DNA of 64,000 nucleotides from Klugiella xanthotipulae (GTDB taxonomy: Bacteria; Actinomycetota; Actinomycetes; Actinomycetales; Microbacteriaceae), in assembly GCF_006716695.1 (NCBI RefSeq), contig NZ_VFPN01000001.1, forward strand, positions 1-64,000. The letters run 5' to 3'. The notes below the pieces were generated by a model that searched no databases, was not told the origin of the DNA, and saw nothing but the letters and a program-made list of their open reading frames with translations. The stretch's first letter is position 1. Each line of letters opens with the position of its first letter. Both the position numbers and the translations under genes were made by a program. This document shows positions 1-64,000 of this stretch, piece by piece.

Positions 1-2384
1 TGCGCGCCGATGACGTGCCGTTGGACGTGATCGCGGAACTCGGGCGATCCGTGGTCGAGACCGTTGGCGAGAAGCGTTCGACCTGGCGACGCTGGAACCT
101 GACCGCGGAAGCGGCCCGGCAGACGATGAGCTACCGGTTCGCATCCACCTCGGACAGGGAAGCCGTAGTCGGTCTCGTGGTGGATGCCGCCGAGGCCGTG
201 TCTCTGCGTCTGACACCACCGGATCTCGCTTCATCCCCGGCGGTGTTCCAGCGTCCGGATGGCACATCGGTGTTTCGTCCGAAGCACTCCAGCGTGTTCT
301 CCTCCGAACACCTGCTTGCGGCCGAGGACCGACTTCTCGAGCGCGCTCGCACCACGAGCGGTCCGACCGTGCCGCTAGTGACGGTAGAGAAGATCACCGC
401 GAAACCGGACCAGGAAGGACGCCGACTCGGCGGCGATCAAGCCAGTGCGCTCGCCAAGATCGCCATCTCCGGTCGCATCGTTGACGTGCTTGTCGGTCCC
501 GCAGGGGCCGGGAAGACGACGGCCATGTTCGCGCTGCGGCGAGCATGGGAGACCACGCACGGCCCCGGCTCCGTGGTCGGGCTTGCCCCATCGGCGGTCG
601 CGGCGCAGGTCCTCGCCGACGACCTCGATATCGCGACGGAGAACACGTCGAAGTGGTGGCAGAACCACCTCACCACCGGCGAGACCTTCACCACCGGGCA
701 ACTCGTGATCGTGGACGAAGCCTCACTCGCAGGAACACTCTCACTGGACCGGCTTACTGCGCTCGCCTCCGACGCCGGAGCAAAAGTGCTGCTCGTTGGT
801 GACTACGCACAACTGCAATCCATCGACGCCGGCGGAGCATTCTCCCTCCTCGTTCATGACCGGGACGACACCCCGGAACTGGTCGACGTACATCGGTTCG
901 TCAACCCGTGGGAGAAGACCGCCTCCCTCGCCCTCCGGCACGGACGCACCGAGGTCATCGATACCTACATTGAGTACGACCGCATCGAAGGCGGCGAAAC
1001 AGACGAGATGATCGACGCCGCCTACACGGCATGGCGTACAGACATCCTCGCGGGGCGGGCGAGTGTGTTGGTATCGGACTCGAACGAAGCTGTCGCTGAC
1101 CTGAACGCTCGCGCCCGCAACGCGCTGATCCTCGACGGGACCGTGCATGGCGAACGGGAAGCCGACCTTCGCGACGGTGCCCGCGCCGCCATCGGCGATA
1201 CGGTCCTCACCCGCCGCAACGACCGGCGCCTACGCGCGGGCCGGTCGTGGGTGCGCAACGGTGACCGCTGGACGGTCACCGACGTGCGGGAAGACGGGTC
1301 GGTGACCGTGCGCCGGGCCGGAAAGAAATGGGGGTCAATCGTGCTCCCTACTGAGTACGTGACGGAACACCTCGACCTGGGCTACGCGGTGACCTCGTTC
1401 CGGGCACAGGGCATCACCACCGACACCGCACACGTCCTCGTAGATTCGGCGATGACCCACGAGAATCTGTATGTCGCCCTCACCCGCGGCAAAGAGACCA
1501 ACCGCGCCTACGTCGCGGTCGATAAACCCGACCCCGCCCATGACGGCCCGCATCCCGGCGACAACCTCGACGCCACCGCCCGCAGCGTGCTCTTCGGCGT
1601 GCTCCAGCACGTCGGAGCCGAACTCTCCGCCCACGAAACCATCACCGCCGAGCAGGAGGTATGGGGGAACATCGCCCAACTTGCCGCTGAATACGAGACC
1701 ATCGCCGCCGCCGCCCAGCACGACCGCTGGGTCGCGCTCCTGAACGCATCGGGCCTCACCGAGAACGAAACCGAAACGGCCAGCACATCCGACGCTTTCG
1801 GCGCGCTCACCGCTGAACTCCGCCGAGCCGAAGCCAACCACCACGACCTCGACGCGCTGATGCCGCGCTTGGTGCGGGCACGCGGATTCGAGGATGCAGA
1901 CGACCTCGCCGCGATCCTTCACTCCCGTCTCGCCCGCGCCACCAATAGGCCCGCCGGGTCCGGGCGCACACAAAAGCCCCCAAAACTCATTGCCGGTCTC
2001 ATTCCGGAAGCCGTCGGCGCGATAAGTACAGACATGCGGCAGGCGCTCACCGAGCGGCAGCGCCTGATCGAGCAACGAGCGGAAGCTTTGGTCGATGCTG
2101 CGCTCACGAACGGCGCAGCCTGGGTTACCGCGGCCGGGAGACCTCCGACGGACGACAAACTCGCACAGACGTGGAGACGTTGCCTACGGACGGTCGCTGC
2201 GTACCGGGACCGCTACAACGTCACCACGTATCAGCCCCTTCGCAGCACACCCGAAACTAACACGCAGAAGATCGACGCAGCCAGAGCCCAAGCAGCGCTC
2301 GACCGCGCCCGAACTCTCGCCAACCAGAAGACGCCCGACAGGATGCCGCACCCGACCCTTGCACGGCGAGGCCCCACGCTCTAA
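1..2384 (+). CDS. traA: TraA-type conjugative relaxase/helicase, C-terminal part (5' end outside window)
   Basis: The reading frame is open to the left edge, so the gene begins upstream; an internal GTG at 15 is not a convincing start. What remains is the superfamily I helicase half of a MobF/TrwC-like relaxase. A Walker A motif (GPAGAGKTT) lies near 495-521, a Walker B (IVDEAS) near 708-725, and the C-terminal helicase segment has TSFRAQGIT and ENLYVALTRG near 1390-1490. The tail is alpha-helical and charged. By family knowledge the missing N-terminus would carry the nicking tyrosines, and the protein would cut oriT and unwind the transferred strand. It is the main evidence that the left end is conjugative-element DNA. 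Family call is firm; completeness of the gene cannot be judged. Confidence 0.85.
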   Translation, partial: RADDVPLDVIAELGRSVVETVGEKRSTWRRWNLTAEAARQTMSYRFASTSDREAVVGLVVDAAEAVSLRLTPPDLASSPAVFQRPDGTSVFRPKHSSVFSSEHLLAAEDRLLERARTTSGPTVPLVTVEKITAKPDQEGRRLGGDQASALAKIAISGRIVDVLVGPAGAGKTTAMFALRRAWETTHGPGSVVGLAPSAVAAQVLADDLDIATENTSKWWQNHLTTGETFTTGQLVIVDEASLAGTLSLDRLTALASDAGAKVLLVGDYAQLQSIDAGGAFSLLVHDRDDTPELVDVHRFVNPWEKTASLALRHGRTEVIDTYIEYDRIEGGETDEMIDAAYTAWRTDILAGRASVLVSDSNEAVADLNARARNALILDGTVHGEREADLRDGARAAIGDTVLTRRNDRRLRAGRSWVRNGDRWTVTDVREDGSVTVRRAGKKWGSIVLPTEYVTEHLDLGYAVTSFRAQGITTDTAHVLVDSAMTHENLYVALTRGKETNRAYVAVDKPDPAHDGPHPGDNLDATARSVLFGVLQHVGAELSAHETITAEQEVWGNIAQLAAEYETIAAAAQHDRWVALLNASGLTENETETASTSDAFGALTAELRRAEANHHDLDALMPRLVRARGFEDADDLAAILHSRLARATNRPAGSGRTQKPPKLIAGLIPEAVGAISTDMRQALTERQRLIEQRAEALVDAALTNGAAWVTAAGRPPTDDKLAQTWRRCLRTVAAYRDRYNVTTYQPLRSTPETNTQKIDAARAQAALDRARTLANQKTPDRMPHPTLARRGPTL

Positions 2385-2414
2385 CACCAAGGATCAGCGG
2401 GAGGGGTGTCGCGC

Positions 2415-2792
2415 CTACACGGCGACATCATGAGGCGAAGAAAACTCACCAGCAACTGTGCCGAGCACCACTCCGAGGGAATCGTAGAGTCGCCGGGCGC
2501 TCTCCACCGACACCACGAGGCTGCGGCGTCCCGTCGACAACACAACCCAGGTCTCCCAAACACCAACCCGGCGGAACACACTCACAACCAGTTCATCGGG
2601 GTACGACGGTGCCGGCTGACCGGGGACTGCGTCGCACAGATCATCTGGAGCGACAACCGCGACCACCATCTCATCGTTGAAATGCCTCCGATCCACAGGA
2701 TGCTCCTGACCTGTGTGATCGCCCTCGCACCACTCCGGGCACGGCTCCGTCAGCCACTCTGGGCGTCCAAGCGTTGTGGGCTGCTCGTTCAT
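2415..2792 (-). CDS. DUF6907-like small protein
   Basis: About 125 residues. The N-terminal segment CPEWCEGDHTG followed by spaced histidines resembles the putative metal-binding start of DUF6907 proteins, common in actinobacterial integrative elements and of unknown function. The rest reads as a compact beta-rich domain (VVLSTGRRSLVVSVESARRLYDSLG). I chose the ATG at 2792 over an upstream start at 2819 because a GGGAG ribosome site sits about 7 nt before it. It lies antisense to and just downstream of the traA-like gene. A plus-strand frame covering the same bases has poor composition and is taken as a shadow. Function is not inferable. Confidence 0.7.
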   Translation of the reverse strand: MNEQPTTLGRPEWLTEPCPEWCEGDHTGQEHPVDRRHFNDEMVVAVVAPDDLCDAVPGQPAPSYPDELVVSVFRRVGVWETWVVLSTGRRSLVVSVESARRLYDSLGVVLGTVAGEFSSPHDVAV

Positions 2793-2882
2793 GAGTGTTC
2801 TCCCTTCCAGCCCGCGCACACTGCACCGAACTGAATACCCATACAGCCGTCCGTACCTGGGCTATCGCCCCGAGCGCGTAGC

Positions 2883-3881
2883 TCAGAGCGAACGTGGAGG
2901 CACCTGCACCCGGCGGTGCTGATTGACACCCGAGCGGCCGACGACCTGAGCTGTCTTTCCACTGGCTGCCTCGATCAGGTCGTCAACGTCTTGTGTGTTC
3001 GTCACCAGGCGGGCGATGCCCTCCCGCATGAGGCGGTGAGTTCCCGCGCTCGTGACAGAGGTGATCGGGCCTGGAACCGCGCCGACCTCACGGCCCAGAA
3101 GATGAGCCTCGTGGACGACGCCGAGAGCACCGGAACGATACCCTGCCTCGGGCACGATGGTTACCGAAGACAGAGCCGCGAGAAGACGGTTCCTCGCTAA
3201 GAACCGCCACCTTGTCGGCGCGGTGCCTGGCGGGAGCTCACTTACGAGCAAACCAACATCACCAACCTGTCGCAGCAGGTTACGGTTGCCCGCAGGATAG
3301 GGGCGATCCAGACCGCCCGGCAATACCGCGATCGTGCTTCCACCGGCTGCCATCGCAGCCCGATGCGCAGTAGCATCGATGCCGTAGGAACCGCCGGAGA
3401 CAATGATGCGTTCCTCTTTGGCGAGGTCGGATGCCAACTCGGTCGTGACATGCACGCCATAGGAAGTTGCCGCTCGCGCGCCGGTAAAGGTCACCCGATC
3501 ACGAAGCGGCACCGAGAGAAACGAAGTCGCACCGCGCATCCACAGCGCGAGCGGTTCCCGATCCTGTAAACCGTTCAGCCCAGCAGGCCACGATGCATCA
3601 CCGGGAACTAGGACTTCCAGCCCCAGCTGGTCGGTCTCCCGCATCGCGAGCTTCGCCACAGACGCAAGCAGGCGGGGTGCGACTTGGCGACTCCACAACT
3701 CGCCCTCAACCGCATCAAGAATCTCGGGCAGCGTCCCTTCGTCCGCTGCCAACCGCACCGTTTCCACCGCACCGATCGCGGTGACGAGCCTTCCCGTTCG
3801 AGTGTCGCCTGGTTCCGTCGTCGCGGCGAGAACGATCCTCGCGGCTCGTTCGTCTTTGGCGAGAGAAGCGATCGTGACCAT
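2883..3881 (-). CDS. dprA: DprA/Smf-family DNA-processing protein
   Basis: About 332 residues with the DprA Rossmann core. GARAATSYG, the glycine-rich SGGSYGIDATAHRAAM, the loop AVLPGGLDRPYPAGNRNL and the motif RNRLLAALSSVTIVPEAGYRSGAL are all classical. DprA binds single-stranded DNA and loads RecA during transformation; copies on conjugative elements are common and may help process incoming strands. The ATG at 3881 has a GGAG six bases upstream; a second ATG at 3893 overlaps that ribosome site. The frame stays open further upstream without good support. The N-terminal 80 residues are divergent, and the last 35 residues lack a recognisable winged-helix domain. Confidence 0.88.
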   Translation of the reverse strand: MVTIASLAKDERAARIVLAATTEPGDTRTGRLVTAIGAVETVRLAADEGTLPEILDAVEGELWSRQVAPRLLASVAKLAMRETDQLGLEVLVPGDASWPAGLNGLQDREPLALWMRGATSFLSVPLRDRVTFTGARAATSYGVHVTTELASDLAKEERIIVSGGSYGIDATAHRAAMAAGGSTIAVLPGGLDRPYPAGNRNLLRQVGDVGLLVSELPPGTAPTRWRFLARNRLLAALSSVTIVPEAGYRSGALGVVHEAHLLGREVGAVPGPITSVTSAGTHRLMREGIARLVTNTQDVDDLIEAASGKTAQVVGRSGVNQHRRVQVPPRSL

Positions 3882-4088
3882 GCTGTGCTCCATCCATCGA
3901 GTTGACAGACAGGTGCGCGGGAGGGATGACGGCAGGCGGTTATCGACGAAATTGATGTTCCTCGCTGAAAAGGTCAGGTGTATGTTGGAAGGACGGCGAT
4001 TCTTCTCAGGTTCGTTCTCAGACACGATGGCATGGCCGCCCGCATGGCAGTCCTTCAAGGTTCTTCGTCGCCGAACCGAGAAAGGACT

Positions 4089-4433
4089 ATGATTATGCTC
4101 CGTCTCCTCTGGAACCTCAGCGTTCACGTTCGGAACGCGCTACACCGGTTCGCGCCCACCAACATCCTCAGCGATGCGATCCGTACTCGCCGGGGCCTGA
4201 AATGGGGTATCCCGGTGATGCTCCTTGCAGTGCCCTACCTCTACGCCGCCTACCTCTGCACCGTCGTCATCGACGGAGGCGGGCCCGGCTGGCTCTACCT
4301 GCTCGTGCTGCTGTTCATCTGGAACGCCATGAAGATGATCTGGATCGGCCCCGTTAGCCTCGTACTGCTGATTCGTGCCCGGGCCATAGAAGCCGGGCAG
4401 AGCCACGCAATCCAGGCAGGCCGCACCCCCTAA
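4089..4433 (+). CDS. small two-helix membrane protein of the mobile element
   Basis: About 114 residues. Two strongly hydrophobic stretches are visible: WGIPVMLLAVPYLYAAYLC near residues 38-56, and a longer one from WLYLLVLLFIW through IGPVSLVLLI. A basic N-terminus and a polar tail flank them, so it should be an inner-membrane protein with cytoplasmic ends. The ATG at 4089 has AAAGGA just upstream; the frame is open further back but that part is basic and unlike a gene. I do not recognise a family with confidence. It sits divergently from dprA, in the position where conjugative elements of this type often carry a short membrane protein. Confidence 0.6.
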   Translation: MIMLRLLWNLSVHVRNALHRFAPTNILSDAIRTRRGLKWGIPVMLLAVPYLYAAYLCTVVIDGGGPGWLYLLVLLFIWNAMKMIWIGPVSLVLLIRARAIEAGQSHAIQAGRTP

Positions 4434-4582
4434 CGAGGCGGACAGAACGTTGTCGCGTACGTCGTTGAGGATATGTGGTGTTTGACTGTCGTCCGCAGAT
4501 GACGTGCCCAACAATGGTGCATGTCAATCCCTTTGGCGCGGAAGAGGAGAACTCTCACCTGGTGGCTGTAGATAAATACTTG

Positions 4583-4588
4583 TAGACT
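4583..4588 (+). promoter_or_regulatory. possible -10 element of a leaderless promoter for the XRE/DUF1643/methylase cassette
   Basis: TAGACT lies 7 bp before the ATG of the XRE gene, and no ribosome site is visible between them. That spacing would start transcription at or next to the ATG, as is common in actinobacteria. No clear -35 is seen. This is inference from spacing only. Confidence 0.3.
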
Positions 4589-4595
4589 TGACCCT

Positions 4596-4865
4596 ATGGC
4601 GCGTTCCCGAGTGAGTGATGCTGATCGCGAGTTCGGTCAGCATCTAGGTGAGTACCTTCGCGATGTTCGGACCAGCGCGAAGCTGTCTGCGCAGCAGGTC
4701 GCCGAGGCCAGCTCGCTGAGCATCGACACAGTTCGAAGTATCGAGACGGGACGAATCAAAGCTCCTTCATTCTTCACCGTTGCCCACATCGCTTCCGCTC
4801 TGGGCCTCGGGCTCGACCAGATACGCGATGCCATCGAGGTTAGGCAGGCAGGGCGACGAAGTTGA
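4596..4865 (+). CDS. XRE-family (HTH_3) transcriptional regulator
   Basis: 89 residues that are almost entirely a Cro/CI-type helix-turn-helix: LGEYLRDVRTSAKLSAQQVAEASSLSIDTVRSIETGRIKAPSFFTVAHIASALGLGLDQI. No ligand or oligomerisation domain follows. It opens a five-gene cassette in which each gene overlaps the next by about four bases, so it very probably controls that cassette and may autoregulate. No Shine-Dalgarno sequence precedes the ATG. A TAGACT hexamer at 4583-4588, 7 bp upstream, could be a -10 element giving a leaderless transcript. Family call is certain; target operator not identified. Confidence 0.9.
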   Translation: MARSRVSDADREFGQHLGEYLRDVRTSAKLSAQQVAEASSLSIDTVRSIETGRIKAPSFFTVAHIASALGLGLDQIRDAIEVRQAGRRS

Positions 4866-5497
4866 CCATATCTAGACCAGATCATGAGAACCGAGTACGG
4901 ACGTCGAATAGAGGAACGCTCTGCGCTGTATTGCTGAACCCTAGTTTCAACGCTGAGAATTCAGTCAGCTATTCAAACCTTGGAGTGGCAGCAGCTTCAC
5001 TCGGGTTCGATTCATTTCACATCGTTAATCTCATTCAAGTCCAGAGTCGGAATTCAAAAGAGCTCGCACAGAAGGCGATCGATCAAGAACCATGGCTGGT
5101 ATCGCGTCCTGAGATTTGCCAATCACTCAACTCCGCCGATGAAGTGGTCTTCGCCTGGGGGGCCTCACGTCTCGCTGGCCAAGCTAATCGACACAAGGAC
5201 GAACAGGTCGAGTGGACAATTCAGCAGACCGTTCGTGCCGGACATACCGAGGTTCTGCTGATGAACGGGAGCCCGCGTCATCCGTCGCGGTGGAGACAAT
5301 ATGTCGGACCCCAGAAGATGCGCGTGACGGGCGACACTCTTGAAGATCGATTTCGCAAGGTGCTGAACCCACACCCGATTGAAGAAGTGTGTGGTCTAGG
5401 CGGAAGCCGCGTGTCAGAGGCCCCAGCAATGATGAGACAAGCGTCAATCAACAATGAAGACACGGATCTACCAGTAAATAAAGGAGGGATGAGTTGA
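4862..5497 (+). CDS. DUF1643-family protein in the methylase/GHKL cassette
   Basis: 211 residues. The segment CAVLLNPSFNAENSVSYSNLGVAAASLGFDSFHIVNLIQ followed by SADEVVFAWGASRL and VLLMNGSPRHPSRW is the DUF1643 pattern, a small alpha/beta domain of unknown biochemical role often found on phages and mobile elements. The start is a TTG that overlaps the TGA of the XRE gene (TTGA), implying translational coupling. The downstream methylase starts at the stop codon of this gene in the same way. The last 40 residues are polar and poorly conserved in look. A nucleotide- or base-binding role would fit the fold but is inference. Confidence 0.75.
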   Translation: MTISRPDHENRVRTSNRGTLCAVLLNPSFNAENSVSYSNLGVAAASLGFDSFHIVNLIQVQSRNSKELAQKAIDQEPWLVSRPEICQSLNSADEVVFAWGASRLAGQANRHKDEQVEWTIQQTVRAGHTEVLLMNGSPRHPSRWRQYVGPQKMRVTGDTLEDRFRKVLNPHPIEEVCGLGGSRVSEAPAMMRQASINNEDTDLPVNKGGMS

Positions 5498-6861
5498 CTC
5501 TCACACCTCTCGCTGCATCAACACCGTCAGAGTCTCGGGCCGAGCAACTTCGAACAAGACTCAAACAGCGTACCCACGACGACCCGAATTTCTGGGCTTT
5601 CAATGAGCTCGGCAGCAGGTCTGGAAACCACGCACTTTTCCAGTATCCCGCGATGATGGTTCCCGAGCTACAGGGTGCATTGCTTGATGACGTTCTCGAA
5701 GTGCAGACAGACGCGAAACTCGTCTATGACCCGTTTGCTGGCTCAGGAACGGTGATGCTGGAGAGCCTCTACAGAGGGCTCGACTTTCACGGGAGTGACA
5801 TCAACCCATTGGCGATACTTCTTTGTCAAGTGAAAGCGGCGCCCCCATCGCAAGATGATGCGCTCGCGGCAGTTCAAATCATCCTTGATCTCGCTAAGAC
5901 TGATTCGGAAGTTGAGATCCCAGAATTCCCGGGAATCGACAAATGGTTCAAGCCCGAGATTAAGGCGGGGTTAGCTCGCCTACGCGAGGCAATCAAGAAG
6001 CAAGCTGATCTTGATACACGCCGATTCCTTTGGATCTGTCTAGCCGAGACCATCAGGCTGGTATCGAACTCCCGAATCTCGACGTTCAAGCTTCACACCT
6101 ACACAGCAGAAGACATCGCGAAACGAGTAACTGACGCGATCAAAGTCTTCGAGGGTGTTGCGACTCTAAACGCCGCTCGAGTGGCAAAACACTGGACTCG
6201 GATAGAGCAGGCTCCTCGCCAAGGCGGCACAGCGCAAGCGCTCCTGCTCCCTGGTGCAGTCTCGAACCCATGGACAGCACCTCGTCAGGCCGACATTTTG
6301 ATGACGTCGCCCCCTTACGGCGACAACAAGACTACGGTGCCCTACGGGCAGCACAGCTACCTCCCACTGCGGTGGTTGGATGCAAATGACATCCCGGGCG
6401 GATTCGATCCTGGCCTTCTGGATTCTACATCACGAATCGACACGATGAGCCTTGGTGGTTCTTTGAAGATGGCAGACGTTGCACGAGAAGGACTTGAACA
6501 GGACTCGCCCGCACTCGCTGATTTTCTCCTCAAGATCCAAGATGTTCCGGCTCTGCGGAAAAAGGTTCTTTCCTTTTGTCGGGACTATCAGAACTCTTTA
6601 ACGTTGGTAAGTGCCAGGCTCAAGCCCGGTGCGTTTTGTTTTTTCACCTTGGGGGAACGCCGAGTCGGCAAGCAGGTATTTCCACTCGTGGAAATCACGA
6701 AACAGCTTCTCGAAGCTGAAGGCCATGACGTCGTGACCGTGATTGAGCGAGTCCTTCCCGCAGGCCGAAAGCGTATGGCGTCAAAGAACAGCGAAGGGGC
6801 GACTATGGCCACCGAGTGGATTCTTGTGACAGAGGCACGGAAGGACGCGGTTAGTTCATGA
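5494..6861 (+). CDS. site-specific DNA methyltransferase (N4-cytosine/N6-adenine class)
   Basis: 455 residues. AdoMet-binding motif I is DPFAGSGT at residues 79-86, with the following acidic motif in LDFHGSDINPLA. Catalytic motif IV is TSPPYG around residues 271-276. Motif I before motif IV marks an amino-methyltransferase, and serine before PPY is more usual for N4-cytosine than for N6-adenine enzymes; that subtype is inference. A target-recognition region probably lies between, around residues 100-260. The TTG start overlaps the DUF1643 stop, and the stop overlaps the ATG of the GHKL gene. No restriction nuclease with a recognisable PD-(D/E)XK or HNH motif is in the cassette, so restriction, if any, must come from the two following proteins. 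Confidence 0.88.
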   Translation: MTLTPLAASTPSESRAEQLRTRLKQRTHDDPNFWAFNELGSRSGNHALFQYPAMMVPELQGALLDDVLEVQTDAKLVYDPFAGSGTVMLESLYRGLDFHGSDINPLAILLCQVKAAPPSQDDALAAVQIILDLAKTDSEVEIPEFPGIDKWFKPEIKAGLARLREAIKKQADLDTRRFLWICLAETIRLVSNSRISTFKLHTYTAEDIAKRVTDAIKVFEGVATLNAARVAKHWTRIEQAPRQGGTAQALLLPGAVSNPWTAPRQADILMTSPPYGDNKTTVPYGQHSYLPLRWLDANDIPGGFDPGLLDSTSRIDTMSLGGSLKMADVAREGLEQDSPALADFLLKIQDVPALRKKVLSFCRDYQNSLTLVSARLKPGAFCFFTLGERRVGKQVFPLVEITKQLLEAEGHDVVTVIERVLPAGRKRMASKNSEGATMATEWILVTEARKDAVSS

Positions 6862-9425
6862 GTGAACTTTTGCCGGAGGAGATTGATTTGAAGTATCGCG
6901 CTGACCGAATGATGCACTTTGAAGTGCACCCATCCGTGCTCTTCAAACTCGGGGAAGATTTGATCACGGACGATGCCCAAGCGCTCGTCGAGTTAGTGAA
7001 AAACGCCTACGATGCCGATGCTCAAACGGTGCGCATTGAGATTGACACTGAGAATTGGTTTGACCGGGTTACAGGAGAGCTCGTCGCGCCCGGGGCTGAG
7101 ACCCACGACGGTGCCGTCAGAGGTCGGCTTACCGTACGCGATGACGGCCACGGGATGGACTTAGACGCTATTCGAGATGGATGGCTTACGGTATCCAACA
7201 GCCGCAAACGTGCCTTCAAATTAGCGGGACATAAAACCAGCGCAGGACGAACTCCCCTCGGGGACAAGGGACTTGGCCGCCTCGGAGTACAGAGATTGGG
7301 TGGGATTGTCAGCTTGTCGACTGTTCCAAATGGTCAACCGGGCGGGCAAGTGCGCCACGAAGTGCACATCGACTGGACGAAATTTGCTCACGCGGATAAC
7401 CTCACCTCTGTCTCGTTGCCGGTTTCCAGCTTGGCGGCGGGAGTGAGTGAACCGGGGACGACAATTACCGTTCTGGGGCTCGCGAACCTGGCGTATTGGG
7501 AGGGTAAAGGCGACCTCGACCTGCAAAAACAACTTGCGGCGATTCTCTCACCATATGAAAACGCGGCGGGCCTGCGGGTCTTTATCAAGATCAACCATGC
7601 TGAAATCGACACTCGCAGAGAGGCAAAGAGACTACTCGAAGCGGCCCCAACCATTCTGAGCTTCACATACGAAAATGGAGTATTTCGGATAGAAGGGCGA
7701 ACACAGGTTTCAGCATTGCGCGGACGTTCGTCGGAGGAGCAATCTAATTATCGCAGGATTCTCGCTCCAGACAATGGGTTTGCGTTTGCTGAGTGGCTAC
7801 TCCGAGAGCGAGCTTCGCGGTCTCGTGCCGTTGGCGCTGAACTCGGTGACGATAAGTACTTCATTAGATTTTCGCGCACGTTAACCTTTAACGAAGCAGT
7901 TGAGGTGGGGCATCTAGCAGGGGACCCTGGACCATTCGCTGGCGAGATCAGTTCCTTTAACTACAACCGCACCGAAGATTCTGCTCTTGACAGCTCGAGC
8001 GAGCTGCGGGAATTCGCGAGAGCGATTGCGGGTATTCGTGTTTTTCGGGATGGTTTCGGCATCCGACTGGACGATGACTGGCTAGGCTTGTCTCAGCAGC
8101 AAACGACCGCATCTTCATATTACGGACTTCGACCTCTGAACTCTGCTGGATATGTCAACATCACTGCGCGAGAAAACGCAGCACTCGAAGAAACTTCGAG
8201 CAGGGAAGCATTTCGTGACACTCCTGCTTGGCGCGGTTTCCATGACCTGATGCAGCAGGTCGTCCGTTTTGCTCGCGAGACGCAGGAACTCGTCCGCCGA
8301 AACTGGAATACTTACGTTCGGGAGCAGAACACCCCTACGGAAATTGATGAGACAGCGTCTCCTTCGGTGATCAGTAAGCACATTGCTGACCGTGCCTCTC
8401 AGGTGAGCCTTGCGAAAGGTCGAAGTGCAGAGGTCAAGAAAGCGCTTGTTGAGCTTGAAGGAACCATAGCGTCGCTTGAAGAGTCGCAGCACGACTCCTC
8501 TCAGGCAGTCTGGGCTGACCCAAAGCTGCAAGCGGCAGTCGAAAAGGCAACTTCAGAAATCCGGGATGTGCAATCAAAGCTCACGACAACTCTCGCCAAT
8601 CTCGACGAAATCATGGCGACTGTTCGAGACCTTGAGGGAGCTGCTGCGCTCTTGCAAGAGAAAGTTGAGGTTGCCGACGAGCGGGTCAGTGATGCGTGGG
8701 ATTCTGTCGCCCTCGGTCTGAGCGCGGAAGTTCTAGCCCATGAGGTCGATCAAATTTCGGACCGTCTTCGTGGGCGAAGTCATCAGATACTTGACTACTT
8801 GCGCAAGCAAAACCCTGTTGATACCCGGACCATGGCGTATGCCGAGCATGTACGTGCTTCGGCTGCCGAACTTGTGCGACAGGTGTCGCGATTGAATCCC
8901 GCGCTCCGCTTTCGGCGCGATACCAAGTCGACCCACAGGGTATCTGCCCTCGTTGCTTCTGCGATTGACTACCACGGCCCAAGGCTCGCGCAAAAAAACA
9001 TCGAAATCACTCTGATGGAGGAGCGAGACTTCGCCATTCGCATCAACGAGGGCAAGTTTATGCAAATGATTGACAACTTGATCAGAAACAGTGAGTACTG
9101 GGTCGACCGCGATATCAAGCAGAAGTCGCTTAGCAAAGGGGAAATTGTGATCACCGTCGATCTACCGCGCGTGCGTGTAAGAGACAACGGGCCAGGGGTT
9201 CAGCCGGTAATTGAAGATTCTCTATTCGACGCATTCGTCACGATGAAGCCCTCAGCAGAAGGGCGGGGGCTTGGGCTATTCGTGGTCGGACAGCTTCTGG
9301 ATTCTGAGGGTGCCACACTTGGACTTTCGGATCATCGGAACTTTAATGGAAGGCGGGACACTTTTGAGATCGACCTTCGTGCCTTGTTAGCCGACGCCGA
9401 AACTGTGAATGGCGGCCAAAATTGA
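6858..9425 (+). CDS. double-GHKL protein: paraMORC/Hsp90-like N-terminal ATPase plus histidine-kinase-like C-terminus
   Basis: 855 residues. The N-terminal ATPase has LVELVKNAYDAD (E45, N49), the G1 box DDGHGM (95-100) and LGDKGLGRLGVQRLG (about 134-148); the last is typical of MORC/paraMORC and MutL-Hsp90 relatives. Residues 500-610 are a long heptad-like coiled coil. A second, histidine-kinase-type module follows: an H-box-like LSAEVLAHEVDQ with H628, an N-box DNLIRNSEYW (N740, N744), a G1 box RVRDNGPGV (D776) and a G2 box GRGLGLFVVG (from 802). Two complete GHKL sites in one chain is unusual. The ATG overlaps the methylase stop (ATGA). ParaMORC ATPases are known from restriction-modification neighbourhoods (Iyer, Abhiman and Aravind), so a DNA-sensing, defence-related signalling role is a reasonable inference. 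Confidence 0.85.
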   Translation: MSELLPEEIDLKYRADRMMHFEVHPSVLFKLGEDLITDDAQALVELVKNAYDADAQTVRIEIDTENWFDRVTGELVAPGAETHDGAVRGRLTVRDDGHGMDLDAIRDGWLTVSNSRKRAFKLAGHKTSAGRTPLGDKGLGRLGVQRLGGIVSLSTVPNGQPGGQVRHEVHIDWTKFAHADNLTSVSLPVSSLAAGVSEPGTTITVLGLANLAYWEGKGDLDLQKQLAAILSPYENAAGLRVFIKINHAEIDTRREAKRLLEAAPTILSFTYENGVFRIEGRTQVSALRGRSSEEQSNYRRILAPDNGFAFAEWLLRERASRSRAVGAELGDDKYFIRFSRTLTFNEAVEVGHLAGDPGPFAGEISSFNYNRTEDSALDSSSELREFARAIAGIRVFRDGFGIRLDDDWLGLSQQQTTASSYYGLRPLNSAGYVNITARENAALEETSSREAFRDTPAWRGFHDLMQQVVRFARETQELVRRNWNTYVREQNTPTEIDETASPSVISKHIADRASQVSLAKGRSAEVKKALVELEGTIASLEESQHDSSQAVWADPKLQAAVEKATSEIRDVQSKLTTTLANLDEIMATVRDLEGAAALLQEKVEVADERVSDAWDSVALGLSAEVLAHEVDQISDRLRGRSHQILDYLRKQNPVDTRTMAYAEHVRASAAELVRQVSRLNPALRFRRDTKSTHRVSALVASAIDYHGPRLAQKNIEITLMEERDFAIRINEGKFMQMIDNLIRNSEYWVDRDIKQKSLSKGEIVITVDLPRVRVRDNGPGVQPVIEDSLFDAFVTMKPSAEGRGLGLFVVGQLLDSEGATLGLSDHRNFNGRRDTFEIDLRALLADAETVNGGQN

Positions 9426-11281
9426 TGATCGAGAAGGTCGGTGAGGCTGATTCTGTCGGCGTCGATTCTTTCGAAGATGCAATCGCCGACGAGACTCAGA
9501 CAAAGACACGGGATCGAGTATCAAAACTCCTTGGCGCGCTTGGCATTGAGGTTGTGATCGCCGTTGATGACATTCATTATTCCGGGGGTGAGGGAAACTC
9601 AGCCGAGATAACCGAATCTATGGCTGGTGCGCCAGACCTGCTTAGTTCGATCGTTGAGCTACTTCGCCTCGATGCCACACATCTTAATTTCGAATCCGTC
9701 GATGAAACTGACCCGTCAGCGGTATCTGATTTTATCAATGTCAACTGGACAGGATTTTCGGCACATCTTCGAAACCAGTTACTTGGAGCGGTGCGGACTC
9801 TTCAGAGAGATAGGGAAGAGAATGTCGAGGAGAGCGAGATCGCGCACGACGTCAAAGCGCAAGGTGCTCTCCGTGCCGTGTTCGACGGTGTCGTTGAATT
9901 TATGCAGATGTCTATGACGGAATGGAATGCTGGATGGCGCGAACTTCTGGCTGACGATCGAAAGTATCTCGTTCTGATCGATCGGACATTTAACCGTGAG
10001 CAACATGGCGGTGAAGAAACGGGTGATGAGATACTCGGCGAACTGCTTAGTGCGCAGCTCGATAGCGTCTGGGCCGGGCTCTTCACTAGGCATGCGCGTG
10101 ATGAAGACGGTGAACGTGACCTTACTAAAGCGCTACGTGAAAAGCACCCTGATCAAGCCAACAGAGTCGCCGCTATCGGTAAATTTCGCACCACGTCAAT
10201 CGCTTTGCTTCCAGCCGGGCTGCGTGCATTGCTCCTCGTGCGAGAACTCAACGCGTACCGCGAGCTTGCAAAAGGCGCGCTCAGTACCGCAGGCGAATCA
10301 GCATCGGAACAATTCGAGCTTTTGAGCGACTACGCGATTGTTGAGGCAATCGCCGCCGCTCAGGAGGAAGGCACGTTCGAGCTGGAGCATCCACTTCGCT
10401 TAGCTCAGAGATTATTCGCCCATGCGCTTGCTCGTGAGGTTCGAAGTGATTTGTTCGCTCGCGATAATCTAGAAATTCTCCGCAACGGATCGGTCGGAGC
10501 ATTTCGGAACGCTGATACCGATCATGCCCAGGTGCGCGAGCTCCGTCGAGCAGACATCTTCGAGCCTGACGGGCACATTAACGAATTAGGCCTCTCCCTT
10601 GAAATTGGTGATGTGTTCAAATTCGAGTCCGTCTTCGGAGACGGAGAACCGCGCCACTACGTTCTATTGGGACAAGCTTGCGATCTCTCGGTGCGAGGGA
10701 AAGGTACCCGAACCCCTGACTTGCGCACCGTTATCCTTCATCGCGTTATGCCTGAACTTCTCCCTGGTACGGGGGCCACCAAGCACAGTCTGGGTTACTT
10801 GGAATCGCACTCCGATCAACGATGGGTCGTCGACCTTCGTGCCGCATACGAGATTGTTGTTTCGATTGATATTTTGGACGCAACGGTCTTTAGTCGGACC
10901 GGAGAAAGCATGATTGCGTTGGACTACAGTGAGCAGCGACCAATGGCTCAGAGCTGGCTAGAGCGACAGAAGATTCTTCAGAAGAAGGCCAAGAAGGCAA
11001 TTAATCAATACCGGGCACTTGAGGCCCAAGTGCAAGACGGTGGACATCGTGACATGATTCTACGGATGCTTGCTGCTGAGCTTGGCTGTGGATCGACAAA
11101 TTGGAGGACTGGACCGACGGTTCAGATTGACATCGAGAACGATGTGGTCCGATACGGAGTCACTCGAGTCGGTCGGATCCGATCGGATACAGCCAGCCGC
11201 GTTGCTGATCTTGCTGCCCGATACCGAAGTCGGCCTGCATTTGAAGCAAATCTGGTTGTAGACGAACCGGCCACGATTTGA
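9422..11281 (+). CDS. receiver-like partner protein of the double-GHKL ATPase
   Basis: 619 residues. The start resembles a response-regulator fold: VVIAVDDIHYSG gives an acidic pair (D49, D50) at the end of a first beta strand, and KYLVLIDRTFN gives a strand-end aspartate (D187) where the phosphoacceptor would be. About 137 residues separate them, against roughly 40 in a classical receiver, so the domain carries a large insertion or is a diverged form such as PF19192. The middle is helical. The C-terminal third (GDVFKFESVF, HYVLLGQACDLSVRGKG, VQIDIENDVVRYGVTRVGRI) is unrecognised and may be the effector. Its start (TTG 9422 or ATG 9425) overlaps the GHKL stop. Pairing with a histidine-kinase-like protein supports the receiver reading; phosphotransfer is untested. 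Confidence 0.6.
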   Translation: MMIEKVGEADSVGVDSFEDAIADETQTKTRDRVSKLLGALGIEVVIAVDDIHYSGGEGNSAEITESMAGAPDLLSSIVELLRLDATHLNFESVDETDPSAVSDFINVNWTGFSAHLRNQLLGAVRTLQRDREENVEESEIAHDVKAQGALRAVFDGVVEFMQMSMTEWNAGWRELLADDRKYLVLIDRTFNREQHGGEETGDEILGELLSAQLDSVWAGLFTRHARDEDGERDLTKALREKHPDQANRVAAIGKFRTTSIALLPAGLRALLLVRELNAYRELAKGALSTAGESASEQFELLSDYAIVEAIAAAQEEGTFELEHPLRLAQRLFAHALAREVRSDLFARDNLEILRNGSVGAFRNADTDHAQVRELRRADIFEPDGHINELGLSLEIGDVFKFESVFGDGEPRHYVLLGQACDLSVRGKGTRTPDLRTVILHRVMPELLPGTGATKHSLGYLESHSDQRWVVDLRAAYEIVVSIDILDATVFSRTGESMIALDYSEQRPMAQSWLERQKILQKKAKKAINQYRALEAQVQDGGHRDMILRMLAAELGCGSTNWRTGPTVQIDIENDVVRYGVTRVGRIRSDTASRVADLAARYRSRPAFEANLVVDEPATI

Positions 11282-11542
11282 CACCTCGAAATTGAAACGA
11301 AGTTCCTGGAGGCCGCGTTGACCGAACGCGTCAGACGTGAGACTCGTGTTAGAGCCTACGGTCGGTGAGCTCTCGACGGACTGAGAGCTTGAGATGAGAT
11401 GTCCGTCGGGTGGGTTGGCGCCATTCGGAGGGGACCAAAAGGGGACCAGAATCATGCAACCCATGCACACCATGCCCCGCTACCAGAAGGTCTGAGCCGC
11501 AGAACTACGCGGAAAACGAGGCCAAATTGCTTCTTTGGACGC
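11282..11542. other. element end without a supported gene
   Basis: This 261-bp stretch between the receiver-like gene and the tRNA remnant holds no convincing coding frame. Short plus-strand frames run across it into the tRNA 3' half and end in the string VAGSNPVSP, which is simply translated tRNA. The GGGGACCAAAAGGGGACCAG run at 11432-11451 has a short direct repeat. This would be the attachment-proximal arm of the element. Confidence 0.5.
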
Positions 11543-11587
11543 CTGGGGGTCAAGGGGTCGCAGGTTCAAATCCTGTCAGCCCGACCA
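11543..11587 (+). other. tRNA-Pro 3' half remnant, probable attachment site (att)
   Basis: The 45 bp start at the anticodon loop (CTGGGGG, anticodon GGG) and run through the 3' anticodon stem (TCAAG), variable loop, T-arm with GGTTCAAATCC, acceptor strand and encoded CCA. The 5' half is absent: upstream bases do not pair with TCAAG. This is what remains at the far end when an element inserts into a tRNA gene and restores it at the other end. The element should lie on the side lacking the tRNA 5' half, that is, to the left. A crossover in the anticodon loop is typical of tyrosine integrases, so this site may not belong to the neighbouring serine recombinase. No intact tRNA-Pro was seen in the window. 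Confidence 0.8.
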
Positions 11588-13430
11588 TGGTGCTCTTATT
11601 AGAAACAAGAGCAAGAGAAAATGATTGAGAATACGGGACTTCCCCGCCAGAAATGGCGGGGTTTTCTTGTTTGGCGACATCGTGGCCCGATGCCGATATG
11701 GCGGATGCGATTCGGGCTGAGCTGTAGATTTCTTTGAACGGTGGAGCGAGTACTGCTCGCACCTGATGCTCGTCGAACTGATCCATATAGACCTCAATCT
11801 TTTCGAAGAATATCTGGTTGAAGAGCCGTCGAATCTGCTCCGGTGCACTCCGATAGGCTTCCGCGCTTTGCTCGGCAAGTTCGAGCGCCATGTCGATAAG
11901 TCGCTGCGTTTCTTCGACGTCGGTTTTCAGGTTGTCGAGATGCCGCGTGACCGTGTTGAGTTCGGTGTCGAGCCTTTTTTGTTCTTCCCGAAGCATGTCG
12001 ATCGGGATCGCGTCGTTGTAGTGAGCCTCGAGCAGTTTGCGTTGTTTACGCTCAATGTCGAGTTTCTGCGAAGACAGCGATTCGCGTTGCTCGTCGACGT
12101 CTTTGGTCATGTTCTTGAGTTCATCGTGGAGCGCTTCGCGGAGGTTCTGGCTATGCGTAGGTTTGAGTGCAAGCTGGTCATACAGTCGCTGGATGAGGTC
12201 TTCGGCGTGCTGCATGTTGATCGATCGCAGGTCGCAGTTATTGCGCTTCGAATGCCGCCCAAGGCAGGAGTAGTACGGGTACTCTTCCCCGCTTCGCGAT
12301 TTGCTGATCTGTACGATCATACGGAACCCACACTGCCCACAAAAGAGCGTTGACTTGAGGTAGTGAGGGTGGTCGCGGTTTCGTTCGCCGTTGATTTTCG
12401 CTTTGAGAATCTGCTGCACACTCTCGAAGAGTTGAGGCGTGACAAGCGGTGTGTGATTCCCGGGAAACTGTGCACCCTTGTATAGTACGACTCCGAGGTA
12501 GTAGGGGTTTGTCAGTATCTGATGCACCTGTCGCGTTTCGACTGGGCGCTCGGGAAAGCGGTTCGTTTGCGCTGTCGTGAGACCCCGTTTGATCAGCTCC
12601 GTCGTGAGTGATCTCACACTGTATTCACCTGTCGCGTATTGCTCGAACGCCCAAGTGACGAGGGGTGCGCGCTTGGGGTCAACCTCAACCGTTCGCACTT
12701 CACGGCCTTCATTAATCAGGGTGACGTTGAGGTACCCCATCGGCGCTCTACCAACACTCCCGCCAGATCGAACTTTCTCGCCCATGCCTTTTTTCACTTC
12801 GTTGGAGAGATTCTTCGAGTAGAACTCGGCGATACTACTCATGATGCCGTGGAGGAGCATCCCGCCAGGTGTTTGGTCAATATTTTCGCTGGTGGAGACG
12901 AGCCGGATCCCCTGCTCGTCAAAGCGTGCGTTGAGGCTCACATCGTCGGCTCGGTTGCGCGCGAGTCGGTCGAGCTTGTGCACGATGACCATGTCGATCG
13001 CATTGCGTTCGTCTTCAAGGTATCGGAGCATCTCCTGAAGCGCTGGCCGGTTCGTGGAGGTGCCGGAGACGCCGCGCTCAACGAATTCCTTGACGATCAT
13101 CGCACCCATCGAGGTGGCCTTTTTCTTGTTGGCGTCGCGCTGCGCCGGGATCGAGAACCCTTCTTCCCTGCCGCCGCGTTCGGCTTGCTCACGGGTACTC
13201 ACGCGGACGTAGGAGACGGCGCGTTTGGGCGTAAACGCCTCAGTAAGTGCCGAGAAAGGATCGGCTGCTTGCGTGGGTATTCGGGCTTGGGTGTGTGTTG
13301 GCATAGTCATGTCTCCATTAACGCTCTGTTGCGAGGAAGAGTCCAGTCCTAAATCGTTGGAATCATGCGAGTTTTCCACTGTTTCGGGAGTGTCTTCGGG
13401 GGTGGCGTTGTCGTTATTTGAGGAAGACAT
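11550..13430 (-). CDS. large serine recombinase
   Basis: About 626 residues. After a 55-residue low-complexity head comes the resolvase catalytic domain (SYVRVSTREQ with the nucleophilic serine, FVERGVSGTSTNRPALQEML, HKLDRLARNRAD). Then a recombinase domain, a zinc ribbon (LFCGQCGFRM ... CLGRHSKRNNC) and a long coiled coil (about 430-520) follow, the standard order of large serine integrases. Such enzymes join attP and attB without host factors. I place the start at the ATG at 13430; the frame is open to 13448. Its last residues are encoded antisense to the terminator at 11642 and the tRNA remnant (TGFEPATP), so the native C-terminus may have been shorter and the present stop supplied by the insertion site. 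Confidence 0.9.
   Translation of the reverse strand: MSSSNNDNATPEDTPETVENSHDSNDLGLDSSSQQSVNGDMTMPTHTQARIPTQAADPFSALTEAFTPKRAVSYVRVSTREQAERGGREEGFSIPAQRDANKKKATSMGAMIVKEFVERGVSGTSTNRPALQEMLRYLEDERNAIDMVIVHKLDRLARNRADDVSLNARFDEQGIRLVSTSENIDQTPGGMLLHGIMSSIAEFYSKNLSNEVKKGMGEKVRSGGSVGRAPMGYLNVTLINEGREVRTVEVDPKRAPLVTWAFEQYATGEYSVRSLTTELIKRGLTTAQTNRFPERPVETRQVHQILTNPYYLGVVLYKGAQFPGNHTPLVTPQLFESVQQILKAKINGERNRDHPHYLKSTLFCGQCGFRMIVQISKSRSGEEYPYYSCLGRHSKRNNCDLRSINMQHAEDLIQRLYDQLALKPTHSQNLREALHDELKNMTKDVDEQRESLSSQKLDIERKQRKLLEAHYNDAIPIDMLREEQKRLDTELNTVTRHLDNLKTDVEETQRLIDMALELAEQSAEAYRSAPEQIRRLFNQIFFEKIEVYMDQFDEHQVRAVLAPPFKEIYSSARIASAISASGHDVAKQENPAISGGEVPYSQSFSLALVSNKSTMVGLTGFEPATP
11592..11612 (+). terminator. 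small hairpin just downstream of the tRNA-Pro remnant
   Basis: GCTCTT (11592-11597) pairs with AAGAGC (11607-11612) across a 9-base A-rich loop. The position, 4 bp after the CCA, suggests the original tRNA terminator. No U-tract follows. Confidence 0.35.
11642..11672 (+). terminator. Rho-independent terminator reading toward the recombinase gene
   Basis: CCCCGCCA (11642-11649) and TGGCGGGG (11654-11661) form a perfect 8-bp stem with a GAAA loop, followed by TTTTCTTGTTT. On the plus strand it would stop transcription coming from the tRNA/ICE side before it enters the antisense of the recombinase gene. It lies inside the 3' coding end of that gene. Confidence 0.7.
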
Positions 13431-13833
13431 GAACGACCCCATTTGCATCGTAGAATTCGAAGTTTTCGGTGGCGCGGTGGTAGAGCGCGATGTAGTCCCA
13501 ATGGAGGGCCTCGTCGGGGATGCCGAGCCGGTTCATGGTGTGGGCGATGCTAGGTTCCCAGTCGAGGGTATCGAGGTAGCTGTCGAGGAAAGCTTTGCGG
13601 TCGGGGAAATCTCCCCAGTACGCGGCATGGAAGGCGTCTTCAATATCTATCGTTGATTCCTTGTTCCAGCAGTAGCTGCGAAACACGGTGAAAGCGCTGT
13701 CGAAGTCGCTCTCGAGGCGACCGGGCGCACGTTCGGTAGCTTCAGCCGCGTGTTTTGCCGATTGCGTGAGCGGCGGGGTGGCGGTCGGCTGTTCTGGTGG
13801 CGTGTTTGGTGGTGTTGGGTCGCGTTCATTCAT
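13414..13833 (-). CDS. ArdA-like antirestriction domain protein (copy 1)
   Basis: About 139 residues. A proline-rich head is followed by FHAAYWGDFPDRKAFLDSYLDTLDWE ... IPDEALHWDYIALYHR ... FYDANGVVHVF, which has the layout of the C-terminal ArdA domain (an AYxGxxxSxxxF segment, a D-Y dipeptide, a terminal VHVF strand). ArdA proteins mimic DNA and inhibit type I restriction enzymes. The ATG at 13833 has AAAGGA upstream; the same leader (CGAAAGGACACCA) precedes the next gene, and both proteins begin MNE. The 3' end overlaps the recombinase start by 17 bp. ArdA assignment rests on pattern resemblance, so it is moderate. Confidence 0.55.
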   Translation of the reverse strand: MNERDPTPPNTPPEQPTATPPLTQSAKHAAEATERAPGRLESDFDSAFTVFRSYCWNKESTIDIEDAFHAAYWGDFPDRKAFLDSYLDTLDWEPSIAHTMNRLGIPDEALHWDYIALYHRATENFEFYDANGVVHVFLK

Positions 13834-13873
13834 GATGGTGTCCTTTCGTTGAGAGTGGCGATCTGCGGGGCGG

Positions 13874-14758
13874 TTATCTGTAGAAGACATGCACTCGCCC
13901 TCCCCACTCAACGAAGTCGTGCCCTTCCTCTGCCTGCTCCTGGAGCACCTTGTAATTCGGTGTCAGGACGTCAAAGTAGAGACCTTTTTCGTTGACGAAG
14001 TCGATGACTTCCCGCTCACGTTCGTCGATCTCGCACACTGAGTCGATCGCGGCTTCTATGTCTCGGTACGTCGCGACGAAGGCATCGTGGAAGCCCTCCA
14101 TGATGTCGCCGCTCATGGCGTTCACGTTTGCCAGCGATAGGTAGGCCTGCAGTGCTGGGTCTTCGCTGACGCGAAGGTTGACGAGTTCTGCTTCGAGTCC
14201 GTGAATCGTGCGTGAGTCGTAATCACCGGTCACGTGTACCGTGCCTGACCATTCGCCAGCGGTGACGGAAGTCGGTACGAGGAGTTTGTCGAGGGTGAGC
14301 GGATAGGGTTCGTGGTAATCGGTGGACGCGGCCCGAGGATAGATGCGGCGAATATGGCAGGTGCCGAACCAATCGATGAGTTCACGGGCGCTAGCCGGGG
14401 CGTCTGGGTGGTGGTAGAGCGGGAGGTATTCTTCTCGGAGGGTTTTGTAGTCGCCGTAACCGGTAGCGGCGTAGTAGGCAAGTTCGGTGTCTTTGCTGAG
14501 GCTGCGGCTGAGCAGGTGGGCGATGCATTTCGCAGTCTGAGCATTGATGACGTCCCGGTGTTCGAGTGCTTCGGCGATGCCCTCCGCGATGGTGTCAAGG
14601 TGCCGATCTCGGGCAACTTCGAAGCGCCGCCAGTCAGGTGTGACGCGCTGAAGCACGGGGCGCACTGGGTGTTCAGTCGCAAGCGCTTCTGGCGTTGTGA
14701 GCGCGGCCTCGTTGTCTTGTTTTTGTGGTGATGTGGGTCGTGGGATGTGTTCGTTCAT
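13874..14758 (-). CDS. ArdA-like protein, long paralogue (copy 2)
   Basis: 294 residues. The C-terminal 75 residues (EGFHDAFVATYRDIEAAIDSV ... VLQEQAEEGHDFVEWGGRVHVFYR) match the layout of the neighbouring 139-aa protein, including the final HVF strand. The N-terminal half is unrecognised, but has its own domain-like segment around GTVHVTGDYDSRTIHG. The start ATG has AAAGGA in a leader nearly identical to copy 1, which points to gene duplication including the ribosome site. An antirestriction role would suit a mobilisation module entering hosts with restriction systems; this is inference. Confidence 0.55.
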   Translation of the reverse strand: MNEHIPRPTSPQKQDNEAALTTPEALATEHPVRPVLQRVTPDWRRFEVARDRHLDTIAEGIAEALEHRDVINAQTAKCIAHLLSRSLSKDTELAYYAATGYGDYKTLREEYLPLYHHPDAPASARELIDWFGTCHIRRIYPRAASTDYHEPYPLTLDKLLVPTSVTAGEWSGTVHVTGDYDSRTIHGLEAELVNLRVSEDPALQAYLSLANVNAMSGDIMEGFHDAFVATYRDIEAAIDSVCEIDEREREVIDFVNEKGLYFDVLTPNYKVLQEQAEEGHDFVEWGGRVHVFYR

Positions 14759-14875
14759 ACTGGTGTCCTTTCGTAGTATTCGTTGATGCAGCGAAGTGCA
14801 TCCCTGGTGCTGGTATTCCCCCTTCCTTGTCTGTGAAGAGCGGGTGCCGCTGAGTATCAGCGGGGTGTTGTGGGT

Positions 14876-14912
14876 GGGGTGAGCCGCCGCGTGGCTCGTG
14901 GCGACTCACCCC
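14876..14912 (-). terminator. intergenic hairpin between ArdA-like copies 2 and 3
   Basis: GGGGTGAG (14876-14883) pairs with CTCACCCC (14905-14912) around a GC-rich 21-base loop that can itself pair. It lies downstream of the copy 3 gene. There is no clear U-tract, so it may be an attenuating or processing structure. Confidence 0.35.
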
Positions 14913-14933
14913 TTTGGGTGGTGCTAGCGGGTG

Positions 14934-15389
14934 CTAGCGTTCGTTCTCTGGAATGAGAACGTGCCGGTCGAACACGTAGCACCCGTCGTAGGTGCTGATG
15001 AACGTGTAGCGATCTGCGATTGCTCCCTGGAGTTCCGCCTCGTCCCAGGTGAGAAGCCCCAGATCTCCGAGTTCACGATTCGCGGTTTCGCGTGCGCGCT
15101 CCCAGCCAAGTTCGGCCAGCAGCGCTTCGCGGGCGTAGTGTTCGTTCCGGTAGTCGGCAAGAACGAAGGCTCGTTGAAACAGTTCAACGATGTCCTCAAC
15201 GTTTCTTGCCGTGGCTTGCGGTACGAGCAAAAACGCGGTGAATGCCTTACCGTGCTTCTTGAGGCCGGTGTCGAGTACGTTGTGCCACTCGTCGTGTTCT
15301 GCGATCTTCTCCAAGAGCTGCGCTGCGATACTGGTGGCATCGTCGACTCTCATTTGGATCAGTTCGTTGATCTCGTTGGTATTGTTCAT
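14934..15389 (-). CDS. ArdA-like protein, short paralogue (copy 3)
   Basis: 151 residues. The second half (VELFQRAFVLADYRNEHYAREALLAELGW ... IADRYTFISTYDGCYVFDR) resembles the other two ArdA-like proteins in the order of acidic helix, aromatic segment and terminal YVFDR strand. The first 60 residues are an acidic helix. The ribosome site GGAGGG lies 8 nt before the ATG. Together with copies 1 and 2 this forms a run of three small acidic proteins between the recombinase and the mobilisation genes. The resemblance is weakest for this copy. Confidence 0.45.
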   Translation of the reverse strand: MNNTNEINELIQMRVDDATSIAAQLLEKIAEHDEWHNVLDTGLKKHGKAFTAFLLVPQATARNVEDIVELFQRAFVLADYRNEHYAREALLAELGWERARETANRELGDLGLLTWDEAELQGAIADRYTFISTYDGCYVFDRHVLIPENER

Positions 15390-15475
15390 GGTGCTTCCCT
15401 CCTCTCAGGGTTTGATGGTTGATCTCCGGGGCGACAGCCGTGAAGGGCTGCCGAGCACCGGTCTATGGAAACTGG

Positions 15476-16294
15476 TCAATTGGTGGTTGGTGGGCCGTCA
15501 CGAATCAGGGCGGTGAGTTCAGACGGAGTGATCACGGCGAAGAGTTCACGCGGGAGCTTCGGCTCGCTTGCAATCGCGCTGAGGAGTTGTCGTTTGCGGG
15601 GCGCGTGTGGCACGATCCACACCACGAACGGATAGACCCCGTCAGTGTGCTGTTGCTCGGTGCCGCTGCGCCGGTACTGCTCGTACTGCCAGCATTTGCG
15701 AATCACTCGGGCGGGGTTTTCTGTCGCCCGATCAATCTCGAAGAAGTACCGATCCACGTAGTCGTTGCTCGTCACGGTGACGGCAAGATCAGGCTTCAAC
15801 GTGAGGGTGGTGCCTGCGGCTGCAAGGTAGCGCCGCCAGCACTCAGGTTCACCACTCACCTCTATCTCTAGCCCTCCCTGCCTGGCTTCGTGGAGCGCAG
15901 CGCGGGTCTCAGTAACCGCGAGCTGGTGCTCCAGAAACGTGGTCGAGTGATGGTGCGGGCGACGCCTCCGCCCAGGAGCCGCCAGCCCGACATGCCGGAG
16001 CCCTGTGGTGGTGAGCGTCCAGATAGTGACCTGTGATCCGCCCTGCCAGCCACCGACGCGACGCTCCAAACTGGTGATCACATACTGGCGGTGCAACTGC
16101 TGCAAGTGCCGAAGCGTCTGCCTGGTCGCTGAACGTGTGCTCGAGTATTCGTGCCGCGTGAACCGCACCAACTGCTTCGTCGTGGCGAAGCGATGTTCCT
16201 GAATCAGGGCCAACAAGGTGTCGTGGATCGGGTGCGCCTGTGCACCATAGGTCGGGAGTTCGGAGGGTGGTTCGGGGGAGTATCGTCTGGTCAT
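15476..16294 (-). CDS. replication-relaxation family protein
   Basis: 272 residues. An N-terminal winged-helix region (LLALIQEHRFATTKQLVRFTRHEYSSTRSATRQTLRHLQQLH) is followed by HSTTFLEHQLAVTETRAAL, then LKPDLAVTV and YFFEIDRATENPARVIRKCWQYEQYRRSG, the signature of Replic_Relax proteins (PF13814). These occur on actinobacterial and firmicute mobile elements beside coupling-protein genes and are thought to act in plasmid replication or relaxation. The ATG has GGAG in its leader. It lies downstream of the TraG-like gene, separated by a 220-bp gap with a hairpin and repeats. Confidence 0.8.
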   Translation of the reverse strand: MTRRYSPEPPSELPTYGAQAHPIHDTLLALIQEHRFATTKQLVRFTRHEYSSTRSATRQTLRHLQQLHRQYVITSLERRVGGWQGGSQVTIWTLTTTGLRHVGLAAPGRRRRPHHHSTTFLEHQLAVTETRAALHEARQGGLEIEVSGEPECWRRYLAAAGTTLTLKPDLAVTVTSNDYVDRYFFEIDRATENPARVIRKCWQYEQYRRSGTEQQHTDGVYPFVVWIVPHAPRKRQLLSAIASEPKLPRELFAVITPSELTALIRDGPPTTN

Positions 16295-16378
16295 GCTGGT
16301 GCTCCGGTCTGAACAAAGAGCCGCTGGCTGGGTGCAGTGGTGCTGGTGGTGGCTGGCCTCGCTTGTCGGGCTTGGTGG

Positions 16379-16399
16379 TGACCCCTGTAATAGGGGTCA
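16379..16399. promoter_or_regulatory. perfect hairpin in the gap between replication-relaxation and coupling-protein genes; oriT or operator candidate
   Basis: TGACCCCT (16379-16386) and AGGGGTCA (16392-16399) form an 8-bp stem with a 5-base loop, in non-coding DNA between two mobilisation genes. An origin of transfer often contains such a hairpin beside the nick site, but a terminator-like or operator role is equally possible. Confidence 0.4.
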
Positions 16400-16463
16400 G
16401 TCACCGCCACTACTGCCCGCACTTCGCCCTGATTCCGCCAAGTTCGGGCAACGTTGAGGCGAG

Positions 16464-16486
16464 CGAAACGTCTCCCGAAACGTCTC
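16464..16486. repeat. tandem 11-bp direct repeat CGAAACGTCTC
   Basis: Two identical copies (16464-16474 and 16476-16486) separated by one base lie in the same non-coding gap as the hairpin at 16379. The one-turn spacing suggests binding by a dimeric protein. It starts about 30 bp beyond the end of the coupling-protein gene. Confidence 0.5.
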
Positions 16487-16514
16487 GCACCAAGCCCCTG
16501 GTTTCTGCTCATAT

Positions 16515-18707
16515 TCATCGCTTGCTCCTCCCAATGCCGCCCGAACCATCTCCGGGCTGGTCTGGGGTGTGATCCTGTATGAGCGAGAGAATGTGCGCTT
16601 CGGTTTCTTCAGCACTCACCCCGTAGCGCTCGTGGGAAGTGGCGTAGACGGCGGCGGGATCGGCGCAGGGCTGGCTGGGTGGTCGGGTGCGGATCGCGAA
16701 CCATCCCGTGCTTTCGCCTCGCTGGAGAATGTTCACGTAGGCGTGGAATTGCGGCAGCTGCATGAAGTCCTGCGCCTGCAGAGGTGGTGCGTACTTTGCT
16801 GCTTGGCTCGCGTCTTTTCCATTCATGCCGAAGTAGATTTTGTTCCTCGCATTCACATCAATCGCCTCACGCATAGCCGGATCAAGCTGACCGAAATACT
16901 GGTGCGCCATCGTGAAGGCACCTCCGAGCGACCGTGCTTGAGCGAGGGCGTCGCTGAGGTCACCGGGGATCCCGGCGAGGAAGTCGTGCACCTCGTCGAT
17001 GAAGATCTCGACAATCCTGCGACGGTCTTTTGACACAGATTGCTGCGCGAGAAGCCTCGACCATAACTGCCCCAGCATGAGCGTGCCGACGAACTTGGCG
17101 GCTTCTTTTCCGAGGAGTCCCCGGTTGAGATTCACCACCACAATGCGTCGCTTTGTGAACACGTCTTCAAGATCAAACGCCGGGCTACTCTGCCCCAACA
17201 TGGCTCGCAGCCCCGGGCGCAAGATCACCTGCCGCAGCTTGTTGAGTACCGGCGCGATCTCCACCGCCTGCGCTTCTGGTTTCTTCGCGTCGTACTGCTG
17301 CCAGAACGCTTCCGTACCAAGCGGGTCATGCTGCCCTGCCAGGACGCGTCTTCGAAACTGCGGGTTCGTGAGCAGCGGCTGCAGCCACAACAGATTCGCG
17401 TCGGGTATACGGGCGAGGCTCAGAAAGGCTGCGGAGAGGACGTCAGCCGTGCGGATTCCCCAGTGCTCCTTGAATACTGACTCGAAGATCGCAAGCAAGG
17501 TGTCACTGGTAACGTGCGCCAGCCGCGCCGAGCCTTTGAGCGGGTTGAAACCGACCGGGGTGGAACTGGTTGGGTCGATTACCACGACGTCGGCCTGGCG
17601 GGAGGCTGGGATGCGGGCGAGGACGTCGGTTGCGAGATCCCCTTTCGGATCAAACACAACAATGCCCCGCCCGGCACGAACAGCGTCTTCGATGAGGCCA
17701 AGCATCACCGTAGACTTGGCACTCCCCGTCGGTCCAGTTAGGACCGCGTGGCTGGCGTCACGGATCGGGATCGCCACCGGGTCACTCATCCCGGGAGCCG
17801 CGCACACCCCGATGCGCCGGGTGTCGGCCACGAGTTCACGTTTCGGGGCGAGTAGGCGCGGGTGGAGCGACCCAATGAGTGGCAGTGGTGGGTCGCCTGC
17901 TGGCCATGCGGTGAAGGGGGCGAGTTCGTGAGAGCGCAGCGCGAGTGGCCAACGCCACGGCAGCCGCACCTCATGAAACTTCACCGGACTATCTGGTACG
18001 AGGTGCAGGTGGGCTTCGCTGGTCTCGACTGCCCGCATCGCACCGAACGCCTGCCGGATCAGAAACCCGGTTCGCGCCCGGGTGCCGGTCGCCCCGACGC
18101 GTATCAGGCAGAGGAACCCGTGCCGTTCACGCTGCCCAGCGCTTGGTCGGGTGGCGGTGGCGGGGAGTGTGCGGCCTCCGATGAGTTGTTCGAGCCAGGC
18201 GCGGTGCCGGGGCGGATACCAAGCACTCGCCGGAAGCCGCCGCCCGAGCAGGAGCTGGACGCTCAGCCGTTCCCCATCACCGAGTTGCGTGGCGGTGCCA
18301 TAGAGTGCTCGCACCGCCGCCGACACCCGATCTGGCGCACTGCTCAGGCGGTGGCCGCCTCGAACCCTGATCTGGCACGCCTCCTCCATCGCGGTTCGTA
18401 CTCGTCGAGGCTTCGTGACGCGCACCGGCAGATGCGAACAGAGCACCTCCTTCACCGCCGCAATCCGCCCGGGCCTGCTGCCGATGAGCCAGCGCGCACC
18501 GGAATGGTCGACGCGGAACTCCAGCACGAGTGTCCCCAGCTCCGGCGCGGTCGCGCACCGCTCGAGCAAGTTCATGAGCTGCTCGGGTGTGAGGGTGTCG
18601 TGCCAGCTCAGTTCTCGCCATTCGATCTCCGCGCCTCGCCGCAGGGTTACCCGACGCACCTTGTCAGCGACGGCTTGTGGCCTGGCTGGTTTAGTTGGTT
18701 TCGTCAT
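16515..18707 (-). CDS. TraG/VirD4-like type IV coupling protein (FtsK/HerA ATPase)
   Basis: About 730 residues. Walker A is VLTGPTGSAKSTVMLGL with the following strand GIVVFDPKGDLATD; Walker B is IVEIFIDEVHDFLA; the later GGAFTMAHQYFGQLDP and INVNARNKIYFGMNGKDA segments match the TraM-recognition end of coupling ATPases. Such proteins feed the relaxase-DNA complex to the mating channel. The N-terminal 250 residues lack obvious transmembrane helices, unlike VirD4. I chose the ATG at 18707 because GGAGGTGAGG lies just before it; the frame runs open to 18776. It overlaps the small upstream gene by 17 bp. No VirB4-like gene accompanies it. Confidence 0.85.
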   Translation of the reverse strand: MTKPTKPARPQAVADKVRRVTLRRGAEIEWRELSWHDTLTPEQLMNLLERCATAPELGTLVLEFRVDHSGARWLIGSRPGRIAAVKEVLCSHLPVRVTKPRRVRTAMEEACQIRVRGGHRLSSAPDRVSAAVRALYGTATQLGDGERLSVQLLLGRRLPASAWYPPRHRAWLEQLIGGRTLPATATRPSAGQRERHGFLCLIRVGATGTRARTGFLIRQAFGAMRAVETSEAHLHLVPDSPVKFHEVRLPWRWPLALRSHELAPFTAWPAGDPPLPLIGSLHPRLLAPKRELVADTRRIGVCAAPGMSDPVAIPIRDASHAVLTGPTGSAKSTVMLGLIEDAVRAGRGIVVFDPKGDLATDVLARIPASRQADVVVIDPTSSTPVGFNPLKGSARLAHVTSDTLLAIFESVFKEHWGIRTADVLSAAFLSLARIPDANLLWLQPLLTNPQFRRRVLAGQHDPLGTEAFWQQYDAKKPEAQAVEIAPVLNKLRQVILRPGLRAMLGQSSPAFDLEDVFTKRRIVVVNLNRGLLGKEAAKFVGTLMLGQLWSRLLAQQSVSKDRRRIVEIFIDEVHDFLAGIPGDLSDALAQARSLGGAFTMAHQYFGQLDPAMREAIDVNARNKIYFGMNGKDASQAAKYAPPLQAQDFMQLPQFHAYVNILQRGESTGWFAIRTRPPSQPCADPAAVYATSHERYGVSAEETEAHILSLIQDHTPDQPGDGSGGIGRSKR

Positions 18708-18915
18708 GATCCTCACCTCCCTCATGTTCGTTGCCTTGTTTGCGTCTTTTGTGACGGGTTTGCTTCGTTTCGTCAAGATGGATCGCCAGCAGAATGAGGG
18801 CTTTCGCGTACGCGGCCTGGTCGAAGTCTGCCTTCCACACCGGGGTGATGCGGTGCCCGTGGTAGCTGCTGCCTTTGGGTCTGCCCCGACCGCGTTTCGG
18901 AGTGTTCGCGCTCAT
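18691..18915 (-). CDS. small basic protein with an AT-hook-like motif
   Basis: 74 residues beginning MSANTPKRGRGRPKGSSYHG. GRGRPKG is an AT-hook-like minor-groove-binding element; a short helical middle (ADFDQAAYAKALILLAIHLDETKQT) and a charged tail follow. GGAGGC precedes the ATG by a few bases. The 3' end overlaps the coupling-protein start, so the two are probably translated together. A role as an accessory DNA-binding protein of mobilisation is suggested only by composition and position. Confidence 0.6.
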   Translation of the reverse strand: MSANTPKRGRGRPKGSSYHGHRITPVWKADFDQAAYAKALILLAIHLDETKQTRHKRRKQGNEHEGGEDHDETN

Positions 18916-18937
18916 CGTCGCCTCCGTTTTCTGGTTA

Positions 18938-19135
18938 CTACCAGCCGTCGCGGGACTGGTTCCACCACCGCCACGCCATCACTACGGCGGTGATGATGGC
19001 AGCGATCACAAGGAGCCACCAGATCTCCCGCAGCAACGCCAATGTCAGATGCAGCAGCACGACGGCGGCGAACAGGTAGAAACTCCCTCTCAGTAATCTC
19101 GTCGTCCATGGCGGCGGACTTCCATCGCTTGACAT
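18938..19135 (-). CDS. small single-pass or hairpin membrane protein
   Basis: About 65 residues: a polar head, then LLRGSFYLFAAVVLLHLTLALLREIWWLLVIAAIITAVVMAWRWW, long enough for two closely spaced helices, and a polar tail. GAGAGG lies upstream of the ATG at 19135. The order with the coupling-protein gene is typical of small membrane genes in mobilisation operons. No family recognised. Confidence 0.55.
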   Translation of the reverse strand: MSSDGSPPPWTTRLLRGSFYLFAAVVLLHLTLALLREIWWLLVIAAIITAVVMAWRWWNQSRDGW

Positions 19136-19150
19136 GCTTGACACCTCTCA

Positions 19151-19861
19151 TTACTTCGTATCCTCGCCCAGCGCTCCACCGTGCGGAGTCTCCGGGTACT
19201 GAGTCGGAAGGGCTGCGCCTGCCGGGTGATCCCCAGGTACCGGGTAGCCCCACGGAGCCAGCGAAATGAGTGACGGCTCACTCGACGGGATTTCATTTCC
19301 CCAGACATTCCAGTTCAGACGACTCGGCGCAGGCCTCCGAGCGAACAGCTCCAGCATCTTCGTGTTCTCATCAGCGCCGACAAGACGCTCGATCATGAGG
19401 TGGATTTCCTCTGGCTTCCTGGAATGCGATTGCAGTGCATGAAAGCCCCAATTGGGCTGCGACTTGAACGCCACGCTGATGCCGCGCCCTCGAACCCCCA
19501 AGAGCAGCAACTCACCAGCATTGCGGTAGGTGTTCCCGAGCGTAAACCGTGGCTTCGCCCAGAAATAGAAGTTGACGTACCGGTAGCCCCAAGCTGTCAA
19601 CACCTGGATGCCAAGTGGCAGCGTGGCCGCGGTCACCCACAGAAAGCAGAAGCTCTGCTCTGCAGCGATCTCGCGGATCGCTTCACCCATCCCGAGGATA
19701 CGTTTGTCGCTCATGACCGGGTAGTGATCCTCGGCGGCAGCGTAGCCCTTACTTTTTCCGCTCCGCCGCTGATGCAAGCCCCATGGAGGATCAGCAAGAA
19801 TCACCCGGTAGGTTCCGGGTTTGGGCACACGGTTGTGGTCGAGGCGGTTGTTTTCTGGCAT
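19151..19861 (-). CDS. MT-A70-family adenine methyltransferase
   Basis: About 236 residues. The catalytic motif is DPPW (ILADPPWGLHQRRSG), and the AdoMet-fold strand FCFLWVTAATLPLGIQVLTAWGYRYVNFYFWAKPRF, then NAGELLLLGVRG, the arginine/histidine segment HSRKPEEIHLMIERLVG and LELFARRPA follow as in the MT-A70 fold. These enzymes make N6-methyladenine in DNA or RNA. The ATG at 19861 has AAAGGAG upstream; an N-terminal extension to 20029 is rejected for lack of a ribosome site. It lies in the mobilisation operon, so its likely use is to modify element DNA against host restriction. That role is inference. Confidence 0.85.
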   Translation of the reverse strand: MPENNRLDHNRVPKPGTYRVILADPPWGLHQRRSGKSKGYAAAEDHYPVMSDKRILGMGEAIREIAAEQSFCFLWVTAATLPLGIQVLTAWGYRYVNFYFWAKPRFTLGNTYRNAGELLLLGVRGRGISVAFKSQPNWGFHALQSHSRKPEEIHLMIERLVGADENTKMLELFARRPAPSRLNWNVWGNEIPSSEPSLISLAPWGYPVPGDHPAGAALPTQYPETPHGGALGEDTK

Positions 19862-20121
19862 GACAAATACTCCTTTTCTGACTCGCCCGCCTGGCGCGGG
19901 GAGGCTGACGATAATGACTCGCTCGGCACCCATGGCCCCGACACGATCTGAACGTCGCGAGGTGAGGCCGGGGTGCGGCGTCTGAGGGTAGTTGTACCCC
20001 ACTGCGGTGGCGGTGTGAAGAGTTCGCAACTCACGAACTCCAGCCGACGCGACACCGCTCTAACAGAGGCGGAACTCGTTTTATGGTGTTACGAAAGTAA
20101 CCGTTGTTTGATTTACAGCGA

Positions 20122-20412
20122 CTACCGCGTGCGCGGCCTGGGTGAGACGATTTCGGCGATCTGATCCATGTCTCCGAGGGCACGATCGCGATCCGATGCA
20201 AGCTCCTTGGCGAGCGAAAAAACTGCCTGTGAGAGTTCGGCGGAGGCCTGGTCAAGCTCAGCCTCGATCCGAGCGATGCGTGCCCGGCGGCGCTCCTCCC
20301 ACCATTCGGCGATGGCCTCGAGGAAGATTGCGACTATCAGGGCGACGGTGAACATGATTAAGCAAGCCGCGAGAGCCTGCAGAGACTCATGAAGTATGGC
20401 TGGGGCGTTCAT
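20122..20412 (-). CDS. small membrane-anchored coiled-coil protein
   Basis: 96 residues: one transmembrane helix (ACLIMFTVALIVAIFLEAIA, about residues 16-35), then a heptad-rich charged stretch (EWWEERRRARIARIEAELDQASAELSQAVFSLAKELASD) and a basic tail. It follows the 20415-20786 gene with a 2-bp gap, so the two are cotranscribed. Function unknown; it may be an anchor for mobilisation proteins. Confidence 0.6.
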   Translation of the reverse strand: MNAPAILHESLQALAACLIMFTVALIVAIFLEAIAEWWEERRRARIARIEAELDQASAELSQAVFSLAKELASDRDRALGDMDQIAEIVSPRPRTR

Positions 20413-20414
20413 GA

Positions 20415-20786
20415 TCAGAGCCCCTTGTTCAGACGCTGCACCGTGCCCTGCACATAGCCGGTGACAATAGCTTCGAGGAACGGCCCAGCCTCGGGCGTGA
20501 CTTTCGCGTGTGACTTCGCCTGAGACACGAGCGCTGCCGTGTTGCTGAGTGCCGTCGCGGTGAGGTAACTCTGTGCGTGTTCCTGAGCGGCACGCAGTGC
20601 CGTCTGCGACGCAAGCTCGGCCTGCTGCACCTGATGGCGGGCGGCAACCTGTGCAATTGCGACGTGAGCGCCGACTTGTACTTGCTCAAGATCCCGACGT
20701 AGTTGTCGGGATACCGCTGCGCTGAGCGGTTGAGCGGGGGGCGTGAGCGCCCCGCCGCCTCCGAAGAGAGAGATATCGTTTGACAT
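20415..20786 (-). CDS. small alanine/glutamine-rich helical protein of the mobilisation operon
   Basis: About 123 residues. A glycine-rich head (LFGGGGALTPPAQPLSAAV) precedes a long amphipathic helix (RQLRRDLEQVQVGAHVAIAQVAARHQVQQAELASQTALRAAQEHAQ) and a more globular end. The ATG at 20786 is preferred over the adjacent TTG at 20792. It would be the first gene of the minus-strand mobilisation operon, divergent from the 328-aa gene. No family recognised with confidence. Confidence 0.55.
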   Translation of the reverse strand: MSNDISLFGGGGALTPPAQPLSAAVSRQLRRDLEQVQVGAHVAIAQVAARHQVQQAELASQTALRAAQEHAQSYLTATALSNTAALVSQAKSHAKVTPEAGPFLEAIVTGYVQGTVQRLNKGL

Positions 20787-20933
20787 GATCAACTCATTTC
20801 CGTTTGAGAGAGAAACACCCCGCCGGAATGACGAGATACTTCAACGGTAAGAGCCGCGTCAACAGCGGTTTGAAAGTTGGAATAAAGTTGGAGAAACACG
20901 CAGAGCTGTTGACAAGTACGTTGCGGAGGCATC

Positions 20934-21920
20934 GTGGAGAACCTGATCGACGATGACACCACAGAATCCCTCCACGGGGAGCTTGCATTGCTTCGCAAAA
21001 ACGAAGGGTTCATCCCACGTCGCCTCGCCCGCACACCGGTCGTAGACGAGGTGCTTCGGGGTGCACTGACCGACAGTTACGAACGGCTCCAGCATCGTTT
21101 CATCTCTGCGATTCACACGCTCGATGTTGATGAAGCGACACTGCTCCTCGACATCTTTGCGCTCAGCAGCGAAACGCAGGGCGTTCCGACGTTGAAACAA
21201 CGACGCGAGATTCATGGCAGGCGGATCAACCGGAGCATTGAAACGGTTGCCGCACGTGAAGACGCCGCGCTCAATCACCTCCACACCAGGCTTGTGCAAG
21301 GCCAATATGCACAATCTCCACTCGTACTTCACGTCCCAGAAATGCACGGCGGCATCATCTATGAACACGTCGCCGTACGCGTCAGAGTCGTCAACCGACA
21401 ATGGGCAGGCACCTGGGAACGGTATCGCTTTGTCAACATGGTCGATGAACTCGATTTCGTCACCATTTCAAGATCGTATCCGGCGCTCGTGACCACGCCA
21501 CCGGGCGGTGATTTCAAAGTCAACACGCGGAACGTCACCGGTGGTACCAATTGGAACGACCATTTCTGGCACCTTAACGCAGCCCACACAGCAACGGAAC
21601 CGATGCTGCGAGAAGGGGCATACGACCTCAGATTTGCAATGGCCCCCGACCCTGACGACTCCACTTCGACACAATCGATCACGCGTGCCTGCCGCGCTCT
21701 CCACGAACGTGCACTGCTGTTTTCGCTCCAAGTGAAATTCGACGGTGAAATCCCAAGATCGTTTTGGAGATACGAGCGAGTCAGCCAGTTCGCGATCCCC
21801 AGTAGTGCAGATGAATACAACACCTGCAGTCTCGATGCCCATCAGGCCCTCACCTTCCGAATGCGAGATGTGTACGGCGGCCTATTCAGCGGATTCGGGT
21901 GGGAATGGGGTGAGGGGTAG
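20934..21920 (+). CDS. uncharacterised 328-aa protein
   Basis: No family recognised. The GTG start at 20934 has GGAGG five bases upstream, which decides it. The N-terminal 100 residues are charged and helical (LHGELALLRKNEGF, YERLQHRFISAIHTLDVDEATLLLDIFAL); the rest is beta-rich with many aromatics (ERYRFVNMVDELDFVTISRSYP, NWNDHFWHLNAAH, AYDLRFAMAPDPDDS). There is no signal peptide or transmembrane helix. It is divergent from the mobilisation operon and precedes the defence genes on the plus strand. A plus-strand monocistronic unit is likely. Confidence 0.7.
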   Translation: MENLIDDDTTESLHGELALLRKNEGFIPRRLARTPVVDEVLRGALTDSYERLQHRFISAIHTLDVDEATLLLDIFALSSETQGVPTLKQRREIHGRRINRSIETVAAREDAALNHLHTRLVQGQYAQSPLVLHVPEMHGGIIYEHVAVRVRVVNRQWAGTWERYRFVNMVDELDFVTISRSYPALVTTPPGGDFKVNTRNVTGGTNWNDHFWHLNAAHTATEPMLREGAYDLRFAMAPDPDDSTSTQSITRACRALHERALLFSLQVKFDGEIPRSFWRYERVSQFAIPSSADEYNTCSLDAHQALTFRMRDVYGGLFSGFGWEWGEG

Positions 21921-22226
21921 CGAGAATACCCTCGTAACTATAATCATCAACCTATCTCAGTCAAAGTGATCGCATGGCCCCTTGTCCCGTACCCCTGTGT
22001 ACAGAAACCGCAAGGAATTACATCAGTGAAACGGAAGGGGGTTGAGTTCAGAAAACATTTGAGAGAGTAGAAAAATTATTTCTCACCCCAACGCAATTCA
22101 CGAGCTCTCCGCAATTAAGTTGGTCAGGTTCCAAGGGTGGAGTATTACACCTGGAACGACACTCGTATAATCAATTGGACGTGTAATCCCAGAATTTGGA
22201 ACGGAAAAGTAGGGGGATCGATTTAG
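21921..22226. promoter_or_regulatory. AT-richer intergenic DNA with a possible promoter for the CPBP gene
   Basis: 306 bp without a gene. A TATAAT hexamer at 22166-22171 could be a -10 element; no matching -35 is obvious. The stretch is richer in A and T than its left-hand flank. Confidence 0.35.
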
Positions 22227-23093
22227 GTGCGTGAGGACTTAGACGCGTTGACCCTAAAAAAACTGCGCAAAAGCTTCACAAACCCTGAGTGGCTAGTTGG
22301 TGACAATCTTAAAGACAAGAAGAATTGGCTTCTTGGATCGCTAATTCTGCTACTTGGGCTATACCTACTCAACTGGGGCTTGTCTATTGAGAGGGCATTT
22401 AGATGCCTCGCGGACGGAACCCCTCCACAAGGGCGCTGGGTTGACGATCTAGCAACATCGGCATATGTGCCCGTTGTCGTGGCCATTTTGTCTCTTGCTG
22501 TACTCAAATATGCTTCAGGGAGATTCACCGCATCATTTCCTCGCAAGAGGTACCAGTGGAGTGAATTGACATATGTCGGGTTCGCTTGGGCACTACCAAT
22601 TTTCTTTACAAGGTTAATTGCAACTTGGGTTCCCGAAACGCCTTGCGTGACATCGTCGGAACGCATACCTTTATTCAGCCTTTATCAATTGGGTGGCCCG
22701 ATAGAGGAGGTTTGGTTTGCGGCAGTGATATCCATCTGGATGCTTCTGATGACCGAGCACCCGAGAGCAAAATTCATCGGTGTTATCCTCGGCGGAGGTG
22801 TGTTGCGCGGCATTTTCCATGTTTTCCAAGGTTGGGAATCGATAGGACTTTTTGTCTGGGGGGCCTGCGCGGCACTCCTTGTTGCAATGACAGGCAGATG
22901 GTTGCTTCTCTTTTTCCTTCACCTTTTGAACAATGCATTAGTTTACTCATTCGGCTCTTCAGCTCTAGAAGCAGCCACCTGCGCATTGTTTGTTTGTGTT
23001 GTGATTTGGGGGGTCAGTGAGTCGAAGAACAAGAAAGTCCCGCTTCACAGCAAGCTACCCAAAGGCGCAGCTGGTGGCGACGATTGTTCTTAA
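22227..23093 (+). CDS. CPBP-family intramembrane metalloprotease (CAAX/bacteriocin-processing type)
   Basis: 288 residues with seven or so hydrophobic segments. The three CPBP motifs are visible: GPIEEVWFA (paired glutamates), RGIFHVFQG (aromatic-x3-His) and HLLNN (His-x3-Asn) near the end. The usual arginine after the first EE is replaced, as EEVWFA has none. These are membrane glutamic/metal endopeptidases related to Rce1 and to immunity proteins for bacteriocins, and some sit in defence islands. The GTG start lacks an ideal ribosome site. Base composition is visibly lower in GC than the surrounding genes, suggesting separate acquisition. Confidence 0.75.
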   Translation: MREDLDALTLKKLRKSFTNPEWLVGDNLKDKKNWLLGSLILLLGLYLLNWGLSIERAFRCLADGTPPQGRWVDDLATSAYVPVVVAILSLAVLKYASGRFTASFPRKRYQWSELTYVGFAWALPIFFTRLIATWVPETPCVTSSERIPLFSLYQLGGPIEEVWFAAVISIWMLLMTEHPRAKFIGVILGGGVLRGIFHVFQGWESIGLFVWGACAALLVAMTGRWLLLFFLHLLNNALVYSFGSSALEAATCALFVCVVIWGVSESKNKKVPLHSKLPKGAAGGDDCS

Positions 23094-23657
23094 ATGTACT
23101 CACGTATTAGAACATTCATGTCGTTTCTTCCCACCTTGAAGTGTATGCGGAGGCGAGGAAGAGTTGGGAGAGCAATTCGTAAATGACCCATGGTCAACAT
23201 CTAGCGTTCGATTTCTGGGCGACACTGCTCAATTCTCGGCCTCAGCTCAGCTCAGCTCAGCTCAGCTATGAACATGGAGATTGATGGCCGGTAAGTCCGG
23301 GAAGTCCTCTAGTTCGCATGGACGGATCACAGCCAGCAGATCAGTGCAAATTGCAGTACTTGATCATACATGACACGTCTCAACCGTTTCATTGTTCGTT
23401 GTTCGTGGTGCTTCAGCGTGGCGGGCCAGGCGCTCAGTGTCACAGGTCGCCGGATGCCTCGCTCGCTAACTCCGTGCCTTCTTACCAAAAACCCCAGTTC
23501 ATGAGACAATTACAGCAGACCAACTAGGTTGCACAGTGCGACACGTACGTTCCTCCGCATACATTCTCCCTGCGATTGTCGGTGGTGGCTAGTACTGTGA
23601 ATTGAAGAATGGAACGATAACTGAATCACGCCCCCGTGGCGTAGGAGACTGCACCAC
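23094..23657. other. 564-bp non-coding stretch with a pentanucleotide repeat
   Basis: No gene supported. Several short frames lack ribosome sites. The only clear structure is the CTCAG repeat listed separately. The region joins the CPBP gene to the restriction operon and contains the latter's promoter, which I could not pinpoint. Confidence 0.5.
23241..23265. repeat. five tandem copies of CTCAG
   Basis: A perfect 5 x 5-bp tandem array in non-coding DNA about 400 bp before the SNF2-helicase gene. Such arrays are prone to slippage, but no gene reads across this one. Confidence 0.8.
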
Positions 23658-26540
23658 ATGGCACCCCACCCGCTCACCGCGAAGCTGACAGATCACCAGG
23701 CGAAGTACTTCGCCTACGAGCTGCAGCGTAGTTACGCGAACGATCACGTCGGCAAACTCGCTGGCCTCCTGTTTGACGCGCAGGTTGAACCTAAGCCTCA
23801 CCAGATCGATGCGGCTCTCTTCGCACTCCAAACCCCGTTTCTGCCGGGTGTGATTCTTGCCGACGAGGTGGGTCTCGGCAAGACCATCGAGGCCGGGATC
23901 GTCATCAGTCAGTACTGGGCGGAGCGGAAGCGCCGCGTACTCATCATTGCCCCGTCGAGTCTCCGCCAGCAGTGGCAGCAGGAGCTGCACGAGAAGTTCC
24001 TGATCCCCTCCGCGCTTATCGATTCTAAGTCGAAGGATCGGATCCTTCAGGCGCAGGATTCTCAAAAGGCGCAGGTGCTGATCTGCTCGTACGAGTTTGT
24101 GCTCCGCCACGAAGCGGCATTGTCGCGCGAGTGGGATCTCATCATCGCAGATGAGGCTCACCGATTGCGCAACTTCTGGAATGGCGACCGCGCCAAGATG
24201 CCATCGGCAGTGTCCCGGGTTGTTCGGCACGCAGCGAAGACAGTGCTGTTGACCGCAACCCCGCTTCAGAACCGTCTCGATGAACTCTTCGGCCTAGTGT
24301 CTGTTTTTGACCCCACCTATTTTCATTCGCTCGAGGCGTTCCGAGAGCGCTACGTCAAGAATCGCGACCTTACCGGCGATGACGACCTTGTCGACCGGGT
24401 CGCCACGATCTCAAAACGCACCCTGCGCCGTGACGCCGACAAATACATCCGCTTCACAAAGCGCTCCCCGCTCACGATGGAGTTCACGCCTTCCCCTGAT
24501 GAGATTCGGCTCTACGATCTCGTCAATGACTATCTGCAGCGCGACGAACTGTTCGCTTTCGCTGGCAGTCAGCGTCACCTTTCCGCGTTGATCATCCGTA
24601 AGCGGCTCGGCTCCTCAACATATGCCGTTGCGAGCACACTCGAGAACATCGCAAACCGCCTTGCGGCTGAACTCGCGGAGGGGCGCAGGCGCGATGGGCG
24701 CGGCTCGTTGGTGGTCGATGGTGACCTCACGAGTGATGAACTCGAAGAGATTGATGAGATACCCGATGCCCCTGTGCACTTCGGCGATCCTTCGCTGCAT
24801 GAGCGGATCAAGGCCGAGGTATCTGAACTCAGGGAGTATGCGGCATTCGCCGGCTCGATCCGCGAGAACCAGAAGGCTGTGAAGTTAAGCGAGGCCCTCG
24901 ATCAAGGGTTCGAGCGGCTTCGTGAGATTGGCGCACCTGAGAAGGCGATCATCTTCACTGACTCCACCAAGACTCAGCAGTACATCGCGCGCACCCTTGA
25001 AGAAGCCGGTCGCGGCGAGGGCTTGGTGCTCTTCAACGGCACGAATGACAGCCCGGGTGCGACGCAGATCTACAAAGGCTGGCTAACGCAGAATCAGGGC
25101 AGCGACCTGATTACGGGCATTCCGGCGGTGGATCGACGCAAGGCTCTGGTTGATTACTTCCGCGATCAGGGCAAGATTATGATTGCGACCGAGGCGGCAG
25201 CGGAGGGGATCAATCTGCAGTTCTGCGCCATGCTCGTCAATTATGACCTCCCGTGGAATCCGCAGCGCGTTGAGCAGCGCATTGGCCGCATCCACCGGTT
25301 CGGGCAAAAGCACAACGTGATTGTGGTGAACTTCTCCAATAAGGGCAACCTCGCGGAGCAACGCATTCTGGAGCTACTCACCGAGAAGTTTCACTTGTTT
25401 GAGAGTGTTTTTGGTGCGTCGGATCAGGTGCTCGGCGCTATCGAAGATGGTCTAGATTTTGAGAAGAACATCTCGAATATTCTCAATAGTTGCAAGACCG
25501 CCGATGAGATTGATCTTGCGTTCAAGAAGCTCGAAGATCAGTATTCTGAAGAAATCTCGTCTGAGATGGCACAGGCTAAGTCGAAGGTGTTCGACAATCT
25601 CGACCCGAATGTGCAAGACCGCTTGAAGTCGTATGATGCTCAGTCTGGCGAGGTGCTCAATAAGTTTGAGCGACTCCTACTTGCGGTCACCAGGCACGAG
25701 CTGTCTTCGTTTGCTGAGTTTGAAGAAGACGGGCATGGTTTCACGCTCAACCGAACCCCGGTACGAGACACGCCAACTGGGCGATACTTCTTTAAGTCAA
25801 AGCCGCAGCCCCACGCGCACCAGTACCGGTACGCAAGCCCGCTCGCTGAGTATGTGATCGACACCTCAAAACAGCGAGCTACCCCTACCCAAGAGCTGAC
25901 ATTTAGCCTTGGTGCATCGCCGCGCGCTGGCGCTGCAGTGAAGGCGGTTGAGGGCACGAGCGGTGAACTTACGGTCGATCTGGTGACGTTCAAAATGACC
26001 GCGAAGCATGATGATATCTCGGAGTCGTACATGCTGGCGGGCGGCTACACCGACAGCGGCGACTGGATCGATGAAGAGTTGGTGGCCGACCTCATGGAAC
26101 TCACCTGCATCGAACAGGCTCCGTCTACCCCGATTGATGGCGCGCGTTTCGCAGAGCGACTGAGCGCGCAGAAGCTTGCGTATGAGCGTGAGGTTCAAGG
26201 CCGCAACGCGATGTATTACAACCAGCAGGAAGAGATTCTCGATAGGAACATGAAGGATCGCCGCGCTGAACACGAAGCGGCCATTCGTGAGTACCGCAAG
26301 AAACAGAGCGAGGCCCGCAAGGCTGCGCGCAATGCCGACAATCCGCTTGAGGAGTTGCGGCTCAAGAAAGAGGCATCGAAGTGGGATCGCCGCGTCGATG
26401 ACGCGGAGGACGAGTACCGTGCGATGCGACGCAAACTGCGCGATGAGGCCGATGACATGCTCGAGCTAATTTTGCAGGCACTCACAGGCACCAAAGAGAC
26501 GCAGCATCTGTTTTCGATACGGTGGCGGGTCGTCACATAA
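23658..26540 (+). CDS. SNF2-family helicase of an extended type III restriction operon
   Basis: 960 residues. Walker A in ADEVGLGKTIEAG (about 68-80), Q-motif-like PHQIDAALFAL upstream, DEAH box at 165-168 (IIADEAHRLRNFW), motif III LLTATPLQN, and a C-terminal helicase domain ending NPQRVEQRIGRIHRFGQ define a SWI2/SNF2 ATPase of the bacterial RapA-like type. The last 130 residues are a long charged coiled coil. SNF2 proteins next to type III Mod and Res genes are a recurring arrangement, often with a DUF4391 gene that is absent here. The helicase may translocate on phage DNA or assist Res. An AGGAG site precedes the ATG. Confidence 0.88.
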   Translation: MAPHPLTAKLTDHQAKYFAYELQRSYANDHVGKLAGLLFDAQVEPKPHQIDAALFALQTPFLPGVILADEVGLGKTIEAGIVISQYWAERKRRVLIIAPSSLRQQWQQELHEKFLIPSALIDSKSKDRILQAQDSQKAQVLICSYEFVLRHEAALSREWDLIIADEAHRLRNFWNGDRAKMPSAVSRVVRHAAKTVLLTATPLQNRLDELFGLVSVFDPTYFHSLEAFRERYVKNRDLTGDDDLVDRVATISKRTLRRDADKYIRFTKRSPLTMEFTPSPDEIRLYDLVNDYLQRDELFAFAGSQRHLSALIIRKRLGSSTYAVASTLENIANRLAAELAEGRRRDGRGSLVVDGDLTSDELEEIDEIPDAPVHFGDPSLHERIKAEVSELREYAAFAGSIRENQKAVKLSEALDQGFERLREIGAPEKAIIFTDSTKTQQYIARTLEEAGRGEGLVLFNGTNDSPGATQIYKGWLTQNQGSDLITGIPAVDRRKALVDYFRDQGKIMIATEAAAEGINLQFCAMLVNYDLPWNPQRVEQRIGRIHRFGQKHNVIVVNFSNKGNLAEQRILELLTEKFHLFESVFGASDQVLGAIEDGLDFEKNISNILNSCKTADEIDLAFKKLEDQYSEEISSEMAQAKSKVFDNLDPNVQDRLKSYDAQSGEVLNKFERLLLAVTRHELSSFAEFEEDGHGFTLNRTPVRDTPTGRYFFKSKPQPHAHQYRYASPLAEYVIDTSKQRATPTQELTFSLGASPRAGAAVKAVEGTSGELTVDLVTFKMTAKHDDISESYMLAGGYTDSGDWIDEELVADLMELTCIEQAPSTPIDGARFAERLSAQKLAYEREVQGRNAMYYNQQEEILDRNMKDRRAEHEAAIREYRKKQSEARKAARNADNPLEELRLKKEASKWDRRVDDAEDEYRAMRRKLRDEADDMLELILQALTGTKETQHLFSIRWRVVT

Positions 26541-26594
26541 GCAGCGAGTAGTTCCCAGCAACTTCAAAGAATGTTATAACTAGAGGAAATGAAT

Positions 26595-28562
26595 ATGAGC
26601 AACGACGATATCCACGAGACACCTTCATCAACTCCTAACTTCCGCACGGAGCTTGCAGCTCAGTTGGCTGAGCTTGTTCCCGAGGCTATTGCTGACGGCA
26701 AGGTGGACGTTGTCAAGCTCCAGGAGCTTCTCGACGGAGACGCAGCCGATGGTAACGAACACTTTGGCCTGTTCTGGCCGGGCAAGAAGGGTGCGCTTCG
26801 TGTGGCACAGGAGCCAACCACCGCGACGCTGAAGCCCGACTTCGAGAATTCGAAAGACTGGGACACCACGCAGAACGTCTTCATTGAGGGCGACAACCTC
26901 GAGGTGCTCAAGATCTTGCAGCGTCACTACCACGGCAAGATCAAGATGATCTACATTGACCCGCCCTACAACACCGGTAAGGACTTCGTCTACTCTGACA
27001 ACTACCGCGATGGGCTTCAAACATACCTGGAGTACACGGGCCAGCTTGACGCAAATGGCAAGGCGAAAAGTTCTAATGCTCGGAACACTACGGACAACCC
27101 ACACTACCATTCAGCGTGGCTAAGCATGATGTACCCCCGACTCAAACTGGCCAGGAATCTACTTACCGACGATGGTGTCATACTCATTTCGATAAGTGAG
27201 GCCGAGCAAGCTCAGTTACGTCGGCTCTGCGATGAGATCTTCGGGGAAAACAACCTGATCGAGCAGTTCGTATGGCTGAACGAAGGAAATGTTGACCAAC
27301 AGAGCAAGATCAAAGGTGTTCACGAGTACGTTTTGGCCTACGCCCGAGACACCGAGAAGCTGGCTAGGCCATCAGTTATTGATCCGAATATTTCCGAAGA
27401 CAGTAAGCTCTATCGCGATCTGATCGAGAACTCAATCACAAAGAACGGAGCAGCAAATCCCCCGTCTATAGTTGAGCTGCCTGTCGGATTCCCCACGAGC
27501 TTCGACTCTGGCCGTATCGTTTCACGCAACGATACCTTCCCGCACATACTAGATGAAATATTGGTCCAGAGCGGGAAGGTGTCGGCACCTGCTCGGGTTC
27601 AAAGCGGATGGAGCTCAAGGAATCTGCTCGACCTATTCATACGCAACGGGTGTGCACCTATTGAGGATTCCGACGGGCGTGAAACTTGGTTCGAACTCCG
27701 TGAAACTGGCGCCATCTACATGCTGAAGCGCCGCGCCCAAGATCAAGGGCATGTATTGTCAGTTTTGCGCAACCTCGGCACTACTAAGCAAAACAGCTCA
27801 CTGCTTGCATCATGGGGACTAAGATTCTCCTACCCAAAACCAGTTGGGCTCATTGAGTACCTTATTACTGTATTCACACGCCCCAGCGAGAACGCGCTAA
27901 TTCTTGATTTTTTCGCTGGCTCCGCAACTACGGCACATGCCACAATGCAGGCTAATCTGCGTGACGACGGGAACAGAAGGTTCCTCCAAGTGCAGCTACC
28001 GGAACCTGCAAGCGAGCCTGCAGAATCTACACTTGCCGACCTCGCTCGAATACGCATCTCGAAGGCCGGTGAGATGCTCGCCAACACAAAAAGCAACCAA
28101 CTCAAGACAGATTCCATCGGGCAGCTTGACGTTGGTTTCCGCGCTTTCGGGCTTGCGGAAACGAACTTCTCAAAGTGGCGGGCAGCAAGCGATGTCGATG
28201 CTCCTGAGCTGGAGCAGCAATTGCTGAGTCTTCGCGACAGCGCCGATGACGATGCGACGCCAGACGACCTCTTTACAGAGATCCTGCTCAAGCAAGGGTT
28301 CTCGCTAACTGAACGAATTGAGCCTCGTGAGGTCGCAGGTATTGACCTGCGCGCTGTACTTCAGTCCGATGGTGACCTTGCAGTACTTGCGTACCTGAAT
28401 GAGCACGTCAAACCGACGCTCGAGCAGCTCCGCGCGATGGTAGCTGAGATCCCAGGCGGAAAGATCATTGTTCTTGAAGACGCGTTCCACGGCGATGACG
28501 AACTAAAGACCAACCTTGCCCAGCTATGCAAGACCAACGGCATTGAACTGTGGACGGCATAG
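26595..28562 (+). CDS. mod: type III restriction-modification methyltransferase (Mod)
   Basis: About 655 residues (an ATG two codons earlier at 26589 is also possible; AGAGGAA favours 26595). Catalytic motif IV DPPYNTGKDF comes first, and the AdoMet motif FFAGSATTAHA comes about 320 residues later, so this is a beta-class N6-adenine methylase as in Mod subunits. The intervening region (about residues 190-400) is the probable target-recognition domain and is more AT-rich and less conserved in look than the flanks, as expected for a diversifying domain. The C-terminus has the helical LDVGFRAFGLAETNFSKWRA typical of Mod. It forms the modification half of the system with the res gene 7 bp downstream. 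Confidence 0.92.
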   Translation: MSNDDIHETPSSTPNFRTELAAQLAELVPEAIADGKVDVVKLQELLDGDAADGNEHFGLFWPGKKGALRVAQEPTTATLKPDFENSKDWDTTQNVFIEGDNLEVLKILQRHYHGKIKMIYIDPPYNTGKDFVYSDNYRDGLQTYLEYTGQLDANGKAKSSNARNTTDNPHYHSAWLSMMYPRLKLARNLLTDDGVILISISEAEQAQLRRLCDEIFGENNLIEQFVWLNEGNVDQQSKIKGVHEYVLAYARDTEKLARPSVIDPNISEDSKLYRDLIENSITKNGAANPPSIVELPVGFPTSFDSGRIVSRNDTFPHILDEILVQSGKVSAPARVQSGWSSRNLLDLFIRNGCAPIEDSDGRETWFELRETGAIYMLKRRAQDQGHVLSVLRNLGTTKQNSSLLASWGLRFSYPKPVGLIEYLITVFTRPSENALILDFFAGSATTAHATMQANLRDDGNRRFLQVQLPEPASEPAESTLADLARIRISKAGEMLANTKSNQLKTDSIGQLDVGFRAFGLAETNFSKWRAASDVDAPELEQQLLSLRDSADDDATPDDLFTEILLKQGFSLTERIEPREVAGIDLRAVLQSDGDLAVLAYLNEHVKPTLEQLRAMVAEIPGGKIIVLEDAFHGDDELKTNLAQLCKTNGIELWTA

Positions 28563-28568
28563 GGCATC

Positions 28569-31500
28569 ATGTCGAACACACAGACCTTCAAGTTTGACGA
28601 TAAGCAGCAGTTTCAACTCGATGCCATCGCAGCGGTCACTGACCTCTTCGACGGACAGCCGAAAGACGCCGACTTGCTCATTACCCGCCTCCGCGGGTCA
28701 GTGAAAGTCACGGAAACAGGTAGCGCAGAACTCCCAGGCATCGCTGAGCACGCTGCGCGTGAAGCAGAGATTGCAGCAGAGATCGGTGCGATTGGCAACA
28801 ACCTCATTGTCGAGAGTGACACGATTCTCGAAAACCTCCGGCTGGTGCAAGGTCGAAATGGGCTTGAACCGAGCGCGATGCTTGCTGACGAAGGGTTCGG
28901 CTTTGATATCGAGATGGAGACCGGTACCGGCAAGACGTACGTGTACCTCCGCACCATTTTTGAGCTTGCGCAGAAGTACAACTTCACAAAGTTCATTATC
29001 CTCGTTCCAAGCGTGGCGATCCGTGAGGGCGTGAATACAAGTATCGAGCTAATGCGGCAACACTTCCGTGATCTCTACCCTGCTCTACCATTTAACTCCT
29101 CGGTGTATAGCGGCAAGGCCGCTGAAGAAGTGCAATCATTTGCGACGTCGACAAACGTCCAGATCTTGGTGATGACAATCGACTCGATCCGGGGTGATGC
29201 GAACTCGCGCATCATTCATCAGACCCGCGACAAGCTCCAGGGGCTTCGACCAATTGACTACCTAAAAGCCACGCGCCCCGTAGTCATCATGGATGAACCG
29301 CAGAATATGGAATCCAAGCTCTCCCAGAGTGCGGTCGAAGACCTCGCTCCGACTTGCACACTGCGCTACAGTGCGACCCACCGCAAGACGCGCAACGTGG
29401 TGTACCGGCTTGACCCTGTCGATGCTCACGACAAGGGTCTCGTGAAACAGATCGTCGTTGCCGAAGCGCGCCAGCAGGGTGCCGATGCTGCCCCGTTTAT
29501 TCGACTTGTCGATGTCCTGAGTAATCCGTGGGCAGCGAAGCTCGAACTCGTATGTCGCAAGGCCGACGGATCAATGCAGCGAATGACCAAGAAGGTCAAA
29601 CAAGATCAAGAGTTGTCTGCCAAGTCTGTCTCCGATAACCCGGTCTACGAGGGTTGGCGCATTATGAATATGGGGTTCGAATCGCCTGATGGTTCGGGGC
29701 TACCTTTCGTCGAGCTGACGAAGCACTCGTTGTTGAATCAGGGTGAGGAGATCGGTGGCAACTCTCAGGAGATCTACCGTGAGATGATCCGCGAGACAAT
29801 CAAGGAGCACCTTCGCAAAGAAGCACAGCTGCGCCCGCAAGGCATCAAAGTGCTGAGCTTGTTCTTTATCGACAAGGTTGCCAACTTCCTCGGCAACGGT
29901 ACGAACAACGATGACTCTGACGGTCAATATGTGAAGTGGTTCGACGAACTGTTCCGCGAAGAACGAGATCGCTTCCCCGCCTACAAGGAGCTACTTCCCG
30001 GCGACCCGGCAGACTACCGCAAGGCCTATTTCGCGCAGATGAAGAAAGGCACCGGCAAAGCTGCTCACCTGGAGTTTGTGGATTCGAAGGGTGAAGGTAC
30101 CACAGCCAAAGACGATGATGCCTACGACCTGATCATGAAAGACAAGGTCCGTCTGCTCAGTGAAGATACCCCCACCCGCTTCATTTTCAGCCACTCAGCG
30201 CTTCGCGAAGGCTGGGACAATCCGAACGTATTCCAGATCTGTACGCTGCGCGAAATGGGTGGAGAAACCGAGCGACGGCAGACCATTGGCCGGGGTCTCC
30301 GCCTTCCAGTGAACCGCAACTATGAGCGAGTAGCCGACTCGAGCGTTGCCCAGCTGACGGTGATTGCGAACGAGTCCTATGCAGAGTTCGCGAAGAGCCT
30401 GCAAGACGAGTACAAGAAGGCTGGCGTGCAGCTCGGGTTCGTGCGCCGAGGTGAGTTCGCGCAGATTCCGCTCGTTGATGGCGAGAACGAAACCCCACTT
30501 GGTTACCATGCCTCAGTACGCATTTGGGAGACGTTGATGCAGAACGGCTTCTTGGACAAAGAAGGCCGTGTACTCGAGACATTCACGCCGAATGTCATCG
30601 GCTTCGACCTTGGTTTGCCGGTCGACATCACCTGGGCCTCACCAGTGGTCATTGAGCTGATTGACAAGTGCAAGCTAGACAAGCTCGTCAAGCGGAAGAA
30701 GGATAAAGAACTCCGCACGCTCAACAAGGAGCTGTACTGGTCTGAAGAGTTTGAAGAGTTCTGGTACGCGATCAGCCGCAAGACCACGTACCGAGTGAAG
30801 GTTGATCGCGACGAGCTGATCCAAAAGTCTGTCGAGAATTTGCGTGACCTGGTTGCTAACCCTCGCATTGCACCTCTCCGCATTCAGATCACAAAGGCAG
30901 GCTTGAAGATTGAGCGCGGCGGTGCGAAAGCGGAAGAGCGCGGCGTACGAACTGCGGAGCTGCGCGGAAGCTACGACCTCCCTGACATCATTACCGAGCT
31001 GCAAGACGAGACTAAGCTCACGCGTCGAACCATTATAGACATTTTGACTAAGAGTGAGCGTCTTGATGAGTTCATCGGAAACCCGAATGATTTCATCGCG
31101 ATGGCGAAACGAGTGATCAAGGCTGAGCTGGCGAAGATTGTCGTGAAGGGTGTGGAGTACGAGAAGATCGCGGGCAGTATCTACGAATTGCGGGAGCTTC
31201 AGAAGGACAGTCAGGACGATGCAGATCGCTTCCTTGACCAGCTCTACAAGGTGCAAAACCAAGAGAAGACCGACTTCGACTACGTGCTGTTTGACTCTGG
31301 CGTCGAAGAGGCGTTCGCGAAGAAGCTTGATACTCGCGAAGATATCAAGATGTTCATGAAGCTCCCGGCGAAGTTCAAGATCGACACCCCCGTCGGGCCA
31401 TACAACCCAGACTGGGCGATCGTGAAGCACGAAGACGGCGCTGACCGCATCTACATGATCCGCGAGACCAAGAGCACCTCAAACGTAGAGCTACTCCGCC

Positions 31501-31595
31501 CTACCGAAAAAGCCAAGATCGAAGCCGCAACCGAACACTTCAAGGCCCTAGACATCGACTACGCAAAGTCATCCCCGGAAGGCTGGAACCTATGA
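28569..31595 (+). CDS. res: type III restriction endonuclease helicase subunit (Res)
   Basis: 1008 residues. Helicase motifs: METGTGKTY (K122), IMDEPQNME (D242, a DEPQ-type box), TLRYSATHRKT, and the C-terminal FSHSALREGWDNPNVFQICTLREMGGETERRQTIGRGLRLP. The end holds a PD-(D/E)XK nuclease: NPDWAIV (D948) and RETK (E966, K968). Res needs Mod for specificity and cuts after ATP-dependent communication between two sites. The last 362 bp are nearly identical to the end of the gene at 41364. The stop overlaps the next ATG (ATGA), coupling it to the ATPase. Confidence 0.93.
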   Translation: MSNTQTFKFDDKQQFQLDAIAAVTDLFDGQPKDADLLITRLRGSVKVTETGSAELPGIAEHAAREAEIAAEIGAIGNNLIVESDTILENLRLVQGRNGLEPSAMLADEGFGFDIEMETGTGKTYVYLRTIFELAQKYNFTKFIILVPSVAIREGVNTSIELMRQHFRDLYPALPFNSSVYSGKAAEEVQSFATSTNVQILVMTIDSIRGDANSRIIHQTRDKLQGLRPIDYLKATRPVVIMDEPQNMESKLSQSAVEDLAPTCTLRYSATHRKTRNVVYRLDPVDAHDKGLVKQIVVAEARQQGADAAPFIRLVDVLSNPWAAKLELVCRKADGSMQRMTKKVKQDQELSAKSVSDNPVYEGWRIMNMGFESPDGSGLPFVELTKHSLLNQGEEIGGNSQEIYREMIRETIKEHLRKEAQLRPQGIKVLSLFFIDKVANFLGNGTNNDDSDGQYVKWFDELFREERDRFPAYKELLPGDPADYRKAYFAQMKKGTGKAAHLEFVDSKGEGTTAKDDDAYDLIMKDKVRLLSEDTPTRFIFSHSALREGWDNPNVFQICTLREMGGETERRQTIGRGLRLPVNRNYERVADSSVAQLTVIANESYAEFAKSLQDEYKKAGVQLGFVRRGEFAQIPLVDGENETPLGYHASVRIWETLMQNGFLDKEGRVLETFTPNVIGFDLGLPVDITWASPVVIELIDKCKLDKLVKRKKDKELRTLNKELYWSEEFEEFWYAISRKTTYRVKVDRDELIQKSVENLRDLVANPRIAPLRIQITKAGLKIERGGAKAEERGVRTAELRGSYDLPDIITELQDETKLTRRTIIDILTKSERLDEFIGNPNDFIAMAKRVIKAELAKIVVKGVEYEKIAGSIYELRELQKDSQDDADRFLDQLYKVQNQEKTDFDYVLFDSGVEEAFAKKLDTREDIKMFMKLPAKFKIDTPVGPYNPDWAIVKHEDGADRIYMIRETKSTSNVELLRPTEKAKIEAATEHFKALDIDYAKSSPEGWNL
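31234..31595 (+). repeat. direct repeat copy A (3' end of res)
   Basis: These 362 bp match 41455-41816 base for base apart from scattered, mostly silent differences. The two copies are in the same orientation 10,221 bp apart and encode the Res nuclease core. Confidence 0.9.
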
Positions 31596-33757
31596 CCGAA
31601 CACCTGCTTGACAAATCACTGGCGACGACGGATTCAGTTCACGACATCTCCTTGGAGAATTGCAACAGCATCGACCGCGGTCGAATCCAGCTGTTCAAGG
31701 GTAAGCTCAACGTGAAGTACGGCCCAAACGGAACTGGGAAAAGCACAATTGCTCGAGTTCTCGACTCGCGCACGAAAGGTGAAAAAGAACTAGAACAATA
31801 CACGCCATTCAAACACAAAGACGATGCGAAAGGCGCACGACCTTCTGTTCTCGGGGCTGACGATATCAAAAGCGCACTCGTCTTCGATGAGGACTATGTT
31901 TCTGCGTTTGTTTTTCAACCCACCGAGGTTCTCAAGGATAGCTTTGAGGTGTTCATCAATACGGAGGAATACAGACAGGGCCTCGCTGACATTGCAAAGC
32001 TTTTTGAGTCCTTGAAGGATACGTTCTCGCAGGACCCCCACCTCGAGGAGGCAATCGCAGGTTTCACGCGGCTCCGAGATGTTTTCGGAGTTACCAAAGC
32101 CGGAGCAATTTCGAAGACGAGTAGTGGCTTCAAAGCGCTGTCAATGGTAGGAAAACTCCACAAGATCCCGAACGAGCTTCAGGGTTTTCAGGGATTTCTA
32201 GAGGGAGCCGATCCTGGAGGCTGGATCAGCTGGCAGTCCAAGGGGAAAGCTTTCTTGGACCACTCGGACAATTGCCCATTCTGCTCGGTTCCAAACCTAA
32301 ATAGAGCGGTTGCCGAAAGGGTTTCAACCGAGTACGAGTCTGCCGCCGTGAAAAATCTCAATGCCATCCGCTCAGTGGTTGATCAACTGGGAGACTACGT
32401 CGAGCCATCGAATCTCGCGCAGTTACAGGAGATTACAACAGTGATCGACGGCCTGACACCTGAGCAGTTAACGTTTCTTTCGACAATTCAGGCACATATC
32501 ACTACCCTTCTAGCCAAACTTACAGAGGTCAGGGATGTATCTTTCTTCGCGTTTCAGGAAGATCGAAATATCAAGGAAAAGCTTGCGAAGCTAAAAATTG
32601 ACTTACCGTTACTCTCAACCCTGGCATCACCGAAGACAAAAGAGGTTACGGACGCGATCAACACAAAGCTCGATGAAGTCGCTGAGAAGATTGCCGAGGT
32701 TGCCGTAACAGTCGACAGGCAAAAAGGGCGCGTAAAGAAACTCGTTGAATCAAACCAGGAATCAATCAATGACTTCCTGAGATCTGCGGGTTACAAGTAC
32801 TCGGTTAGAATCATCCCCGATGGCGACACGTTTAAGATGATACTTGAGCATCAAGATTCTGCAGGGCACTTAGGAAAAGCAGGGCAACACTTAAGCTATG
32901 GCGAGAAGAACGCCTTTGCATTGGTGCTATTTATGCATCAGGTCAAACAAATAAAACCCGATCTTGTAATTCTTGATGACCCGGTCTCTAGCTTTGATAA
33001 GACGAAGAAGTTTGCGATTCTGCATAAACTCTTCCATAACGATGATGGGATTCGTCAATTCACCACACTTTTCCTGACGCACGACATCGAACCCGTAATT
33101 GACATGCTGGTGAGTGGCCCTCTGCGCAAAGGTATGGGAGATCAAGCAGTCGCACATTTCCTGCGGTCTTTTGACGGCGTCCTCGAGGAAAATAGGATAC
33201 TACGCGATGACGTAAAAACATTTGCTCAGATCTGTGACCGCAACATCTCAGAGGCGTCGGACATCGCTATCAAGTGTATATATCTTCGACGACGATTAGA
33301 AGTGAGCGGTGACTACGGGCTTGGATACCAACTGTTGTCAAGCCTCCTTCACCTGAGAGAAGTACCTACCCGCCAGGAACTGGATGGTAGGCAGATAGAT
33401 CTGACTCCTGACCAAATACATGAGAGCACAGAGCTGGTGCGTTCATGCTTGAACCTGCCTGAATTTGACTACAGTTCAACTGTTGCCGACCTACGCGCCG
33501 AAGGGGACTTGATCGCTCGATTTGATGCGGCATCCGCTGGGTACGAGAAGGTTCAGCTCTTCAGGATTTTTTCAGAACTCCCCTCTGTCCAAGTGAAGGC
33601 GAGCTCACCATTTCAAAAGTTCGTGAACGAGTCGTTCCATATCGAAAACGAATACCTCATGCAACTGGACCCGCGGAAGTTTGACGCGGTTCCTGAGCAC
33701 ATTGTCAAGGAATGCGAGGCACTGATTGATTCACACCGGCCTATCATAGTTGACTAG
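31592..33757 (+). CDS. AAA_13-type ATPase related to RloC/PrrC, in the type III operon
   Basis: 721 residues. The SMC-like ATPase has Walker A YGPNGTGKSTI (about residues 47-57), a CPFC zinc-hook-like pair near residue 228 inside a coiled-coil region, the signature LSYGEKNAFAL, and Walker B/D-loop LVILDDPVSSFDKTKK followed by LFLTHD. This is the AAA_13 pattern of RloC and PrrC. Past the ATPase, RRRLE gives R566 and E570 with H587 in SSLLHL, an R-x3-E...H arrangement like the PrrC anticodon-nuclease triad. Whether it is a nuclease is unproven. PrrC-type toxins guard restriction enzymes, and this gene sits between type III and type I systems. The ATG overlaps the res stop. Confidence 0.8.
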   Translation: MTEHLLDKSLATTDSVHDISLENCNSIDRGRIQLFKGKLNVKYGPNGTGKSTIARVLDSRTKGEKELEQYTPFKHKDDAKGARPSVLGADDIKSALVFDEDYVSAFVFQPTEVLKDSFEVFINTEEYRQGLADIAKLFESLKDTFSQDPHLEEAIAGFTRLRDVFGVTKAGAISKTSSGFKALSMVGKLHKIPNELQGFQGFLEGADPGGWISWQSKGKAFLDHSDNCPFCSVPNLNRAVAERVSTEYESAAVKNLNAIRSVVDQLGDYVEPSNLAQLQEITTVIDGLTPEQLTFLSTIQAHITTLLAKLTEVRDVSFFAFQEDRNIKEKLAKLKIDLPLLSTLASPKTKEVTDAINTKLDEVAEKIAEVAVTVDRQKGRVKKLVESNQESINDFLRSAGYKYSVRIIPDGDTFKMILEHQDSAGHLGKAGQHLSYGEKNAFALVLFMHQVKQIKPDLVILDDPVSSFDKTKKFAILHKLFHNDDGIRQFTTLFLTHDIEPVIDMLVSGPLRKGMGDQAVAHFLRSFDGVLEENRILRDDVKTFAQICDRNISEASDIAIKCIYLRRRLEVSGDYGLGYQLLSSLLHLREVPTRQELDGRQIDLTPDQIHESTELVRSCLNLPEFDYSSTVADLRAEGDLIARFDAASAGYEKVQLFRIFSELPSVQVKASSPFQKFVNESFHIENEYLMQLDPRKFDAVPEHIVKECEALIDSHRPIIVD

Positions 33758-33825
33758 CGTATCTTCGAGGACGGCAGTCATCCGTGTGGCCGGGGACGCC
33801 AACGACTATTTATGGAGATCTGAAT

Positions 33826-34176
33826 TTACCCGCCATGGACGGTTCTCTCGCTGATGTGCTTCCTCACCGTCTTGTGATTCCGCCCCACCCGCTTGGCGAT
33901 GGTCTTGAACCCGAGCCCTTCAGCGTGGAGCTGTCTCCAGGTCGCAATTTCTTCGTCGCTTGGCACAGCAACTCGAGATTCGATGCCTGCCGCGGCAAGG
34001 TGCTTCATGATGGTGTCGCGGCCATGACCGTAGCGCTTCCCTATTTCGCGGGCTGACATCCCTGCGTCGTAGTCGGCGATCATCAGTTTGAGTCGTTCCG
34101 GTGTCACTCGCCTGAGTGTGCGGGTCTTAGGTGCTGGTGTGCTAAGTTTTGGGGCAGCGGGAGCGAATTCAAGCAA
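33826..34176 (-). CDS. small protein with two helix-turn-helix repeats
   Basis: About 116 residues. Two similar HTH segments are seen: VTPERLKLMIADYDAGMSAREIGKRYGHGRDTIMKHLAAAGI and PSDEEIATWRQLHAEGLGFKTIAKRVGRNHKTVRKHI. These resemble resolvase/transposase DNA-binding repeats, so it could be a regulator or the DNA-binding remnant of a recombinase. The start is a TTG with GGGGTGG upstream; the head is proline/alanine-rich. It lies antisense between the ATPase and hsdM. Confidence 0.6.
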   Translation of the reverse strand: MLEFAPAAPKLSTPAPKTRTLRRVTPERLKLMIADYDAGMSAREIGKRYGHGRDTIMKHLAAAGIESRVAVPSDEEIATWRQLHAEGLGFKTIAKRVGRNHKTVRKHISERTVHGG

Positions 34177-34478
34177 CTTCCACCCCTGTTCTATTTTTTC
34201 TGCATGGGACGAGAACAGCCCGACAGAATGCCCCGGAACATCGTTGAAATATCAACGGAGTTCCGGGGTTTTGTTGTTTCTGCAGAACTGTCCGAACCCC
34301 CTTTGGCCGGTATCCCTAGATTGCAGCACATGGTCGTGAAGTGACCTATTCCCTGTTGCATCGCCCATCACGCTTCGGCGTGCGGCGCGGCAGCAGTTCA
34401 GCGTCTGTCGTCACCGGTAGCGTGGATCCCATCGAGCAAACGAACATTTAGCGCACTTTGATGCGCAGGAGAAGACAC
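34177..34478. other. 302-bp gap before hsdM with a terminator and the hsdM leader
   Basis: No gene found. It holds the strong hairpin at 34231-34268 and, near the right end, AGGAG at about 34467, the hsdM ribosome site. No confident promoter hexamers were seen. Confidence 0.5.
34231..34278 (+). terminator. Rho-independent terminator between the type III and type I operons
   Basis: CCCCGGAAC (34231-34239) pairs with GTTCCGGGG (34260-34268); the loop contains an inner CGTTGA/TCAACG pairing; TTTTGTTGTTT follows. It separates the type III/ATPase genes from the type I operon, so the latter has its own promoter. Confidence 0.8.
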
Positions 34479-36047
34479 ATGGCACCAACGTCCAAAGAAG
34501 CCCAACGAGCCCAACTACACAAGACCATCTGGCAGGTCGCAAACGACCTGCGCGGTTCAGTCGATGGGTGGGACTTCAAGACGTACATTCTCGGCATGCT
34601 GTTCTACCGCTTCATTTCCGAAAACCTGAGCAACTACATCAACAAAGGTGAACACGAAACGGGCAACACCGGCTTTGATTTCGCGAAGCTTTCGGACAGC
34701 GACGGCGAATTCGCTCGCGCAGACATCGTGCACGAAAAAGGCTTCTTCATTCTCCCCTCCGAGCTATTCGAAAACGTTCGGGCACGGGCCGCACAAGACG
34801 AAAACCTCAACGAAACACTCGAGACAGTGTTCCGCAACATCGAAGCGTCCGCCGTAGGCAGTGCGAGTGAAGGCGATCTCAAAGGCCTCTTCGATGACTT
34901 GAACGTCAACAGCACGAAGCTCGGCAACACGGTCGCGAAACGCAACGAGAAGCTCGTGAAACTGCTTGCCGAGATCGGCAGGCTCCCGCTCGGTGATTTC
35001 GCCGACAACTCGATCGATCTATTTGGTGACGCATACGAGTTCTTGATGCAGATGTATGCGTCAAGCGCTGGCAAGTCTGGCGGTGAATACTACACCCCGC
35101 AAGAGGTGTCAGAACTTCTGGCGTTCATCACGACGCGCGGCAAGAAGCGCATCAACAAGGTCTACGATCCGGCAGCAGGCTCTGGATCACTGCTGTTGAA
35201 GTTTGCGAAGGTACTCGGCAAGGAAAACGTGGGCGGGTTCTACGGGCAAGAGATCAACCTCACGACCTACAACCTCGCGCGCATCAACATGTTCTTGCAC
35301 GACGTGAACTATGAGAAGTTCGACATTGCTCTCGGCGACACACTCACAGAACCCGCGCACTGGGACGACGAACCGTTCGAAGCAATCGTCTCCAACCCGC
35401 CCTACTCGATTAAGTGGGAGGGTGACGCGAACCCGCTCCTCATCAACGACCCACGGTTTGCGCCTGCCGGTGTGCTCGCCCCGAAATCGAAGGCCGATCT
35501 GGCGTTCACGATGCACATGCTGCACTGGCTAGCGACCGACGGCACCGCTGCGATCGTTGAGTTCCCCGGAGTTCTGTATCGGGGTGGCGCGGAGCGGAAG
35601 ATCCGCAAGTATCTGATCGACAATAACTATGTTGAGGCTGTGATCCAGCTCCCGTCTGATCTGTTCTTCGGCACGACGATCGGCACCTGCATCATTGTGT
35701 TGAAGAAGTCGAAGCACACAGACGATGTGATCTTCGTTGACGCGTCGGCGGAGTTTGTGCGTACAGGCAACAAGAACAAACTGTCGCAAGCGAACCTCGA
35801 CAACATTCTTAACGCACTTGACGAGCGTGCACCGCAAGACCACTTCGCCCAGATCGTGAAGAACAGCGCGATCGCCGAGAACGACTACAACATTGCGGTG
35901 TCGAGCTACGTCGAGCAGGAGGACACTCGCGAGGTGATCGACATCACCGAGTTGAACGCGCGTATCGAGCAGATCGTCGCCCGCCAGTCCGAGCTGCGCA
36001 CCTCGATCGACGCGATCGTCGCCGATCTTGAGGGAGGTACGAAATGA
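34479..36047 (+). CDS. hsdM: type I restriction-modification methylase subunit (HsdM)
   Basis: About 522 residues. N-terminal helical domain (LHKTIWQVANDLRGSVDGWDFKTYILGMLFYRFISE) typical of type I M subunits; GGEYYTPQEVSELL; AdoMet motif I DPAAGSGSLL (residues 230-239); catalytic NPPY (306-309) in IVSNPPYSIKW. It makes N6-methyladenine with HsdS and, with HsdR, restricts. The ATG at 34479 has AGGAG upstream; the frame is open to 34458. Its TGA overlaps an ATG that begins no sensible gene (see 36044). Closest in look to type IC subunits. Confidence 0.95.
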   Translation: MAPTSKEAQRAQLHKTIWQVANDLRGSVDGWDFKTYILGMLFYRFISENLSNYINKGEHETGNTGFDFAKLSDSDGEFARADIVHEKGFFILPSELFENVRARAAQDENLNETLETVFRNIEASAVGSASEGDLKGLFDDLNVNSTKLGNTVAKRNEKLVKLLAEIGRLPLGDFADNSIDLFGDAYEFLMQMYASSAGKSGGEYYTPQEVSELLAFITTRGKKRINKVYDPAAGSGSLLLKFAKVLGKENVGGFYGQEINLTTYNLARINMFLHDVNYEKFDIALGDTLTEPAHWDDEPFEAIVSNPPYSIKWEGDANPLLINDPRFAPAGVLAPKSKADLAFTMHMLHWLATDGTAAIVEFPGVLYRGGAERKIRKYLIDNNYVEAVIQLPSDLFFGTTIGTCIIVLKKSKHTDDVIFVDASAEFVRTGNKNKLSQANLDNILNALDERAPQDHFAQIVKNSAIAENDYNIAVSSYVEQEDTREVIDITELNARIEQIVARQSELRTSIDAIVADLEGGTK

Positions 36048-36231
36048 CGAACGCCTCAGATCAGGGAGCTGTTCTCGGCCGAGCTACTGGCAAACTCGCG
36101 CGAAGGGCAACTGTTCGGAATCTCCGAACAGTTCGAGCTGAGGTCAACCGAACTGTCAAGAATTCCTTGACCGTTGGTACTGGGGCAAGGTGTGGGAAAT
36201 CCCGACAGGTTCAGCAGAGAGAGATTTGCTC
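36044..36231 (+). pseudogene. frameshifted gene remnant between hsdM and mrr
   Basis: An ATG overlapping the hsdM stop opens a 63-codon frame that is arginine-rich and unnatural. Protein-like sequence appears instead in two other frames in turn: about 36063-36167 reads RELFSAELLANSREGQ...FELRSTELSRIP before a stop, and about 36157-36231 reads QEFLDRWYWGKVWEIPTGSAERDLL, running into the mrr-like gene. This pattern fits a short gene broken by two frameshifts. I cannot name the parent. Confidence 0.5.
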
Positions 36232-37155
36232 ATGACAGAAATGCCGACTTGGGAATGGTTCATGACTCCGACGCTGCGTGTGCTCAGCGATGGTGTTGTT
36301 CGGCACTGGCGTGAGTTTCAGCCTCTTGTCGCTGACGCAGCAAAGCTCACCCCAGAGCAAAAGACTGAGATGCTGCCATCTGGCAATCAGCTTAAGTACC
36401 AGAACCGCATCGGCTGGGGTGTTTCGTTTCTGACGAATGTAGGTGCTCTCGAACGCCCGAAGCGGGGACACTACCAGATCACGGAAGCTGGGAAGGAATT
36501 GCTTGCGCGCTTTCCCAATGGCGTTCTGGAACGCGACATCAAAGCGCTCGGTGCAGACTCGAACTCGCCGATCCGCATTTACCAGTCCACTGGGCCGCGC
36601 ACAAAGGCCAGTCAGGAGACCGTCGAAGTTGAAGAATCATCGTTGACGCCGATTGAGCAAGTGCAGAGTGGTATCGAACGCATCCATGAGGAAGTGGCGA
36701 CTGAGCTGTTGGAACGCCTCCGCGGCAAGGAGCCTGGCTTCTTCGAACACGCGGTCGTCGACCTTTTGCTCGCTATGGGTTATGGCGGAACCACCGGGGC
36801 GGGTAGTGTTACGCAGCTCAGCAACGATGGCGGCATCGACGGCGTGATTGATCAAGACATTCTCGGACTCAATCGCGTTTACATTCAGGCCAAGCGTTAC
36901 GCCGAGGGTAATGCGGTGGGGCGTCCGGATCTGCAGGCGTTTGTGGGGGCTCTCGCTGGCAAGGCAGACAGCGGTGTATTCATCACGACGAGCCATTTCT
37001 CGGAGCATGCGAGCAGGTACGTGCATACGGTTCCGACACGTATCATTCTCATCGATGGCAAGCGACTCACAAGCCTCATGATTCGCTACGGTGTTGGCGT
37101 GCAGGTCAAAGAAACCTACAAGGTCGTCGAGATCGACGAGGACTTCTTCGCATGA
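36232..37155 (+). CDS. mrr: Mrr-family restriction endonuclease within the type I operon
   Basis: About 307 residues. N-terminal winged-helix Mrr_N domain (LRVLSDGVVRHWREFQPLVADAAKLTPEQKTEMLPSGNQLKYQNRIGWGVSFLTNVGALERPKRGHYQIT) and C-terminal Mrr_cat nuclease: FFEHAVVDLLLAMGYGG, GGIDGVID with D203, then VYIQAKRY giving Q219 and K221 of the D-QxK site. Mrr cleaves methylated DNA and can also be activated by foreign type III methylases in E. coli, a relevant neighbour here. ATG at 36232 is preferred; the stop overlaps the hsdS ATG (ATGA). Confidence 0.88.
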   Translation: MTEMPTWEWFMTPTLRVLSDGVVRHWREFQPLVADAAKLTPEQKTEMLPSGNQLKYQNRIGWGVSFLTNVGALERPKRGHYQITEAGKELLARFPNGVLERDIKALGADSNSPIRIYQSTGPRTKASQETVEVEESSLTPIEQVQSGIERIHEEVATELLERLRGKEPGFFEHAVVDLLLAMGYGGTTGAGSVTQLSNDGGIDGVIDQDILGLNRVYIQAKRYAEGNAVGRPDLQAFVGALAGKADSGVFITTSHFSEHASRYVHTVPTRIILIDGKRLTSLMIRYGVGVQVKETYKVVEIDEDFFA

Positions 37156-38315
37156 GCCGCATTGACGAGTTGATCGCGCAGCACTGCCCTGACGGGGTGG
37201 AACACTTTGTGCTGGGCACTGTCGTAAAGTACTCCACCACAAGGGTGGATGCAGAAGAACTCGACGAGACAAGTTTTGTTGGTGTTGATAACCTCCTGCC
37301 CAACAAAGCCGGGAAAGTCTCTGCCACGTATCTTCCCAATACCGCTCGATTGACCGCGTACGTCTCAGGTGACGTGCTCATCGGAAACATACGCCCTTAT
37401 CTCAAGAAGATCTGGCTTGCCACGGGAAGCGGCGGCTGTAGCGGCGATGTCTTGGCTATTCGTATCGTTCAGGATTTCAGCGAGCGGCTTGACTCAGGAT
37501 TTTTGTTCTACATACTCTCCTCGGATGGCTTCTTCGCGTACAACATGCAGAACGCGAAAGGCGCAAAGATGCCGCGCGGTAACAAAGAAGCGATTATGAA
37601 TTATCGGGTGCCGGTGCCGCCGCTTGCGGTGCAGCGGGAGATCGTGCGAATTCTTGATATGTTCACGGAGCTGGAAGCGGAGCTGGAAGCGGAGCTGGAA
37701 GCGGAGCTGGAAGCCCGCAAACAACAGTACGAGCACTATCGTGGATCGTTGCTCGATTTCGGCGACGACGTTGAGCAGGTGCCGCTCGGGGAGATCGCAA
37801 CGATCGGTACGGGCAGTCACGACACAAAAGATGCGATCAATGAAGGGGCGTATGCCTTCTTTGCGCGTGGCCGCGAGCCTCTTCGCCTGAACTCGTTTGA
37901 CTTCGAAGACACCGCGGTCATTACTGCCGGAGATGGTGTAGGTGTCGGCAAGGTGTTCCACTATGTCAGCGGGAAGTACGCGCTGCACCAACGTGCGTAT
38001 CGAATCGTGCCGAACGTTGGTATCGAGCCTCGCTACATCTATCACTATCTCGTATCAAGTTTTGCACGGTACCTTGAACGCACTTCTGTGCATGCGTCCG
38101 TGACGTCACTGAGGCGGCCAATGTTCCTGACCTGCCCTGTCCCGCTACCTTCGATTGAGGAGCAGCGGCGCATCGTCGCGATTTTGGACAAGTTTGATTC
38201 GTTGGTGAATGACTTGTCGGTGGGGCTTCCGGCGGAGCTTGCCTCGCGGCGGCAGCAGTACGAGCATTACCGTGACCGGTTGCTCACGTTCAAAGAACTG
38301 GAGGTGGCAGCATGA
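37152..38315 (+). CDS. hsdS: type I specificity subunit (HsdS)
   Basis: 387 residues with two target-recognition domains. The first covers about 15-165 and the second about 205-350; each ends in a conserved helix: VPPLAVQREIVRILDMFTELEAEL... and PLPSIEEQRRIVAILDKFDSLVNDL, both followed by RRQQYEHYRD/RKQQYEHYRG. The linker between them carries four copies of a four-residue repeat (ELEA) at DNA positions 37668-37715. In EcoR124I-type enzymes the number of such 12-bp repeats sets the spacer length in the bipartite target. ATGA overlaps on both sides link it to mrr and hsdR. Confidence 0.95.
   Translation: MSRIDELIAQHCPDGVEHFVLGTVVKYSTTRVDAEELDETSFVGVDNLLPNKAGKVSATYLPNTARLTAYVSGDVLIGNIRPYLKKIWLATGSGGCSGDVLAIRIVQDFSERLDSGFLFYILSSDGFFAYNMQNAKGAKMPRGNKEAIMNYRVPVPPLAVQREIVRILDMFTELEAELEAELEAELEARKQQYEHYRGSLLDFGDDVEQVPLGEIATIGTGSHDTKDAINEGAYAFFARGREPLRLNSFDFEDTAVITAGDGVGVGKVFHYVSGKYALHQRAYRIVPNVGIEPRYIYHYLVSSFARYLERTSVHASVTSLRRPMFLTCPVPLPSIEEQRRIVAILDKFDSLVNDLSVGLPAELASRRQQYEHYRDRLLTFKELEVAA
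37668..37715 (+). repeat. four 12-bp repeats in the hsdS central spacer
   Basis: GAGCTGGAAGCG is repeated four times, the last copy ending in C. It keeps frame at any copy number and encodes ELEA, extending the helix between the two recognition domains. Confidence 0.95.
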
Positions 38316-41300
38316 ATCAGCATCCCAAAAACTACGACATTGTCGCGTTCGGTGGTGAGCAGACCGTTGTCGTCGAGTACACACCGGATCCGCGTGATCA
38401 AGCGAGCTATCAGTCCGAGGCGCAACTCGAAGCTGAGTTCATCAAGCAGCTGCAAACCCAAGCGTATGAGTACGTGAACATCACGAGCGAAGCTGAACTT
38501 GTCGCGAACCTGCGGGTGCAGCTCGAAGCGCTCAACGACTACCAGTTCAGCGACACCGAGTGGAAGCAGTTCTTTGAGACGCGAATCGCGAGTGCCGGTG
38601 ACGGGATCGTCGAAAAGACCGTGCGCATGCAAGAAGACCACGTGCAGCTCCTCACCCGAGACGACGGCACGACGAAGAACATTTCGCTGATCGATAAGCA
38701 GCACATCCACAGCAACCGCCTGCAGGTCATCAACCAGTACGCCGTAGATCGCGGGCATGGGGAAACTGGGCACAGTGGCGGAGCGAACTACTCAAACCGG
38801 TACGACGTGACCGTGCTCGTCAACGGCCTGCCGATGGTGCACATCGAGCTCAAACGTCGCGGGGTGCCGATTCGTGAGGCGTTCAACCAGATCGACCGCT
38901 ACCAGCGCGACAGCTTCTGGGCAGGCAGTGGCCTTTTCGATTACGTGCAACTGTTCGTCAGCTCAAACGGCACCCAGACGAAGTACTACTCCAACACCAC
39001 CCGCCGCCAGCACATCAACGACCAGACCGGGGCGAGGCGTTCAAAGAAGACGTCCAACTCGTTCGAATTCACCTCGTGGTGGGCTGACGCAAAGAACACC
39101 CCCATTCTTGATCTGACCGCGTTCGCGAAAACGTTCTTCGCGAAACACTCCCTGCTCAGCATTCTCACCCGCTACTGCGTACTCACGAGCGACCGGTTGC
39201 TGCTCGTCATGCGCCCGTACCAGATCGTCGCGACCGAAAAGATTCTGCAGAAAATCGACATCTCCACCAACTACAACACCCTGGGGAGTATCGCCGCGGG
39301 CGGGTATGTGTGGCATACCACCGGATCCGGAAAGACACTCACCAGTTTCAAAACCGCGCAGCTCGCCTCCCGTCTCGACAGCGTCGACAAGGTCATTTTT
39401 GTGGTGGATCGTAAAGACCTCGACTACCAGACGATGAAAGAGTATGACCGCTTCGAAAAGGGAGCTGCGAACTCGAACACGTCAACGGCGGTGCTGAAGC
39501 GGCAGTTGGAAGACCCGTCGAAGAAGATCATTATTACGACGATTCAGAAGCTCTCTACCTTCATCGCGGGCAACAAGCAGCATGAGGTGTATGGCGGGCA
39601 TGTGGTGCTGATCTTTGATGAGTGTCACCGTTCGCAGTTTGGTGACATGCACACCGCGATCACGAAAGCGTTCAAACGGTACAACCTGTTTGGGTTTACC
39701 GGCACGCCGATCTTTGCCGAGAACTCCTCAGGTGGTGGCAACCCGCAATTGCGGACCACAGAGCAGGCGTTCGGTGACAAGCTGCACACGTACACGATTG
39801 TGGATGCGATCACGGACAAGAACGTGCTGCCGTTCCGCATCGACTACGTCAACACCATCAAGGTCGGCAACGTCGGCGACAAACAAGTCTCGGCGATTGA
39901 CACCGAGACCGCACTGCTCGCCCCCGTACGCGTATCGCAGGTGGTCTCGTACATTCGGGAGCACTTCGATCAGAAGACAAAACGCAGCGAGGGGTACGCG
40001 CTCGGTGAGCGGCGGGTGCGTGGCTTCAACTCGTTGTTCGCGACGGCTTCGATCACCGCCGCGCGTAGCTACTACCTCGAGTTTCAGCGGCAGCAAGCTG
40101 GGCTTGTGCCGGATCAGCGGTTGAAGGTTGCGACGATCTTCTCGTACGCGGCGAACCCGGACACCGAAGACGGGATGCTGGATGAGGAAGGCTTTGAGAC
40201 GGATGCGCTGACTGGCGATGCGCGGGCATTCCTTGAGGGTGCGATCGCGGACTACAACGCGATGTTTGGTGTCAGCTACGACACGAGTGCTGACGGGTTT
40301 CAGAACTACTACAAAGACCTGTCTCAGCGGCTTAAGACCCGTGAACTTGATCTCGTGATTGTCGTGAATATGTTCTTGACCGGGTTTGACGCGACGACGA
40401 TGAACACGCTGTGGGTGGATAAGAACCTGAAGAGTCACGGCCTGATCCAGGCGTACTCCCGCACCAACCGGATCCTGAACTCCGTTAAGACCTACGGAAA
40501 TATTGTCGCGTTCCGTGATCTTGAGGCTGCAACGAATGACGCGATCGCTCTGTTTGGGAACAAGCACGCCACCGGGATCGTGCTGCTGAAACCGTACCGC
40601 GACTACTTCGAGGAGTATTCGGAGAAAGTCACTGCCCTGCTGGCCCAATATGTGCCGGGTGAATTGATTGTCGGTGAGGATGAGCAGCGGGCGTTCGCCA
40701 GGTTGTACGGCGATATCTTGCGGCTGCGGAACATTCTGACGTCGTTTGATGACTTCGCCGCCGATGAAATACTCACGGAGCGTGACCGGCAAGACTTCCA
40801 GTCGACGTATCTTGATCTCTGGAACGAGCGGAAGAAAGCCGCCGGGAGTGAAAAGGAAAGCATCGCCGATGACGTGGTGTTTGAGATTGAGCTGATCAAA
40901 CAGGTTGAGATCAACGTTGACTACATTTTGATGCTCGTGCAAAAGTACCGCGACGAACGCGGCGACGGCGACGATGTTGAGCTGCGCGCTGGCATTTCGC
41001 GGGCGATCGACTCGAGCCCTACCCTACGCAACAAGAAGGATCTGATCGAGAACTTCGTGGACTCGGTGTCGGTGACCGGCGAGATCGATGCTGAGTGGCG
41101 AGCGTATGTCGCGACTGAGCGTGAGCGGGAGCTGGCGGCGATTATCGCGGCAGAGTCGCTGCGCGAGGAAGAGACTGAGCGGTTTATGGCGGCGGCGTTC
41201 CGCGATGGGGTTTTGCGTACGAGTGGTGTCGAGATCACCCGCGTGCTGCCGCCCGTGTCGCGCTTCGCCCGCAGCGGTGGTCACGGTGAGAAAAAGCAGC

Positions 41301-41371
41301 GCGTGGTTGAGTTGCTGCAGGCGTTCTTTGAACGGTTTAGTGGGTTGGGCGGAGGAGGCAGCAATGCCTAA
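38312..41371 (+). CDS. hsdR: type I restriction subunit (HsdR)
   Basis: 1019 residues. An N-terminal PD-(D/E)XK nuclease (YDVTVLVNGLPMVHIELKRRG: D165, E179, K181) precedes the motor: WHTTGSGKTLTSF (K341), DECHRSQFG (from D436), GFTGTPIFAE, and MFLTGFDATTMNTLWVDKNLKSHGLIQAYSRTNR. The C-terminus is helical for docking on HsdM. The ATG overlaps hsdS (ATGA). The stop lies 5 bp inside the downstream gene. Confidence 0.95.
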   Translation: MNQHPKNYDIVAFGGEQTVVVEYTPDPRDQASYQSEAQLEAEFIKQLQTQAYEYVNITSEAELVANLRVQLEALNDYQFSDTEWKQFFETRIASAGDGIVEKTVRMQEDHVQLLTRDDGTTKNISLIDKQHIHSNRLQVINQYAVDRGHGETGHSGGANYSNRYDVTVLVNGLPMVHIELKRRGVPIREAFNQIDRYQRDSFWAGSGLFDYVQLFVSSNGTQTKYYSNTTRRQHINDQTGARRSKKTSNSFEFTSWWADAKNTPILDLTAFAKTFFAKHSLLSILTRYCVLTSDRLLLVMRPYQIVATEKILQKIDISTNYNTLGSIAAGGYVWHTTGSGKTLTSFKTAQLASRLDSVDKVIFVVDRKDLDYQTMKEYDRFEKGAANSNTSTAVLKRQLEDPSKKIIITTIQKLSTFIAGNKQHEVYGGHVVLIFDECHRSQFGDMHTAITKAFKRYNLFGFTGTPIFAENSSGGGNPQLRTTEQAFGDKLHTYTIVDAITDKNVLPFRIDYVNTIKVGNVGDKQVSAIDTETALLAPVRVSQVVSYIREHFDQKTKRSEGYALGERRVRGFNSLFATASITAARSYYLEFQRQQAGLVPDQRLKVATIFSYAANPDTEDGMLDEEGFETDALTGDARAFLEGAIADYNAMFGVSYDTSADGFQNYYKDLSQRLKTRELDLVIVVNMFLTGFDATTMNTLWVDKNLKSHGLIQAYSRTNRILNSVKTYGNIVAFRDLEAATNDAIALFGNKHATGIVLLKPYRDYFEEYSEKVTALLAQYVPGELIVGEDEQRAFARLYGDILRLRNILTSFDDFAADEILTERDRQDFQSTYLDLWNERKKAAGSEKESIADDVVFEIELIKQVEINVDYILMLVQKYRDERGDGDDVELRAGISRAIDSSPTLRNKKDLIENFVDSVSVTGEIDAEWRAYVATERERELAAIIAAESLREEETERFMAAAFRDGVLRTSGVEITRVLPPVSRFARSGGHGEKKQRVVELLQAFFERFSGLGGGGSNA

Positions 41372-41816
41372 TGTCGAATACGCGAGCTTCGGGGGTGGTG
41401 TTTACGAAGTACGCGAGCTTCACAGAGACAGTCAAGACGATTCAAATCGCTTCTTTGACCAGCTCTACAAGGTGCAAAACCAGGAGAAGACCGACTTCGA
41501 CTACGTGCTGTTTGACTCTGGCACCGAAGAGACGTTCGCGAAGAAGCTTGATGCTCGCGAAGATATCAAGATATTCATGAAGCTCCCGGCGAAGTTCAAG
41601 ATCGACACCCCCGTCGGGCCATACAACCCAGACTGGGCGATCGTGAAGCACGAGGACGGCGCTGACCGCATCTACATGATCCGCGAGACCAAGAGCACTT
41701 CGAACGTAGAACTGCTCCGCCCCACCGAAAAAGCCAAGATCAATGCCGCAACCGAACACTTCAAGGCCCTGAATATCGACTACGCAAAGTCATCCCCGGA
41801 AGGCTGGAATCTATGA
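41364..41816 (+). CDS. stand-alone type III Res nuclease-domain protein
   Basis: 150 residues from an ATG with GGAGGAGG just upstream, overlapping the end of hsdR by 8 bp. Residues 1-30 resemble the corresponding part of Res at low identity; from about residue 31 the protein is nearly identical to the last 120 residues of Res and keeps the nuclease residues D90 (NPDW), E108 and K110 (RETK). It lacks any helicase. It could be the intact 3' end of a second, mostly lost res gene, or a functional domain protein cotranscribed with the type I genes. A fortuitous good ribosome site cannot be excluded, though it is strong. Confidence 0.65.
   Translation: MPNVEYASFGGGVYEVRELHRDSQDDSNRFFDQLYKVQNQEKTDFDYVLFDSGTEETFAKKLDAREDIKIFMKLPAKFKIDTPVGPYNPDWAIVKHEDGADRIYMIRETKSTSNVELLRPTEKAKINAATEHFKALNIDYAKSSPEGWNL
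41455..41816 (+). repeat. direct repeat copy B of the res 3' end
   Basis: Pairs with 31234-31595. The near-identity starts sharply at TTGACCAGCTC and stops at the stop codon, after which the sequences differ. Confidence 0.9.
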
Positions 41817-41866
41817 GGATAGAAAACCTTAGGAAGTTCGTTAATGCGGGAGGTCATAGCGCCTAA
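41813..41866 (+). pseudogene. 17-codon stub following the Res-like domain gene
   Basis: An ATG overlapping the preceding stop (ATGA), exactly like the start of the ATPase gene after res, opens MRIENLRKFVNAGGHSA and then stops. The start resembles the N-terminus of an AAA ATPase and may be what is left of a partner gene. Too short to be sure. Confidence 0.3.
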
Positions 41867-42000
41867 TGGCAACAGTACCCTATTCGGTCCGGAGCTTCAA
41901 AGCTCTCGCGGAGCGGGAGTCACGACGAGGGGCAGACCTATCTCGCACAGTTCCTGCCGTAAAAAAGGCTGTTGCTGATCTCCATGCAAGGCGAGAGCAA
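41866..42000 (+). pseudogene. 45-codon gene fragment cut by the IS element
   Basis: The ATG overlaps the stop of the stub (TAATG). It encodes MATVPYSVRSFKALAERE... for 45 residues and then runs into the IS left end. No family recognised. The rest of the gene is not found on the other side of the IS. Confidence 0.4.
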
Positions 42001-42037
42001 TGGTTTGGCCTGGGTTTAGTTCCGACTATTTTGTTCA

Positions 42038-42949
42038 TCACTCGACGGTTGTCACGAGTGACTGCGCCTCAGCATAGTACGCCGTCTCAACCTCGACCGG
42101 GGTTCGCCTGCCTAGCTCGCCGTGGAGGCGCTCATTGTTCCACCACCACACATACTCCAGGGTGGCGAGTTCGACTTCCTCAACTGTTTTCCAGGGGCCA
42201 CGCCTGCGGATGAGTTCTGCTTTGTAGAGCGCGTTCACTGACTCGGCCAGGGCATTATCGTAGCTGTCACCTACGGTCCCCGTTGAAGGAATCGCCCCCA
42301 GTTCTCTGACGCGGTTGGAGTAGACCATCGACATGTAGTTCGATCCGTGGTCGCTGTGATGCACGGCCCCGTCGAGCGTTCCACCTGATTGCCAGGCCGC
42401 CATCTCAAGCGCCTGCAGCGGCAGTATCTCAGCTTTCAGTGTTGAGGCAACGTTCCAGCCAACGATCTTACGATCAAAGACATCAATAATGAACGCGGTG
42501 TATGCGAACCCAGCCCACGTAGCAACGTAAGTGATGTCACACACCAACAACTTCATTGGCCCGTCGGCCACGAACTGGCGTTCGACGAGATCACCCGGCA
42601 GCTGATCCCTGACGTCACTCGTTGTTGTGAAGGCTCTCTTCGAACGACGTACCCCACGCACTCCGGCGATTTTCATCAGACGCTCGGTTTGGTCGCGTCC
42701 GATGACCCACCCTGCTCTGGTGAGGAGGGCGTGCATCTTGCGGCGCCCGTAGACGCTGTAGTGCTGTTTGTGGAGTTGACGGATCTCGGTGACGAGAATC
42801 TCGTCGCGTAGTTTCCTGACCGACGGGAGTCTGTGTTTCGCTGCCCGATATCCTCGGGACGTCAGAAACCCACGAATTGCCGAGCCCAGCACACGGCACA
42901 GGAACTCAACCCCGAAACGATCACGATAGGTATCGATGAATTGGATCAT
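42038..42949 (-). CDS. IS3-family transposase OrfB (DDE integrase)
   Basis: 303 residues. HTH_21-like start (ETITIG-side helix, VRKLRDEILVTEIRQLHKQHYSVYGRRKMHALLTRAGWVIGRDQTERLMKIAGVRGV) and an rve catalytic core: CDITYVATWAGFAYTAFIIDVFDRKIVGW (first D), HHSDHGSNYMS (second D), NALAESVNALYKAEL (E). The start overlaps the end of orfA (ATGA); full transposase probably arises by -1 frameshifting between the frames. It looks intact. Confidence 0.92.
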   Translation of the reverse strand: MIQFIDTYRDRFGVEFLCRVLGSAIRGFLTSRGYRAAKHRLPSVRKLRDEILVTEIRQLHKQHYSVYGRRKMHALLTRAGWVIGRDQTERLMKIAGVRGVRRSKRAFTTTSDVRDQLPGDLVERQFVADGPMKLLVCDITYVATWAGFAYTAFIIDVFDRKIVGWNVASTLKAEILPLQALEMAAWQSGGTLDGAVHHSDHGSNYMSMVYSNRVRELGAIPSTGTVGDSYDNALAESVNALYKAELIRRRGPWKTVEEVELATLEYVWWWNNERLHGELGRRTPVEVETAYYAEAQSLVTTVE

Positions 42950-43260
42950 TTCGTTCGTGGGGGGTCGAGTTCCTTGGCGAAAAATATGCTCGCAGCTCGC
43001 AAGACTTCGTTTGCTTTCTTGAGTTCAGCGACTTCGCGGCGCAGTCGCCGGTTCTCCTCGTTCATATCAGTGGTCACGCCGGGTTTTTGGCCAGTATCGA
43101 TCAGCGTTTGACGATGCCAGATACGCAGCGTGTCTGGTGAGACACCGAGGAGCTTGCCGACCTGGTTGCTGGCTGCGTTGAGGCTCGTATGCTCGGGGAG
43201 CGCTTCGGTGAGCATACGCAGCGCGCGTTCACGGAATTCTGGTTCATATTTGTTTGCCAT
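42946..43260 (-). CDS. IS3-family transposase OrfA
   Basis: 104 residues: an HTH_Tnp_1 domain (YEPEFRERALRMLTEALPEHTSLNAASNQVGKLLGVSPDTLRIWHRQ) followed by a leucine-zipper-like helix (NEENRRLRREVAELKKANEVLRAASIFFAKEL). It binds the inverted repeats and dimerises with OrfB. Overlaps orfB by 4 bp. Confidence 0.92.
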   Translation of the reverse strand: MANKYEPEFRERALRMLTEALPEHTSLNAASNQVGKLLGVSPDTLRIWHRQTLIDTGQKPGVTTDMNEENRRLRREVAELKKANEVLRAASIFFAKELDPPRTK

Positions 43261-43309
43261 GGTGTTCCTATCCTTGTTGAAAGTACGGAACTAAACCCAG
43301 GCCAAACCA

Positions 43310-43477
43310 GTTCACTGCGGAACCTCGCTCATCTCCGAGTATCGAGCAGTGGTGGGGCACCTGGAGTTCGAGGGGAAACGCGCCGTGCTCCTGCCCGCTG
43401 AGGGGCCGCTCCCCCGGGCGGAGTTACGAGTCATGATCGAACTGGCTCTCACCTCGAAACGCAGGAGGACCGGCTAG
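43310..43477 (+). pseudogene. C-terminal fragment of a gene truncated by the IS element
   Basis: From the IS right end one frame stays open for 55 codons: SLISEYRAVVGHLEFEGKRAVLLPAEGPLPRAELRVMIELALTSKRRRTG, then TAG. The composition is natural and the end looks like a DUF1801-type C-terminus, but this is not certain. The 5' part is missing, consistent with loss at the IS junction. Confidence 0.5.
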
Positions 43478-43513
43478 CCTGGTCCCAGCGATCGACAGGA
43501 ACGGACGGCGGGG

Positions 43514-44407
43514 ATGCGCGCGCAGGATTGGGTCTCCTATGAGGAGAGCTTCGATATCGTACTCGACCATATCTACGAGCACCTTGACGAGCCGCTCGAC
43601 CTGATCCGGCTCGCCCGCATCGCTGGCATGTCGCCTCGGCACTGGCACCGGGTGTTCACCGCCGCGTTCGGTGAGTCGTTGGCCTCTCTCGTCAAGCGGG
43701 TGCGGATTCAGCGCGCCCTCACTCTCCTCACCGGCGAACTGCCGATACGTCGGATTGCCTCGGTTTGTGGCTACCCGGATGTCTCATCATTCACCCGTGC
43801 GTTTCGTTCAGCCGTCGGGGTCACACCCGCCGCCTACCGCGAGGACGGCGGACATATCGAGTTGCGGATCGCCCGAATCACGGGTGATCCGCAGCGCTTC
43901 AACGTGCACGAGATCGAGGCACCACCCATCAGGTGCATCGCGATGCGGCACCGAGGGTCCTTTCTCGAGATTGACCGGGCCTTCCATGACCTGCGACTGT
44001 GGCAGCTCGCGCAGGGGCTGAACCCGGAGGAGGAGCAGATGTACGGTGTCTATCTGTCGGACCCGTCGAGCACGCCCGAGGAACAACTCGAGTCGCTCGC
44101 TTGTACCACCGTGCCCCGGGGATTCACCGCCGAGCCACGGCCACTCTCTCACGACGCGGCGACTCCCGAACGGTTCACGCTGCGGGGCGGCCCCTATGCG
44201 GTACTCACCCACGTCGGAGCCTACGCTGACATGCCGGACAGCTACGCCTGGCTCCTCGGCTGCTGGGTTCCACACTCACAGCGCCAGCTGAGCGACGATC
44301 CGATCCTGGAGCGCTACGTCACACATCCGAAGGAGAGTTCCCCCACCGATATCACGACAGAACTCCTGCTGCCGCTGTCCACGCGCCGCAGCACAAAGCC
44401 TCGATGA
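43514..44407 (+). CDS. AraC-family regulator with GyrI-like ligand-binding domain
   Basis: 297 residues. Two N-terminal HTH motifs (DLIRLARIAGMSPRHWHRVFTAAFGESLASLVKRVRIQRALTLL and PIRRIASVCGYPDVSSFTRAFRSAVGVTPAAYRE) form the AraC DNA-binding domain, here before rather than after the effector part, as in Rob/SbmC-type fusions. The rest (IEAPPIRCIAMRHRGSFLEIDRAF ... MYGVYLSDP ... RFTLRGGPYAVLTHVGAY) is a GyrI-like small-molecule domain. It probably senses a xenobiotic and may control the adjoining truncated gene. Confidence 0.88.
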   Translation: MRAQDWVSYEESFDIVLDHIYEHLDEPLDLIRLARIAGMSPRHWHRVFTAAFGESLASLVKRVRIQRALTLLTGELPIRRIASVCGYPDVSSFTRAFRSAVGVTPAAYREDGGHIELRIARITGDPQRFNVHEIEAPPIRCIAMRHRGSFLEIDRAFHDLRLWQLAQGLNPEEEQMYGVYLSDPSSTPEEQLESLACTTVPRGFTAEPRPLSHDAATPERFTLRGGPYAVLTHVGAYADMPDSYAWLLGCWVPHSQRQLSDDPILERYVTHPKESSPTDITTELLLPLSTRRSTKPR

Positions 44408-44673
44408 GACAGCCCGCCAACCATGATGTTACCAAGGGGTCTCCGCTGGCCATTGACCTCACACTATACTGAACGGGATATTGGACAAGTGGACCCGGAA
44501 ACGGCTCGCAGGGCTTCCGTGCACGTAACGTGTTGACGACAGGTCGGCGGTACTGTCGGTGGGCTCGCCAGGACAACCGCGAGTGTCGGCATTCCTCGCT
44601 CGGATGCCGCAGACCGGGGACCATCCAGGAGGCCCGGGTCCAGGAACAACGCCCGAGGAACGAGAAATAAGCA

Positions 44674-45270
44674 ATGAGCCAACCCGGATATTACCCCTCA
44701 CCGTACAACGGTGAAACGCATCTGCTGCGCTGGTGGGATGGCTCCGCCTGGACGTCTGCGATGGCGGAGCGCCCACCCGCCCAGCGGCAGATGCCGAGGA
44801 ACCCGCGTTCACGGAAGACTGTGACCGTGGCGGTGACGGCTTCGTTACTCGCTTTTTCACTGCTCGTTTTCGGCGTTGTCCTGCTGATCGGGAAGGGTCA
44901 AGGGTGGATTGGCGGGCCGCACGAAGCAGAGCTGCACGCCGTGGAGGAGGCCATCAGAAGCTCACCACATGTCACGGAGGGTTCATACGCGAGCTACGAT
45001 TGGTCGTCCTCGTGCGAAAGGCTCTGCATGACGTATACGGTCTCAATAACAATCACACGCGATTTTAGCGATGCCGATTTCACAACCGCTGTGCGCGCGA
45101 TTGCGCCCCTGCTCGAGACAGACACGACGGTCATCATCGAGCTTCATCCCGCCGGCTACGATGCCTGGCCTGATTGGTCTAGAGACCGCGAAGCGTTTAA
45201 CTCCACTCTCACCGGTCAGCAGACCTTCACGTACCTGGCCCTTACCCCGGAAGAAATCAGGGCGATCTAA
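44674..45270 (+). CDS. DUF2510 membrane protein
   Basis: 198 residues. The start PGYYPSPYNGETHLLRWWDGSAWTS is a DUF2510 domain, widespread in actinobacteria. A transmembrane helix (VTVAVTASLLAFSLLVFGVVLLIG, about residues 50-73) follows, then an extracytoplasmic domain (EAELHAVEEAIRSSPHVTEGSYASYDWSSSCERLCMTYTVSITI) with a CERLC pair that could form a disulfide. No operon partner. The 266 bp upstream hold no clear gene. Confidence 0.8.
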   Translation: MSQPGYYPSPYNGETHLLRWWDGSAWTSAMAERPPAQRQMPRNPRSRKTVTVAVTASLLAFSLLVFGVVLLIGKGQGWIGGPHEAELHAVEEAIRSSPHVTEGSYASYDWSSSCERLCMTYTVSITITRDFSDADFTTAVRAIAPLLETDTTVIIELHPAGYDAWPDWSRDREAFNSTLTGQQTFTYLALTPEEIRAI

Positions 45271-45395
45271 AGCTCTCGACGAGCGAGGGTGGAGCAGGGG
45301 GTGGATCGTTGATGAGACCGTGGTTTTCGGGACGCGATCAGCACCAGCTGGGTCGTGAGCCGTTAGGTTGGCGGCACGGAAGGCCGAGCCCTCGT

Positions 45396-46805
45396 TCATT
45401 GGTCTGGCTGGCGGCGATGCGAGGCGTACCGGTCCCGGATAATCGGACGAGTATCCGGGACCGGCACCGTCGCGACCGGCACCGGCCAGGTGGGGCGTTC
45501 CCCGGACAGCGCCCAGGCAGCCTGGACGGCAGCGCCGAGGGCAACATACTCCCCCGGTTTGGGCACAACAACCGGTGCATCAAACACCTGGGCCGCAATT
45601 CCCGCCACCGCCGCGCTCCTCGCAGCTCCACCGATGAGAAGCACACGCCGAACCGCCACGCCACGAACGCGAATCGCGTCAAGACCCTCGGCTAACCCGC
45701 ACAGCACACCCTCGATTGCGGCTCGTGCGAGGTTCTCTCGCGTTGTCGAGCCGAGGGTCAGGCCGAAGAGTGTCGCCGTGGCATCCGGGAGGTTTGGTGT
45801 GCGTTCACCCTCAAACCAGGGTTGCAGTACGAGCCCGTCAGCGCCGGCCGGGGCGCTCAGGGCGAGCCGCGAAAACTCGGCCTGGTCAACGCCCAGCAGG
45901 GCGGCGGTGGCGTCGAACACCCGGGCGGCGTTGAGCGTCGTCACAATCGGCAGATAGAGCCCGGAGGCATCGGCAAACCCCGCCACGATTCCGTCGGCGT
46001 CGTGGACGGGCACATCCGTTACCGCGAACACTGTGCCGCTCGTGCCGAGAGAGACAACAACGTCGCCCAGGGCCGCCCCGAGGCCCAGGGCGGCGGCGGC
46101 GTTATCCCCCGCTCCGGCGGCAACAATCGTGTCGCCCGGACCGGCAACGCTATCGGCTACTCCAAGCACGCGGGGAAGCACAATATCTGCGGTGTCGCGG
46201 CGCAAGGCCTGCGTCAGCAGTTCACGATCATACTCGCCGCGCACCGAATCAAAGTATGACGTTCCACTCGCCTCAGAGCGGTCGGTGACAAGTTCGTCGA
46301 GCACCCCGCCATGCGGGGCATCTGGCCCGTACCCACGCAGACGCCACGTCAGCCAGTCGTGCGGCAACGCGACGGCGGCAACGCGGACGGCGTTCTCCGG
46401 CTCGGCATCCGCGAGCCAGCGCAGCTTGGCAGCCGTGAACGACGCAACCGGAACGGAACCCGTGCGCCGAGCGTATTCCTCAGTACCTCGTTCCGCAACA
46501 AGATCCGCTGCGGCAGGGGCGGAGCGGGTATCGTTCCAGAGGAGTGCGTGCCGGATGACCGCACCGGAGGCGTCGAGGGCGACAAGACCGTGCTGCTGGC
46601 CGGCGATACTTATCGCAGAAACGTCCTCCATGCCCCCGGCATCCGCGACAGCACGGCGCAACGCCTGCAACCAGGCCTCAGGATCAACCTCCGTACCGGC
46701 GGGGTGGGCGGCTCGGCCGGAACGCACAACGGTTCCCGTCACCGTATCCACGATGACGACCTTGCAGGACTGAGTTGACGAGTCAACGCCAAGAACCAGC
46801 GACAT
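45396..46805 (-). CDS. xylB: xylulokinase
   Basis: 469 residues, FGGY carbohydrate-kinase fold: phosphate-1 loop [12 protein letters not shown], substrate segment [13 protein letters not shown] and [10 protein letters not shown], catalytic [13 protein letters not shown], and [23 protein letters not shown] near the end. It phosphorylates D-xylulose to xylulose 5-phosphate for the pentose phosphate pathway. Second gene of a minus-strand operon, 6 bp behind xylA. Confidence 0.95.
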
Positions 46806-46811
46806 GACAGG

Positions 46812-48002
46812 CTATCGAGCCCCGAGCAGATGCTCGGTAGCGAGTTGCTGGAGACGAACAAACCCGAAGCCGCGGCCGCCAAAGTAGGCGTCGGCGTCAA
46901 ACTCCTCGAAGGCTGACCGGTCCGAGAGCAGAGTCTCGTAGGACTCGCCGGGGTTCAGCGTCGGCACCGCGAGCTCCCCGACTTTCGAAGCTTCGAGCGC
47001 CGCCTGCACCTCGGGGTCGGCTCGGAACGCTGCCGCCCGCTCCTTCAGCAGCAGGTAGGTGCGCATATTGGCCGCAGCAGAGTCCCACACGCCGCTCTCA
47101 TCCTCGGTGCGGCTGGGCTTGTAGTCAAAGTGGCGGGGGCCATTGTAGGCGGGCACTCCCCCGGGGCCACCGTTTTCGAGCAGATCAACGAGCGCAAAGG
47201 CGTTGTGAAGGTCACCGTGACCAAACACGAGGTCCTGGTCATACTTGATGCCCCGCTGACCGTTGAGGTCAATGTGGTAGAGCTTGCCGTGGTAGAGCGC
47301 CTGGGCGATACCCGCTGCAAAATTGAGCCCCGCCATCTGCTCGTGACCCACCTCGGGGTTCACCCCCACGAGTTCGGGACGCTCGAGGGACTCGATAAAC
47401 GCGAGGGCGTGGCCGAGCGTGGGCAGGAGGATGTCGCCGCGTGGCTCGTTGGGCTTCGGTTCGATCGCGAATCGCATGTCGTACCCCCTGTCGGTCACGT
47501 AGTCACCCAGCAGATTCACCGCTTCACGGTAGCGCTCCAGGGCCTGCCGCACGTCTTTTGCGGAGTCATACTCGGCACCCTCACGGCCACCCCACATGAC
47601 GAAGGTTTTTGCGCCCAACTCTGCGGCGAGATCAACATTCCGCAGCACCTTACGAAGCGCAAAACGTCGCACCCGCCGATCGTTGGAGGTGAATCCACCA
47701 TCTTTGAAGACGGGAGCCGAGAACAGGTTGGTCGTCACCATGGGCACGATCAGCCCCGTGTCGGCGAGGGCCCCCCTGAGCCGGTTGATCTGAGTCTCAC
47801 GCTCCGCCTCAGATGACCCGAAGGCGAAGAGGTCATCGTCGTGGAAGGTGAGACCGTAGGCACCAAGCTCTGACAACCTCTCCACGGCGTGCACCACGTC
47901 GAGAGCGGGGCGAGTAGGCCCGCCGAAGGGATCGGTTCCGTTGTAGCCGACCGTCCAGAGGCCAAAAGAGAATTTGTCATCACGGGTGGGAGTAAGGGAC
48001 AT
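46812..48002 (-). CDS. xylA: xylose isomerase
   Basis: 396 residues, the length and motifs of actinobacterial class I enzymes: FHDDDL with the catalytic His/Asp pair, [34 protein letters not shown] and [12 protein letters not shown] with metal ligands. It converts D-xylose to D-xylulose. Divergent from the LacI-type gene; the 119-bp gap holds palindromes that probably control both. Confidence 0.97.
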
Positions 48003-48037
48003 AGGTACGGGGTCACTTTCAGCGTCAATGGTGAATT

Positions 48038-48052
48038 GTTGTGGTTAACAAC
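48038..48052. promoter_or_regulatory. inverted repeat in the xylA leader
   Basis: GTTGT and ACAAC arms surround GGTTA. It lies 36-50 bp upstream of xylA and could be an operator half of the divergent control region. Confidence 0.4.
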
Positions 48053-48094
48053 TTATCACGAAGTTGAGAATGAGCAAGGAGATATGGTGAAATC

Positions 48095-48114
48095 CGATAA
48101 TTTCGAAGGTATCG
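48095..48114. promoter_or_regulatory. LacI-type operator palindrome upstream of the xylose regulator
   Basis: CGATA (48095-48099) mirrors TATCG (48110-48114), and the centre TTCGAA (48102-48107) is itself palindromic about the same CG axis. Central CG is characteristic of LacI/GalR operators. It ends 7 bp before the regulator's ATG, fitting autoregulation. Overlapping TTTCGA/TCGAAA arms occur at 48101-48120. Confidence 0.6.
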
Positions 48115-48121
48115 TCGAAAC

Positions 48122-49147
48122 ATGTCATCCACATCCCGCGCCACTCTCGCTCACATCGCCGACGCGGCAGGGGTGTCCCTTGCGACAATTTCGAAAGTAC
48201 TTAACGGTCGGACGGATGTCGCACCGGGAACCAGGAAGCGTGTGGAAGAGTTACTGACCGCCCACAACTACCGCAAACGAGCCGGAGGGCACTCTCACGC
48301 CCCCCTCATCGAGTTGGTTTTCCACGAACTCCACAGCACGTGGTCAATGGAGGTCATCCGCGGCGTCCAAGAGGCCGCAGAAGACTACGGTCTCGGCGTG
48401 GTTCTCACCAAAAGCGGCTCACGGCACTCACCCGGAACCGAGTGGCTCGACGGAGTCATCCGCCGTCGCCCGCTCGCGGTTGTCCTCGTTTTTTCCGAGG
48501 TACCGCCCGCCATGAGAGAAACCCTCGCAGCGCGATCCACACCCTTCGTCGTGATAGATCCCGCAGGCGATCCGGAACCGGACGTTCCCGCCGTAGGTTC
48601 AGCAAACTGGGCCGGTGGACTCGCCGCCGTGCGCCACCTGATCGGGCTCGGACACGAGCGCATTGCCGCGGTCAGCGGCCCGTCCGACATGATGTGCTCA
48701 CACGCACGCATTGACGGATACCGCGCGGCGATGACCGCAGCCGATCTGCCGATTCGCGATGAGTGGATTCTGTATGGCGACTTCACCAGTGAAGGTGGGT
48801 TAACCAACGGACGAAAGCTGCTCGCACTCCAGCACACGCCAACCGCCATCTTTGCCGGAAGCGACCTGCAGGCCCTTGGCGTATACGACGCCGCCAGGGA
48901 ACGCGGCCTGCGGGTGCCGGAAGACCTCTCCGTCGTCGGTTACGACGACATCCCCCTGGCGCAGTGGGTGAGCCCCCGAATGACGACCATCAATCAGCCC
49001 CTCGCTGAGATGGGCCGCCAGGCCGTACACATTGCCGTGGGGCTCGCGAAGGGTGAGGTGCAGGACACCCCACGAATGGACCTCGCCACACAGCTTGTCG
49101 TACGCGAATCGACCACCTCACCCCGAGCCGTTACATCACCCGAATAG
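48122..49147 (+). CDS. LacI-family regulator of the xylose operon
   Basis: 341 residues. N-terminal HTH and hinge helix (TLAHIADAAGVSLATISKVLNGRTDVAPGTRKRVEELLTAHNYRKR), then a periplasmic-binding-like domain (LIELVFHELHSTWSMEVIRGVQEAAEDYGLGVVLTKSG ... LSVVGYDDIPLAQWVSPRMTTINQPLAEMG). It is divergent from xylA and is probably a xylose- or xylo-oligosaccharide-responsive repressor. The last 17 bp overlap the end of the convergent GH3 gene. Confidence 0.9.
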   Translation: MSSTSRATLAHIADAAGVSLATISKVLNGRTDVAPGTRKRVEELLTAHNYRKRAGGHSHAPLIELVFHELHSTWSMEVIRGVQEAAEDYGLGVVLTKSGSRHSPGTEWLDGVIRRRPLAVVLVFSEVPPAMRETLAARSTPFVVIDPAGDPEPDVPAVGSANWAGGLAAVRHLIGLGHERIAAVSGPSDMMCSHARIDGYRAAMTAADLPIRDEWILYGDFTSEGGLTNGRKLLALQHTPTAIFAGSDLQALGVYDAARERGLRVPEDLSVVGYDDIPLAQWVSPRMTTINQPLAEMGRQAVHIAVGLAKGEVQDTPRMDLATQLVVRESTTSPRAVTSPE

Positions 49148-51515
49148 GGACCTCCTCAACACACACGCTGGCGTGCAACGCCCTGCGGTGATCGACAACA
49201 CGCGCCTCGCCGGTCAGAACGGCGGATAGCTCGGCCTCCATCGCACCGGCAGAGCGGCCACACCCAAACACCATCTCCCCCGGCTCAACGATCCGGCGAC
49301 CATCCCTGGCGGTAAATGAGGTGAGGTCGGCCGAGAGAAGAAAACGGACCCTGGCGGAAGCCCCCGCGTTCAGTTCCAGCCGGTGGTAGGCGATCAGACG
49401 ACGGACGGGGCGCACCACAGAGGCAACGGGATCGCTCAGGTACACCTGAACGACATCAGACCCGGAACGCTTACCCGTGTTTGTGACCGTGACAGCAACC
49501 TCCACCTCGTTGGAGAACTCGGCCGAAGAAATCTGCGCCTCCGTCCAGGCGAAGGACGAGTATCCCAGCCCGTGGCCAAACCAGAAAGCGGGCGTGGGAT
49601 CAATATTCGAGACGCCACTGCGCTGCCCCAGAGGTGCCGCCAGGTAGGTGGAAGGCTGCGCACCCGCATGAGCCGGAACGCTCACCGGCAGACGTCCAGA
49701 CGGATTAACTCGACCGCTCAGCACACCGGCAATCGCCCCTGTCCCCTCCTCCCCCGCGAAGAAGGCCGCCACAATCGCCCCCGCGCGCTGCGGCGCAGAA
49801 CCCAAAAAATAGGGGCGCCCGGCTAGAAGCACAAGACTTGTGGGCGTACCCGTGTCGAGAATCGCATCGACCAGCATCTGCTGGGCACCGGGCAACGCCA
49901 AGTTCTCAGCGTCACACCCCTCCCCACTCGTGCCGCGCCCGAAGAGGCCTGCACGGTCTCCCAGGGCGAGCACAACCACGTCAGCGCTACGGGCAAGTTC
50001 GGCAGCGGCGGCGATGCCCTCCGTCTCCCCTCCACTCACCGACGTTCCAGACGCGTGGACGACCTCAGCATCCGGGAACTCCATCCGAACGCTGTCACGC
50101 AGCGTGGGGAGGTCGATACCGATCGGCAGATTGGGATGCTTCACCCCCACATGGGCGGGAAAGGAGTAGCAGCCCAGGACCGCGTACGGGTCGTCAGCAT
50201 TCGGACCGATAACGGCAATCCTGCGAGGATTCATAAACGGTAGTGTGCCGTTATTCGTCAGCAGCACAATCGATCGTTCCGCAATATCACGGGCAAGCTC
50301 ACGATTACCGGCGGTATCGAAAGAGACGGAGCCACGAAGTGTTTCGGCATCTACCGAATCAATATCGTGTCCACGCAACGCCTCAGGCGTGGGGTCATAG
50401 TCCGTATCGAGCAGGCCAAGTTCTATCTTCTGGGCGAGCACACGGCGGAGAGCGCGGTCCACGAGATTCTCCTCGACCCTCCCCTCCCGAACCGCCGCGA
50501 TGAGCTCATCACCGTACGCAGTAACCGTGGGCAGTTCAACGTCAATGCCGGCCCGCAACGCCTGGCCCGCGGCTTCCGCCCAATCTGCGGCCGTGCCGTG
50601 CAGCCGATGAAGGAACCCGACGGCGAAGTAGTCCGCCACAACCGTTCCGGTGAACCCCCAGGTGTCTCGCAACAGCGTCGTCAACAGGTACTCGTCCCCG
50701 GCGGAGGGGACACCGTCGATATCGGAGTAAGAGTTCATCACGCTGCGTACACCCGACTCCCGGATTGCCATCTCGAATGGAGGCAGCAGCACATCGGCAA
50801 GCTCACGAGGCCCAACGGATACCGGAGCAAGGTTGCGTCCGGCTCGCGAAGCCGAGTACCCGACAAAGTGCTTCAGAGTAGCCACAACACCGGCACCCTC
50901 AAGCCCGCGGATGTATGAGCTCGCGATAGTACCCACCAGGTAAGGGTCCTCACCGATCGTCTCTTCGATCCGCCCCCAGCGAGCATCGCGCACCACGTCG
51001 AGTACCGGAGAGAGGCCCTGGTGGACCCCCACTGATCGCATATCAGCACCAATACGTGCCCCCACCCGCTCAATCAGCTCGGGTGAGAACGTTGCCCCCC
51101 ACGCCAGCGGCACCGGATACGCGGTGGCCCCCCACGCCGCGAAACCGGCAAGGCACTCGTCGTGAGCGACGGCGGGGATTCCCAATCGACTCTCCGCAAC
51201 AATACGCCGCTGTGTGCGGGCGAGAGACAGCGCACCCATGGCAGGGTCAACGGGCTGGGTACCGAATGGGCGGGTCAGCTGGCCCAGTCCCCGGGAAAGG
51301 AGGGCATCCAGATCAACCGCGTCGCTCATATCGTGCTGATGTGGCGCAACTTCACCTCCCTCAGCGGAGGCGGCAATCCAGACCCCGTAGAGCTGGGCGC
51401 ACTTTTCCTCAAGTGTCAATTCGCTCAGCAGCGCTTCCACTCGCTCGTTCGTGCTGCGCGTGCTGTCGCGCCAGGGCGGTGTATCGGGCATTGAGGGTGT
51501 CTCCGTTTCGTTCAT
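49131..51515 (-). CDS. GH3-family beta-glucosidase/beta-xylosidase
   Basis: 794 residues. GH3 N-terminal barrel with RWGRIEETIGEDPYLVG, KHFVGYSASRAGRN and the nucleophile aspartate in GTVVADYFAVGF; second domain with LLTNNGTLPF and VIGPNADDPYAVLG; C-terminal fibronectin III-like domain. No signal peptide, so it is cytoplasmic and would cleave imported oligosaccharides. It overlaps the MalG-type permease by 4 bp, and the context (ABC importer, xylAB) favours xylo-oligosaccharides. Exact sugar specificity is inference. Confidence 0.9.
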   Translation of the reverse strand: MNETETPSMPDTPPWRDSTRSTNERVEALLSELTLEEKCAQLYGVWIAASAEGGEVAPHQHDMSDAVDLDALLSRGLGQLTRPFGTQPVDPAMGALSLARTQRRIVAESRLGIPAVAHDECLAGFAAWGATAYPVPLAWGATFSPELIERVGARIGADMRSVGVHQGLSPVLDVVRDARWGRIEETIGEDPYLVGTIASSYIRGLEGAGVVATLKHFVGYSASRAGRNLAPVSVGPRELADVLLPPFEMAIRESGVRSVMNSYSDIDGVPSAGDEYLLTTLLRDTWGFTGTVVADYFAVGFLHRLHGTAADWAEAAGQALRAGIDVELPTVTAYGDELIAAVREGRVEENLVDRALRRVLAQKIELGLLDTDYDPTPEALRGHDIDSVDAETLRGSVSFDTAGNRELARDIAERSIVLLTNNGTLPFMNPRRIAVIGPNADDPYAVLGCYSFPAHVGVKHPNLPIGIDLPTLRDSVRMEFPDAEVVHASGTSVSGGETEGIAAAAELARSADVVVLALGDRAGLFGRGTSGEGCDAENLALPGAQQMLVDAILDTGTPTSLVLLAGRPYFLGSAPQRAGAIVAAFFAGEEGTGAIAGVLSGRVNPSGRLPVSVPAHAGAQPSTYLAAPLGQRSGVSNIDPTPAFWFGHGLGYSSFAWTEAQISSAEFSNEVEVAVTVTNTGKRSGSDVVQVYLSDPVASVVRPVRRLIAYHRLELNAGASARVRFLLSADLTSFTARDGRRIVEPGEMVFGCGRSAGAMEAELSAVLTGEARVVDHRRALHASVCVEEVPIRVM

Positions 51516-52393
51516 CCTTTTACCGCTCCGGTCAGTCCGCCCACAATGCGTTTTTCAGCAAGCAGGAAGAAGACCATTGCCGGGATCATTGCCAGTGAGG
51601 TGTATGCGAGTACTGCCCCCGTATCCTGGGAGTACTGCGTCGAAAATTGTGTAACGCCCAAGGGAAGCGGCCACCATTCCTGTGGCAGCGTGCCGGTGCT
51701 GATAACGAGCAGTGGTAATAGGTAGCCATTCCAGCTGGCCACAAAGGCAAGAATTCCCACCGTCACAAGTCCGGGTTTGGACAGTGGCAGCAGAATGCGC
51801 CAGAAGAAACCAACGCGCGTGGCCCCGTCAATGCGGGCTGCTTCCTCAAGTTCGTCAGGAATCGCGCGCAAAAACGGCACAAGAATAATGATCGTCGTGG
51901 GGAGAGCGAACGCAATACCGGGAATGATGACACCAAGATACGTTCCATGCAGCCCCATGGTGCGCAGGAGGAGAGTAAGCGGTAACGCTGCAACCGTCAG
52001 AGGGAACATCAGCCCCGCGGCAAACAGGGTGTACAACCCCTCGCGCCCACGGAAATTGTAGCGGGCGATCACGAAGGCGGCCATGAGTCCGGCAATCACC
52101 ACACCCACGGTTGTCGAACCCGCGAGGATCAGGCTGGCGGTCACGTTGCCCCAGAACCGCGGGCTCGTCGCCACCGTGATCCAGTTCGTGAACACCCACG
52201 GATCGGGCAGACCCGCCGGGTTCGCATTGAGGTCAGCCGTCGTCCGAAACCCGCCCACAAAGACGTAAAGCACGGGTCCGATGGCAACGGCAGCAACGGC
52301 GAGTGCCACAACGTAGACGAACGGTTGACTCCAGTCGAACCTGCGGCGCTCCCGCGCGGCGGCCTCGCCGGTACTGGCTGTCATGGTGGACAT
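51512..52393 (-). CDS. carbohydrate ABC transporter permease (MalG type)
   Basis: 293 residues with six hydrophobic segments and the binding-protein-dependent transport signature EEAARIDGATRVGFFWRILLPLSKPGLVTVG (EAA loop). It pairs with the upstream permease. Overlaps both neighbours (TAATG with the upstream gene, ATGA with the GH3 gene), so the operon is translationally coupled. No ATPase is encoded here; an MsiK-like shared ATPase is usual in actinobacteria. Confidence 0.93.
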   Translation of the reverse strand: MSTMTASTGEAAARERRRFDWSQPFVYVVALAVAAVAIGPVLYVFVGGFRTTADLNANPAGLPDPWVFTNWITVATSPRFWGNVTASLILAGSTTVGVVIAGLMAAFVIARYNFRGREGLYTLFAAGLMFPLTVAALPLTLLLRTMGLHGTYLGVIIPGIAFALPTTIIILVPFLRAIPDELEEAARIDGATRVGFFWRILLPLSKPGLVTVGILAFVASWNGYLLPLLVISTGTLPQEWWPLPLGVTQFSTQYSQDTGAVLAYTSLAMIPAMVFFLLAEKRIVGGLTGAVKG

Positions 52394-53391
52394 TATTGAA
52401 CTCCCCGGGTAATGGCACCGGTGAGATCACGGCGCAGTGCGAGGCGCTGATAGACGAGCGCAATGATGAGCGAGATAACAAAAAGGATGACGGCGATTGC
52501 GCTTCCATATCCGGGTTGTCCGCCGAATTGACCCTGCTGGACCATGTAGGTGGCCATGGTCTCGGTTGAAATCCTGCGCACCGCCGGGGCAACAGTGACC
52601 CACACCATGTCGAATACCTGAAGGGCACCGATGATCGATAGAAACGCCCAAATACGAACCGTGGGGGCCAGAAGCGGCAGGGTGATGTAGCGCTGGGTCT
52701 GCCACCAGGTCGCACCATCAATCTGAGCCGCCTCTGCAAGCTCATCCGGCACCCCCTGGAGTCCGGCGAGCATCAGCAGGATGGCGAAACCGATGTACTT
52801 CCAACTGAGAATCAGGAAGATCGTCCACAGCGCGATGTCCGGATCGGCCAGCCAGTTGTGGCGCAGAAACCCGAGACCACAGGCCTCAAGCATCGCGTTC
52901 ACACCACCACCAGGTTGAAGAAGAAGCTTCCAGGCGAGACCGGCGATCACCTCGGCCAGCACGTAGGGCACAAAGATGAGCAGGCGGAACACCCCGCGCC
53001 CGCGCAATTTGCGGTTCAGTAGCAGAGCGATCCCGATCGCGAGCGGGCCCTGTATGAGCAGTGACATCACGAGGATGAGGAAAGTATTTCCGATGGCACG
53101 CTGAAATTCGGGGGTCGAGAGGGCACGCACATAGTTGTCAAAGCCGACAAAACGGTCCGGGTCCGCGAGGTTATCCCATCGAAACCCGGCGGGGAGATTA
53201 TAAAAACTGTAGACGGCTGCCAACACGACGGGCAGAATCACAAACCCGATGAAGAGCACCAGGGCTGGAGCGGTGAACAGGGCAATCTCGAACCGTTTGC
53301 GGACAACACCCGTGCGGCTCGGTGGGCGGGATGCGGGATGCGGGTCTGGCCCCGCGGAAACCGCCGGGCCAGACGAAACGACGGCGGTCAT
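52393..53391 (-). CDS. carbohydrate ABC transporter permease (MalF type)
   Basis: 332 residues. Six to seven transmembrane segments starting at FTAPALVLFIGFVILPVVLAAVYSFY, and the EAA loop ELAEAAQIDGATWWQTQRYITLPLLAPTVR. Forms the channel with the MalG-type protein. The ATG overlaps the stop of the binding-protein gene by one base (TAATG). Confidence 0.93.
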   Translation of the reverse strand: MTAVVSSGPAVSAGPDPHPASRPPSRTGVVRKRFEIALFTAPALVLFIGFVILPVVLAAVYSFYNLPAGFRWDNLADPDRFVGFDNYVRALSTPEFQRAIGNTFLILVMSLLIQGPLAIGIALLLNRKLRGRGVFRLLIFVPYVLAEVIAGLAWKLLLQPGGGVNAMLEACGLGFLRHNWLADPDIALWTIFLILSWKYIGFAILLMLAGLQGVPDELAEAAQIDGATWWQTQRYITLPLLAPTVRIWAFLSIIGALQVFDMVWVTVAPAVRRISTETMATYMVQQGQFGGQPGYGSAIAVILFVISLIIALVYQRLALRRDLTGAITRGVQ

Positions 53392-54692
53392 TACTGCGTC
53401 TCCGCCGCATCCTGCATCTTGGTAACAATATCTTTCGGGCTACCGGCACCGGCAAAAAGGTTCACGATTCCCTCATTCATGGCGTTGCCGACCGTTGTTC
53501 CGAAGGCCGTATCAAACCACAGCTGAACGGATGAGGAGGCCGCGAGGCCATCGGCCACCATCGTGAGATTTGGGTCATCGAGTGACGAGACAGCGGCGGA
53601 AACTGTTGGGATTCCGGACCCGCTGGCGGCGAATCGCTTCTGAACGTCTTCACTCATGATGTAGGCCAGTAATTCGGCGCACTCTGGTGGTGCCGATGCG
53701 GAGCATCCGAAACCGTCACCGCCACCGAGGGCAGCCTTCGGGTCGCCGTCGGCACCCGTGATACCGGGGACGGGGAACCATCCCAGGAACGGGGGAACTT
53801 TCTGGTCCGCGGTCAGACCGCCGATGGTTCCCGCATTCCAGTGGCCCATGAGCTCCATCGAGGCCTGGCCGTTCGCCACCATACCGGCGGAACTCCCCGC
53901 GCCCTGTTGGGCTGGCGTGCCCAGGAAGCCCTCCTGGAACGGCTCAATGCCAATAAAGTCTTGTAACCGTTCACCGGCTTCCACCCAGCACCCATCACTG
54001 AAGTCGAAGTCCTTCTCCGCCTGAGCCAACGTCTCGGGCGAGCATGACTTGAGCGCAAATTGGTACCACCAATGCGCTGCGGGCCACCCGTCTCCGGCAC
54101 CGACGGCGATGGGGGTAAAGCCCGCGTCGCGTAGCTTATCGACGGCGTCGATGAGATCGTCGAATGTCTGGGGAATCTCAACACCGGCTTCGGCAAACTG
54201 GTCGGTGTTGTACCAGAAACCCTCAATGCCGAAGGTGAAGGGGACACCGTAGGTGACCCCATCGACCTGCCACGGGGTCACGGTGGTTCCCACGCTGGCG
54301 ATAGTGTCACCAATCGAATCATCCAGTGGCATCAGATAACCGTTGTCCACCTGATCGCGCAGCTCACCGCCGGGCCACACCTGGAACAGGTCTGGCGGGT
54401 CACCGGCTGCCAGCGCGTTGGGGATCAGTGTGCGCTGGAGCTCTTCGTTCTGATATCCGGTCTGTTCAACGGTGACGCCCGGATGCGCGTCTTCGAACTC
54501 TGCAGCCACGTCTTCCCATACGGCAGGGATGGGGCCGGAGGTGGCATTGTGCCACCAGGTAAGGGTGACGTCTCCGCCGCCGCCCGTGTTGTTTCCGTCT
54601 GTGCTGCCGGAACATCCGGCCAGTGCTGCGGCGGTGAGCGCAGCGGTAACAACGGCCACACCCACACGCTTCATACTTCTGCTGTTCATCAT
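53391..54692 (-). CDS. sugar-binding lipoprotein of the ABC importer
   Basis: 433 residues. A lipoprotein signal peptide (KRVGVAVVTAALTAAALAGCSGS, lipobox LAGC) leads into an extracellular solute-binding domain of family 1 (VTLTWWHNATSGPIPAVWEDVAAEFEDAHPGVTVEQTGY ... GVPFTFGIEGFWYNTDQFAEAGVEIPQTFDDLIDAVDKLRDAG). It captures oligosaccharide for the two permeases. First gene of the operon; the leader holds a palindrome that the divergent ROK regulator may bind. Confidence 0.93.
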   Translation of the reverse strand: MMNSRSMKRVGVAVVTAALTAAALAGCSGSTDGNNTGGGGDVTLTWWHNATSGPIPAVWEDVAAEFEDAHPGVTVEQTGYQNEELQRTLIPNALAAGDPPDLFQVWPGGELRDQVDNGYLMPLDDSIGDTIASVGTTVTPWQVDGVTYGVPFTFGIEGFWYNTDQFAEAGVEIPQTFDDLIDAVDKLRDAGFTPIAVGAGDGWPAAHWWYQFALKSCSPETLAQAEKDFDFSDGCWVEAGERLQDFIGIEPFQEGFLGTPAQQGAGSSAGMVANGQASMELMGHWNAGTIGGLTADQKVPPFLGWFPVPGITGADGDPKAALGGGDGFGCSASAPPECAELLAYIMSEDVQKRFAASGSGIPTVSAAVSSLDDPNLTMVADGLAASSSVQLWFDTAFGTTVGNAMNEGIVNLFAGAGSPKDIVTKMQDAAETQ

Positions 54693-54745
54693 TGAACCGT
54701 CCTCTTCGTCGAACAGACTACTCAGGTTTCTCTGGGGGAATCGAA

Positions 54746-54769
54746 AGTTTCGTAACTATCACCGAAACT
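54746..54769. promoter_or_regulatory. palindromic operator between the importer operon and the ROK regulator
   Basis: AGTTTCG (54746-54752) mirrors CGAAACT (54763-54769) with a 10-bp spacer, in the divergent promoter region. The length and layout resemble ROK/NagC-type operators. A further TTCGAA follows at 54771-54776. Confidence 0.6.
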
Positions 54770-54845
54770 CTTCGAATGCTTCTATCGTAGAGAGGAAATT
54801 GATATGGTGTCAAGGGCAACAAATTCACGGAGCAGAGGAGCACCC

Positions 54846-56012
54846 ATGGTTGAGCGCCCATCTCGCGTGGACGGCGTGCGCCGCACCAACCTAGGCAAGA
54901 TCCTCCGATGTGTCCACCTCAACGGCCCGCAGTCACGGGCAGCACTGACGACCGAAACCGGCCTGAACCGCTCAACGGTATCCGACCTGGTTTCCGAACT
55001 GGCCCTGAGCGGCCTCGTTACCGAGCGCGACCCCGACCCCACCCGCCGCGTCGGGCGCCCCTCACCTATCGTTGCCGCAAGCGACGACGTGGTTGCGATT
55101 GCAATCAATCCCGAAATCGACGCACTGGAAGTGGGCGCGGTGACCCTGGGCGGACGAGTCCGGGAACGCGTCCGCGAGACCTTCACCCAGCCACCAAGCG
55201 CCGCCGACACCGTTGCAGCGGTAGCGCGCATCGTCACCGGCTGGCGCACCACCCCCCTGGCCGAGTGCCGGATGATCGGGCTCGGCGTCGCACTACCCGG
55301 ACTGGTTCGGGCCGACACCGGCCTCGTCCGCCTCGCACCGCATCTGGGATGGCGCGACGAAAACTTTGGTCACGCTATCTCTCTCGCAACGGAGCTATCC
55401 GTTGTCGTGGGAAACGACGCCACCCTGGGCGCACAGGCCGAACACCTATTCGGAGCCGCCCGCACCCATCACAACGTCGTATACCTCAATGGCGGCGCAA
55501 GCGGCATCGGCGGGGGGCTCATCCTGCAGGGCGTCGTTATTGAGGGGGCCGACGGCTACGCCGGCGAGTGGGGTCATATTCACCCCGGCATTGACCGGGA
55601 AAGCGACCGCCGCACCCCGTCCGGGACGCTCGAGGACGAGGTTAATCAGACCCGCCTCCTCCAGGCCGCGGGACTCGGCCCGGTTGACCATAGTGCGCTG
55701 GCGGCGACGCTCGCCGCCTCGGAAGACCCCCGGGCGCTCGCAGAGATCGACCGCCAGCGTCGGATTCTTGCCGTTGTGCTCGCCAACGCAATCAATGTAC
55801 TCAACCCGTCCATGATCGTCCTCGGTGGATTCCTCGCGATCCTGCACGAGCGAGACCCGGAGGGCCTACTCGCCGACGTCCAGGCACGGGCACTCACCTC
55901 CTCCGCGGAAAATATCACGATCAGCGCCGCCGCCCTCGGCCGGGACCGACTCCTCATCGGGGCGGCAGAAGCGGCCTTTGCCGCTTTACTTGCGGACCCG
56001 GTGGGCGTCTAA
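54846..56012 (+). CDS. ROK-family transcriptional regulator
   Basis: About 388 residues. Winged helix (LGKILRCVHLNGPQSRAALTTETGLNRSTVSDLVSELALSGLVTE) and a ROK sugar-kinase-like domain (GLGVALPGLV, VVGNDATLGAQAEHLFGAA, GGASGIGGGLILQGVV, GYAGEWGHIHPG). The usual zinc motif CxCGxxGC after GH is missing: the segment reads GIDRESDRRTPSGTLEDEV. ATG 54846 has GAGGAG upstream; ATG 54804 is an alternative. It most likely represses the adjoining importer/GH3 operon. Confidence 0.88.
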   Translation: MVERPSRVDGVRRTNLGKILRCVHLNGPQSRAALTTETGLNRSTVSDLVSELALSGLVTERDPDPTRRVGRPSPIVAASDDVVAIAINPEIDALEVGAVTLGGRVRERVRETFTQPPSAADTVAAVARIVTGWRTTPLAECRMIGLGVALPGLVRADTGLVRLAPHLGWRDENFGHAISLATELSVVVGNDATLGAQAEHLFGAARTHHNVVYLNGGASGIGGGLILQGVVIEGADGYAGEWGHIHPGIDRESDRRTPSGTLEDEVNQTRLLQAAGLGPVDHSALAATLAASEDPRALAEIDRQRRILAVVLANAINVLNPSMIVLGGFLAILHERDPEGLLADVQARALTSSAENITISAAALGRDRLLIGAAEAAFAALLADPVGV

Positions 56013-56126
56013 AGTCGCGCATCCGCTGATCAGCGAGCGATTGTTTCACAACGGGAAAAATCGAAGGATCGAGGCTCACGACCTTCCGCAGGTCGTCACG
56101 TATATCCACACACACTCGCTACTCAG

Positions 56127-56141
56127 TGGTACTATATACCA
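56127..56141. promoter_or_regulatory. palindrome in the leader of the first PadR gene
   Basis: TGGTA and TACCA arms flank CTATA, 34-48 bp before the padR start. The centre TATA could overlap a -10 element, the usual layout for PadR autoregulation. Confidence 0.45.
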
Positions 56142-56175
56142 GTACTTAGCGACGCCAAGTAGCGAAGGAGAGCGT

Positions 56176-56541
56176 ATGGGCAAACAGATGACAGAGATGC
56201 TCAAGGGAACTCTGGAAGGCATCGTCCTCGCGATCCTGGCCGCACGGCCAGCCTACGGATACGACATCACCACGCAGCTGCGCGAGCAGGGTTTCTCCGA
56301 CCTTGCCGAGGGCACCATCTACGCGCTGCTCGTCAGAATCGAGCAGCGCGGGCTGGTGGACGTCGAGAAGGTCCCCTCCGAGAAGGGACCACCACGCAAG
56401 GTCTACACACTCAACGCACAGGGCAGCGAGTATCTCGCCGAGTTCTGGGGAACGTGGAGCTTCCTCGCCGAACGAATCGCACAGCTCCACCAACGCATCG
56501 AAAACTCACCCGAAGAAACACCGAGAGAAGAGGGAGCATAA
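56176..56541 (+). CDS. PadR-family transcriptional regulator
   Basis: 121 residues. Winged helix in LKGTLEGIVLAILAARPAYGYDITTQLREQGFSDLAEGTIYALLVRIEQRGLVDVEKVPSEKGPPRKVYTLNAQGSEYLAEF, then a short dimerisation helix. The ATG at 56176 has AAGGAG upstream; the longer open frame is rejected. Its TAA overlaps the next ATG (TAATG). It probably represses the DUF1048/ABC operon and responds to a substrate of the exporter. Confidence 0.9.
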   Translation: MGKQMTEMLKGTLEGIVLAILAARPAYGYDITTQLREQGFSDLAEGTIYALLVRIEQRGLVDVEKVPSEKGPPRKVYTLNAQGSEYLAEFWGTWSFLAERIAQLHQRIENSPEETPREEGA

Positions 56542-56906
56542 TGATGGCCGCAGGATGGATCGAACAGCTCACCGGCTCGTTCGACGACAAGAAGCGCTGG
56601 CGCCGGTACAAGGCCCGCAAGGAGCAGCTACCCGTTAGCTATCGCACCGCAATTGACGGAATAGAGCGCTACTTCATGTACGCCGGGTCCATCGTCAAAG
56701 GCGATGTCATGATGCGGATGCTTGAGGATCTCGCCGACCTGATCGAACGCGCCGCGGCCGATGGCACCCCCATCCGCACCATTGTCGGGGAGGACCCCGT
56801 GGAGTTCGCGGACACCTTCATCGCCAACTACGCGGACGGTCAGTGGATCAACAAGGAACGCAAACGCCTGACCGACGCCATCGACAGAGCCGCTGACCAG
56901 GCCTAG
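56541..56906 (+). CDS. DUF1048 protein
   Basis: 121 residues: KKRWRRYKARKEQLPVSYRTAIDGIERYFMYAG ... MLEDLADLIERAAADGTPIRTIVGEDPVEFADTFIANY, the DUF1048 pattern. These small helical proteins are regularly found between PadR and Drr-type ABC genes, and their role is unknown. Coupled to padR by TAATG. Confidence 0.85.
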   Translation: MMAAGWIEQLTGSFDDKKRWRRYKARKEQLPVSYRTAIDGIERYFMYAGSIVKGDVMMRMLEDLADLIERAAADGTPIRTIVGEDPVEFADTFIANYADGQWINKERKRLTDAIDRAADQA

Positions 56907-56929
56907 CACCCGAACCGGAGGAACCAACC

Positions 56930-57757
56930 ATGACAACCACCCCGACCCCCGAACCCGCCATCCGGGTGCAGGGCATCACAAAATCCTTCGCGGACCTGTA
57001 CGTGCTGCGGGGCGTCACCTTCGACGTGAAAGCGGGCAGCATCTTCGCACTGCTCGGCTCAAACGGTTCCGGCAAGACCACGCTGGTGCGGATCCTCTCA
57101 ACCCTCCTCAGAGCGGATACCGGCACCGCCTCGGTGCACGACTTTGACATTGCCACACAGCGCGGTGAGGTGCGCGAGTCGATCAGCCTCACCGGTCAAT
57201 TCGCCGCGGTTGACGACATCCTCACCGGACGAGAGAACCTCGTACTCATCGCAAGGCTACGCCACCTGAAAAATCCGGGCACAATTGCGGACGAGTTGCT
57301 CGCGCGCTTCTCACTCACCGAGGCGGGCAATCGCCGGGCAGCCACCTACTCGGGCGGGATGCGCCGCAGGCTCGATATCGCGATGAGCCTCATTGGCAAT
57401 CCACCGGTCATCTTCCTCGACGAGCCCACAACCGGGCTTGACCCACAGGCTCGCATCGAGGTGTGGCAGACGGTCAGACAACTCGCCCAGGGCGGCACGA
57501 CGGTGCTGCTGACCACGCAGTACCTTGATGAGGCCGAGCAGCTCGCCGACCGCATCGCGATCCTGCACCGGGGCACGATCATCCAGAATGGCACCCTCGC
57601 CGAGCTGAAGCAGCTTCTCCCCTCGGCCACCGTCGAGTACGTCGAGAAACAGCCCTCGTTAGAGGACGTCTTTCTCGCCCTCGTCGGCGATGACGATAGC
57701 GATCACACCGACAACACCGGCGACAGCACCACTCCCACAGGAAAGGATCCCCGATGA
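56930..57757 (+). CDS. ABC transporter ATPase (DrrA type)
   Basis: 275 residues. Walker A LGSNGSGKTT, signature YSGGMRRRLDIAMSL, Walker B VIFLDEPTTGLD and the H-loop region VLLTTQYLDEAEQLADRI. The EQLAD segment is typical of daunorubicin-type exporters. Coupled to the permease gene by ATGA overlap. Confidence 0.93.
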   Translation: MTTTPTPEPAIRVQGITKSFADLYVLRGVTFDVKAGSIFALLGSNGSGKTTLVRILSTLLRADTGTASVHDFDIATQRGEVRESISLTGQFAAVDDILTGRENLVLIARLRHLKNPGTIADELLARFSLTEAGNRRAATYSGGMRRRLDIAMSLIGNPPVIFLDEPTTGLDPQARIEVWQTVRQLAQGGTTVLLTTQYLDEAEQLADRIAILHRGTIIQNGTLAELKQLLPSATVEYVEKQPSLEDVFLALVGDDDSDHTDNTGDSTTPTGKDPR

Positions 57758-58518
57758 CCAGCCACATTCTCAGCGACACTCGTGTCCTGACCGCTCGCTC
57801 GCTGCGCCACATCCTGCGCAGCCCCGACACCATCATCACCACCGCGGTCACCCCGATTGCCCTGATGCTGTTGTTTGTGTACGTGCTCGGCGGCGCAATC
57901 ACCACCGGATCCGGCGGGTCCTATATCAATTACATGCTCCCCGGCATCCTGCTCATCACCATTGCCTCTGGTATCGCGTACACCGCGTACCGACTGTTCC
58001 TGGACATGCAGGGCGGCATCTTCGAACGATTTCAGTCCATGCCCATCGCGCGGTCAAGCGTGCTCTGGGGGCACGTGCTCACCTCGGTAGCCGCCAACCT
58101 GGTCTCGGTTGTGATCGTCACGGGGGTTGCGCTCCTGATGGGGTTCCGCACCGGGGCATCCGCGGGTTCCTGGCTCGCGATTGCCGGCATCCTGGTCCTC
58201 TTCACCCTCGCCTTGACCTGGGTCGCCGTTATCGCCGGGCTCTCCGCGAAGACCGTTGACGGAGCGAGCGCCTTCAGCTACCCGCTAATCTTCCTGCCAT
58301 TTATCAGCTCCGCGTTTGTGCCCACCGACACGATGCCCGGCCCGGTGGCCTGGTTCGCCGAGAACCAGCCGGTAACCTCCATCGTGAACACTATCCGCGC
58401 ACTATTCGCTCAGGAGCCCATTGGCGGCGACAGCTGGATCGCTCTTGCGTGGCTGGTTGGCCTCCTTGTTATCGCCTATGGTTGCGCGAACGCGATCTAC
58501 CGCACGAAAATCCGTTAA
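57754..58518 (+). CDS. ABC-2 type permease (DrrB type)
   Basis: 254 residues with six hydrophobic segments and the ABC-2 family middle (MLPGILLITIASGIAYTAYRLFLDMQGGIFERFQSMPIARSSVLWG). It pairs with the ATPase to form an exporter of a hydrophobic compound. Confidence 0.93.
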   Translation: MTSHILSDTRVLTARSLRHILRSPDTIITTAVTPIALMLLFVYVLGGAITTGSGGSYINYMLPGILLITIASGIAYTAYRLFLDMQGGIFERFQSMPIARSSVLWGHVLTSVAANLVSVVIVTGVALLMGFRTGASAGSWLAIAGILVLFTLALTWVAVIAGLSAKTVDGASAFSYPLIFLPFISSAFVPTDTMPGPVAWFAENQPVTSIVNTIRALFAQEPIGGDSWIALAWLVGLLVIAYGCANAIYRTKIR

Positions 58519-58549
58519 CATCGACAGCTATCACACACCCTTCACGATG

Positions 58550-58569
58550 TATCGTTGAGTATCGTTCAC
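58550..58569. promoter_or_regulatory. two 10-bp direct repeats upstream of the second PadR gene
   Basis: TATCGTTGAG and TATCGTTCAC are adjacent and one helical turn apart, just before the ribosome site AGGAGG. A PadR dimer site is plausible. Confidence 0.4.
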
Positions 58570-58588
58570 ATGTCAACAGGAGGTCATC

Positions 58589-59134
58589 ATGGGCAGTTCA
58601 TTCCCCGCAGGCGGATTCGGCAGCGGCACTCACACCGACGGTATGTGGCAGCTGATGGATCAGCTACGCTCCCGGTTCGAGAAGCGCGCGGGCAGCCGTG
58701 CGGGTCGCGGTGATGTACGCGCGGCGATCCTCGCGCTGCTCACCGAGAAACCCATGCACGGCTACCAGATCATCCACGAGATCGAGGAGCGCAGCGGCGG
58801 CAGCTGGAAGCCGAGCCCCGGCTCGGTCTACCCCACACTCCAGTTACTGGCAGAGGAGGGACTCATTAGCGCCGAGGAATCGAACGGCCGTAAAACCTAC
58901 CTCCTCACCGAGACTGGCCGGGACGAGGCGGCGAGCGCGAGCGACCGGGTGCACTGGGAGGGCGATGCCCCTGGTTCAGGTGTCGGGCGCACGGCGCTCC
59001 CCCAGGCGGGTATTGAACTCGCCCAGGCGGCTGCCCAGATGAACCGCACGGGAACCCCGGAACAGATCACGCAGGCCGTGACCGTGCTCGACGAGGCGCG
59101 CCGTCGGCTCTACTCGATTCTCGCCCAGGACTAA
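58589..59134 (+). CDS. PadR-family regulator with C-terminal extension
   Basis: 181 residues. Winged helix RAAILALLTEKPMHGYQIIHEIEERSGGSWKPSPGSVYPTLQLLAEEGLISAEESNGRKTYLLTETGRDEA. AGGAGG precedes the ATG. It ends 4 bp before the UbiB-type kinase gene and may share its transcript. Confidence 0.9.
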   Translation: MGSSFPAGGFGSGTHTDGMWQLMDQLRSRFEKRAGSRAGRGDVRAAILALLTEKPMHGYQIIHEIEERSGGSWKPSPGSVYPTLQLLAEEGLISAEESNGRKTYLLTETGRDEAASASDRVHWEGDAPGSGVGRTALPQAGIELAQAAAQMNRTGTPEQITQAVTVLDEARRRLYSILAQD

Positions 59135-59138
59135 CCCG

Positions 59139-60851
59139 GTGCCGTCAGCTCGCCGCACACAAGAGCATTCAATCCCGGGGTCCGGGGAGGTCCGTAGCCG
59201 TTACCGCCGCATCGTCCGTTTCGCCGGGGCTCAGCTTGCCGTAGCCTGGTGGTTCGAACTCTTCCTGCCGCGCATCGGGCTGGCGAAGGTCGCGGAGCGC
59301 ACCCGGGCTCGGCGGATGCGGCGCTTCGCGCAACGTTTTCATGTGCTCGCGGTAGACCTCGGTGGGCTGATGATCAAGGTGGGTCAGTTCATGTCCTCCC
59401 GGCTCGATGTGCTGCCGCCCGAGATCACCGCAGAGCTTGAGGGGTTACAGGACGAGGTGCCCCCCGTGCCCTTCGCCGCCATTCGTACCCTCGCAGAGAC
59501 GGAACTCGGGGTGCCGCTTGCCCGGGCGTTCGCGACAATCGACGATAGACCGATTGCGGCGGCCTCCCTGGGGCAGGCACACCGGGCCCGGCTCGCCCCC
59601 CTCGACGCTGCCGAAACGGGACTCGACGGGGTGGTCATCAAGGTTCAACGGCCGGGAATTGACGAGATCGTTGCCGTTGATCTGGCGGCACTGCGCAAAG
59701 TCGGCGGCTGGCTCAGCCGCGTGCGGTTGGTCGCCGACCGGGTGAATATGCCCGCGCTTGTGGAAGAGTTTGCGCAGACCAGCCGCGAGGAGATCGACTA
59801 TCTCCACGAGGCCGCAAACGCTGAGCGGTTCGCGGCTGACTTCGCCAACGATGAGCGGGTGAACGTGCCCGCCGTGGTGTGGGAACGAACCACCCGGCGC
59901 GTCCTGACCCTTGAGGATGTCACCGCGCTCAAGATCACCGATGCTGAAGGGTTGCGCGCCGCGGGCATCGACCCGGTGCAGGTGGCCCCGGTCTTCGCAG
60001 CGGTCATGTTCGAGCAACTATTCACCCACGGATTTTTCCACGCCGATCCGCACCCGGGCAACATCTTCGTGACCCCAACTGCCAAGACGCCGGGTGGGCA
60101 GCCGTGGATTCTGACCTTCATCGACTTTGGCATGATGGGCGAGGTCACCACCGGCACTCGCGGTGGCCTGCGCAAGCTCCTCATCGCGGCGGCCTCGCGG
60201 GATGGAAGCGGCCTGGTCAGCGCCATCCGAGACCTGGGCGTGCTCCTGCCCTCGGCCGAAACCACCGAACTCGAACGGGCGATGACGCAGCTTTTCGCCC
60301 GGTTCGGCGGCATGGGTTTTGCTGAGCTCCGTGAGGTAGACCCGCGTGAGTTCCGCGACTTCGCCGTTCAATTCGGTGATGTGGTGCGCTCACTACCCGT
60401 CCAACTGCCCGAGAACTTTCTGCTCATCATCCGTGCAATGTCACTCACATCCGGGGTGTGCAGTGCGCTGGATCCGGCATTTAACCTCTGGGACTCCGTT
60501 GAGCCGTATGCAACGCAGTTACTCCGCGATGAACGCGGAAACGTGGCCAAAGATTTCGCCCAGCAAGCGTTGGGGGTCGCCGGGGTCGCCTGGCGTCTCC
60601 CCACACGGCTGGATGGGCTCATCACGCGAGTCGAGGAGGGCTCGGTGGCGGTTGCGACGCCCCGACTGGACCGCACAATCGACCGGCTTGAGCGCACCGC
60701 ACGGCGGGTCATCTCGGCCGTGCTATTCGGTGCACTCCTCATCACGGGAAGCATCCTCCGCACGGATGATGCGCTGCTCGGCACGGTGATGATGGGGGTC
60801 TCAGTCGCCCCGCTGCTGCACACGCTTTTTGCGGGTCGCCGCGGTCGCTGA
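59139..60851 (+). CDS. ABC1/AarF/UbiB-family protein kinase-like protein
   Basis: 570 residues. KxGQ motif in MIKVGQFMSSRLDVLP, the alanine-rich loop IAAASLGQAHRA, VVIKVQRPGI, FFHADPHPGNIF and LTFIDFGMMGE identify the family. Two hydrophobic stretches at the C-terminus (SAVLFGALLITGSIL, LGTVMMGVSVAPLLHTLF) anchor it in the membrane. Relatives assist quinone or lipid metabolism. The GTG start lacks a strong ribosome site and may be translated from readthrough of the PadR gene. Confidence 0.88.
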   Translation: MPSARRTQEHSIPGSGEVRSRYRRIVRFAGAQLAVAWWFELFLPRIGLAKVAERTRARRMRRFAQRFHVLAVDLGGLMIKVGQFMSSRLDVLPPEITAELEGLQDEVPPVPFAAIRTLAETELGVPLARAFATIDDRPIAAASLGQAHRARLAPLDAAETGLDGVVIKVQRPGIDEIVAVDLAALRKVGGWLSRVRLVADRVNMPALVEEFAQTSREEIDYLHEAANAERFAADFANDERVNVPAVVWERTTRRVLTLEDVTALKITDAEGLRAAGIDPVQVAPVFAAVMFEQLFTHGFFHADPHPGNIFVTPTAKTPGGQPWILTFIDFGMMGEVTTGTRGGLRKLLIAAASRDGSGLVSAIRDLGVLLPSAETTELERAMTQLFARFGGMGFAELREVDPREFRDFAVQFGDVVRSLPVQLPENFLLIIRAMSLTSGVCSALDPAFNLWDSVEPYATQLLRDERGNVAKDFAQQALGVAGVAWRLPTRLDGLITRVEEGSVAVATPRLDRTIDRLERTARRVISAVLFGALLITGSILRTDDALLGTVMMGVSVAPLLHTLFAGRRGR

Positions 60852-60998
60852 GCGTGTCACAAAACCAGTTCTGCCAGGACGCCCCCGGTTTCGAGAACCC
60901 TCCAGAACGTGCTCGTCACGCCGTTGTATGCTGCACGCGTATACTCACAAACGCCGCCATACATCTAACGGCATTCTGCATCCAACGAGGGAGAAGAC

Positions 60999-61958
60999 AT
61001 GAAATCGTGGCGTTTTTTGGGAACAAACAAGCCGCTTGAGCTCGCCGAGGTCGACGAACCACACGCCGGACCGGAAGAAGTCGTGGTCACTGTCAAATCC
61101 GCCGGTCTCTGCCACTCCGATGTTAGTGCGCTCGACGATCCGGGGTGGATGCCGCTCTTCCCCCGCCTGCCAATGACACTCGGGCACGAGAATTCCGGCA
61201 TCATCACCGAGGTCGGTTCCGGAAAGATCGGCGACACCTGGAAGGTCGGCGACCGTGTGGGCCTCTCCCCCGTGATGCCCGACGGTGACGCCATCGGCTA
61301 CGGGGCCTGGGATGGCGGCTTTGGGCCGAAGGTGCGCGCCACCGAGGCCAACCTGGTCGCGCTGCCCGACGAGGTATCCTTCGAGCTCGGCTCAATGGCC
61401 ACGGACGCCGGGCTCACCTCCTACCACGCCATGATGTCCGTCGGCGGCTGCCGACCGGGGATGAAGGTCGGCGTGATCGGTCTGGGCGGTCTCGGCTACA
61501 TCGGTGCACGCGTTGCCGTGCTCACCGGCGCCGAGGTGTATGCGGCCGAGGTGAACCCCGAAACGCAGAAACTCGCCGAGGAGATCGGCCTGGCCGGGGT
61601 CGCCAACTCTATTGACGAGTTTAAGGATAAGGGTCTGGAACTCATCGTGGACTACGCGGGCTTTGGCACCACCACCTCGGCGGCCGTTGAGACGCTCGCC
61701 GAGTTCGGCACGCTTGTACAGGTGGGGATGGGCCGGCTCGAATCAACCATCAACACCTACCCGATCATCATCAACCAGCTCTCCATCAAGGGCTCCAAAT
61801 CGGGCACGAAAGAAGACCTGGCAGCGCTCTACGAGCTCATGAAGTCGGGCGACCTCAACCCGCCCATCACCCCCATCACCTTCGATCAGATTCCGGAGGC
61901 ACTGGATAAGCTACGCGCCGGCGGCGTCATCGGCCGGTTCATCGTCACCTACGAGTAG
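60999..61958 (+). CDS. zinc-type alcohol dehydrogenase (MDR family)
   Basis: 319 residues. Catalytic-zinc ligands in SAGLCHSD and LGHENSG; nucleotide-binding GVIGLGGLGYIGARVAV. The structural-zinc lobe normally carrying four cysteines is replaced by VGLSPVMPDGDAIGYGAWDGG with none, shortening the protein. It oxidises or reduces an alcohol/aldehyde with NAD(P); the substrate is not predictable. Confidence 0.88.
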   Translation: MKSWRFLGTNKPLELAEVDEPHAGPEEVVVTVKSAGLCHSDVSALDDPGWMPLFPRLPMTLGHENSGIITEVGSGKIGDTWKVGDRVGLSPVMPDGDAIGYGAWDGGFGPKVRATEANLVALPDEVSFELGSMATDAGLTSYHAMMSVGGCRPGMKVGVIGLGGLGYIGARVAVLTGAEVYAAEVNPETQKLAEEIGLAGVANSIDEFKDKGLELIVDYAGFGTTTSAAVETLAEFGTLVQVGMGRLESTINTYPIIINQLSIKGSKSGTKEDLAALYELMKSGDLNPPITPITFDQIPEALDKLRAGGVIGRFIVTYE

Positions 61959-61995
61959 GTCACCGGCGGGCACCATCCCACGGCCCAGACGAAAA

Positions 61996-62031
61996 GAGTG
62001 GTGGCCCGGCATCTCTGCCGGGCCACCACTC
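61996..62031. terminator. bidirectional terminator between convergent genes
   Basis: A perfect 16-bp GC-rich stem (61996-62011 with 62016-62031) around TCTC, located between the ends of the alcohol dehydrogenase and the ABC permease genes. It has no long U-tract, as often in high-GC organisms. Confidence 0.75.
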
Positions 62032-62043
62032 CCGCGTCAACAG

Positions 62044-63306
62044 CTACTCGTACCGCAGCGCGTCAATCGGGTTCAGCCGGGCCGCCCGCCGCGCCGGCAG
62101 CGTGCCCGCGAGGAACGTGATGACCAGGATGATCCCCACGATCACCGCGAGGGAAGCCAGCGGGAACAGCATCAGGTCGAAGCCGGGCAAGTCCTTCAGG
62201 AACGACTCGGCGGCCACCTGGTTGACCGCTTGACCCACACCCCACGCGGCGAGGATACCGAGCACACTCCCCCACAGGCCCAGGAGCATCGCCTCGATAC
62301 TGAACAGCGAGAATACCCGCCCGGAGGACAGTCCGCCCGCTTTCATCAGCCCGATCTCCTTGGTGCGGTCCTGCACCGACATGTACAGCGTATTGATGAC
62401 ACCGAGGCTCGCCGCGAGCAGCGCGATCACGCCGAACACGGTGAGAACCGTGGTGATGGCGTCAAAGATTTGCTTTGCGATCCCGATCTGGTCCTCCACC
62501 GTCATCCCCTGGAAACCCAGGTCGGAGAGGTCTGCCTTGATCTGGGTCATCGTTTCCGGGTCCGTATTGGCCGCGTAGAGCACCGCAGCAAAGTAGCTGT
62601 CGGTCGCCTCGGCGGGTAGGCCCTGCTGGGCGATGGCCGTGACCTTGTCCTGTAGCGTGTCGTTGACCCAGAGGCGCCCGCCACCCAGGAGCGACTCGTT
62701 CATTACGCCGGAGATCTTCGCCTCGACGGTCTGTACCTGCTGGAGCGGGTCGCTCACACCGAGCGTGACCGTCGCTCCCACAGCGTCCTTGTTCGTGTCA
62801 AAACCGAGGGCGATTGCGTACTGGGGCGAAATGATAATCTCAGGCTGAGCGCCCTCCTTCGGTGCAGAGCCCGCGACCACATCGACCGTCTGGCCGCGCA
62901 CGAGCTGCTGGGAGGAGAGGACAAATTTGTCACCGTTCGTCTGGATGTAGCTGGGCGAGCTGCCCTCAAACGGCACCGCGGAATCCACGTTCTTGATCGC
63001 GGCAATCGCGTCGATATCCGCGTTCGTGAGCGTTGATACCGTTTGGCCGAAGTTGGTCTGGGCCTTCGGGTCGTACACGGCCGGGCCGTCACCGTCGTCC
63101 TCGGCGGCCACGCTCACCTGCATGAGGTTGGGCGCGCCGAAGCCGTCCGTCTGCTTGTCGAGATAGGTCGATACGCCCGCGCCAATCGCGGTCGTGAGCG
63201 TGATCGTGAAGGCGGCGACAAAGATCGCCACGATCGTGAGAATGCTGCGCGTCTTGTTGCGCCACATGCCACCGGAGGCCATACCCAGGATGTCTGCAAA
63301 CCTCAT
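62044..63306 (-). CDS. MacB/FtsX-type ABC transporter permease
   Basis: 420 residues: an N-terminal transmembrane helix (ILTIVAIFVAAFTITLTTAIGAGVSTYL), a large extracytoplasmic MacB-like domain to about residue 270, and a three-helix FtsX domain (ITTVLTVFGVIALLAASLGVINTLYMSVQDRTKEIGLMKAGG ... GTLPARRAARLNPIDALRYE). It works with the overlapping ATPase, probably as a mechanotransmitter for export or envelope stress. Confidence 0.92.
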   Translation of the reverse strand: MRFADILGMASGGMWRNKTRSILTIVAIFVAAFTITLTTAIGAGVSTYLDKQTDGFGAPNLMQVSVAAEDDGDGPAVYDPKAQTNFGQTVSTLTNADIDAIAAIKNVDSAVPFEGSSPSYIQTNGDKFVLSSQQLVRGQTVDVVAGSAPKEGAQPEIIISPQYAIALGFDTNKDAVGATVTLGVSDPLQQVQTVEAKISGVMNESLLGGGRLWVNDTLQDKVTAIAQQGLPAEATDSYFAAVLYAANTDPETMTQIKADLSDLGFQGMTVEDQIGIAKQIFDAITTVLTVFGVIALLAASLGVINTLYMSVQDRTKEIGLMKAGGLSSGRVFSLFSIEAMLLGLWGSVLGILAAWGVGQAVNQVAAESFLKDLPGFDLMLFPLASLAVIVGIILVITFLAGTLPARRAARLNPIDALRYE

Positions 63307-64000
63307 GCTGCGGCCCCGCTCTCCGACACGATCTGGCCGTCGCTGAGGAAGATCTGCCGGTCGAAGCGGGCCGCGAACTCGGGATCGTGCGTCACCACGA
63401 CGAGCGTGATCCCCTTCTGCTTGTTCAGGTCAAAGAGCATCTGCTCTACCTGCTCACCCGTGTGGGTGTCGAGGTTACCGGTGGGCTCGTCCGCAAAGAT
63501 GATGCGCGGCTCGTTGACGAGCGCACGGGCGATCACGACGCGCTGCTTCTGGCCACCGGACAGGTCGTTGGCACGGTTTTTGATCTTATCGCTCAGGCCG
63601 ACGGCCTCCAGCGCCGCGCGGGCGCGCTTCTTACGCTCTGCCGGGCGCACACCGCCGATCACGAGCGGCAGCATCACGTTGTCGAGCACGCTCTGGCGTC
63701 CGTTGAGGAAAAATTGCTGGAACACAAAGCCGTAGTAGCTGTTGCGCATCTTGTTCACCTCGACGGCGCGAAGGCTACTAACATCCCGGTCGTCCAGGCG
63801 GATACTGCCCTCATCGGGGGTGTCTAGTAGGGCGAGGAGATGCATCAGGGTCGATTTGCCGGAGCCGGACTTGCCCACGATGGCGATGCTCTCCCCCTGC
63901 CTGATGTCGAGGCTCACACCGCGCAGGGCGTGGAACGCGTTCTCCTTCTTGCCGTAGGTCTTACGCACGTTGACCGCGCTGATGGCGGTCGCTGAACTGG
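63303..64000 (-). CDS. ABC transporter ATPase (LolD/MacB type), start outside window
   Basis: At least 231 residues. Walker A VGKSGSGKSTLM, signature LSGGQKQRVVIARAL, Walker B IIFADEPTGNLD and H-loop VVVTHDPEF. The frame is open beyond a GTG at 63968 (SSATAISAVNVRKTYG), and the N-terminus normally extends here, so the true start is beyond the right edge. Its stop overlaps the permease ATG. Confidence 0.93.
   Translation of the reverse strand, partial: SSATAISAVNVRKTYGKKENAFHALRGVSLDIRQGESIAIVGKSGSGKSTLMHLLALLDTPDEGSIRLDDRDVSSLRAVEVNKMRNSYYGFVFQQFFLNGRQSVLDNVMLPLVIGGVRPAERKKRARAALEAVGLSDKIKNRANDLSGGQKQRVVIARALVNEPRIIFADEPTGNLDTHTGEQVEQMLFDLNKQKGITLVVVTHDPEFAARFDRQIFLSDGQIVSESGAAA

Follow-up and report, generated by a model that had tools for sequence, protein, structure and literature searches.

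A perfect 12-bp tandem repeat in a type IC hsdS gene as a probable adjustable spacer

The operon and its surroundings

The window analysed here is a stretch of 64,000 nucleotides from Klugiella xanthotipulae, in which positions 23658-43260 form a dense defence island with a gene for a DrmD-like helicase, type III mod and res genes, a gene for a PDC-S06 ATPase and a type IC operon with an Mrr-like gene. The operon lies on the forward strand. In it, hsdM, which encodes the methyltransferase subunit (34458-36047), is followed by the gene for an Mrr-like nuclease (36190-37155), by hsdS (37152-38315), which encodes a specificity subunit of 387 amino acids with two Methylase_S stretches, and by hsdR (38312-41371), which encodes a motor/nuclease subunit with an EcoR124_C domain. 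The hsdS gene overlaps each of its two neighbours by 4 bases. These assignments are based on Pfam and PADLOC, supplemented by a comparison of homologues for the Mrr-like gene and by a PDB match and the predicted fold for hsdS.

The presence together of hsdR, hsdM and hsdS, where HsdS has two Methylase_S stretches (Pfam, PADLOC), identifies the operon as a type I restriction-modification system, and PADLOC calls type I M, S and R. The assignment to type IC uses the domain PF12008 (EcoR124_C), which HsdR carries at 6.1e-66. Type IC systems are also defined by subunit complementation or by antibody cross-reaction with EcoR124I. Switching by recombination with a second hsdS of the same genome was sought and rejected: the genome has one HsdS match at E <= 0.001, and no second hsdS was found at this threshold.

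Five further distinct loci (L032, L042, L047, L060 and L081) encode homologues of the Mrr-like protein, 52-79% identical, that likewise separate hsdS from a homologue of hsdM, so the presence of this guest gene is a recurrent arrangement. Operons of this kind resemble EcoprrI, which also has a guest gene, although the guest there is prrC and not an Mrr-like gene. The Mrr-like gene is not needed for the action of the repeat described below.

Elsewhere in the window, a perfect intergenic repeat, CTCAG x5.4, lies at 23241-23267, approximately 390 bp upstream of the gene for the DrmD-like SNF2 helicase (23658-26540), and it is possible that this repeat varies expression. A direct duplication of 445 bp, with copies at 31151-31595 and 41372-41816 that are 91% identical, comprises the 3' terminus of type III res; the second copy starts directly after the hsdR stop codon. 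By our reading, two open reading frames at 42038-43260 look like an IS3-type transposase.

The target-recognition domains (TRDs) of HsdS were taken, with approximate boundaries, as residues 1-150 (TRD1; 37152-37601) and residues 205-330 (TRD2; 37764-38141). In an AlphaFold2 model made with 35 relatives (mean pLDDT 92.5, pTM 0.76), a central connector helix with the repeat in its middle (residues 158-200; 37623-37751) pairs with a distal connector helix that has no repeat (residues 335-377; 38154-38282), and each helix comprises 43 residues. The model, together with its alignment by VIA-align, thus has the fold of an S subunit, with two TRDs joined by two antiparallel helices. VIA-align matched the model to 5ybb (Z 26.1, rmsd 3.5, 357 residues aligned), 3okg (Z 24.5) and 7vs4 (Z 24.2), and to EcoR124I 7bst with Z 19.4 (rmsd 5.7, 345 residues aligned). 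The top PDB match by sequence is the EcoR124 S subunit of 7bst, an entry that is labelled EcoR124II specificity protein in the sequence listing and EcoR124I in its title.

In its TRDs, the protein is a mosaic: it is 71% identical to L034 in TRD1 and 25% in TRD2, while the corresponding values for L032 are 26% and 75%. Its TRD1 is 61-71% identical to relatives with 2, 3, 4 and 10 repeat units, and also to L085 (67%), which has no clear repeat; the repeat is therefore not indispensable. Its TRD2 is 66% identical to that of E. coli L152, and the 3' part of the L152 hsdS gene has 99.9% DNA identity to a gene annotated as EcoprrI hsdS.

The repeat array and known type I repeats

It had been proposed from the letters alone that four 12-bp repeats occupy 37668-37715 and form four in-frame ELEA copies in the hsdS linker. 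Direct reading of the sequence bears out the ELEA copies, which lie at 37668-37679, 37680-37691, 37692-37703 and 37704-37715, are in frame with hsdS and correspond to HsdS residues 173-188. The boundaries of the repeat itself differ slightly from the proposal. Units 1-3 are each GAGCTGGAAGCG, the fourth is GAGCTGGAAGCC, and base 37715 departs from the 12-bp period, so that the perfect periodicity comprises the 49 bp from 37666 to 37714 on the forward strand. TRF reports this array with period 12, 4.1 copies, 100% match and a score of 98, which is the highest among 25 TRF rows in the window (the next is 57).

We rejected the possibility that the array is a chance repeat. When the window was simulated 60 times with a first-order Markov model, no run with period 12 exceeded 23 bp, versus 49 bp in the array. 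The identity of codons between units (the same codon for E, L and E in all four units, and for A in at least three) has P = 1.9e-4, a value that is conditional on the ELEA residues and on codon usage elsewhere in the window's hsdS.

In-frame 12-bp units are known from several HsdS proteins, which we describe here from parts of the cited papers. In EcoR124I/II, two or three TAEL units lead to recognition of GAA N6 RTCG or GAA N7 RTCG, and the change in copy number is ascribed to unequal crossing-over (PMC3874165). EcoprrI, with TAEL x3, recognizes CCA N7 RTGC (PMC3874165). In NgoAV of Neisseria gonorrhoeae, the number of in-frame LEAT units, one or two, is similarly tied to the gap, with methylation of GAC N6 TGC or GAC N7 TGC, although the expected motif was left unmethylated in one of the strains that have a single LEAT unit (PMC6789123). 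These reports uphold the statement of the sequence-only reading that copy number sets the recognition gap in EcoR124I and its relatives. The repeats named for type IC in part of PMC10030836 are TAEL, LEAT, SEAL and TSEL, and the feature given there is found in the window's protein, where ELEA x4 aligns with the TAEL x2 of 7bst, with four extra residues. We found no description of ELEA in HsdS in the part of the literature on HsdS repeats that we covered.

In Mycoplasma pneumoniae, the 12-bp units encode AELS or TELS in the first dimerisation helix, and their number varies between strains and passages; arrays of 10-33 units are reported, and for the short array of MPN089 (2-6 units), strain M129 gave 5 units when sequenced once and 3 when sequenced another time (part of PMC4537597). 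The same kind of variation is described in part of PMC8836594, which associates it with macrolide resistance, an association that we do not adopt. The M. pneumoniae genes share with the window's gene the in-frame 12-bp unit and its location in the helix, but their arrays are longer (the maximum is at least 33 units) and a genome contains ten hsdS genes, versus one here.

The equivalence to the EcoR124I repeat that had been suggested holds for where the array lies, for the length of its unit and its frame, and for the type of system. Both the window's operon and EcoR124I/II are type IC, and both have an in-frame 12-bp unit within the central helix. In addition, the window's linker is as long as one with TAEL x3: in the E. 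coli protein L153, which has three TAEL units, an F is followed by 17 residues and RKKQY, and in the window's HsdS an F is followed by 17 residues and RKQQY. The differences are that the window's unit is ELEA and not TAEL, that its TRDs share no more than 20% and 26% identity with their counterparts in L153, and that its operon belongs to an actinobacterial family and carries the Mrr-like gene between hsdM and hsdS. EcoprrI likewise shares the 17-residue linker and, as judged from L152, a similar TRD2, whereas TRD1 is 23% identical to that of L152. NgoAV differs in having an additional frameshift switch, a poly-G tract; no such tract is in the TRF list for the window's hsdS.

Linker lengths and unit turnover among relatives

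We gathered hsdS genes from 398 genomes of Microbacteriaceae, of which 47 had a DNA match and 41 a protein match at 1e-20; from these, loci were taken for 30 of the 48 matches in DNA and for 30 of the 51 in protein. From the GTDB collection, where 352 stretches were confirmed, we added the best 80. Viral contigs contributed 6 loci by a pattern scan and 4 by a protein scan, which entered only the linker and pair counts. The resulting 168 matching open reading frames represent 145 distinct proteins, in which we parsed the central linker up to a limit of 60 residues and otherwise without any assumption as to its length.

All 116 distinct central linkers that were parsed have 1+4n residues, with lengths of 9 (2 linkers), 13 (51), 17 (60), 21 (1), 29 (1) and 41 (1), where the 13-residue linkers of L091 and L102 were counted as central and a 54-residue match in L086, which is spurious, was excluded. 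The most common units among them are ELEA (58) and ELTA (32). In contrast to this variation, the distal linker has 17 residues in 118 of 118 parsed cases. The Microbacteriaceae linkers have either 13 residues (15 of 33 parsed) or 17 (18 of 33), and no other length.

A total of 29 of the 168 open reading frames had no parsed central linker and were not duplicates of a parsed one, and 19 of these are partial HsdS matches of 185-257 residues. By eye, we read central linkers of 17 residues in L073, L092 and L138 and of 13 in L036, found no clear repeat in L085, and left unread L035, L128 and one gene that was seen as L031, L038 and L095. The distal helix was not parsed in 30 of the 145 distinct proteins; ten of these reach it and have 17 residues by eye (L030, L035, L040, L042, L050, L057, L062, L075, L085 and L088), and the others end before the helix, are partial or, in L128, have another C-terminus. 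Some alphaproteobacterial HsdS genes contain much longer perfect ELEA arrays, with approximately 17 units in L101 (1458-1663), 10 in L072 and 7 in L100 (3530-3615), where L100 and L101 come from the same MAG. The L101 array, with 17.2 perfect copies, exceeds the 60 residues that were parsed.

Two E. coli hsdS genes, L153 (1284 bp) and L154 (1272 bp), align with 0 mismatches and a single 12-bp gap, and therefore differ by one unit alone. Among 5,426 complete E. coli genomes, approximately 147 records have the two-unit form and approximately 177 the three-unit form at >=99% identity; these counts are approximate, as they are identity bands without a coverage condition, and they sum to 324, compared with 327 and 331 records that cover >=80%. 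In a 60-row sample drawn across 1,337 E. coli records, the 15 rows that contain the whole query span either 421 (7 rows) or 433 (8 rows), which correspond to two and three units, and one further row covers 81% of the query at 92.9% identity.

We also compared linker length with TRD identity, using pairs that are not independent of one another. Among pairs with >=70% identity, linker lengths differ in 22 of 36 pairs for TRD1 and in 36 of 66 pairs for TRD2, where random pairing would give 54%. At >=80% identity, the lengths differ in 5 of 10 pairs for TRD1 and in 6 of 11 for TRD2, again non-independent. Judged by these sequence comparisons, linker length is uncoupled from the TRDs.

These data bear on the alternative that survives best, namely that the array has a fixed structural role, as a coiled coil that happens to be repetitive, that selection holds at four units and that changes over evolutionary time only, with no switching within populations. 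Such an element would agree with the restriction of Microbacteriaceae linkers to 13 and 17 residues, with the constancy of the distal helix and with the fact that four perfect units are few in comparison to the 10-33 reported in part of PMC4537597. However, the two-length pattern fits slow evolutionary change and a fast switch equally, and the short MPN089 array varies nonetheless. Moreover, linkers held at a fixed length are difficult to reconcile with the uncoupling from TRD identity and with the coexistence of both states in one E. coli allele. We regard a fixed element as possible, but doubtful.

The DNA of the units provides a further line of evidence. Of 197 adjacent pairs of units that encode the same residues, 148 do not differ at all in DNA, versus 4.9 (sd 2.2) expected from the codon use of the same genes, and 53 of the 97 arrays with such pairs are identical in DNA throughout. 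Individual genes repeat their own synonymous version of a unit, for example GAGCTTGAGGCG x10 in L072 and GAGCTTACAGCA x5 in L124.

This homogeneity might alternatively have arisen by recombination between genes and not by slippage, if the repeat were a crossover tract at which hsdS genes exchange TRDs. The mosaic of an L034-like TRD1 and an L032-like TRD2 in the window's HsdS is what such exchange would produce, and the window's 12-mer does also occur in a distant genome, that of Dechloromonas (L071). However, gene-specific synonymous units are predicted by local slippage or unequal crossing-over and not by exchange, and the E. coli pair that differs by a single unit also argues against it. 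We therefore consider recombination unlikely as the explanation, although exchange within this conserved segment could be a partial source of the codon homogeneity.

Five relatives contain a second perfect short repeat about 50-110 bp after the 12-bp array, with frame-breaking units of 4, 7 or 8 bp in 6-12 copies (L070, 3647-3693; L100, 3665-3720; L101, 1713-1760; L114, 3630-3675; L146, 3637-3695). In these relatives, hsdS is split into an open reading frame for TRD1 plus the helix and further open reading frames. This arrangement resembles that of NgoAV, with a repeat that would adjust spacing and, after it, one that would turn the second TRD on or off.

That the window's array itself turns hsdS expression on and off by frameshifts, in the manner of the simple sequence repeats of mod genes, is extremely improbable: simple sequence repeats are reported in 7.9% of type I hsdS genes (part of PMC7394358), the array is a tandem repeat in a restriction-modification gene, and some relatives have the frame-breaking repeats just described, but 12 is a multiple of three, which rules out frameshifts by whole-unit changes, all 116 parsed linkers have 1+4n residues, and the TRF rows for the window's hsdS include no further array downstream of the helix.

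Proposed mechanism and implications

Our preferred interpretation is that, in this type IC HsdS, the array is the part of the central connector helix whose length can be adjusted. We consider this likely, a judgement that applies to the function as a spacer and to the ability to change; the frequency of change in a population is the point that the alternative of a fixed element disputes. Homology and the population data from relatives give good support to the array as a gap spacer. A gap switch based on 12-bp units is already known, and the window's hsdS would be an added member of this family.

In the proposed mechanism, the TRDs would be held at the ends of the two antiparallel helices, and the length of the central helix would determine the distance and the rotation at which the half-sites are read. 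With each 12-bp unit, the helix would grow by four residues, which is slightly more than a turn, and the target gap by approximately 1 bp. Slippage in replication or unequal crossing-over could add or remove whole units in frame, since the units have identical DNA and their length is divisible by three. The product of such a change would be a working enzyme with a shifted target, and not a dead enzyme.

Since four ELEA units equal three TAEL units in length (17 residues, from the F to RKQQY), the window's gene would be in the long state of EcoR124II and EcoprrI. The four units would thus represent the register that has N7 in those enzymes, and not an extra-long form. Loss of one unit would leave 13 residues, as with two TAEL units, and would give the EcoR124I register, with N6. 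By analogy with these systems, the window's hsdS would itself be subject to copy-number switching. We further predict that its TRD2 reads RTGC/GCAY, with an N7-like gap in the four-unit state; this specificity is expected because TRD2 is similar to that of L152, whose hsdS gene matches that of EcoprrI (CCA N7 RTGC) in its 3' part.

It is important to consider that a change in specificity exposes an unmodified chromosome to the cell's own enzyme, and switching may be rare on account of this cost. Type IC enzymes are reported to assemble via a cleavage-incompetent intermediate and to be transferred efficiently into naive cells (part of PMC12707154), which might make a switch easier.

A broader reading, which we put forward tentatively as a real possibility, is that the central HsdS linkers of type IC systems are in general a continually turning-over, quantised spacer of 1+4n residues, opposite a distal helix fixed at 17 residues, and that copy number is effectively randomised with respect to the TRDs. 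If this is true, each pair of TRDs would occur naturally with a few alternative gaps, and the window's gene would be one state of such a set. The arrays of 7-17 units in L100, L072 and L101 would then be extreme-gap enzymes or tolerant forms in which units are looped out, and the downstream frame-breaking repeat of some relatives would add an on/off choice of the second TRD. The window's gene offers a concrete prediction, namely a half-site of RTGC or its complement, with a gap that differs by one base between the three-unit and four-unit versions. Given that every parsed central linker has 1+4n residues, that every parsed distal linker has 17 and that both unit states are common among the E. 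coli records, our analysis suggests that linker copy number, besides TRD identity, should count as part of type IC specificity in motif databases.
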